A stretch of 38,648 nt of DNA from Bacteroidota bacterium (GTDB lineage: Bacteria > Bacteroidota > Bacteroidia > Bacteroidales > VadinHA17). The stretch is from contig JAUVKW010000007.1 of the NCBI GenBank assembly GCA_030596025.1, forward strand, positions 1 through 38,648, in the 5' to 3' direction. Position numbers and translations under genes: made by a program. How positions within the stretch are numbered: position 1 is the stretch's first letter; the number at the start of each line of letters is the position of its first letter. The notes below the pieces were generated by a model. It was not told the DNA's origin. It worked only from the letters and a program-made list of their open reading frames with translations, and made no database searches. Shown piece by piece: positions 1-38,648 of the stretch.

Positions 1-2
1 TG

Positions 3-1151
3 ATATCTGTAAACGGAATAAAACTACCGGTTTTTATACAACCGGGTCAGGCTTACGGAACTTTATCCATTGCCCTGGGTTATGGTCGCACAAATTCTGG
101 TAAAATTGGTGACAGCATTGGGAAAAACGCGTTTGTTCTTGCTGGCATTCTGGACGGATATCGTCAATATAATATATCCAATGTTACTATAGATAAAACA
201 GGTGAAAACTATCCACTGGCTACCACCCAGACTCATCATTCAATGGAGGGCCGGGAAATTGTAAAGGAAACTACACTTGAGGAATATATTGAGAATCCTT
301 CTGCCGGCAATGAATCGCATAAGATAATTATGGAGCGGTCTGCCACCATGTATAAAGAACACGAATTCCCGGGTGCTCACTGGGGGCTCAGTATTGACCT
401 TAACAAATGTGTGGGCTGTAATGCATGTGTGATTGCCTGCCAGGTGGAAAATAATGTTGCCGTTATTGGTAAAAAAGAGGTAAGAAACAGGCGTATTATG
501 CACTGGCTACGTATTGACAGGTATTATTCTACAATTTCAGACTCTGTAGGTGCAGAAGTAGAATCTGATAATCCTCAGGTGCTGCACCAACCTGTTATGT
601 GTCATCATTGTGATAATGCTCCTTGTGAGAACGTTTGTCCTGTTGCAGCAACACCACATAGCAAGGAAGGATTGAATACAATGGCCTACAACCGCTGTAT
701 TGGAACTCGTTATTGCATGAATAACTGTCCCTACAGGGTGCGAAGCTTTAACTGGTACCGATATGTAGACAATGACCAGTTCGACTATAATTTCAACGAT
801 AAATACAGCAAAATGGTACTCAATCCCGATGTAGTAGTACGGGAAAGAGGCGTAGTGGAGAAATGTTCTTTCTGCGTTCAGCGGATCCAGGAAAAGAAGC
901 TCCTTGCAAAGAACGAAGGACGCGAGTTGAGGGATGGAGAAATTCAGCCTGCATGTGTACAGTCATGTCCTACACAAGCTCTTGTATTTGGTGATACCAA
1001 TAAAAATGATTCTCAGGTAAGCAGTGAACATAAGGATGAAAGAGCTTATGGTTTACTTGAAGAATTACATACTCTGCCTTCACTGATGTACCTGACAAAA
1101 GTCCGGAATACGGAGAAAGATCACTCTGAGGAAGAGGATCACCATGCATAA
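3..1151 (+). CDS. actB: Alternative complex III iron-sulfur subunit ActB, 3' part (truncated by left window edge)
   Basis: The frame of the 302-aa ORF is open upstream to base 3 (ISVNGIKLPVFIQPGQAYGTLSIALGYGRT...), so the ATG at 243 is internal. It carries four Cys clusters for 4Fe-4S (KCVGCNACVIACQ, MCHHCDNAPCENVCP, CIGTRYCMNNCP, CSFCVQRIQ...CVQSCP). Followed by actC-F homologues. Confidence 0.9.
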   Translation: MSVNGIKLPVFIQPGQAYGTLSIALGYGRTNSGKIGDSIGKNAFVLAGILDGYRQYNISNVTIDKTGENYPLATTQTHHSMEGREIVKETTLEEYIENPSAGNESHKIIMERSATMYKEHEFPGAHWGLSIDLNKCVGCNACVIACQVENNVAVIGKKEVRNRRIMHWLRIDRYYSTISDSVGAEVESDNPQVLHQPVMCHHCDNAPCENVCPVAATPHSKEGLNTMAYNRCIGTRYCMNNCPYRVRSFNWYRYVDNDQFDYNFNDKYSKMVLNPDVVVRERGVVEKCSFCVQRIQEKKLLAKNEGRELRDGEIQPACVQSCPTQALVFGDTNKNDSQVSSEHKDERAYGLLEELHTLPSLMYLTKVRNTEKDHSEEEDHHA

Positions 1152-1191
1152 TTTATGAATAGAACCTAATTGAAACCGATCAATAAGCATT

Positions 1192-2565
1192 ATGTACTTA
1201 AAAGACGTTAGAGGTATCTTAATACAAGGATCAAAATCCTATGGGCAGATTACCCGTGAAATTTTGGCGCCACAGGAACGAAATGCTCCCTTATGGTGGT
1301 ATGGAGGAATGTTTGTTTTTTCCCTGATGTTTCTCGCTGGCATTTACGCCATTCTGCAGACTATTTCAAAAGGCATCGGACTCTGGGGGCTAAATAACAA
1401 TGTAGCCTGGGGATGGGCCATAATAAATTTTGTGTGGTGGATTGGAATCGGGCATGCTGGTACTGCCTTTTCTATATTCCTGCTTGTATTGCGCCAAAAA
1501 TGGAGAACTTCAATTAATAGGGCTGCTGAAGCCATGACTGTTTTTGCAGTACTGGCAGCCGGTCTTTTTCCTGTAATTCATATGGGAAGGATTTGGGATG
1601 CTTTCTTTATTTTTCCCTATCCTACTTCACGCGATTTGTGGGTAAACTATAATTCTCCGCTTTTCTGGGACGTGGTGGCCATCACTACATACCTGTTCGC
1701 CTCGGCTTCTTTCTGGTATGTGGGAATGATTCCTGACCTGGCTACTGTTCGTGACCGTGCCACCTCAAAAATAAAAAGAAAGATCTACCACCTCCTGAGT
1801 TTTGGCTGGGTTGGAGGCATGAAAACCTGGAAGCGCTATGAAGTAATGGCGATTATTTTGGGTGGAGTTACTGCTCCCCTTGTAATTGCAGTTCACTCAA
1901 TTGTATCAATGGACTTTGCCACCAGTGTAATGCCAGGATGGCATACTACAATCTTTCCACCTTACTTTGTTGTTGGTGCTATTTTTTCGGGTTTTGCCAT
2001 GGTACTAACCCTTATGATTATTGTACGTAAAACTTATAAACTGGGAGATTTTGTAACCATGGACCATTTCGAGGCCATTGGGAAAATCCTCATTTTTATC
2101 AGTCTCATCATGGGATCTTCTTATGTTACCGAGGTATTCATCGCCTGGTTCTCGGGTGTTGATGGGGAACTTTACACTTTTTTCCATAATCGTATAACCG
2201 GGGAGTATGCTTTTCAATTCTGGGCTATGGTTACTTGTAATGCCATTATCCCACAACTCTTCTGGTTCAAAAAAGTAAGAAGAAATCTTACCTGGCTTTT
2301 CATCATATCCATTGTGATTAATATAGGAATGTGGTTTGAACGTTTTAATATTGTAGTTACCTCCTTATCGAAAGATTTTCTGCCTGCTACCTGGGTAGAA
2401 TACGACCCCACCATAACTGAAGTCACTATTTACCTTGGCACATTAGGTCTTTTTGGTGTAGGTGTCTTGTTATTTATGCGTTTTATTCCTGTTATGGCCA
2501 TGAATGAATTGAAAATGATAAATAAAGAAACAAGTATTGATAAGGACTTATCCTCTAAAAGTTAA
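1192..2565 (+). CDS. actC: NrfD/PsrC-like quinol-interacting membrane subunit ActC
   Basis: 457 aa polytopic protein with NrfD-like motifs (WWIGIGHAGTAFSIFLLVLRQKWRTSINRAAEAMTVFA), located between actB and actD. Confidence 0.9.
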   Translation: MYLKDVRGILIQGSKSYGQITREILAPQERNAPLWWYGGMFVFSLMFLAGIYAILQTISKGIGLWGLNNNVAWGWAIINFVWWIGIGHAGTAFSIFLLVLRQKWRTSINRAAEAMTVFAVLAAGLFPVIHMGRIWDAFFIFPYPTSRDLWVNYNSPLFWDVVAITTYLFASASFWYVGMIPDLATVRDRATSKIKRKIYHLLSFGWVGGMKTWKRYEVMAIILGGVTAPLVIAVHSIVSMDFATSVMPGWHTTIFPPYFVVGAIFSGFAMVLTLMIIVRKTYKLGDFVTMDHFEAIGKILIFISLIMGSSYVTEVFIAWFSGVDGELYTFFHNRITGEYAFQFWAMVTCNAIIPQLFWFKKVRRNLTWLFIISIVINIGMWFERFNIVVTSLSKDFLPATWVEYDPTITEVTIYLGTLGLFGVGVLLFMRFIPVMAMNELKMINKETSIDKDLSSKS

Positions 2566-2571
2566 GAAATT

Positions 2572-3087
2572 ATGGAATATTCAAAAATAATTGGTGTTTA
2601 CGATGACGAACAGAAGCTGTACGATTCCATAGATCAGATCCAGGAAAAAGGGTACAAGGTTGCAGATGTGATTTCTCCATTCCCCCTGGAAGAACTGTTT
2701 GAGAAACTGAAAGTCAATACACGCATCAACCTTGCTGCATTCTTTTATGCACTGATAGGTGGAGTAATTGGAATTTCTGCATTTCTATACTACACTGCAG
2801 TGGTTGACTACCCTTTGAACATTGGTGGAAAACCTAGTTTAAGTTTGACTTTCGTTCTGATTATTTTTGTAGGAACCATATTTGTAGTGGTATTCGGCAC
2901 TCTGCTTACTTTTTTCATCCGGGAGAAGAAAGGTCCCGGTGCCAAAATACATTTTGAGTATCCCGGAGTTACCGATGATAAATTTGCCCTTTTGATTGAT
3001 AGAACTAAAGATCTCTCAGAAGAAAATATTATAGAAATTAATCAAATTATAAAAAATAGCGGCGCCATAAAAGTAGATGAGCAATAA
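2572..3087 (+). CDS. actD: ActD (DUF3341 family membrane protein)
   Basis: 171 aa, two TM segments, GVYDDEQKLYDSIDQIQEKGYKVADVISPFPLE start typical of DUF3341. Conserved operon position. Confidence 0.88.
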   Translation: MEYSKIIGVYDDEQKLYDSIDQIQEKGYKVADVISPFPLEELFEKLKVNTRINLAAFFYALIGGVIGISAFLYYTAVVDYPLNIGGKPSLSLTFVLIIFVGTIFVVVFGTLLTFFIREKKGPGAKIHFEYPGVTDDKFALLIDRTKDLSEENIIEINQIIKNSGAIKVDEQ

Positions 3088-3123
3088 TTCTGATTTGCTT
3101 TTATGGATTCAGCACTTAAATAG

Positions 3124-3687
3124 ATGAAGCTGATGAAAAAATTATTTATTTTACCTGCCCTGATTATCCTGTTAGGCCTGAATTCATGCTCCCACGACCG
3201 TAATAACCCGGGTCATGCTTACTTTCCCGACATGGCTCAATCAGTTGCATATGAGGCGTATAAAGAAAACCCTGTATATAAGGATGGTAAGAGCATGCAG
3301 ATGCCTGTGGAAGGAACAATTCCAAGGGAAATGATTCCTTACCAGTATGAAAAAGGACTGGATGGACAGCAAAAAGCAGGTGAAGAACTGGTGAGTCCCC
3401 TGGAAGTAAGTTCTGATGTTCTGCAGGAAGGTCAAAAACAATACGAAGTTTTTTGTGTCATTTGTCATGGTACCGCAGGAAAAGGAGATGGCTACCTGTT
3501 TACAAGTAAACTTTTCCCTGCACAACCAACAGATCTAACAGCAGATATCATCCAGAATATGCCGGATGGAGAAATATACCATATTATCACACAGGGTTCA
3601 CTTTCCGGACTTATGGGATCACATGGTTCACAGATAAAACCGGAAGACAGATGGAATATTATTGTTTATCTGAAAAATAGTTTTTAA
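3124..3687 (+). CDS. actE: ActE mono-heme cytochrome c lipoprotein
   Basis: Lipobox LGLNSC, one CxxCH (FCVICHGTAGKGDG), DRWNIIVYLK cytochrome c end; follows actD. Start may be the second Met (3133). Confidence 0.88.
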   Translation: MKLMKKLFILPALIILLGLNSCSHDRNNPGHAYFPDMAQSVAYEAYKENPVYKDGKSMQMPVEGTIPREMIPYQYEKGLDGQQKAGEELVSPLEVSSDVLQEGQKQYEVFCVICHGTAGKGDGYLFTSKLFPAQPTDLTADIIQNMPDGEIYHIITQGSLSGLMGSHGSQIKPEDRWNIIVYLKNSF

Positions 3688-3755
3688 CAATAAAAAAATT
3701 TTAATAAAGTTCTTCGATATAGAGATATTAAAAACCATTATTTAATCTGCATACA

Positions 3756-4934
3756 ATGGAAGAAAAGATTAGCTGCTCACCAAAACTGAAATATGCTTCA
3801 CTGGCAATGATCCTCATTGGAATCATAGCTACCATCCTTGCTTTTCTTGGTGACAGCCAAAGAGCATGGGCAAACCTTTTGTTAAGCAATTATTATTTCT
3901 TATCCATAGCACTGGGTGCTTCTTTTTTCCTTGCTATTCAATATATAGCCCAGGCTGGCTGGTCTGCTGCTTTTAAAAGGATTCCCGAGGCTATGTCACG
4001 ATACATACCCCTGGCCGCTATTTTCATGTTCGTAGGTCTGCTGGGAATAAAGCAAATTTATCCATGGATCAATCCTGAAGAAGCTGGAATTTTTAACGAG
4101 CATGAATTTCACCTCCTGCATCATAAGGAAGCTTATTTAAATGTGCCATTTTTTATTATTAGGATGGTTTTCTATTTTATGGTGTGGATTTTTATGACCT
4201 TTTATCTCAGGAAGCTTTCTGTGGCAGAAGATCGTGTTGGAGGCCTGGAATACTTTAAGAAAAGTGAATATTATAGTAAAGTTTACATATTCCTCCTGGC
4301 TTTTACTTTCATATTTGCCTCTATTGACTGGATAATGAGTCTCGAACCTATCTGGTTCAGCACTATATTCGCTGCCAAAAACTTCATGTCTTCATTTTAC
4401 CATGGTACAGCAGTGATTATTCTGATTGTTATTCTGCTACATAATAAGGGCTATTTATCCTTTATGAATAAAGCCCACTGGCACGATTTCTCAAAGTACC
4501 TGTTTATGTTGAGTATATTCTTTGGTTATTTCTGGTATTCACAGTATATGCTCCTGTGGTATGCCAATATTCCGGAGGAAACCAGTTATTATGTTTTGAG
4601 AAGAGAACATTTTTCTCAAGCTCACTTCGTTATAAACCTGATACTCAATTTTGCAATTCCTTTCGTGGTACTTCTTCCAAATTTCCTGGCCAGGAAAAAG
4701 GGAATATTACTTGCTATAGTGATCATACTTCTGATAGGACATTTTGTAGATCTTTACGAACAGATCATGCCGGGTGCAACTGGAGAATACAAGATTGGTT
4801 TTACTGAAATTGGCATATGGCTGGGTTTTGCAGGAATTTTCACTCTGGTCACTATGCGTACTCTCACCAAGGCAAATATAATCCCGGTTAACCATCCCTA
4901 CCTGCAGGAAAGCATACAGCATTCTGAGCATTAA
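3756..4934 (+). CDS. actF: ActF, quinol:cytochrome c oxidoreductase membrane subunit
   Basis: 392 aa polytopic protein with HEFHLLHHKEAYLNVPFFIIRMVFYF and IMSLEPIWFSTIFAAKNF motifs; last gene of the act cluster. Confidence 0.88.
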   Translation: MEEKISCSPKLKYASLAMILIGIIATILAFLGDSQRAWANLLLSNYYFLSIALGASFFLAIQYIAQAGWSAAFKRIPEAMSRYIPLAAIFMFVGLLGIKQIYPWINPEEAGIFNEHEFHLLHHKEAYLNVPFFIIRMVFYFMVWIFMTFYLRKLSVAEDRVGGLEYFKKSEYYSKVYIFLLAFTFIFASIDWIMSLEPIWFSTIFAAKNFMSSFYHGTAVIILIVILLHNKGYLSFMNKAHWHDFSKYLFMLSIFFGYFWYSQYMLLWYANIPEETSYYVLRREHFSQAHFVINLILNFAIPFVVLLPNFLARKKGILLAIVIILLIGHFVDLYEQIMPGATGEYKIGFTEIGIWLGFAGIFTLVTMRTLTKANIIPVNHPYLQESIQHSEH

Positions 4935-4961
4935 TATTTTTTATTGCAAAATACAGAGATG

Positions 4962-4992
4962 GGGCTGCATAAAATATATGCGGCCCTTTTTT
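4962..4992 (+). terminator. Rho-independent terminator after the act operon
   Basis: GGGCTGCAT-AAAATAT-ATGCGGCCC (9-bp stem with one G.U pair) followed by TTTTTT. Confidence 0.8.
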
Positions 4993-5097
4993 CATTTTTG
5001 AAGCACTATATACCAAAATTGCATCAAATAAATAGATACTGAGTCAAAAAAATTAATTCGAAAAGTAAAAAACATAACTGAGGATAAATAAAAAATA

Positions 5098-5117
5098 GCA
5101 CCGGGCTTTAGCCTGGT
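5098..5117. repeat. REP-like hairpin
   Basis: CACCGGGC-TTTA-GCCTGGTG, 8-bp stem with one G.U. Confidence 0.4.
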
Positions 5118-5346
5118 GTTAGGAGTTAAGTTTGAGTGAGATTTTGGCGCAAATTTCGCCTTGTGCTCAAGCTTTCAATACACCGAGGGTAAAGGTTTGC
5201 TAAAGACTGCAAAACTTGTGACAAAACCGAAATATGCAGGCACCAGGTACTTCCGGAATATGATATATCTTTGATTTATTCGGATTTTGAACTCAACTTT
5301 CAACTTCCAGGGCTAAATATTCAAGGTTCAATTCCTGAAATATATT

Positions 5347-5856
5347 TTACCTTTTTCTATTGATTAATTTAGGAATCCACATAGGAACATCTTTCATATA
5401 TAGCTCATAATCCTCCCCAAATCTTTTCAGCAGAAGCTTTTCTTCATGGCGGGAAATAAAATGCAAAAAGAAAACAGCCATAAGAAAAACAAAAAATGCA
5501 ATCAATGAAGTGCTAAGTACCAAAAGACCAAAATACAATAGTAATTCACTAAGGTATACCGGGTGACGAACCCATCCGAATACTCCCTCTCTGATTACAC
5601 AGGGCTCTGAACGTTCGGTCCCGAAAACAATTTTCAGACCCTTTAGTACCAGGTAAGCAGAAATTATTAAAAAAACGAACCCGACTGGTAGTCGAATTAT
5701 ATTTGGAACATACTCGTTAAGTGAGGTAGTCAGGTTTAAAAAGAAAGAATCAGCGATCCAGCTTGTAAAAAATAATACAGCAAGAATTATCTGCCCTGCA
5801 TCTCCCAGCTTGTGCTCCCCGATAAGATCTTTGTGGTGTTCGTGACGATGTGCCAT
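5347..5856 (-). CDS. Isoprenylcysteine carboxyl methyltransferase (ICMT/PEMT-like) family protein
   Basis: 169 aa, multiple TM helices, FGWVRHPVYLSELLLYFGLL and HEEKLLLKRFGEDYELY motifs. Confidence 0.8.
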   Translation of the reverse strand: MAHRHEHHKDLIGEHKLGDAGQIILAVLFFTSWIADSFFLNLTTSLNEYVPNIIRLPVGFVFLIISAYLVLKGLKIVFGTERSEPCVIREGVFGWVRHPVYLSELLLYFGLLVLSTSLIAFFVFLMAVFFLHFISRHEEKLLLKRFGEDYELYMKDVPMWIPKLINRKR

Positions 5857-5974
5857 AATTTCCTAATTAAGTAGGGTTTCTATGTTTTTCGCTAATTGCC
5901 CCATCATTTTCAATGGTTCCGGTTAAAGATTGTTCCGGGTTTCGAGTTTAAGACTGTTCCTGGTTATGTATGTT

Positions 5975-6030
5975 CCTTTTATCTTTCTTTGTCCTCCGAA
6001 GCCTTTTTCCAGGCGAAGGAGGATATCTTT
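5975..6030. repeat. 56-bp structured repeat, copy 1
   Basis: CCTTTTATCTTTCTTTGTCCTCCGAAGCCTTTTTCCAGGCGAAGGAGGATATCTTT; 55/56 identical to 8374..8429; contains TCCTCC-GAA-GCCT/AGGC-GAA-GGAGGA fold-back. Confidence 0.8.
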
Positions 6031-6188
6031 TATCTTTACCTGTGAACTCACTTCTCTTTGTATCGTCCTGATATATGTCTACAGGTTTAACAATAATTCA
6101 TTCTACAGAAGTGTGGACATATTCTGTTATTTTATCTCTTAGTCTCTCAGTCTCATTCCAATACTCACCTCTCATCGCTCACCTCTTC

Positions 6189-6956
6189 TTATCTTTCGCT
6201 CCCTCTCTTTGTTTTGCCCTGCGCCCCTAACCCTGTGCCTTCTTTCATCATTCCTCCTGCCATCTCTATACTCTTCCTTGCCAGTATTTTGGTAGGATTA
6301 ATAATAGGTACAGGGATATCCAGATAATCCATAATCAGTGGAATTTCTGTACAGCCGGTAATAATTGCCCGGGCACCCATATCCAGCAATTGTTTTACCG
6401 CAGGCTGCACTAACCTGGCTGCTTCCTTCTTATACCCGGCTTTTATCCCCTGATTACCATAAATAGCATTCATGATATTTTGCCTGTGCTGCTCATCAGG
6501 AAATATTATTTTCAGTCCCCTTTCGTTAAAGAATTTATTGTAAATCCTTGTTTTATAAACTCCCAGCGTTGATAGCAGGCCAAGGGATTGTATCTCAGGA
6601 TGATTTTCTTCAACCCGCTTTGCTGACTCATCAATCATATTGATCAGGGGGATGGAAACAGCCTTACGTATGTCCTCAATAAAATAATGTGCTGTATTGC
6701 AGGGCATAATAAGGAAATCTGCTCCCCATAATTCGAGTTTCCTGGCTGACTCAATAAGAAACGGAACAGGATCGGGTCCAATACCAAGTATGAAGTCAGA
6801 ACGATCGGGAATAGAAGTATTATTATTAATAATAAGGGGAAGGTGATCACCATCACTCGAAGCCTGGGTTTGATAAACAACAGACCTGAACAGATCTGAT
6901 GTAGCTTCAGAACCCATGCCCCCGATTATACCAATAGTTTTTTTATTTGTTTCCAT
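6189..6956 (-). CDS. Aspartate/glutamate racemase family protein
   Basis: IGIIGGMGSEATSDLFR, MPCNTAHYF, TGCTEIPLIM (catalytic Cys pair). The track ORF starts at 6965; Met at 6956 precedes TNKKTIGIIGGMG. Confidence 0.88.
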   Translation of the reverse strand: METNKKTIGIIGGMGSEATSDLFRSVVYQTQASSDGDHLPLIINNNTSIPDRSDFILGIGPDPVPFLIESARKLELWGADFLIMPCNTAHYFIEDIRKAVSIPLINMIDESAKRVEENHPEIQSLGLLSTLGVYKTRIYNKFFNERGLKIIFPDEQHRQNIMNAIYGNQGIKAGYKKEAARLVQPAVKQLLDMGARAIITGCTEIPLIMDYLDIPVPIINPTKILARKSIEMAGGMMKEGTGLGAQGKTKRGSER

Positions 6957-8196
6957 CCCGGCCATATTTTCTCATGATCTCAAGTACCTTTTCAATTGGC
7001 AGGGCCTCCACCTTATGCCCATCCCTGCCACTAACAGTTCTGGCCGTAAACATGGAATTCAGAATGGCTTCCTCTGTTGCCTCAACCACTGCCATAAAAA
7101 GAGGTGACATAGAACTATTAGCTAAAGTCGCAATTTTTCGTACCTTTTCTCCTGACCTGTACTTTATAAAATTTTCTTCATAAGTAGAAAAAGCAACTAC
7201 ATAATCTCCACTTCCGTTTGATGAGATACCTCCTGTTCTGGCAAGACCCAACATAGCTCTCTTTGCAAGTCTTTCCAGATTCCTTGAATCTAAAGGAGCA
7301 TCTGTGGCTACAATTATCATACAAGAACCATCTGCTGCATCTGTAAGAGTACTGCTCATATAATATTTACCCAGTTCCTTCCCTACGGGCACTCCATCAA
7401 TCTGAAGCACTCCACCAAAATTAGTTTGAACAAGTACACCAATTGTATAAGCTCCAAGATTACCTGGTAGCTTGCGTGAAGAGGTCCCGATTCCTCCCTT
7501 GAAGGAATAACAAGTGGTGCCGGTACCTGCCCCCACAACTCCCTCTTCCACATGTCCGTTCTTAGCTAAACGAATTGCTTCAAGCACATCTTCTGAACTT
7601 ACCTGCCTTCCCCTTATATCATTTAAATAGCCATCATTTGTTTCCCCTACCACCGGATTTACAGATTGAACATCGCTATTCTCTGGTATTGACAGGGTAT
7701 AGCCGATCAGGGCATCAGCGGCTCCTGGAACACTTAAAGTATTAGTTAGAATAATAGGTGTTTCCAGATTTCCAAGTTCCTGTATCTGGGTACTCCCAAC
7801 CAACTTTCCATAACCATTTCCAACATAAACTGCTGCCGGCACCTTATTCCTGAAAATATTTCCCTGGTGAGGTAAAATTGCAGTTACACCTGTACGTACC
7901 TGCTCCCCAATTATCAGGGTTTTATGTCCAATAGTAACTCCTGAAACATCAGTGATGGCATTATAAAATCCTGGAGTCATCACTCCTGGCTGAATACCAT
8001 AGTCCCGAACCCTTTTGTTCTGAGTAAAACCCTCCTGCCCGGGCTGAAAAAATATAGCCAGGACAAGCAAGAATAGTAGAGTTTGCTTTTTCAATTTCTT
8101 ATTACAGTTATTATCTCCTACGAAATTAGAAACAATTTTGATGTATCTCTCCCTTCTAATCAACGATCTTTTTACCAATATTAGAATACCACCCAA
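6943..8196 (-). CDS. P1 family peptidase (DmpA/BapA-like N-terminal nucleophile aminopeptidase), secreted
   Basis: YGIQPGVMTPGFYNAITDVSGVTIGH, GVTAILPH, and the GGIGTSSRKLPG autoprocessing region. Hydrophobic signal segment KKQTLLFLLVLAIFF. Exact start uncertain. Overlaps the racemase start. Confidence 0.88.
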   Translation of the reverse strand: MGGILILVKRSLIRRERYIKIVSNFVGDNNCNKKLKKQTLLFLLVLAIFFQPGQEGFTQNKRVRDYGIQPGVMTPGFYNAITDVSGVTIGHKTLIIGEQVRTGVTAILPHQGNIFRNKVPAAVYVGNGYGKLVGSTQIQELGNLETPIILTNTLSVPGAADALIGYTLSIPENSDVQSVNPVVGETNDGYLNDIRGRQVSSEDVLEAIRLAKNGHVEEGVVGAGTGTTCYSFKGGIGTSSRKLPGNLGAYTIGVLVQTNFGGVLQIDGVPVGKELGKYYMSSTLTDAADGSCMIIVATDAPLDSRNLERLAKRAMLGLARTGGISSNGSGDYVVAFSTYEENFIKYRSGEKVRKIATLANSSMSPLFMAVVEATEEAILNSMFTARTVSGRDGHKVEALPIEKVLEIMRKYGRDGNK

Positions 8197-8373
8197 GCAC
8201 TATAGCCCCGTAGACCGCTCCTGTAGTGCATTAGCGACGATTTGGGCTGGATTTTGCACCTATTTTACCTATGTTCTGTTTGACTTTTAGACCTTTAGAC
8301 TCTGTGACCATCTTCATCACTCATCTCTTCCCTTTCTTGCCCTGCGCCTCTGCGCCCCAGGCCTCTTCTCTTC

Positions 8374-8429
8374 CCTTTTATCTTTCTTTGTCCTCCGAAG
8401 CCTTTTTCCAGGCGTAGGAGGATATCTTT
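8374..8429. repeat. 56-bp structured repeat, copy 2
   Basis: Single mismatch relative to 5975..6030, same orientation. Confidence 0.8.
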
Positions 8430-8481
8430 AATCTTTTCACTCTCACCTCTAACTCCTTCGTTCCATCATTTATCTTTCACT

Positions 8482-10008
8482 TCAGGGGTTCATTGCCCAT
8501 TCTGGCATTACATTAAAATCTATGCCCAGCACAGGTCCCATGAGGAGTATTCCGATTGTGAGTATAGCAATACCAAGAAGATTAATCAACAGGCCTACCT
8601 TGGCCATATCAATGATCTTGATTCTTTTGGTGCCAAATATTATTGCATTTGGAGGAGTTGCAACTGGCATCATAAAAGCAAATGAACTGGCAAGTGTAGC
8701 AGGAATCATGAGAAGTAAGGGATTTTTTCCTATAGCAGTACCAAGCGCAGCCAGAATAGGAAGAATCATCTGTGAAGTGGCAATATTGGAGGTAAGTTCT
8801 GTGAGGAATGTAAGAACACCACAAACGGAAGCGATAATTACCAGGGGTGAGTATGATTCCATATGATAGAAACTACCTCCAAGCCATTCTGAAAATCCCG
8901 ATACTTTAAAAGCCCCTGCCAGGGCAAAGCCACCACCAAATAGTAATACAATTCCCCAGGGTAGCTTCGACGCATTTTCCCACTCCATAATACTTCCCTT
9001 ATCCTTTGCAGGTATTATGAAAAGTAAGGAGGAAATAGCAATAGCCACTACTCCATCATTCAGGTATTCCGGATGTTTAAACAAGGATGACCAACCTGGT
9101 ATATGTATAGCTCCCATATCTATGTTTGCCCTGGTCAACCACAAAAGCGCAAGAGTTAAAAAAATAAAAAGTACAATTTTTTCTTCATAGCTCATTTTTC
9201 CAAGTGACCGGTACTGATCCCTAAATAAGGAAGAGTTGATTTCAAATTTAATGCGGCCAAACAGGAAGGATAAAATCCCCCAAACTATCACTAAAAAAGT
9301 AATGCTGATGGGTAAGGCAAAGAAAAACCAGCTTGCAAATGTAATCTCGGGAGCATCGGGAAATGAGATGGCATAAATGCGCAAAAATGCAGCATTCGGA
9401 GGTGTTCCTATAAGTGTAGCTATCCCTCCTATACTCGAGCTGTATGCAATTCCCAGCAATAAACCAATGGAGTATCTTTTCATTTTTTCAACACCCAGGG
9501 TAGATTCAAGCTTGATAATTACCGAAAGTGCAATTGGAACCATCATCATAGCAGTAGCTGTATTCGATATCCACATGGATAAAAAAGAACTGGTAACCAT
9601 AAAACCAAGCAAGATTCGTTTGGGTTTTACTCCAAAAATCATAAGTGCAAAGATTGCAATCCTCTTATGGAGAGACCACTTTTCCATTGCAAGAGCAACA
9701 ATAAAGCCTCCCAGAAACAGAAAGATCACATCATTAAAATAAAGGGTAGAAACGTCCTTTCCATCCATAACACCCAGGAGAGGAAATAAAAAAACCGGAA
9801 GAAGTGCCGTTACCGCAAGAGGTACTGCCTCAGTAATCCACCATGTGGCCATAAGAACGGCAATACCTGCAGTATATTGAATCTCGGGGTGACCTGGACT
9901 GGGTTTAAAATATGTAATAATAATAAAAGTCAGAAAAGGACCCAGAACAAGACCAATTTTTTGCAGAAGAGTATATTCTGATTTAAAAAGTCTGACTTTC
10001 ATTAACAC
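8482..10008 (-). CDS. SLC13/DASS family anion (dicarboxylate/sulfate) symporter
   Basis: 508 aa polytopic; SNTATAMMMVPIALSV, GTPPNAAFLRIY, TSNIATSQMILPILAAL, MPVATPPNAIIFGT signature motifs. Confidence 0.9.
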   Translation of the reverse strand: MLMKVRLFKSEYTLLQKIGLVLGPFLTFIIITYFKPSPGHPEIQYTAGIAVLMATWWITEAVPLAVTALLPVFLFPLLGVMDGKDVSTLYFNDVIFLFLGGFIVALAMEKWSLHKRIAIFALMIFGVKPKRILLGFMVTSSFLSMWISNTATAMMMVPIALSVIIKLESTLGVEKMKRYSIGLLLGIAYSSSIGGIATLIGTPPNAAFLRIYAISFPDAPEITFASWFFFALPISITFLVIVWGILSFLFGRIKFEINSSLFRDQYRSLGKMSYEEKIVLFIFLTLALLWLTRANIDMGAIHIPGWSSLFKHPEYLNDGVVAIAISSLLFIIPAKDKGSIMEWENASKLPWGIVLLFGGGFALAGAFKVSGFSEWLGGSFYHMESYSPLVIIASVCGVLTFLTELTSNIATSQMILPILAALGTAIGKNPLLLMIPATLASSFAFMMPVATPPNAIIFGTKRIKIIDMAKVGLLINLLGIAILTIGILLMGPVLGIDFNVMPEWAMNP

Positions 10009-10095
10009 AAGAAACTAACTGATTATAAATTTGAGTGAGGTATTAATAATAAATTTAGAAAATCTAAGGTAGTTTATTTTGACGACAAACAAAGC

Positions 10096-10127
10096 ATTGT
10101 TGAATCCGCATTTTTGAACTACTTTTG
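10096..10127 (+). promoter_or_regulatory. Putative Bacteroidetes-type promoter of the phosphofructokinase gene
   Basis: ATTG at 10096-10099, 20-nt spacer, TACTTTTG (TAnnTTTG) at 10120-10127. Confidence 0.5.
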
Positions 10128-10154
10128 AATTTAGAGAAAATTGAAGTAAAGAAT

Positions 10155-11276
10155 ATGAAAAAATATATTGGAATACTGACATCCGGGGGTGACACACCTG
10201 GCTTAAATTCAGCAATCAGGGGAATTGGAAAAGCCTGTATCAACAAATATGGAATGCAAATGGTTGGTTTCCTTGATGGTTTCAGGGGACTTATGGAAAA
10301 CCGGATAATGCCTCTAAATAGCGGCACTCTCTCCGGAATTCTCACAACAGGGGGCACCATTCTTGGAACCAGCCGGGATAAACCATATAAGATGATGGTG
10401 GGTGGCAAGATAATGGATATGACAGATGTCATTGTTGAGAATTATCATAAGAACCACCTCGATTGTCTGATCTGCTTAGGTGGAGGAGGCACACAAAAGA
10501 ATGCTTACCATCTGGCAAAACGGGGATTGAATATAATTACACTTCCAAAGACTATTGATAATGATGTTGCCATGACTGACAGAACCTTTGGTTTCGATAC
10601 TGCTCTTGGTATTGCCGTTGATGCCATTGATCGCCTTCACAGCACAGCCCACAGTCACCACAGGATCATTGTTGTGGAGATAATGGGACATCGTGCAGGC
10701 TGGCTGGCTCTTGGTGCAGGTGTATCAGGTGGTGCCGATGTGATTTTAATACCTGAAATTCCTTATGATTTGAATATTGTAGCTGATTCAATTATGAATC
10801 GAAGCAGGAGTGGGAAACCTTTCAGTATAGTTGCAGTTGCAGAGGGGGCACTTACCAAAGATGGATATAATAAAATTAGAAAGGCCAAGAAGGAAATGCA
10901 GGCTGCTGAAGATAAAAAGCAAAGAATAAAACTCAAAAAGCATTTAAAAACCCTGGATAAAGAATGTACCGGGAATACGGCTTACCTTGCTGAAGAACTG
11001 GAAAAACTGACAGGATTGGAATCCAGGTTAACCATTTTGGGGCACCTGCAAAGAGGGGGTTCTCCATCCGCTGCAGACAGATTGCTTGCTACCCATCTGG
11101 GAACAGCCTGCGCCGATTATATTCAGGAAGAGAAGTATGGTTATATGGTTGCTGTTAATGGGGATGAAACCGTACTGGTACCTCTTGAGGAGGTGATCGG
11201 AAAACTCAAACTTGTTCCCCCTGACCATGCCTGGTTAAGAAGTGCCAGGGAAGTGGGAACCTGCCTGGGTGATTAA
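10155..11276 (+). CDS. pfkA: 6-phosphofructokinase
   Basis: [67 protein letters not shown]. Met at 10155 is a better start than the track's 10125. Confidence 0.92.
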
Positions 11277-11317
11277 AAGAAACTAACCATACTTAATTAA
11301 TATTAAACAAATATTAT

Positions 11318-12076
11318 ATGAAGAATCTATTATTTTCCCTGTTAATAGGGTTACTGTTGAGTTCATGTGCGTTCCATAGTGGTCAAATGACCAGTAATCC
11401 TTACTTGTACGATGCAAATCATGAACTAATTGCTCTTGCAATTGGTACATCAAGTACTACAAAATTATTTGGAGTTGGTGGGCTTTCAACAGATGCTTTA
11501 GTACTGGAAGCTAAAAAGAATTTGTATTCTAATTATCCACTTAAAAGAGGACAGGCATACTCTAATTTATCAGTAGATTTCAAAACTTCGTTATACTTCG
11601 TTGTTTTTACTACACAGGTTACAATATCAGCAGATATTGTTCAGATTGATACGGTAAATTACAAGGATGCAGAATACCAACCAATATTTGAGTCTATTAG
11701 AATAAATCAAATAATATCTACAGGTGAAATTTGCCTTGGAGATACTGTTAAAACACTCTTATCCAATAAGACTTATGAATACGTTGTTATTAAAATAAAT
11801 AGTAATTTCAGTTGTTTACTTAATCCATTAAATAGTACAATCACAAAAATAAAAAGTGTAGACAGAATTGAGATTTATTTAACTAAAAATTCAAATAATA
11901 AGTCATTCCCATTTAAAATAGATCAAAAAGTTCAAATTAATAAATCTGATGGCAAACAAAGTGATGGAACAATAATAGGTCTTGGAATAATTGATGCATT
12001 AATTGAGGAAAAGCAAGGTGAGGATATAATAGTAACAAAAATACTATATACAGACCTGAAAAAATATAATAAATAA
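11318..12076 (+). CDS. Hypothetical lipoprotein
   Basis: 252 aa with lipoprotein signal MKNLLFSLLIGLLLSSC; no family recognised. Confidence 0.65.
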   Translation: MKNLLFSLLIGLLLSSCAFHSGQMTSNPYLYDANHELIALAIGTSSTTKLFGVGGLSTDALVLEAKKNLYSNYPLKRGQAYSNLSVDFKTSLYFVVFTTQVTISADIVQIDTVNYKDAEYQPIFESIRINQIISTGEICLGDTVKTLLSNKTYEYVVIKINSNFSCLLNPLNSTITKIKSVDRIEIYLTKNSNNKSFPFKIDQKVQINKSDGKQSDGTIIGLGIIDALIEEKQGEDIIVTKILYTDLKKYNK

Positions 12077-12309
12077 CTATAGCTTTGAATAATCACCATT
12101 CTATACTTGTTTATTCTAACCCTTAAAGGTTTTAAAATATGAGATAATTAGATTGGAAAACTGATAGCCCAGTAAAATAATCCTCCATATTACTCGCTTC
12201 GCTCATGAGATCGATCGTTTTGCTCTCTAAGTTCCAATATTCTTCTTGTCTCTTTGAGTATCCCTGAATATTTCATAAATTTATATGGAATCTGATCATT
12301 CTTATATTT

Positions 12310-13179
12310 ATGGATGAGTCTAAAACTTTAAACCGTATGCCTGTCGTGGCAGGCAGCTTTTATAGCTCCGATCCTGAAGAATTGCAAAACGTCCTGAAAA
12401 AACTATTTGATCAGGCCATTTCTCCAGGTACGGAAAAAAATATCAGGGCAGTCATTTCGCCTCATGCAGGCTATGTGTTTTCGGGACAGGTGGCTGCATC
12501 AGGGTTCAATCAACTTGATCGTGATGCTGATTATGATCATATCTTCCTGATAGGATCAAGTCACCATCTTAGCTTTAACGGGGCATCTGTATATAGCAAG
12601 GGGAACTATTTTACGCCCCTTGGAGAAGTGGAAGTAGATTGTGAATTTGCTGACAAATTAATAGATGATCACGATTGTTTTTCATTTCAAAATGGAGCTC
12701 ATTCCAATGAACATTCACTTGAGGTACAGTTACCATTTCTTCAATACTGGCTGAACAAAGCCATGAGAATAGTCCCAATTGTGCTGGGCACACAAAACCC
12801 GGACAAGGCTAAAGAAATATCTGAAGCGCTTCTGCCCTATTTTACTAAAAAAAACCTTTTTGTCATAAGTACCGACCTTTCTCATTACCCCAATTATAAG
12901 GACGCCATTGAAGCAGATGGCAATATGATTGATGCAATTTTAACAGGATCTGCAGATATGCTACAGAAAGCGATAAAGAAGAATTCTGATATGGTTTATC
13001 CAAATTTACTAACCAGCATGTGTGGCTGGACCTCAGTTTTGTGTATCCTGTACCTGGCAGAAATGGGAAAAGAACTTGAGTTTACCAAAGTTCAATATTT
13101 AAACTCAGGAGATTCCCCTTATAGCGATAAAAATCGTGTAGTTGGTTATGTTTCCATGATTCTTAGTGAAGAAAAATAA
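12310..13179 (+). CDS. amrB: MEMO1 family protein (AmmeMemoRadiSam system protein B)
   Basis: PVVAGSFYSSDPEELQNVL, ISPHAGYVFSGQVAASGF, GSSHHLSFNGASVYSKGNYFTPLGEVEVD, EHSLEVQLPFLQ, ISTDLSHYPNY. Confidence 0.93.
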   Translation: MDESKTLNRMPVVAGSFYSSDPEELQNVLKKLFDQAISPGTEKNIRAVISPHAGYVFSGQVAASGFNQLDRDADYDHIFLIGSSHHLSFNGASVYSKGNYFTPLGEVEVDCEFADKLIDDHDCFSFQNGAHSNEHSLEVQLPFLQYWLNKAMRIVPIVLGTQNPDKAKEISEALLPYFTKKNLFVISTDLSHYPNYKDAIEADGNMIDAILTGSADMLQKAIKKNSDMVYPNLLTSMCGWTSVLCILYLAEMGKELEFTKVQYLNSGDSPYSDKNRVVGYVSMILSEEK

Positions 13180-13192
13180 TTCTCTGTATGTT

Positions 13193-13759
13193 ATGCTCAG
13201 CTTAGAAGACAAAATTGCTTTATTAACCATAGCCAGGGATACCCTTTATAGTAAGATTACCAGGGCTAATGACAAAGCCATTGATGAATCTGCTATCTCT
13301 GAAATACTTCAACAAGCTGCCGGAGTATTTGTTAGCCTGCATCGCAAATCAGATGGGAAATTACAGGGATGCATGGGCAGCTTTAAAGCAACTATTCCAC
13401 TTTATAAGTTAATAAAGGAAATGGTAATATCTGCCGCTCTAAAAGATTATAGGTTTTCTCCTCTAAGCAAGGATGAATTGGAAAATACTGATATTGAAAT
13501 CTCCGTTCTTAGTCCAATGAAGGAAATTGAAACCATTGATGAAATTGAATTGGGGAAGCATGGAATTTATATTAGCAAAGACCACCACTCTGGAACATTC
13601 CTGCCCCAGGTTGCTCTGTTAACTGGTTGGAGTGTTGAGGAATTTCTTGGTCGCTGTGCCAGAGACAAAGCAGGAATAGGTTGGGAAGGCTGGAAAGAAG
13701 CAACAATCTACACCTATGAAGCAGAGGTTTTTTCTGAGAAGGAAATGAAGCTGGGTTAA
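13193..13759 (+). CDS. amrA: AMMECR1 domain protein (AmmeMemoRadiSam system protein A)
   Basis: GVFVSLHRKSDGKLQGCMGSF, DIEISVLSPMKEIE, GTFLPQVALLTGWSVEEFLGRCARDKAGIG. Start at 13193 is consistent with a non-overlapping arrangement (track start 13166). Confidence 0.92.
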   Translation: MLSLEDKIALLTIARDTLYSKITRANDKAIDESAISEILQQAAGVFVSLHRKSDGKLQGCMGSFKATIPLYKLIKEMVISAALKDYRFSPLSKDELENTDIEISVLSPMKEIETIDEIELGKHGIYISKDHHSGTFLPQVALLTGWSVEEFLGRCARDKAGIGWEGWKEATIYTYEAEVFSEKEMKLG

Positions 13760-13969
13760 AAGAAATAGCTCAGTTATCAGATCATTATAAATAGGATTTT
13801 TATAAGTTCGGATAAACCAAACCAATTGAGATATGCAGAAACTGAAACTAAAGCAAAAACTGCTGGATAAAATAAATGAAAACCTAATTTTAACCGGGTA
13901 ATATTTCCGATAATAATTATATTTATTGATCATATAAGGAGTTGTCATCAAACGAAAAATACCAAAATT

Positions 13970-14629
13970 ATGAATAATACACTGAATTTTAAAAGAGAAA
14001 AGTTTTACCAGCCTTTAATCATTTCTTTAATTATTTTTTTTACTCTACATAGCGTTTCCTACGGTCAGAAATCTCAATCCTCAGGAAAATCAGAAAGTAA
14101 ATTGATAAATAAAGTCAAAGCTGTTCAGCAGCAAATAATGATACAAGGAAATATGAGTGAAGAAGAAGAACTGGCAATATCAAGTTTATGCAGTCTTATT
14201 TCTGGCAATGATAGCTTTGATAATAATTATATCACTGATGGTGTGATTCTATTTAAAAATATAGAAAATGCACCTATTTATAATGGTTGTGAAGGGCTTT
14301 CTGAAGAAGAAACAAAAAAATGTTTTAATGAAAGTATAGTAAAATTTATAAAACAAGAGTTCAACTCAAGTATCGCTAATGCTTTAGATATTTCAGAACC
14401 ACAACAGGTAGCAGCCTTTTTTATAATTGATGAAAACGGAAATCTGTCAGGTATGAAAATCAGAGATGCAGAGGTGACAATTCAAGGAGAAATAGGAAGA
14501 GTATTAAAGAAAATACCTAAAATGAAGCCTGCCACTCAAGATGGAATTAATGTGCCAGTATTGTGTTCAATTTTAGTAACATATGGTAGTGAAATAATAA
14601 TCGAGCTTGTGTACATTCCTCAAAAATAG
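13970..14629 (+). CDS. Secreted hypothetical protein with TonB C-terminal-like domain
   Basis: Signal peptide PLIISLIIFFTLHSVSYGQ; QQVAAFFIIDENGNLSGMKIRDAE...VLKKIPKMKPATQDGINVPV resembles TonB_C family. Confidence 0.6.
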   Translation: MNNTLNFKREKFYQPLIISLIIFFTLHSVSYGQKSQSSGKSESKLINKVKAVQQQIMIQGNMSEEEELAISSLCSLISGNDSFDNNYITDGVILFKNIENAPIYNGCEGLSEEETKKCFNESIVKFIKQEFNSSIANALDISEPQQVAAFFIIDENGNLSGMKIRDAEVTIQGEIGRVLKKIPKMKPATQDGINVPVLCSILVTYGSEIIIELVYIPQK

Positions 14630-14680
14630 CTTGACTAAAAATTAAACAATTAATTATAGTCACTTATGAAAAGCCAGATG

Positions 14681-14825
14681 ACAACACTGCTAATTAAGCG
14701 AAGCGACCTCACGAGCTGCGGTTAGAGATAGCCTGGCGGGTGTGAGTAAACCAAATTGCTTTGTCCCACCCGCCTCTCACACTACTGATACACACCTAAA
14801 CTTCGTTTAGCGGCCCCATTGTGGG
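14681..14825. repeat. Diverged structured repeat, copy A (5' of fic)
   Basis: ACAACAcTGCtAAtTAAgCgAAGCGacCTCACgAGCT...GTGAGTAAAC...TTTAGcGGCcCCaTTgTGgG; colinear with 15698..15807, with about 50 nt extra carrying GGCGGGTG/CACCCGCC. Confidence 0.6.
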
Positions 14826-14891
14826 TAATGCCTTGAGAGATTAAACACTCACAAATTAGTATCCTGATTTTTAAGCCGCATTGAAAAAGCT

Positions 14892-14899
14892 TATCTTTG
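14892..14899 (+). promoter_or_regulatory. Putative -7 box (TAnnTTTG) for a nearly leaderless fic transcript
   Basis: TATCTTTG ends 5 nt before the ATG at 14905; no clear -33 element assigned. Confidence 0.4.
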
Positions 14900-14904
14900 T
14901 GTAA

Positions 14905-15687
14905 ATGGATTTCAAAATTCTCACTGACAAGCTTCTTGATGATTATACTAAAGTGGTAAAAGAATCTCCTTTAGATAAAATTGATAAAATCAAAAAGATT
15001 GAATTGCCTGTAGACTATTTCCAGTTTTACAAATCAGTTTCATCAGTTTATTCATCTAAAATTGAGGGAGAGGATATTGATTTTGATAGCTACTTCAAGC
15101 ACAAATTTCTAAAAGTAAAATTCAAAACCAATTATACAAGGAAAGCTGATGATTTGTACGCTGCATATGACTTCATTGATAATAATACACTTAATATCAA
15201 CAATGTTAAAAAAGCCCATTCTATTCTGAGTTCAAATCTTTTACCCAAAAGTCAACAGAGATTGATTCGAAACAACCCAATGTTTGTGATAAATAGTGAA
15301 GATAAAATTGAATATATTGCTGCCAATCCGGAGATTGTTAAAAAGGAATTAGATAAGTTATTCCATGATATTGATTTACTGATAAAAACCGACATTAATT
15401 CTTTTGAGATTTTCTACTATGCTTCATTCCTACATCTAGTTTTTGTAAAAATTCACCCATTTCAAGATGGCAATGGAAGAACAGCCCGATTGATTGAAAA
15501 GTGGTTTTTAATTCAGAAGGTAGGACAAAAAGCAGCATCTGTACAATTGGAGAAAAATTATTATAAGCGACTCAAAGAATATTATTCAAACATTAAAAAG
15601 TTAGGTCTTGAATATGATGTTTTGGATTATGATAAAAGCCTTGATTTCTTATTGATGACAGTCAAAGGAATTGATAATATTGATTAG
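14905..15687 (+). CDS. Fic family protein
   Basis: Perfect Fic motif HPFQDGNGRTAR; N-terminal inhibitory-helix-like SSKIEG ((S/T)xxxE(G/N)). Confidence 0.9.
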   Translation: MDFKILTDKLLDDYTKVVKESPLDKIDKIKKIELPVDYFQFYKSVSSVYSSKIEGEDIDFDSYFKHKFLKVKFKTNYTRKADDLYAAYDFIDNNTLNINNVKKAHSILSSNLLPKSQQRLIRNNPMFVINSEDKIEYIAANPEIVKKELDKLFHDIDLLIKTDINSFEIFYYASFLHLVFVKIHPFQDGNGRTARLIEKWFLIQKVGQKAASVQLEKNYYKRLKEYYSNIKKLGLEYDVLDYDKSLDFLLMTVKGIDNID

Positions 15688-15697
15688 GCACTTACCT

Positions 15698-15807
15698 ACA
15701 ACAATGCGAACTAAACAAAGCGGTCTCACAGCTTGTCCCGATCCTCGGGAAACTTCATGCCAGCAGGCAGGAAGTGAGTAAACTGTGTTTAGAGGCTCCG
15801 TTATGAG
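15698..15807. repeat. Diverged structured repeat, copy B (3' of fic)
   Basis: ACAACAaTGCgAAcTAAaCaAAGCGgtCTCACaGCT...GTGAGTAAAC...TTTAGaGGCtCCgTTATGAG; same orientation as copy A. Confidence 0.6.
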
Positions 15808-15838
15808 ATCTTGGTAAGGATCATTAATAGTATCCAAT

Positions 15839-16639
15839 ATGTATCAGATCTATATAATTTCCGATGGTTCAGGAGGAACAGCAGAAAGAGCTCTGAAAGC
15901 CGCATTGACACAATTCCCTGACATTCAATCCAAAATTGAGATTTGGTCTGAAGTAAGGGAGGAAAAGCAGGTTAAAAAAGCAATCCTCAAAGCAAAAGTC
16001 ACCAGGGGGTTTGTTGTACATACGGTGGTAGCAAAGGAATTGCGAGATTTTATTGGCAGGCAAGGCCGCTTACATAATGTAAAAACCATAGATATTATGG
16101 GATCCCTTCTTGCTCAACTCGCAAATCAGTTTTCTGATTCTCCTGCTGAAAAACCAGGGTTGTTTCGTGAACTCAACAAGGAATATTTCAGGCGCATTGA
16201 AGCTATGGAGTTTGCTTTCCGTCATGATGATGGATTAAGAACACATGAGCTTGAAAAGGCTGAAATTGTTATGCTTGGTGTATCAAGGACCTTTAAAACC
16301 CCTTTAAGTATATACCTTGCTTTTAAAGGATGGTCGGTAGCCAACATCCCTGTCATACTTGATTTTCAAACTCCTGAAGAATTGGAATCCCTGGATCCAA
16401 AAAAAGTTTTCTGTCTTACCACCGACACCAACAGCCTGGTTAACTTAAGGAAGGTGAGACATGAACATCTTGGTGGCTCAACAGGTGAATACGCCAGTAT
16501 GGATTATGTAAAACGGGAGTTATTATATGCCAACCGGTTTTTTAACAGGCATAAAGCCTGGTCCATAATAGATGTAACCAATAAGCCAATAGAAGAGATA
16601 GCTTCAGAGATCCTCCAGTATATAAACGAGTCACAATAA
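15839..16639 (+). CDS. Pyruvate,phosphate dikinase / PEP synthase regulatory protein (kinase/pyrophosphorylase, DUF299)
   Basis: YIISDGSGGTAERALKAAL, LGVSRTFKTPLSIYLAFKGWSVANIPV, LTTDTNSLVNLRKVRH. Confidence 0.92.
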   Translation: MYQIYIISDGSGGTAERALKAALTQFPDIQSKIEIWSEVREEKQVKKAILKAKVTRGFVVHTVVAKELRDFIGRQGRLHNVKTIDIMGSLLAQLANQFSDSPAEKPGLFRELNKEYFRRIEAMEFAFRHDDGLRTHELEKAEIVMLGVSRTFKTPLSIYLAFKGWSVANIPVILDFQTPEELESLDPKKVFCLTTDTNSLVNLRKVRHEHLGGSTGEYASMDYVKRELLYANRFFNRHKAWSIIDVTNKPIEEIASEILQYINESQ

Positions 16640-16654
16640 GTATTTCTGGAAGCC

Positions 16655-17548
16655 TCAAATCAAAATGTCTTTGTTCCAGCCCATCTTTATAAGATCAATT
16701 CTGGCCGGATCGGCAGTCCCAAGATGATGCCTTGTATCAGCAAGATAAATGTGTTTTACCGGCGGCTTGATTGGACGATCTTCTTCAAAAAAATCTCTGC
16801 GTTTTTCCTGAAGTATTCTAACTCCTACCGAATCCACTGCAACAGGATCAAAACCTACCAATAAACCCTTGTATTCCCATGTATATTTTTTATTGTAATG
16901 ATGCGGACCAACTCCGTTGAATAAAGGAGTCATCATTACCAGGATATTCAGCCTGGTTTTTCCTTCCACAAATGGAAGTTTCCACAGAGTAGCAAGATCG
17001 GCACAGGTATCAGGATGAAACTGTGAAGGTTTTCGAACAAAAGTAATATAGTTCTTAATCAAAGATCCAACACCCGACCAATCATGGGTACGCATGGGAC
17101 GCACATTGATCAGGGCCGTACCCCCGGTAAAAATGGGGTCATCTAATAGACCGCGGTCTCTAATACTTAAGTGCTCTTCAGATACCCCGGCACTCATAAC
17201 ACCTTCTTTTATTGACATTTCAAGTTCCTTTGGAGTTGGAAGGTAATTCCATACATTTGATTTTATCCCAACAATATCATCGGGATGAATAAGCTTTTTC
17301 CATGCATCTCCGGCATTATTTGTTCCAGTTAACCGGATTACTGCCTGGTCAAGCATATCTTTCATTACCCCGGTATTAAACTTCCTGTTCTCATCCATAA
17401 CATTCTCATCACGGATGAGCACTACAGGTGATTTTTTCCCTTCCCCTTTACCAAACAATGGATAAGGAAAATTCATGTAGATAGCCCCAGCTGCGGTAGC
17501 CAAAGCTGATTTTTTTAACAAACTTCGTCTTGTGATTTTTTTATCCAT
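16655..17548 (-). CDS. DUF362 family protein with Tat-type signal
   Basis: KKITRRSLLKKSALATAAGAIYMNF Tat leader; GIKSNVW, LINVRPMRTHDWSGVGSLIKNYI, GFDPVAVDSVGVRIL match DUF362-type proteins. Confidence 0.78.
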   Translation of the reverse strand: MDKKITRRSLLKKSALATAAGAIYMNFPYPLFGKGEGKKSPVVLIRDENVMDENRKFNTGVMKDMLDQAVIRLTGTNNAGDAWKKLIHPDDIVGIKSNVWNYLPTPKELEMSIKEGVMSAGVSEEHLSIRDRGLLDDPIFTGGTALINVRPMRTHDWSGVGSLIKNYITFVRKPSQFHPDTCADLATLWKLPFVEGKTRLNILVMMTPLFNGVGPHHYNKKYTWEYKGLLVGFDPVAVDSVGVRILQEKRRDFFEEDRPIKPPVKHIYLADTRHHLGTADPARIDLIKMGWNKDILI

Positions 17549-17569
17549 AATAAGCAGGTGTTAAATCGT

Positions 17570-18469
17570 TTAAAGTTCGCGAGAATCTATGCTGTTTTGT
17601 GTCTCCTTAAGAAGGTCTTTTGCAAGAACTTCAGATGCGGCATGAAACACTCCAATAAAATATTCATTATAGTTGATATAGGCAATCCATGTATCATCTT
17701 CCATCAAGGAAATACCATTTCTATTTTGCTCATCCGAAAATGCCCTGGAGAATTGATGAACAGCCTGTTTTGCATCCTCAATACCTGGATACTCAATGAC
17801 CATAAGATATAATCTGTCTTTCTTTTCCCCATAGGAAGCAAGTATGCAATTGGTCTGATTGTTAATATTCAGAATATTTTCATCAGATATATAGTAAAGC
17901 GAATTTACCCAGGCCGGATGATGGAAGTAAAGAACACTTTCATCTACCAGTCCATTTTCGGGAATGACCTTAAGGACTCCAGGTAATTCTCCTGTTTCAG
18001 AAATTGAATTATCTATATATTCTGCAATTTTTTTAATTGCCAGTTGTGCATCTTCAGATCCATCAAGACTTACAACAGATACATAATACCTGGATTTCCA
18101 AAACAAAATAGCATCCTCATACAACTGGGAACCCTGTCCATAGCTTGTATCCATTTCCTCACGAACATGAGTAAACACCCCATAGGCATTCCTGCTATTC
18201 TTCATGTCGAAGATCTCTACAGCAATTTGGGAATTGCCATTCTTACTGTATCGCCGGCTGATCACATTATTAAAACCATAGGAAATATATAGCTCAGCTC
18301 CCCCATTAATATAGTTGAACAAGTTTTCTTCATCAAAATACTTATCCTCATCAGTCCTCTCCCATCCTGCTATAGATAAAGGTAGTAACTGAGTAAGATC
18401 GGGTTCTTTAGCATCCATTTGCTGACCGGATAGAATTAAGAATATTTGAATCAAACAAAAGCAAAACAT
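17570..18469 (-). CDS. Secreted DUF6599-like protein
   Basis: Signal peptide; LPLSIAGWERTDEDKYFDEENLFNYINGGAELYISYGF and GVFTHVREE...GSQLYEDAILFWKSRYYVSV pattern. 21 nt upstream of the DUF362 gene on the same strand. Confidence 0.65.
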   Translation of the reverse strand: MFCFCLIQIFLILSGQQMDAKEPDLTQLLPLSIAGWERTDEDKYFDEENLFNYINGGAELYISYGFNNVISRRYSKNGNSQIAVEIFDMKNSRNAYGVFTHVREEMDTSYGQGSQLYEDAILFWKSRYYVSVVSLDGSEDAQLAIKKIAEYIDNSISETGELPGVLKVIPENGLVDESVLYFHHPAWVNSLYYISDENILNINNQTNCILASYGEKKDRLYLMVIEYPGIEDAKQAVHQFSRAFSDEQNRNGISLMEDDTWIAYINYNEYFIGVFHAASEVLAKDLLKETQNSIDSREL

Positions 18470-18836
18470 TTCAATTATGAGTTATTTTACCTAAAGATAT
18501 GGATTTTTATGCTGTTGTTGAATATGATATATATTACATGGGAGGTTTAGAGTTTAGAGCCTTCGACAAGCTCAGGACAAGGTTTAGTGTTGTCAATACC
18601 ATATTTAACCCGGAAAATGCACACATTTTCTACGATTAAGACTATACCAACAAATTTGGATCATTTCATTACCCCAAAATTTGGGTATGTCTAAATCGGG
18701 ATTTACTTCGTGAGCTCCCGTTGGTCGGTTCCCGCTTTGCTTCCCACTATCCTTCGCACATTCATACAATGCGCTTCGCTTTTGCATGAATAAAGCGGGT
18801 TAAGATTGATCATTGTTAGAACTTTAGGCATTTTAG

Positions 18837-19490
18837 TCATTTTATCATATCCCCATATTTCTTTCTGAATTTCTTTACCTTGGGACCAATTACCACTGAG
18901 CAATAGGGTTGGATGGCATTGTTTAAGAAGTAATCCTGGTGGTAGTCTTCTGCAATAAAGAAGTTTTCATAAGCAGTTATTTCTGTAACTATCGGATCTT
19001 TGAAAGCAGATGCCATTAGCTTTTTTGAAGATTCTGCCAGTTTTTTCTGCTCTTCATTATGATAAAAGATAACAGAGCGATACTGGGGACCTATATCTGC
19101 TCCCTGCCTGTTCAGGGTGGTGGGATCATGTACCTCCCAGAAAACTTCCAGTATCTGATTAAAAGCAATTACTTTTGGGTCAAATTTAATCTGACATACT
19201 TCTGCATGACCGGTAATACCTGAAGTAACTTCCCTGTAGGCTGGATTTGCTATTGCCCCTCCCGAATAACCGGATACCACAGATTCAACTCCTTTCAAAT
19301 CCTGAAAAATTGCTTCCACGCACCAGAAACATCCGGCACCCAGGGTGACCATTTCTATAGAATTTCCAGGTTCCTGTTTTATATTTGATTTTATTTCCAT
19401 ATTGTTCTGTTCTTGAAAAGAATTGAAGGATAACAAAAATGCCGGCACAAGAAAACCAAATGAAAGCATATGAACAAAATATCTTTTCAC
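18837..19490 (-). CDS. msrA: Peptide-methionine (S)-S-oxide reductase, with N-terminal signal
   Basis: LGAGCFWCVEAIFQDLKGVESVVSGYSGG, GHAEVCQIKFDP, FWEVHDPTTLNRQGADIGPQYRSVIFYH. Confidence 0.95.
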   Translation of the reverse strand: MKRYFVHMLSFGFLVPAFLLSFNSFQEQNNMEIKSNIKQEPGNSIEMVTLGAGCFWCVEAIFQDLKGVESVVSGYSGGAIANPAYREVTSGITGHAEVCQIKFDPKVIAFNQILEVFWEVHDPTTLNRQGADIGPQYRSVIFYHNEEQKKLAESSKKLMASAFKDPIVTEITAYENFFIAEDYHQDYFLNNAIQPYCSVVIGPKVKKFRKKYGDMIK

Positions 19491-19606
19491 GATTGGTACA
19501 AAAAAATAAGTGATGCTATGATTTTATAAGTCAAAAATAGTAATTGTTACCGAAATAATTAAGGAATACGCATCCGGCAGAATGAAAATATAATGCAGCC
19601 AGAAGT

Positions 19607-19855
19607 CTAGAAAATTTCCATCAGGTACCTGATTTTCAGAATCGAATACTGCCTGTAAGTATTCTGGATGTCCTGGTCAATATCTTCAGGGAATCGTTTT
19701 TTTGCTTTTGAAGCCCTGGATTCAGGTAGGTCAGATGTTTCTTTTTGAGCTTTTCTTAAGCTTTCAAGATATCCCAGCTTTCTTTCCACTTTTTTAAGTT
19801 GATTCTCCAACGGGCTCATAGGGTTTTTCTTATAAGGAACTAAGAAATAATTCAT
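19607..19855 (-). CDS. Small hypothetical protein
   Basis: 82-aa ORF, charged/helical composition, in a gap with no competing ORF; weak evidence. Confidence 0.35.
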   Translation of the reverse strand: MNYFLVPYKKNPMSPLENQLKKVERKLGYLESLRKAQKETSDLPESRASKAKKRFPEDIDQDIQNTYRQYSILKIRYLMEIF

Positions 19856-19971
19856 CCTTCACAAATAAGACGTTTGAATTTTCTTTTCGTTGCAAGAAAA
19901 ACAAATTTTCTTTCCAATATTCTTAAGGAATGTTAAGGAATTGGGGGGAAACATATAAAGGGACGGAATTC

Positions 19972-20331
19972 TTAGATAGGACTTTCCTCGTTAAAAAGTA
20001 CTTGAAAATACTCTTCATCAATTTTGGCAAGACCCTGCTCATAGCAATAAAACGAGATTTTCCCGGTCTGTGAAATAGTAGTCTGCGTATGAAAGTCAAA
20101 ATTATAGCCTTTTGCAATTAGCTGGTCGCGGTGCACTTTAGTTTGCCGACTAGAATTAAGCTCTGCCAGTATCCTTCGGTTTCTCCTGAGAACATTATGA
20201 ATATTCCTGATTATAGCAACTTCATCACGATTTTGACTGTTATTATAGGAGTTCCGGCAGTCGTCATCACAAAATTTCTTATCAGACCTGCCTCTTATGA
20301 CTTTTCCACAATCCAGACAAAATCGTTCCAT
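19972..20331 (-). CDS. Hypothetical zinc-ribbon protein
   Basis: N-terminal CLDCGKVI...KKFCDDDCRNSYNN (CxxC...CxxxC) zinc-ribbon-like; 119 aa, divergent from ssb. Confidence 0.7.
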   Translation of the reverse strand: MERFCLDCGKVIRGRSDKKFCDDDCRNSYNNSQNRDEVAIIRNIHNVLRRNRRILAELNSSRQTKVHRDQLIAKGYNFDFHTQTTISQTGKISFYCYEQGLAKIDEEYFQVLFNEESPI

Positions 20332-20370
20332 GTAGTTGATTTTGACTTAAATATACAAAAAATATTCGTT

Positions 20371-20413
20371 TTAGCCGTTTACAAACGTTTACAAACGTTT
20401 AACTCCCGGCTAA
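20371..20413. promoter_or_regulatory. 10-bp iterons inside an inverted repeat in the zinc-ribbon/ssb intergenic region
   Basis: TTAGCCG (20371-20377) ... CGTTTACAAACGTTTACAAACGTTTAAC ... CGGCTAA (20407-20413). Confidence 0.6.
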
Positions 20414-20495
20414 TACATATGTTATGCTTTTACTTTGTAGTGTAATGTTCGTGTAAACCTTACAATTTATTAATTAATCATTTAAATCTTTAGTC

Positions 20496-20843
20496 ATGAA
20501 CAATTTGAAAAACAGAGTGAATCTCATCGGAAACCTGGGTGCAGACCCTGAAGTTAAAGAACTGGAAAGCGGAAAAAAATTCGCAAAAGTCAGATTAGCC
20601 ACATCTGAAAACTACAAAAACAAGGATGGGGAGAAAGTTACTGATACCCAATGGCACAACCTCGTAGTTTGGGGGCCAAGAGCAGAATTTGTTGAAAAAT
20701 ACCTGAAAAAGGGTCAGGAGATTGCCATTGAAGGGAAGTTGAATCATCGCATATATGATGGTGCGGAAGGAGAAAAAAAGTATTTTACTGAAATAATTGT
20801 AAATGAAATTTTAATGTTGAGACCAGGATCGGCTCAGAAGTAA
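20496..20843 (+). CDS. ssb: Single-stranded DNA-binding protein
   Basis: NNLKNRVNLIGNLGADPEVKELESGKKFAKVRLATSENYKN...TQWHNLVVWGPRAEFVEKYLKKGQEIAIEGKL. Confidence 0.95.
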   Translation: MNNLKNRVNLIGNLGADPEVKELESGKKFAKVRLATSENYKNKDGEKVTDTQWHNLVVWGPRAEFVEKYLKKGQEIAIEGKLNHRIYDGAEGEKKYFTEIIVNEILMLRPGSAQK

Positions 20844-20867
20844 TTATATCGAAGCAATATATAAAAT

Positions 20868-20892
20868 GAATCCCTGGCTCTTGCGGGGATTC
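20868..20892 (+). terminator. Possible terminator after ssb
   Basis: GAATCCC...GGGATTC stem followed by a short T-rich tract (TCTTTATAT); weak U-tract. Confidence 0.4.
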
Positions 20893-20919
20893 TCTTTATA
20901 TCCTTTACTAATCCATTCT

Positions 20920-21218
20920 AGCCCTATGGGCTGAATTCAATAGTTGTAATTCCTTTTCCAGCCACTGAAGTGGCTGGCTATTACCAATGCCAGGCTAATA
21001 GTATTTATTGACCAGCATTGATGCAAAAATAGAAGTCCCGTAGAAACTAATTGGAAGGTAGCTTGCAAACTTATGGCTGGTTCAAAATTCTGACATATAT
21101 CATCAGGAAAAACAGGCTAAACTCATCGAAGTCCCGGAAGGGACCTTTTGGAAATAGCCTGCCGATTTATCGGCAGGGTACCAACTAAAGAGAATAAAAT
21201 GAGGTCCCATCAGGGACC
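20920..21218. repeat. Cluster of REP-like palindromes
   Basis: AGCCC-tat-GGGCT (20920-20932), CCAGCCACT-ga-AGTGGCTGG (20958-20977), GTCCC-ggaa-GGGAC (21131-21144), CCTGCCGAT-tt-ATCGGCAGG (21158-21177), GGTCCC-atca-GGGACC (21203-21218). Confidence 0.7.
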
Positions 21219-21425
21219 GAATGGCTATAATAATTTGGTAATTCAGGGCTCTTCGGTTTAATCAAAAACCAGCCTTACACGGCAAGCTTCTCTTTATTCC
21301 TGATAAAAAAATCCCGGCTCGCAAATAATCTATCAAAACCTTTAGGCCAGGTTGATATTTTTAATTCAATAATTAACTGTCTCGCGAAAAACTCCAGGGA
21401 GCATAAAACCCCAGGATTCCATGAT

Positions 21426-23756
21426 TCAATATAAAACACTTTCAAGCTTCTGGAACAACCACATGAAATTATCCCTGGTTTCCTCATCGAAATCTCCGAA
21501 TTTCAAATTATTATCCTGCACCTCATTCATAAAATTAGAAGCAAGTACTGCTCTGGAATACCTGTTTTCTTTAAGAAACTCTGAATTCGTTTCAGGAATC
21601 CCGACCCTTTGATGCAGGATGAACTTCTTAAAATCAAGTGTTGAAAATAAATCTTCAATTCCCTGAAACTGATCCATATTGATAAGATACTTACGTACCA
21701 GGCTCTGATCTCCCCTGCAAAGATTTTGTTTAATATCACTGAAAATTTCCATACCCTCTGGATTTCCTCCTGTTAAAACTACAAAGTCAAGACCCCATCC
21801 AAGGAGTAAATTGACAAGGGTTTCAACATTAGATATATTAGAGGCAGGAAGTAAATAGATTTCCTTTTTGAGTTCAATCATGGTCAAAATGGTAGACAGA
21901 TAGTAATAGGTTGAAATATCCTCAAGAATTACATTGTTTTTCTGCCGTATATACTGCTGTTCAGACAGGCGGGCACCAATAAGTGTATAGATAGGTGAAA
22001 GGGTGTCAGCAGAAGCCTCTGTTAATGATTTGGCATTAAAAATTTTAGTTTCACTTGAATCGTCATCTTCAATTGCCCGTTGTACAGCCAGTAACCTGTA
22101 AATCTTTTTTGAATCGATCAAATGGGGAGAATGAGTGGAGTAAAGTACCTGGATTTTATCCTTAATATAATCAAAGACCTTCAAAACATCCTCCTGGGCC
22201 CGGGCATGCAGACTTAATCCTGGCTCATCTATCAACAGTACCATCCCCTTATCCGGGTCAGATACTGCTGCAGCTTTTAATTCCAGGTAAAACGATAGAA
22301 ACCAGCGCACTCCCCTGCTTCTTTGTTTTGGGTACAATCGCTCCTGCTTGTCCCTGATCCAGAACTCAAGGTAAGGAAAGCCACTTTTGTCGGGATGGGA
22401 CTGGGAATAATGCTCTAATTCAAAATTGATAGTTATTTTATTTCTCTTTCCTATTTTTTGTCTCCAAAAATCCTGGAAATCTATTGTTATGTCTTTATTC
22501 AGTTTTTCAATTTTCTGCTTTAACAACCTGCTGCTTCCCTCCACGAAAAACCGGGGAGTTAAACCAGACACTTTCAGAAAATTTCCCGCTGCACGGAATC
22601 CTTCGACATCTTTATTGCCGCTTAAAATGTCCTCAAGATCAATTTTGTTTGGCAAAAGGCTGCTGAAATCTTCGAAAAATACAAATTCAGGGATATATCC
22701 AAACAGAATGTTCCCTGCTTCTTCTCTGGAGTAGAAAGGATCAATATGAGGTTTTTCGTTTCTCACCTCTCTTTCAGCAGCAGCCTGCGATACACCTCCA
22801 AGCACCTTATATGCAAGGTTTCGTTTAAGAATGTCATCCTCCCTGGCCTGATCATATTCCTGAAGCACCTTTACATACTTATCATTGAGTTTGTCTAATT
22901 CAGATTTTACGCCTCTTCTATCAATCTCATAACTAATGGTATTAAATATTCTTTGGAGGTCTCTCAAATCCTGATAAGCAGAATCGAGCTCTGCATGTGC
23001 ATTTTCAAAACGAATCCTGGCCTGCCGGCTACTTTCAGCAAGCTTTGAATTTTGAGTCAGTGCTTCAGCTTCTTTTTTAAGCCCTTCCAATTCTGTTTTT
23101 GCTTTGCTTAAATCAGCTGATGCCTGTTCAAGCTTCTCTTTAGTTTTCCGTAATTTGGTAATAGCCGGTTTTTCTTCTCTGGTCCCCTTAAGCATTTTGC
23201 TCTCTTTTTGGGCTTCCGGTATCAATAGTTTATATCTTTCAACTTCCAGAGATAAAACCTTCTTTTGCTCTTCAGAATTTAATAATAAACTTACTGCGTT
23301 ATCTTTCTTTTCCAGGCATTTATCTATCCTCTTCTGAAGTTTTAGATCATGTTCAGTGCGTGCAGTGTTATGCTTGTCGAAAGAATTGCTTACCTTAGGC
23401 CCTGACAGCTCTATTCTGCTTCCCATATCCTCATCCCATATTCTTGTTAGACACAGTGATTTAGATGACTTTATTTGCTTGAATACTCCAACTGGCAATT
23501 CCTTTTCATTCAGGAGTTTTGAGATAAGCCGGTGATCTATTTCAAAACAACAGGAAACAACAGGAATACTCATATCCCCGCGAAGAACATCTTCTGAAAC
23601 TGTCCCGGAATAAAAACTACTGAGCGCCTCCAAAATAGAGGTTTTCCCTGATTCATTCTGACCAATTATACCGGTAATATTATCCGGAGAGAGCTCATTC
23701 CATCCGGAATCTTTGATAGATCGGAAATTATGAATCCTGAAACTAATAAATTTCAT
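21426..23756 (-). CDS. RecF/OLD-like SMC-type AAA ATPase with coiled coil and degenerate TOPRIM-like C-terminal region
   Basis: Walker A GQNESGKTSILEAL, Walker B GMVLLIDEPGLSLHA, STHSPHLID; central coiled coil; C-terminal NNVILEDISTYYYLSTIL...GWGLDFVVLTGGNPEGMEIFSDIK...IEDLFSTLDFKKFIL. Confidence 0.85.
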   Translation of the reverse strand: MKFISFRIHNFRSIKDSGWNELSPDNITGIIGQNESGKTSILEALSSFYSGTVSEDVLRGDMSIPVVSCCFEIDHRLISKLLNEKELPVGVFKQIKSSKSLCLTRIWDEDMGSRIELSGPKVSNSFDKHNTARTEHDLKLQKRIDKCLEKKDNAVSLLLNSEEQKKVLSLEVERYKLLIPEAQKESKMLKGTREEKPAITKLRKTKEKLEQASADLSKAKTELEGLKKEAEALTQNSKLAESSRQARIRFENAHAELDSAYQDLRDLQRIFNTISYEIDRRGVKSELDKLNDKYVKVLQEYDQAREDDILKRNLAYKVLGGVSQAAAEREVRNEKPHIDPFYSREEAGNILFGYIPEFVFFEDFSSLLPNKIDLEDILSGNKDVEGFRAAGNFLKVSGLTPRFFVEGSSRLLKQKIEKLNKDITIDFQDFWRQKIGKRNKITINFELEHYSQSHPDKSGFPYLEFWIRDKQERLYPKQRSRGVRWFLSFYLELKAAAVSDPDKGMVLLIDEPGLSLHARAQEDVLKVFDYIKDKIQVLYSTHSPHLIDSKKIYRLLAVQRAIEDDDSSETKIFNAKSLTEASADTLSPIYTLIGARLSEQQYIRQKNNVILEDISTYYYLSTILTMIELKKEIYLLPASNISNVETLVNLLLGWGLDFVVLTGGNPEGMEIFSDIKQNLCRGDQSLVRKYLINMDQFQGIEDLFSTLDFKKFILHQRVGIPETNSEFLKENRYSRAVLASNFMNEVQDNNLKFGDFDEETRDNFMWLFQKLESVLY

Positions 23757-23806
23757 CTCTTTAAAATTTATATTTTCTCAATAAAACATTTGAAAGCTGT
23801 GCTACA

Positions 23807-24628
23807 TCATATCTTCAGGCCCAAAACAAGAATATCGTCCACCTGATCATAATCACCCTTCCAGTCGAGAAAAGCATCCAGCAATACATCTTTCTGCATT
23901 CCCATGGGCATGGTATGATGTTTAAATAGTAATTCCTCAAAGGGACCATATTTAAATTTTTTCCCCTTGCTTCCACCAAACTGGTCCACAAAACCATCTG
24001 AAAACAAATATATTATATCATTCTTCTTCATTCTTAAGGGATAGTTAGTAAAGGAGTTTTCCTCAATCCCGCTTACTCCAATAGGCATCCTGTCCCCTTT
24101 GACCTGATGAATGGACTTATCTCTGATGAAATGAAGAAAGTTATTGGCTCCGGCATACTGCAAATCAAATGTACTTGAATTATACGCAATCAGACCAATA
24201 TCCATCCCATCTTTAGACTCATTATGTATCCCCGTTTGATGCAGGGCCTTCATAACCTTCTCCCTCAGCAAATTAAGTATCCTGTTGGGTTTAATAAATA
24301 TTTTTTTCGACAAGATCTCATTCAGAAAAGAAATCCCCAGGATACTCATTAAGGCCCCAGGAACACCATGGCCTGTACAATCTACAACAGCCAGATAGAC
24401 CCAATCATCCATATGAAATATCCAGTAAAAATCGCCACTGACTATGTCTCTGGGTAAATAGAGGATAAAATGATCTCCCAGAAATCTGTTCATTTGCTGA
24501 GTCGGAGGCAGCAGAGCAGCCTGGATAAGGGAAGCATACTCAATACTCTCAAGCATTTCCTTTTTCTGTCTCTCAAACTCCTCTTTCTGAAGCCTAAAAC
24601 TCAGTTTGAAATCATCTTCCTTTTTCAT
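23807..24628 (-). CDS. SpoIIE/PP2C-type serine phosphatase, without a recognisable sensor domain
   Basis: SIEYASLIQAALLPP, LPRDIVSGDFYWIF, AVVDCTGHGVPGALMSILG, YLFSDGFVDQFGG, VDDILVLGLKI. Confidence 0.9.
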   Translation of the reverse strand: MKKEDDFKLSFRLQKEEFERQKKEMLESIEYASLIQAALLPPTQQMNRFLGDHFILYLPRDIVSGDFYWIFHMDDWVYLAVVDCTGHGVPGALMSILGISFLNEILSKKIFIKPNRILNLLREKVMKALHQTGIHNESKDGMDIGLIAYNSSTFDLQYAGANNFLHFIRDKSIHQVKGDRMPIGVSGIEENSFTNYPLRMKKNDIIYLFSDGFVDQFGGSKGKKFKYGPFEELLFKHHTMPMGMQKDVLLDAFLDWKGDYDQVDDILVLGLKI

Positions 24629-24781
24629 TGCATTAATTGAACGATTTTATTGCCAGAAATACTATTAATTAACAGATTAAAATAACATTATATATCACCT
24701 TGCTTTACAGACACATATATAGCCTGAACTTTCTAATTACATCATCCTTTCTTAGCTGGCTGGATTTTCAGACATTATACA

Positions 24782-26161
24782 TCATTTCCATGTTTTACGA
24801 ATCGGATGAGCTTCAGTATTGAAAATCATAGCCTCCCAGTCAATTGTTTCAGAAGGAGCAAATAAGAGGTATAGATATTTCAAGGTTTCAGCCAGGAAGA
24901 AACTTTCCATTTCATCCCCTTTCTCTTTTGTGATTACGCTTTTAAGCATGGCATACCCTTTTTCTGTCTTACAATGCTTAGTTAATGAATTCAGATACAC
25001 CTTCCCCATTTCCAGATAAACCTTATCATGGGTAAAATGATATAAATAGAAGGCAGATTCTATATTTTCAGGCCTTAATAAGTAGGCAGGGTAAACCACT
25101 TCCATTTTGACATAATCTATCTGTTCAGGTTCAATGCTCCATTTCTCCCACATCTTGAAACAATTCTCCTGTAAGGCCACCGCCCGGTCAATCTTATTGT
25201 CCAGTGCCAGTACAGCAGGAAAAAACGCATCAAGGGCTCCAAACCTGCTTGAAACACGCTCTCCTGTATTCATATCTGCCTGGCCATACCATAAACCTGA
25301 ATCTGTACTATCAGCAAGGTATTTATCTATAGCTAAAATGCTTGTTTCCCACATAGAATAAAAATCAGGGTCATCAAATAAGAGCCATGATTTAAGAAGA
25401 TATTCATAATAAGAGTCAATTCTACCTCCCAGATGGCAAATACTATTGGTCCATTCGCCTGTTTCTACATTGATTTCCTCCCCTACAAGCCCAATGTCTG
25501 ACTGCCTTGCATAGAGCTCCATAACCGCTCTTTTTGCCTTGTCGTAGTAAACAGGATTCCCGGTTAATTTAGTTAAAGAACCAAACTCCAGCATAAGTGT
25601 ACCTGTTTCTGCAGGATTACTGATATTACCTCTTGTTTGACCTGTCTTCAGATTTACTCCCCAGTATGGCATTCCGGTTGGAGAATCAAAAACAGGCAAA
25701 AGCCTGTCGGCAAGATCCACTGCCAGATTTAAAAATGCAGTATCTCCATCCAGCTGGTATGCTGATATCAATCCGCCCAGCATGCGGATAGTGATCTCAA
25801 AATTCTGGACCACAATATCCCTGTCAAAATCAAGAGAGTCGAGTATCAGTGCTTTTGCTTCCCTGGCTTCTTCTGTAAGTCCCATGAGAATCATAGTATC
25901 AAAGGCATCCAGAGGAGTCATGACAAATGATCTGGAATACCAGTTATGACCTGTCCCGGATAAAGGTTTCAAGGCATCATAGCCTTTTGCATATTTCATA
26001 TAGGAACCCCAGGCATGTCTGAATTCAGTTTTAACCTGTTCAGCTAACAGGCTTGTCTCCTCTTGAGTTTCTTTAAAAGACTTATCCCTTTGCACACGAT
26101 TACATGATATACTCAATAGTACAAACGGGATAATCCAAAACAAATGTATTTTTTTACTCAT
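24782..26161 (-). CDS. GH47-like class I alpha-mannosidase, lipoprotein
   Basis: Lipobox LLSISC; EFRHAWGSYMKYAKGYDALKPLSG, TPLDAFDTMILMGL, QNFEITIRMLGGLISAYQLDGD, NPAETGTLMLEFGSLTKLTGNPVYYDKAKRAV, RPENIESAFYLYHFT. Confidence 0.88.
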   Translation of the reverse strand: MSKKIHLFWIIPFVLLSISCNRVQRDKSFKETQEETSLLAEQVKTEFRHAWGSYMKYAKGYDALKPLSGTGHNWYSRSFVMTPLDAFDTMILMGLTEEAREAKALILDSLDFDRDIVVQNFEITIRMLGGLISAYQLDGDTAFLNLAVDLADRLLPVFDSPTGMPYWGVNLKTGQTRGNISNPAETGTLMLEFGSLTKLTGNPVYYDKAKRAVMELYARQSDIGLVGEEINVETGEWTNSICHLGGRIDSYYEYLLKSWLLFDDPDFYSMWETSILAIDKYLADSTDSGLWYGQADMNTGERVSSRFGALDAFFPAVLALDNKIDRAVALQENCFKMWEKWSIEPEQIDYVKMEVVYPAYLLRPENIESAFYLYHFTHDKVYLEMGKVYLNSLTKHCKTEKGYAMLKSVITKEKGDEMESFFLAETLKYLYLLFAPSETIDWEAMIFNTEAHPIRKTWK

Positions 26162-26245
26162 GGCTAAAGTTGATTAAGAACCTCAAACTTGCGTATTTAC
26201 AATATTTTTCTGCATTGTTCAAGGTAGTATTTAAATGAATTATTA

Positions 26246-27202
26246 TCAAATATAGTGTTTGAGAACAAAAAAGATTGCAGGAAGACTAAGAATACTCAGG
26301 AGTGTTGTAATAAAAACATTTTGAGTGGCCATTTCATCATCTGCACCATATACTTTTGCCAGCACTACAATATTTGCCATACAGGGCATAGCAGACTCCA
26401 GTAGTATCACCATAACTGCAAGTTTGTCCTGTGGAAATGAGAATAACTGTTCCAGTCCCTTATACATCAATAAACCCATTAGCGGGATCATAATTAATTT
26501 ATTCCATGCCAGCAGATATGACTGAAGTGAAAATATAGCCTGCTTCCAGCTTACTCCTGCCAACATAGCCCCGATATATAACATTGAAAGATAAATAGTT
26601 GTTTTTCCCAATCCTCCCAGAGAGCTTTCAATCACAGATGGAAGACGAAGGGAGAAAGTCAACATCATGAATCCAATGGCAAATGCCAGGGTATTGATAT
26701 TCAGTAATTTATTAATCCCATAAAACCCGGAAGTGCCTTTGCTTCCCTGCAGGGTAGAAATACCAAAGGTCCACATTACAGAACTACTCACAAGATAATA
26801 CAACATGGCATAATACAATGCCTCTCCACCGGGGAACAAGGCATTGATAAGGGGGAATCCCAGGTAAACGATATTTCCGAACATAGTATGAACAAGATGC
26901 ACTGATGATGATTTTGGTGGAAGTTTGGTTAGTCTCGACGACAAAAAGCCGGTAAGTCCCATAAAAGCCACCATAAGAAGGGCAAAAAGAAGGGTAAATA
27001 CACTATTCTTAAGTAAGGAAACACTTACATCCATTCCGGATATTCCTGTAAGAACAAGCAATGGTAAGGTAATATTGATAATAATCTTTGCCAGGCCATC
27101 TTTTACAGGACCTGCAATAATTCCGGTTTTAGACGCAATTATTCCAATCAGGACAAGGATACCCAGGATTGCAATCTGATCTATAATGATTCCGAATTCC
27201 AT
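26246..27202 (-). CDS. AEC (auxin efflux carrier) family transporter
   Basis: Ten-TM-like protein; GIIASKTGIIAGPVKDGLAKIIINITLPLLVLTGI and ESAMPCMANIVVLAKVYGAD motifs. Met at 27202 preferred over the track start at 27250. Confidence 0.82.
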   Translation of the reverse strand: MEFGIIIDQIAILGILVLIGIIASKTGIIAGPVKDGLAKIIINITLPLLVLTGISGMDVSVSLLKNSVFTLLFALLMVAFMGLTGFLSSRLTKLPPKSSSVHLVHTMFGNIVYLGFPLINALFPGGEALYYAMLYYLVSSSVMWTFGISTLQGSKGTSGFYGINKLLNINTLAFAIGFMMLTFSLRLPSVIESSLGGLGKTTIYLSMLYIGAMLAGVSWKQAIFSLQSYLLAWNKLIMIPLMGLLMYKGLEQLFSFPQDKLAVMVILLESAMPCMANIVVLAKVYGADDEMATQNVFITTLLSILSLPAIFFVLKHYI

Positions 27203-27445
27203 AATTTGATTGTCAAAACTAATGAAATTCCATGGATACCATGCCACCAATTATAAACTTCTGATTCACTCCCGGTTTAAAATCTTAATTTTCCCCAAAG
27301 CCCTTTGCACAAGTACCACTGACAAAGCCAGAGGGTCGTGCATCTGTGACCTCTTATCTTTGCAGTTCTTTACGTCTTCTCTGCGCTTTTTTTGCGTAAC
27401 AGCTCTTTAGTTCGTTGATAGGAATAATTTTGTAATTTTGCAGCC

Positions 27446-28186
27446 ATGAGAGTATCATTCTATCAGAGAAATATCTATGGAATACTGGGAACAATAATCG
27501 TACACCTGGTACTCGGTATTTTATTTATGTTGATCACTCTCACTTCTGACAGGAGGAATATGGAACCATATATTTTAATTGACTTGAGGCCTTCAGATGA
27601 GGAACTCCTGGAAAAACTATCTGAAATTGATATTCCAAATGAAGAACTAAATAAAACACCAGAGGAATACCTGGACATTGCTGTGAATTTATCAGAAATG
27701 GCTAATGAGGAATTTGATCTTGAGGAATACCTTGACCAAATTAAAAATGAAATGATATCGGATGGAGAGCTTGATGAAAATAATTTCATTGATCAATGGA
27801 AACAGCGTGCTGAAGAAGATGCAGCCCTTGAATATATTGAAAATAGCACTCTTGAGGATGATGAAAATAAGAAATCCCTTTCTGAAGAGATGGCAGCAAA
27901 TTACCGGGGGCCAACACGTGTGTTTTATGATTTAAAGGATAGAACACATAAGAAACTACCTCTCCCTATTTATAAATGTCAAAGTGGAGGGAAAGTGGTT
28001 ATGGAAATTATAGTTAGTTCTGATGGCAGGGTAATAAGTGCCAATGTACTTCACGAAGAATCTTCAACAGATGATAATTGTTTATACGAGTCAGCACTAA
28101 AAACGGCACTAAAATCCAGATTTAATTCAATTTCAGCCTCCATTCAGCAAAAAGGAAGCCTGACATACATTTTTGCTGCCCAATAA
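27446..28186 (+). CDS. Inner-membrane-anchored protein with TonB C-terminal-like domain
   Basis: N-terminal TM, acidic middle, C-terminal KLPLPIYKCQSGGKVVMEIIVSSDGRVISANVLHEESS...ALKTALKSRFN. TAATTTTG box at 27433-27440 just upstream. Confidence 0.65.
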   Translation: MRVSFYQRNIYGILGTIIVHLVLGILFMLITLTSDRRNMEPYILIDLRPSDEELLEKLSEIDIPNEELNKTPEEYLDIAVNLSEMANEEFDLEEYLDQIKNEMISDGELDENNFIDQWKQRAEEDAALEYIENSTLEDDENKKSLSEEMAANYRGPTRVFYDLKDRTHKKLPLPIYKCQSGGKVVMEIIVSSDGRVISANVLHEESSTDDNCLYESALKTALKSRFNSISASIQQKGSLTYIFAAQ

Positions 28187-28264
28187 TTATTTGCTTTTCT
28201 CGTATTGATAAATTCTGCAGGATAAATGAAAAAAATATTTCAAAATATGGTGTACTCTGATAAT

Positions 28265-28428
28265 AATAAACTCCAAATCTCAATTTCCAAATTCCAAATA
28301 AATCACAACATCCAATTTTCAAACTTCATACACCAGCAGCTACAGAGTTTGGTTATTAGATTTTGGTTATTGATTATTATTTGAATTTTGTGATTTGTAT
28401 ATTAGGATTTCAGGATATACTCTCCAAT
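28265..28428. repeat. Degraded large inverted repeat
   Basis: Left arm ...AAATCACAACATCCAA...; reverse complement of the right arm reads ...AAATCACAAAATTCAA... (14/16 in the core); A/T-rich text-like arms either side of a short centre. Confidence 0.45.
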
Positions 28429-28459
28429 TCTCACTCTTGCTACTACTTTATGCCCTTTT

Positions 28460-29185
28460 CTACCTGCTGGAAAGGTGAATTTCTTCATCAAAAGTACTCT
28501 TAATGCTTTTGTTCTTAATGTTCCAGGAAAGAGAGATATAATATAATTTCACATCAAAATCACTATATATCTTACCATTGGTGGCATGCGTATAATCCTG
28601 ATTCATATAGTTTTTCATGTAATACTTAAACTTAACATTAAAGCCCCCAGGAAATTGTAAACCAACAAAAAGGGAGGGCATCAAGGCATTCACTCTCTGA
28701 CTGAACCAATCTGAATATTTAATTTTGGTTCCACTTCTGCTGCCATCACCATCTACCCAGGACTTTTCTTTATAATGAAACAACCATTCATACTCCCCTC
28801 CTCCAAAAACATAAAACTGGTTATCAAAAGATCCTAATTTTATTGCAAGGGGAATACCAAGATTATAGGTTCTCCTGATTGTTTTCACAGGTAAATTAGA
28901 ATCAAAATCTACTTCATTTGTAATAAATCCAACATTTCTTAGAGCAAGACCCGAGTAAACCCCAATATTATCAGTAAAATCCATATGCACATAAGATCCA
29001 AGATGCAAAAACACTGTCCATCGAAGGTTGGTAGGAACATCCCCATTATGGTCCAGTTCACTCATCTGGAATATCATCTCCCCACCACTTGTAGTGTAAA
29101 CACTTTTCTGTGCCCTAATAAACTGAAAAGAGGCACCAATAATCATTGCTATTGAAAGAATAATAATTTTTTTCATCTGTTGCAA
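28460..29185 (-). CDS. Outer-membrane beta-barrel-like hypothetical protein
   Basis: Signal peptide KKIIILSIAMIIGASFQFIRAQ; alternating aromatic/hydrophobic strands (GVYSGLALRNVGF, FNVKFKYYMKNYMNQ, LYYISLSWNI). Confidence 0.65.
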   Translation of the reverse strand: MQQMKKIIILSIAMIIGASFQFIRAQKSVYTTSGGEMIFQMSELDHNGDVPTNLRWTVFLHLGSYVHMDFTDNIGVYSGLALRNVGFITNEVDFDSNLPVKTIRRTYNLGIPLAIKLGSFDNQFYVFGGGEYEWLFHYKEKSWVDGDGSRSGTKIKYSDWFSQRVNALMPSLFVGLQFPGGFNVKFKYYMKNYMNQDYTHATNGKIYSDFDVKLYYISLSWNIKNKSIKSTFDEEIHLSSR

Positions 29186-29338
29186 GTAATTTTGTTAATA
29201 GTTAGATTCGTTATGATTGAATTTATCATTCAAGTCGCAAGATATTATAATATTTCCAATAAAATAAACAGAAGACCTATTATCTCCCAGTCACCAGCAC
29301 CATAATCATTAATAAAAATCAGCTTTACAGACAATACA

Positions 29339-29760
29339 CTAAAATAAACCCTGCTGTTTATAATTAAAAGCTTGAATAAGTTTTGGAGTATTTTTATCAA
29401 CTCCCTTTTTTGATATTAATGGGGATATACAATAAGCCTCCATCAAATTCTGAGGGTATGGCTCCAATAATTGAAGCACCTGGTTTATTGGCTGATCCAA
29501 ATCAAGCCATTTCTTTTCATCCTCAATGGATAAGATAGCAGGCATTCTTTTTTTTGAATTGTGAATTGTTTCCATCAGGGGAAACCCCAATTGAAAAGAA
29601 ATATCGATGAGCTATCCTGAGAATGAATCAGAGGCAATTTGGGTAATTCAAATGCGTGATAATAGTAGCCTGGCCTGTAGGAATCGGGTTCATTTAGGAC
29701 CGCCCCAAATCTATTCTCCATTTCCTCTTTTACAATATTTACATTTACTGTAAAACACAT
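29339..29760 (-). pseudogene. SOS response-associated peptidase (SRAP/YedK/HMCES) remnant with internal deletion and frameshift
   Basis: 5' part MCFTVNVNIVKEEMENRFG...FLFNWGFP* and 3' part LMETIHNSKKRMPAILSIEDEKKWLDL... are SRAP N- and C-terminal segments in different frames; the middle part expected to include the DGFYEW-type catalytic region is missing. Confidence 0.82.
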
Positions 29761-30633
29761 GTTTGTTTTGCTTACTTAAAAGTGAAGAACCAGGATATAA
29801 AGATAAAAGATTCAGCAGTAAGTATAAAAAAACAAAAATGGGAAACCATTCTTGCGAATTGCTTCCCATCTTCACCTTATAATGCCCGTAGACTTTATTC
29901 AGTGCCAGGTTACAGTTATTCTGACTTCAGCTTCTGGTTGGTTTCCCGAAGGATTCTTCCCTTTGGCTTCTGGACTTCCGGCTTTCGAGTCTTACGAAAC
30001 TTATACCTTCTGCCCTGACTTCAGGCCCCGTCCGTCTCTGAACCTTGCGAAACAGTGACTTAGAGTTTGAATTTAGTTGGGATTTACCGTTTCCGGATCC
30101 TCCTTCCTGCCTTCACCTGTGAAACCTGCCCTCTGCATCAGTACTTCCAATCTTTTTCGGTCTGCACCGGTCCTTTTTCGTTTCCATCCTTGCGAATTTC
30201 CATTCTAAACTTCCTTGCTTTCTTCAAGCTGGTACAGATGAAGCCGATCTTCCGATCTTTTGGCTTACGAGAGGTTGAATTGGTCTGATTTCCTAAGAAA
30301 CCTTTCTTCTCCGACTTAAGACTTCACATCAGTCTTTTATCTCTCACCTGATGAATCAAAAATACAACTGAAATTATCCCTGTGCAAACATTTTTGGTTT
30401 TCGATATCCACAACATATACACATAAGTTATTAACAATTGTTAATAAGTTAAGATCTTTAAAAATGCACGAAGAATTTACCTGCTATTGCTTATCACAAA
30501 GCTGTTCATAATGAATATTTTCTGTGTTATGCAATATAGACTTCAGAAAAATAAAACCTATTTATTCCAAATGAAAATCATAAATTGTATTAATTAATAA
30601 TATTATATTTGAAAAAAATCAAGAGCGGGTATC

Positions 30634-32190
30634 ATGATTAAAAAAGTACTGATTGCGAACCGCGGAGAGATTGCTGTACGTGTTATAAGGTCGTGCCGGG
30701 AAATGGGAATTACAACGGTTGCAGTTTACTCCGATTCTGACAGAGCAGCCCTTCATGTTCGTTACGCAGATGAGGCCTATTACCTGGGCCCATCTCCTTC
30801 CAATGAGAGTTATCTTGTAATTGACAAGGTTCTGGATGTTGCAAAAAGATCGGGGGCTGATGCTATTCATCCTGGTTATGGTTTTCTGTCTGAAAATGCT
30901 GAATTTGCTGAAAGAATAGCAAAGGCAGGATTGGTTTTTATTGGACCACCGGCCAATGCCATTCGGACTATGGGAGATAAGATCACTGCAAGACGAACTA
31001 TGGTCAACGCCAGGGTTCCTGTTGTTCCCGGGACCAAAGAAAAAATCGTCGGCAATAGCCAAATTATAAAAAAGGGAAAAGAAATTGGTTTTCCTATTAT
31101 GGTTAAAGCATCAGCAGGTGGTGGCGGAAAAGGAATGAGGCTTGTAAAAACTGAAGAAGAATTACTTCCTGCTTTCCAGGGTGCTCAATCTGAAGCTAAA
31201 GCCTCTTTCGGCGATGATTCAGTATATATGGAGAAGTATATTGAATCTCCACATCATATTGAATTCCAAATTCTGGCAGATAAGCATGGAAATGCCATTC
31301 ATCTTTGTGAAAGAGAATGTTCAGTTCAGAGAAGGCACCAGAAGGTTGTAGAGGAAACTCCTTCTCCCCTGATGACAGCTAAAGTAAGAGAGGAAATGGG
31401 TAAATATGCTGTTGCTGCTGCACAGGCTGTTAATTATGAGGGTGCAGGAACCATTGAATTCCTCATGGACGATGATCTGAATTATTATTTCCTGGAAATG
31501 AATACAAGGCTTCAGGTTGAACACCCCATTACAGAAATGGTTACCGGTATAGATCTGGTAAAAGAGCAAATTCTTATTGCCTCTGGAAATAAACTCAGCT
31601 ATAAGCAGGAAGATATTAAACAAAACGGACATGCCATAGAGTGCCGCATTTATGCAGAAGACCCTGAAAATAATTTCATGCCCAGTCCAGGGCTTGTACA
31701 TAAAGTAACAGAACCCCAGGGTGCAGGAGTCAGAAATGACGGATATGTATATACAGGTTATGAGATTCCCCTGTTTTATGATCCAATGATCTCCAAGCTG
31801 GTTACCTGGGGAAAAGACCGCCAGGAAGCTATTGGAAGGATGAAAAGAGCGCTTGAAGAATATGTGATACTGGGAATTCGAACTTCAATACAGTTTTTAC
31901 ACAGGATCATGGAAACTCCGGACTTTGTAAATGGAAAATACAATACACATTTTATAGCTGATAATGAAGATTTTCTCTTCAAGTCTTGCTTTGAGGGAAG
32001 GGAAAATAAAAAAACTTCTTCGAAAGGAAGAAAAGAACTGGAAGATATCGTAATGGTCTGTGCCCTTCTTGAGTACAATCATGAACGCAAAATGTCTAAT
32101 GGAAAAACTGATCAAAATGGGTCCTCTTCCCCTGAGAAAAGCTCATGGAAAGAATTTGGCAGAAAAAAGAGTGCCGCTTCCCGACTATAA
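30634..32190 (+). CDS. accC: Biotin carboxylase subunit of acetyl/propionyl-CoA carboxylase
   Basis: KVLIANRGEIAVRVIRSCREMGI, GYGFLSENAEFAE, KASAGGGGKGMR, ECSVQRRHQKVVEETPSP, EMNTRLQVEHPITEMVTG. Confidence 0.95.
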   Translation: MIKKVLIANRGEIAVRVIRSCREMGITTVAVYSDSDRAALHVRYADEAYYLGPSPSNESYLVIDKVLDVAKRSGADAIHPGYGFLSENAEFAERIAKAGLVFIGPPANAIRTMGDKITARRTMVNARVPVVPGTKEKIVGNSQIIKKGKEIGFPIMVKASAGGGGKGMRLVKTEEELLPAFQGAQSEAKASFGDDSVYMEKYIESPHHIEFQILADKHGNAIHLCERECSVQRRHQKVVEETPSPLMTAKVREEMGKYAVAAAQAVNYEGAGTIEFLMDDDLNYYFLEMNTRLQVEHPITEMVTGIDLVKEQILIASGNKLSYKQEDIKQNGHAIECRIYAEDPENNFMPSPGLVHKVTEPQGAGVRNDGYVYTGYEIPLFYDPMISKLVTWGKDRQEAIGRMKRALEEYVILGIRTSIQFLHRIMETPDFVNGKYNTHFIADNEDFLFKSCFEGRENKKTSSKGRKELEDIVMVCALLEYNHERKMSNGKTDQNGSSSPEKSSWKEFGRKKSAASRL

Positions 32191-32217
32191 ACTTATTTAA
32201 GCCCTAATATTCTCACA

Positions 32218-32721
32218 ATGGAAATTCATTTAAATGATAGAATTGCTCAAGTCAATATACTTGACTTTGATGGCACTTATCTCAAAGCTGAAGTAGATGG
32301 AAAGATTTATGATCTTGACTATGCAAGGATTGGAGAGGGAACCTATTCATTTATTTTTGAAGGTAAAGCCATTGAACTGGAAATTTCAAAAACCGGTAAA
32401 CCCAAAGTATTTGAGATATTCAACAGCTGTCATATCTTCAGAACCGAGGTAGTTGATGCTGAAGCAAGGTATCAGAAAAACAGATCCCAGTCAGATGTAG
32501 ATTCTGATGAAACTACAATATCTTCTCCCATGCCGGGTAAAGTAGTGAAAATCCCGGTTAAGGAAGGAGATGAAGTTAAAGCAGGACAAATTCTTGTCAT
32601 TGTATCAGCCATGAAAATGGAAAGCGAATATAAAGCAAAGAAAGATGGAGTTGTAAAAGAAATTCTTGTTTCTGAAGACGATACAATTGACGGAGACCAG
32701 GTATTAATTGTTCTTGATTAG
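32218..32721 (+). CDS. Biotin carboxyl carrier subunit
   Basis: SSPMPGKVVKIPVKEGDEVKAGQILVIVSAMKMESEYKA (biotinylation AMKM). Confidence 0.92.
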   Translation: MEIHLNDRIAQVNILDFDGTYLKAEVDGKIYDLDYARIGEGTYSFIFEGKAIELEISKTGKPKVFEIFNSCHIFRTEVVDAEARYQKNRSQSDVDSDETTISSPMPGKVVKIPVKEGDEVKAGQILVIVSAMKMESEYKAKKDGVVKEILVSEDDTIDGDQVLIVLD

Positions 32722-32802
32722 TTCTTTTAAACATAAGTATCAGGAATACAATGCTCATCTGCCAGAAACAAACTAACCCAAACCATTTATTATCAAAATA
32801 TT

Positions 32803-34344
32803 ATGTCAACTTTAGAACAGAAATTTAAAGACCTTGAGCAAAAAAATAAGGCTGCTGAAGCCGGTGGTGGTGAAGAACGGATCAAAAAACATCATGATGC
32901 CGGTAAAAAAACTGCAAGGGAGCGTATCAATGTTTTATTAGATGAAGGAACTTTTGTTGAGACAGATAAATTTGTTCAGCATCAGAACCGTGACTTTGAT
33001 ATGGAAAAAAACAGACCTATTGGTGATGGTATGGTAACAGGTTATGGTAAAATTGACGGAAGACTTGTTTATGTCTATGCTCAGGATTTTACAATTTTTG
33101 GAGGAAGCCTTTCAAGATCTAATGCGGATAAAATTATTAAAGTACAGGATCTAGCAATGAAGGTAGGGGCTCCGGTTATTGGGCTTAATGACTCTGGTGG
33201 CGCACGAATCCAGGAAGGAGTAAGAAGTTTAAGTGGCTATGCTGATATATTCTACAGGAATGTCATGAGTTCAGGGGTTGTACCCCAAATTTCAGCTATA
33301 CTGGGACCAAGTGCCGGTGGTGCGGTTTATTCCCCTGCCTTAACCGATTTTATTCTAATGGTTAAGGAATCAAGCTATATGTTTGTTACCGGTCCGGATG
33401 TAATTAAGTCTGTTACCAATGAAGAAGTCACCAAAGAGGAACTTGGAGGGGCAAACACCCATAATTCAAAGAGTGGAGTTGCACATTTTATGGCAGATGA
33501 TGACGACCAGGCCATGATGATGATAAGGGAATTATTAAGCTTCCTTCCGTCAAACAATATGGAGGATCCCCCGGTAGTTCCATGCACTGATGATCCGGAA
33601 CGGGAAGATAAGAATTTGCAGGAAGTAGTCCCGGTTGATCCGAATAAACCATATGACATTAAGGATATAATAACTTCAGTGGCTGATAATAACTACTTTT
33701 TTGAAGTTATGCCCCATTATGCTAAGAACATTGTTATTGGTTTTGTAAGAATGAATGGCAGGTCAGTAGGGATACTGGCAAACCAACCGGCACACCTTGC
33801 AGGGGTGTTAGATATCAATGCTTCCACAAAAGGGGCCAGGTTTATACGCTTCTGTGATGCATTTAATATTCCTATTATCACCCTTGAAGATGTACCTGGC
33901 TTTTTACCGGGAACCGTTCAGGAATTCGGAGGCATAATTAAGCATGGAGCAAAACTCCTGTATGCCTATTCTGAAGCTACTGTTCCAAAAATTACGCTTA
34001 TTACCCGAAAAGCCTATGGTGGAGCCTACTGCGTTATGTCAAGTAAACATATTGGAGCAGATGTGAATTTTGCCTACCCAACTGCAGAGATTGCTGTAAT
34101 GGGGCCTGATGGCGCAGTAAATATTTTATTTAAACATCAAATACAGTCAGATGAAGATAGGCAAAAGCATATAGAAGAATACAAAACTAATTTCGCTAAT
34201 CCCTACAGGGCTGCTTCCCTGGGCTATATTGATGAGATCATTCTTCCTAAGGATACCAGGAAAAAGCTTATCCAGGCTTTGGAAATGACTCAGAATAAAA
34301 CCCAGTCTAATCCTCCAAAAAAGCATGGGAATATTCCTTTATAA
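32803..34344 (+). CDS. Acyl-CoA (propionyl-CoA-type) carboxylase carboxyltransferase subunit
   Basis: [66 protein letters not shown]. Confidence 0.94.
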
Positions 34345-34393
34345 AGAAGGCTGAGGATAAGGCTGTGGATAAGGCACATCAGGAAGGAATAGA

Positions 34394-34900
34394 GTGAAAG
34401 AATTCGTTTCGATGAAAATAAGAAAAATTGTACTCCTTATTCAAACTATTATCCTGTTTTTATTAATATCGGTTTTTAGTTTTGGACAAACCGGGGACTC
34501 TACTATTGTTAAAATGAAAAAATCGAATGAGGACTGGAAAATGCAGCTCACACCCCTTCAATTCAATATATTGAGGGAAAGTGGTACTGAACGGCCATTT
34601 ACCGGAAAATATGAAAACCACTTTGAATCAGGGAAATATTACTGTGCAGCCTGTGGAAACTTTCTATTTAGCTCTGACAAGAAGTATCATTCGGGCTGTG
34701 GATGGCCAAGCTTCAGCGATATTGAGTCAAAAGAAAATATAGTTATCCTGGAAGACACAAGCCTTGGTATGATAAGAACAGAGGTAAGATGTGCGAAGTG
34801 TGATGGTCACCTGGGACATTTATTCAAAGACGGGCCCCCTCCTGCCGGTTTGCGCTACTGCATAAATTCGGCTGCTTTAAGATTCATTCCGGCAAAATAG
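34394..34900 (+). CDS. msrB: Peptide-methionine (R)-S-oxide reductase, with N-terminal signal
   Basis: YYCAACGNFLF, SGCGWPSF, EVRCAKCDGHLGHLFKDGPPPAGLRYCINSAALRF. Start may be an internal Met (MKIRKIVLL). Confidence 0.95.
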   Translation: MKEFVSMKIRKIVLLIQTIILFLLISVFSFGQTGDSTIVKMKKSNEDWKMQLTPLQFNILRESGTERPFTGKYENHFESGKYYCAACGNFLFSSDKKYHSGCGWPSFSDIESKENIVILEDTSLGMIRTEVRCAKCDGHLGHLFKDGPPPAGLRYCINSAALRFIPAK

Positions 34901-34929
34901 ATATTCTTTAAGCCCTTTTGTAATCTAAA

Positions 34930-35018
34930 GTTCAACCCTTTTCAGGGCTGTTAACTTGTGTCCTTAAAACCATCGGTGAAACCGGTGGTTATTCAAATCA
35001 ATACCCCATTCGGGGTAT
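34930..35018. repeat. REP-like hairpin cluster
   Basis: AACCATCGGT-gaa-ACCGGTGGTT (34969-34991 region) and ATACCCC-attc-GGGGTAT (35001-35018), preceded by CCC-ttttca-GGG. Confidence 0.55.
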
Positions 35019-35119
35019 ATAGTTGAAAATCTGAAATTTTAAATCGTTGTTCCTTGTTCGATATTCAAAATATTTCGATTATGCTACATTAAATACTAAA
35101 CCAGATTGGTATAATTAAA

Positions 35120-36901
35120 CTACTTCAAATTCATTTTCTTCAATAATTCAATATACCTTGGGTTGTCTTTGAGTGTTTCAAAAAAATTATTGGTAGCCAC
35201 ATAGGGAATACTTCGCAGTTCATATCCCTTTTCAAGATAATCCATTGCTTTATCGTATTCATTTAATAATACGTACCTGCTTGCAATGATACCTTCACCC
35301 ATAAGGCATTCCTCATTCCCATACTTCTTATTCATTTTCAACATTTCCTTTATACCGGCTATATGCCCCTGCTCAAGAAATACATTAATAACTGTTTCTC
35401 TTGCTTCCTCGTTCCATTTCCCCCTGGCCATATTTCCCCATGCTTCAAACCACTTTTCCCAGTCTCCATTCTGAGAATGAATAATTAATTGAGTGTTAAT
35501 TAAATTGCGGGCTGCAAATCTAAAATTTGAATCAATGGACAGGGCTTTTTCAAAATGCATTATTGAAGACTGATGATCACCCTCATTTCTCATTACTATT
35601 CCATAGAGACCAAGTACCAGGGGCTTTAAAGGATCCAACTCTAAACCCAGGTTCGCCTGATGAACTGATTCCTCAGATCGGCGCAGCATCATCAGTAGGT
35701 GGGCATAATATAGCCGGCACAAGGCATCGTTGGGATTCAACTCAATTGATCTTAAAAATTCCTCTTCGCCTTGTTCCCAATCCCATTCAGTCCACACAGC
35801 AATTATACCTTTTACATAATGTGCCTGTGCTGAATTGGGATCCAGTTCAAGCGCCTTGTTAAGGTATTTATACACTTTTGGAAGAGTAACGGATTCTGGC
35901 AAATATCTAAAAAAACTAGACAAACCCCATGCATTTGCCAGTCCTGCATAAGGATCTGCCCATTCAGGATCTATTTCAGTAGCCAACTCAAAATGCTCCT
36001 TGGCCTTTTCAACGGACTCTTTATCAAGCTTTCCCCAATAAAATTGCCCCATCAAATAAGCATCATATGCCTCCGGATCAACAGTTCGAGCCTCAGCCAG
36101 TAAACTTTCTTCCTGAGGTGTTAAAACAATATTAATTTCTTCAGAGATCTTTTTTGTTACATCATTGTAGAAGTTTAAGAACTGGCTTTTTGCTACCCGG
36201 TAATCTTCTACCCAGAGTTGCTGTTCTTCGCCCAAAACACTGATCAATCTAATTTGTACACAAACAGAATCTTCATCAACACATGAAATAGAACCTTCTA
36301 CTGCAGCATCTACATTCAATTCAGAGGCTATTTCAGTAAGGGACATATCCGTATCTTTATATGAATTAGCAGTGGTTGTGCCCCTCACACGTAGCCCACC
36401 TATTTGTCCCATATCCGTAATTAATGAAGAATGTATACCGGAAACCAGGTATTCAAAGTCATCGCTACCTGTGAAATTGTCAAAAGGCAGAATCACAAGT
36501 GATTCAAATGTGCCTGCCCTGGCATGCTTATTAAAGGGCACCACATTGAATATGATAAATGCAACTATTACAAGCAGGCTGATGTAGGTTGCTACTTTCC
36601 ATGCATTGGAATCTTTTGATTTATTGCTAACCCCGATTTCATCCGCTGGTTTTGTTTTTTGAACGCCATCCGGAGTAATATCAAATATCCAGGCAACAAC
36701 AAGGGTAATTACAGCTCCCAGGATAATGAGATAAAGTACCAGGTCAATGGACCAGTCAGGGAACCCCCACCGAGGAAAAATAATGGTGGCCGCCTCCAGA
36801 AAAACAAAAGCAGATCCTGCATATATAGCCAGTGACCGGAGGACACTCCGTCGTTTTAGTTCATTCCAGAAATGGAATATTTTGCTGGAATTGTTGGACA
36901 T
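35120..36901 (-). CDS. Membrane-anchored TolB-like/TPR protein
   Basis: KIFHFWNELKRRSVLRSLAIYAGSAFVFLEAATIIFPRWGFP N-terminal membrane module, SLVILPFDNFTGSDDFEYLVSGIHSSLITDM (TolB/FlgO-like), then TPR repeats (WADPYAGLANAWG, PNSAQAHYVKGI, PNDALCRLYYAHLL). Met at 36901 preferred. Confidence 0.75.
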   Translation of the reverse strand: MSNNSSKIFHFWNELKRRSVLRSLAIYAGSAFVFLEAATIIFPRWGFPDWSIDLVLYLIILGAVITLVVAWIFDITPDGVQKTKPADEIGVSNKSKDSNAWKVATYISLLVIVAFIIFNVVPFNKHARAGTFESLVILPFDNFTGSDDFEYLVSGIHSSLITDMGQIGGLRVRGTTTANSYKDTDMSLTEIASELNVDAAVEGSISCVDEDSVCVQIRLISVLGEEQQLWVEDYRVAKSQFLNFYNDVTKKISEEINIVLTPQEESLLAEARTVDPEAYDAYLMGQFYWGKLDKESVEKAKEHFELATEIDPEWADPYAGLANAWGLSSFFRYLPESVTLPKVYKYLNKALELDPNSAQAHYVKGIIAVWTEWDWEQGEEEFLRSIELNPNDALCRLYYAHLLMMLRRSEESVHQANLGLELDPLKPLVLGLYGIVMRNEGDHQSSIMHFEKALSIDSNFRFAARNLINTQLIIHSQNGDWEKWFEAWGNMARGKWNEEARETVINVFLEQGHIAGIKEMLKMNKKYGNEECLMGEGIIASRYVLLNEYDKAMDYLEKGYELRSIPYVATNNFFETLKDNPRYIELLKKMNLK

Positions 36902-37096
36902 GTTGGATTTTTCATTGGGATTGTGTATTAGCCAATGCAATATACTGATTTACTCAAACTTACAAAAAATAAAATGAATCAAAAAGCACTGTTATTAAAT
37001 ATAATAGAATAATGAAAGGTCCCTCCCATCGGCAGCTCATTTTTTTTTTGCAAAATGGATAATCAGTAAGCCCTTATACAAACTGGTCTTCCTGAA

Positions 37097-37124
37097 ACCT
37101 ACTGTGAATTAATTCACAGTAGGT
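37097..37124. repeat. Perfect 28-bp palindrome
   Basis: ACCTACTGTGAATT|AATTCACAGTAGGT, 14-bp arms with no spacer. Confidence 0.9.
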
Positions 37125-37190
37125 CAAAATTTGTAGGTACACTAAATAGAAAATAACTACATGACTATTTAGAATTATTATCTAATGGAC

Positions 37191-37206
37191 TCCTGCTTCT
37201 GCAGGA
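37191..37206. repeat. REP-like hairpin
   Basis: TCCTGC-TTCT-GCAGGA within ATGGACTCCTGCTTCTGCAGGAATGA. Confidence 0.5.
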
Positions 37207-37270
37207 ATGATATGTAGTCTGAGTTTTGAGACAAGTTAAAGTATTATGGGATGTCCTTGCCTGCTGCGGT

Positions 37271-38648
37271 TTAACGCGCCAGAGCTAAAACCGGAGAAAG
37301 ACTTTCTATTTCCGACTTAAGATAATTTAAGGTTAAATTGCTGGTATCTAAATCATTAAAAATACCGGCTTTTGTATCTTCAAATTTGCCCTTCATATCA
37401 CTAAATAAGCTATGATAATAGTTAATTCCTTCTTTTAGATTATCTACAAAGTTAAGCAAGTAGGATTCCTGCCTATTTGAAAATGAAGCTCTGGTTTCTT
37501 CAATTTTATTTTTTAAAAAATCGGTGTAAATTCTTAATTCTTTTACAAACATATTTGGGCGATCGCTTCCAGTTAATACATTTAATCTTCCGTAAATATG
37601 ATCGGTAACTTCTTTTAAGCTCATTTTTTTTGTAAAGTACGCCAAATTCGGACCCGGACATACCGAGACACCATCACCTTCATGCTTAGTGTCTAAATCA
37701 TTTACCAACAGAACAGATGTGCCTAATCCAACACAAATGCATGACTTGTCAACAATCTTCTCAAATTTGCTTTGGTACTCATAAGGAGACAGCCCTTCTT
37801 TGTCCAACTCCTTTAATTTTGAATGCTGATATTGACGTGAGGCTGTACAAATGGCTTTTTCAGTATATTCTTTATTAGAAACAAGGTATTTCTTTGTGCA
37901 TGCACTGCCATGTCTCCCACTTTCAACCAAAGATAATTTTTGAAGATCTTTAGTATTCCCTCTAAGATTATTAAATGGAACGCCTAAAGGAGAAATATTA
38001 CTTAAAAATAAATCTTCCTCCTTAGCATCAATTAGCTTATTTAGAGTAAAATCATCGACATTTGTTGCTTCAGGCACTAAAAGAAAAGGAGTGCCCCACC
38101 CTACTGAATCAACCTGGTAATGATCAATTAAAAACTGATGTTCCTCAGCTGTTCCAACACCACCCTGGGCAGAAATCTTCAGTTGTAATTTTGTTTCAGG
38201 TACCACACGGTTTTTGCTGGAAAGTGCCGGAATCAGTATTTCGTGAATTGCGTGAATCAGTTCTTTTCGTTTATCCTTAAATTCTGACAGTATAGGACCC
38301 AGAAGATAACCATCAGTAGCAAAAGCATGCCCGCCACAATTAAGTCCCGATTCAATTCTGTACTCTGAAACCCACAATCCTTTTTTAGCAAGAAATCTTC
38401 CCTGTATTAAAGCTGACCTGTAATCACTGACTTTTAAAACAATTTTCTTTTTTATTTCACCTTTTTCATTTGGATAGAAATCTTCAAATTGTGAAATATA
38501 GTTGTATAACCTGGGATTCATTCCTGCCGACAAAATTACTGAAGATGTTAAATCGCTGTTCGCATAGCCCCTGAGTGCAGCAAAAGCGTCATTGTATTCT
38601 ACAGGTAATTTTTCTCCTTTAATATGATTCTCTTTATCAACTTTGGTC
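37271..38648 (-). CDS. FMN/TIM-barrel-like (nitronate monooxygenase-like) protein with Cys-rich extension; 5' end beyond right window edge
   Basis: The frame stays open from the track start (TTG at 38533) to the window end (TKVDKENHIKGEKLPVEYNDAFAALRGYANSDLTSSVILSAGMNPR...). ISAQGGVGTAEEHQFLIDHYQVDSVGWGTPFLLVPEATNVDDFTLNKLIDAKEEDLFLSNISPLGVPFNNLRGN resembles the phosphate-binding end of NMO/2-NPD-type barrels. Confidence 0.6.
   Translation of the reverse strand, partial: TKVDKENHIKGEKLPVEYNDAFAALRGYANSDLTSSVILSAGMNPRLYNYISQFEDFYPNEKGEIKKKIVLKVSDYRSALIQGRFLAKKGLWVSEYRIESGLNCGGHAFATDGYLLGPILSEFKDKRKELIHAIHEILIPALSSKNRVVPETKLQLKISAQGGVGTAEEHQFLIDHYQVDSVGWGTPFLLVPEATNVDDFTLNKLIDAKEEDLFLSNISPLGVPFNNLRGNTKDLQKLSLVESGRHGSACTKKYLVSNKEYTEKAICTASRQYQHSKLKELDKEGLSPYEYQSKFEKIVDKSCICVGLGTSVLLVNDLDTKHEGDGVSVCPGPNLAYFTKKMSLKEVTDHIYGRLNVLTGSDRPNMFVKELRIYTDFLKNKIEETRASFSNRQESYLLNFVDNLKEGINYYHSLFSDMKGKFEDTKAGIFNDLDTSNLTLNYLKSEIESLSPVLALAR

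Follow-up and report, generated by a model that had tools for sequence, protein, structure and literature searches.

The SiaABC(D) system of Pseudomonas aeruginosa is a partner switch composed of the PP2C phosphatase SiaA, the kinase SiaB and the phosphoprotein SiaC, and many SpoIIE and SiaC genes are also found in Bacteroidota. Proteins of the OLD family are grouped into classes 1 to 5, represented by P2 Old and YbjD, GajA of Gabija, the retron OLD, AriA/AriB of PARIS and the archaeal Cran1. To our knowledge, OLD-related ATPases have been studied almost only as phage-defence nucleases. The bare SpoIIE domain is inactive and is turned on through dimerisation by an N-terminal regulatory helix (PMC5468089). 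The PP2C domain of SiaA is a dimer and, against SiaB, SiaA dephosphorylates SiaC, its substrate being SiaC-T68-P (PMC7647112). In OLD nucleases metal binding requires a glutamate together with a DxD motif (PMC6755086). We found no paper in the open-access literature connecting SpoIIE with SiaC in Bacteroidota.

Here we describe a locus in which a SpoIIE-type phosphatase gene directly precedes the gene of an OLD-like ATPase. The window, by which we mean the whole stretch of 38,648 nucleotides that was analysed, belongs to a 3.1-Mb metagenome-assembled genome. The pair has the following features, with the basis of each call in brackets:

23807..24628, minus strand: sensor-less SpoIIE/SiaA-type PP2C serine/threonine phosphatase, 273 aa (ORF, Pfam, NCBIfam, PDB search, motifs)
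23757..23806, minus strand: intergenic gap of 50 bp, phosphatase upstream of ATPase (ORF coordinates)
21426..23756, minus strand: RecF/OLD-like ABC ATPase, 776 aa (ORF, Pfam, alignment, PDB search, motifs)
22800..23399, minus strand: coiled-coil insertion, about residues 120-319, between Walker A and signature region (alignment, prediction)
21426..22055, minus strand: degenerate TOPRIM domain at the C-terminus, residues 568-776 (alignments, motif survey, Pfam)
21203..21218, minus strand: terminator-like hairpin about 208 bp past the stop codon of the ATPase gene (agreement with the consensus alone)

The sequence-only reading had described the first protein as a soluble SpoIIE phosphatase with intact catalytic motifs and no visible sensor, and this is borne out. 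Pfam assigns SpoIIE (PF07228, 2.4e-18) to the 273-aa protein, whose PP2C fold is preceded by only about 40 helical residues. The protein has an N-terminal helix and a switch region (motif SIEYASLIQAALLP) of the kind shared by SpoIIE enzymes, the catalytic Asp in SGDFY, and DCTGHG, FSDG and DD; the catalytic aspartates are invariant in 43 of 43 partner phosphatases. The closest named family in NCBIfam is SiaA at 184.6 bits, with a match over the C-terminal 256 of 658 positions, which stays below the 700-bit cut-off of an equivalog that covers sensor plus phosphatase. The single PDB match, 6k4e ("putative serine phosphatase", 267 residues covered), is what we take to be the SiaA PP2C domain of PMC7647112. 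The likeness to SiaA and 6k4e extends over the switch helix and the PP2C core, but the window pair has no membrane sensor and no adjoining siaB, siaC or siaD, an ABC ATPase gene adjoining instead. The phosphatase likewise shares with Bacillus SpoIIE/RsbU the PP2C catalytic set, the switch-helix region and the partner-switch biochemistry, but lacks a regulatory or membrane domain in cis, the regulator that we propose being a separate ATPase.

That ATPase had been called SMC-like, which fits an ABC ATPase split by a predicted helical region of about 200 aa. Pfam assigns to the 776-aa protein AAA_15 (1.3e-26), AAA_21 and, sub-threshold, SMC_N. Its motifs are Walker A GQNESGKT, a KQRSRGVRWFLSFYLEL signature region, Walker B VLLIDEPG and the H-loop STHSPHL. 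The same GQNESGKT, the QRSRGVRWFLSF signature region, Walker B (DEP) and the H-loop are kept in 40 of 40 full-length paired ATPases, all of which have the N-terminal ABC half characteristic of the OLD family. The coiled coil is kept in length across these proteins and is poorly conserved in sequence. The N-terminus is RecF/Rad50-like, with PDB sequence matches to OLD and Rad50, and the best PADLOC matches are AriA (4.8e-25, top), Old, AbiLi and PtuA, the GajA profile matching as well.

The window ATPase resembles OLD proteins in its N-terminal ABC ATPase, in a C-terminus that is TOPRIM by descent and in its matches to the AriA, Old, GajA and PtuA profiles, but differs from them by its SpoIIE partner, its long coiled-coil insertion, a DxD that is mostly lost in the lineage and a largely vertical inheritance. 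In spite of the AriA match to PARIS, AriB is absent, the neighbour is a phosphatase and the locus is not mobile. Unlike in Gabija, no GajB helicase adjoins the ATPase, whose neighbours are SpoIIE and SSB, and no reverse transcriptase domain as in a type I retron was found in the Pfam-scanned ORFs from 14905 to 34344. The class 5 protein Cran1 offers a likeness in manner of working only, through vertical inheritance with one conserved, although different, partner gene; it retains its nuclease residues and is partnered by a membrane protein (PMC12796447), while the window pair lies outside the Sulfolobales clade, in a different phylum, and has lost DxD.

The C-terminal domain had been termed TOPRIM-like, a description that holds for its descent and calls for qualification as regards its catalytic residues. 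In the window copy E612 is retained, the DxD is replaced (VVLTGGN) and a lineage motif, EDLFSTLDFK, follows; the combination of Glu and DxD found in catalytic OLD nucleases is therefore incomplete, and the OLD-like TOPRIM family PF20469 gives no score on this ATPase in Pfam. We call the domain a TOPRIM relic on the basis of a wider alignment that takes in unlinked relatives from plasmids, prophages and chromosomes, in which E612 never varies and the DxD (D663) column hardly does. A C-terminal profile alignment with two OLD proteins also aligned the E and DxD columns, with confidence in the local alignment only over the Walker B region; a full-length global profile alignment with the same two proteins gave no usable result. 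AlphaFold2 models built from seven sequences, one covering the whole ATPase and one its C-terminal domain, were poor (pLDDT 55.5 and 61.7), and Foldseek matches to the GajA/OLD TOPRIM, which had E values of 0.43-1.7 and stood among glutathione transferases, are no more than suggestive. Among full-length paired ATPases, DxD is intact in only 6 of 40, which shows the nuclease site to be dispensable in the paired lineage. Given this loss in most copies and the need of OLD nucleases for Glu and DxD, nuclease activity is unlikely as the conserved output of the pair; what is conserved would be ATP hydrolysis and phosphatase activity.

Relatives of the ATPase in viral contigs and plasmids (22-38 % identity) have neither the long coiled coil nor a SpoIIE partner, and we found no full-length paired copy in phages and plasmids. 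The coiled coil is likewise absent from unlinked plasmid and prophage relatives, some of the unlinked relatives lying in defence-like or mobile contexts. On one viral contig (L142:183-1067) the gene upstream of the ATPase relative matches PADLOC PD-T7-4 (2.2e-75, DUF4145). On the conjugative plasmid p1 of Vibrio echinoideorum (L148:1445-5983) a distant relative is preceded by genes for a Ser/Thr kinase and a PP2C phosphatase; as a parallel to our pair we rejected this arrangement, which no other plasmid locus that we examined shares. Within a mobile OLD/Abi-like superfamily, the paired lineage has the look of a branch that settled and became nuclease-dead, a direction that we infer, the broader tree being unrooted.

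The sequence-only reading had proposed that the two genes, both on the minus strand and 50 bp apart, form a unit whose homologues should be adjacent in other genomes as well. Counting the window, there are 43 loci, distributed over six GTDB families of the order, whose contig extends upstream of the ATPase, and in every one of them the SpoIIE gene is directly upstream on the same strand. The condition that the sequence-only reading had set for its own refutation, homologues lying apart in other genomes, was thus not borne out. Such pairing is far beyond chance, and chance adjacency was rejected. The gaps between the paired genes range from 3 to 260 bp (median 29, n = 31 loci), and a motif scan of the 50-bp gap in the window found neither a terminator-like site nor a TAnnTTTG promoter motif. 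A scan for sigma-70 promoters returned matches no more frequent than shuffles allow. Adjacency persists down to about 38-40 % identity with differing flanking genes: in part of the home family the pair is flanked by housekeeping genes, among them ssb and the genes of an AEC transporter and a TonB-like protein, and by an amino-acid permease, an exonuclease or an amidotransferase in other families. Since the flanks change between families while the pair persists, the pair itself is the unit.

The ATPase is single-copy in the window genome. Of 36 genomes searched in its own GTDB family, the window genome among them, about 31 carry it. It is also found in five further families, is sparse across the order (17/295) and is all but missing elsewhere in the phylum, where 395 other genomes gave one partial match. 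Two ATPase copies are truncated, starting at contig ends. The sole copy without a phosphatase is a distant outgroup of 552 aa (G454). In four genomes of one genus, 96-98 % complete, that lack the ATPase, every SpoIIE gene passing the search threshold lies outside the partner clade. An exception to the co-occurrence of the pair is seen in G024 (83 % complete; L137, G024:C312), where a fragment of the phosphatase clade, in which FSDG has become FSNG, lies without ATPase at a contig edge adjoining sdh genes; this is possibly a decaying or re-purposed orphan.

There are about a dozen SpoIIE matches in the window genome, most of them within long sensor proteins. Compared with every genome paralogue tested, the partner phosphatases group as a single clade (SH-aLRT 96). 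The phosphatase and ATPase trees have 32 of 37 splits in common, with a mirror correlation of r = 0.89 that was equalled in 0 of 2000 permutations. The inheritance of the pair is largely tree-like. In both trees, a second type found in the home family groups with family f8, across family boundaries; because this non-vertical grouping is shared, transfer or sorting seems to have affected the pair as a unit. With dN/dS values relative to the nearest congener of 0.042 for the phosphatase and 0.074 for the ATPase, compared to 0.129 for the adjacent GH47 gene, the pair is under strong purifying selection. The phosphatase and the coiled-coil ATPase are thus co-inherited, with both active sites strongly selected.

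In two genera of family f8 (L098 in G042; L088 in G256) a third gene directly precedes the pair. It encodes, at 2 of 3 f8 loci, a Reg_prop/Y_Y_Y beta-propeller sensor of 1118-1125 aa fused to SpoIIE, which suggests that extra sensory input is attachable to the pair.

We tentatively read the pair as a conserved two-gene signalling unit in which the ATPase would control dimerisation of the phosphatase and thereby a SiaC-type switch, a reading that strikes us as plausible, if short of probable. We favour the ATPase as sensor and dimeriser in trans because the phosphatase has the helix without a sensor, because SpoIIE needs dimerisation and because SiaC and SiaB families are present in the genome. 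The ATPase would be the missing sensory or regulatory partner. Driven by ATP, it would engage on the ends of DNA or on some other ligand, and would thereby join two phosphatase subunits via their N-terminal helices and so set the switch helices, as SpoIIE-type PP2C activity requires. The active phosphatase would then remove the phosphate from a SiaC-family phosphoprotein, opposing SiaB-type kinases, and SiaC would switch partner. Binding between ATPase and phosphatase, DNA as the ligand and SiaC as the substrate are steps that we infer.

The window genome has seven SiaC matches, four DUF6272 (SiaB-like) matches and about ten SiaA-like SpoIIE genes, with one siaB-siaC neighbour pair (L099:6113-7072). 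SiaC is present in 38 of 38 tested genomes, including the four that lost the pair, and serves about ten other phosphatases; for these reasons its presence indicates feasibility and not specificity. The SiaC genes do not adjoin the pair, which, along with gaps of the upper size given above and the G024 fragment without ATPase, counts against our explanation.

Control may also run in reverse. The ATPase would then be the effector, acting in DNA binding, repair or chromosome maintenance, and would itself be the phosphoprotein switched by the phosphatase, with an unlinked kinase opposing. Adjacency and co-inheritance fit this equally or nearly so, and the Vibrio relative next to a kinase and a PP2C phosphatase would agree with it, although none of the other relatives that we examined is arranged in this way. 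Cran1, a vertically inherited OLD protein of archaea, works in the cell cycle (PMC12796447). However, the phosphatase is of the type of SiaA, whose known substrate is SiaC, and the sensor-bearing SpoIIE inserted upstream in family f8 is more like added phosphatase signalling. Gating by dephosphorylation, as the sequence-only reading had suggested, is possible but not the direction we favour, and we regard this explanation as unlikely.

One explanation for the resemblance to AriA, Old, AbiLi and PtuA is that the pair is an anti-phage system, in which the ATPase would be the sensor of infection and would act with the phosphatase to set off abortive infection or signalling. Unlinked relatives do occur on plasmids and prophages, some of them near restriction, toxin-antitoxin or PADLOC defence genes. 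The loss of TOPRIM catalytic residues speaks against it without being decisive, as the ATPase of E. coli YbjD is reported to be essential and its Toprim dispensable (PMC13261556). However, the best match to a phage record spans only 30 % of the ATPase, the active sites are invariant, AriB or another effector is absent and the phosphatase has no PADLOC match. We disfavour nuclease-based phage defence because the gene is single-copy, near-universal in its family, under purifying selection and, with largely tree-like descent, in a housekeeping neighbourhood. The earlier suggestion of a phage-defence module is thus not supported, anti-phage function being improbable, and a defence-island reading was rejected for the window locus.

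A DNA-damage or chromosome-status checkpoint would be our preferred mechanism with broken or single-stranded DNA as the ligand and a stress or growth switch as the output. The RecF/Rad50-like N-terminus, the PDB matches to OLD and Rad50, and the presence of ssb near the pair in several genomes of family f1 are consistent with it; but the ssb linkage is confined to part of one family and the sequence gives no sign of DNA binding, and we judge this version decidedly improbable.

Adjacency without functional coupling, whereby slow rearrangement merely keeps neighbours together, would suit the mostly vertical inheritance and the partial synteny of ssb, AEC transporter and TonB-like genes, but is very improbable given that the pair stays while its flanks differ, that both gene trees show the same group shifts and that genomes without the ATPase lack the partner phosphatase too.

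Taken together, genes that are co-inherited, co-moved and co-lost point to an undescribed core signalling unit and not to ordinary phage defence. The sequence-only reading knew of no named system of such composition; we likewise found none in PADLOC, NCBIfam or open-access text, so we provisionally consider the pair undescribed, a new and strictly conserved combination of known kinds of protein. It is conceivable, though doubtful, that it represents a new input to partner switching, in which the trans sensor of a PP2C phosphatase is an SMC/OLD-like ATPase of the cytosol that may read the state of DNA. If true, a lineage-specific core pathway would have arisen when a mobile OLD/Abi-type ATPase lost its nuclease and gained a phosphatase partner. 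A conserved, nuclease-dead lineage in permanent association with a signalling phosphatase would clearly exemplify the recruitment of an OLD-related ATPase into regulation. It directly predicts a means of trans control for an orphan SpoIIE/PP2C phosphatase, and the pair would open a way into the study of partner switching in Bacteroidota.

The surroundings had been described as a plastic locus bordered by a REP-like cluster. Plasticity is not supported for the window neighbourhood, where the pair lies among housekeeping genes with conserved synteny, although flanks do differ in other families. The gene directly upstream of the pair (24782-26161, minus strand) encodes a GH47 (alpha-mannosidase family) protein and is syntenic in few relatives only; the 3' neighbour of the ATPase is SSB, on the opposite strand. 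As for the repeats, the intergenic region 20905-21260 contains short inverted repeats and is only weakly REP-like, its partial matches numbering five (32-76 bp, 73-91 % identity) and lying at four further sites of the genome.
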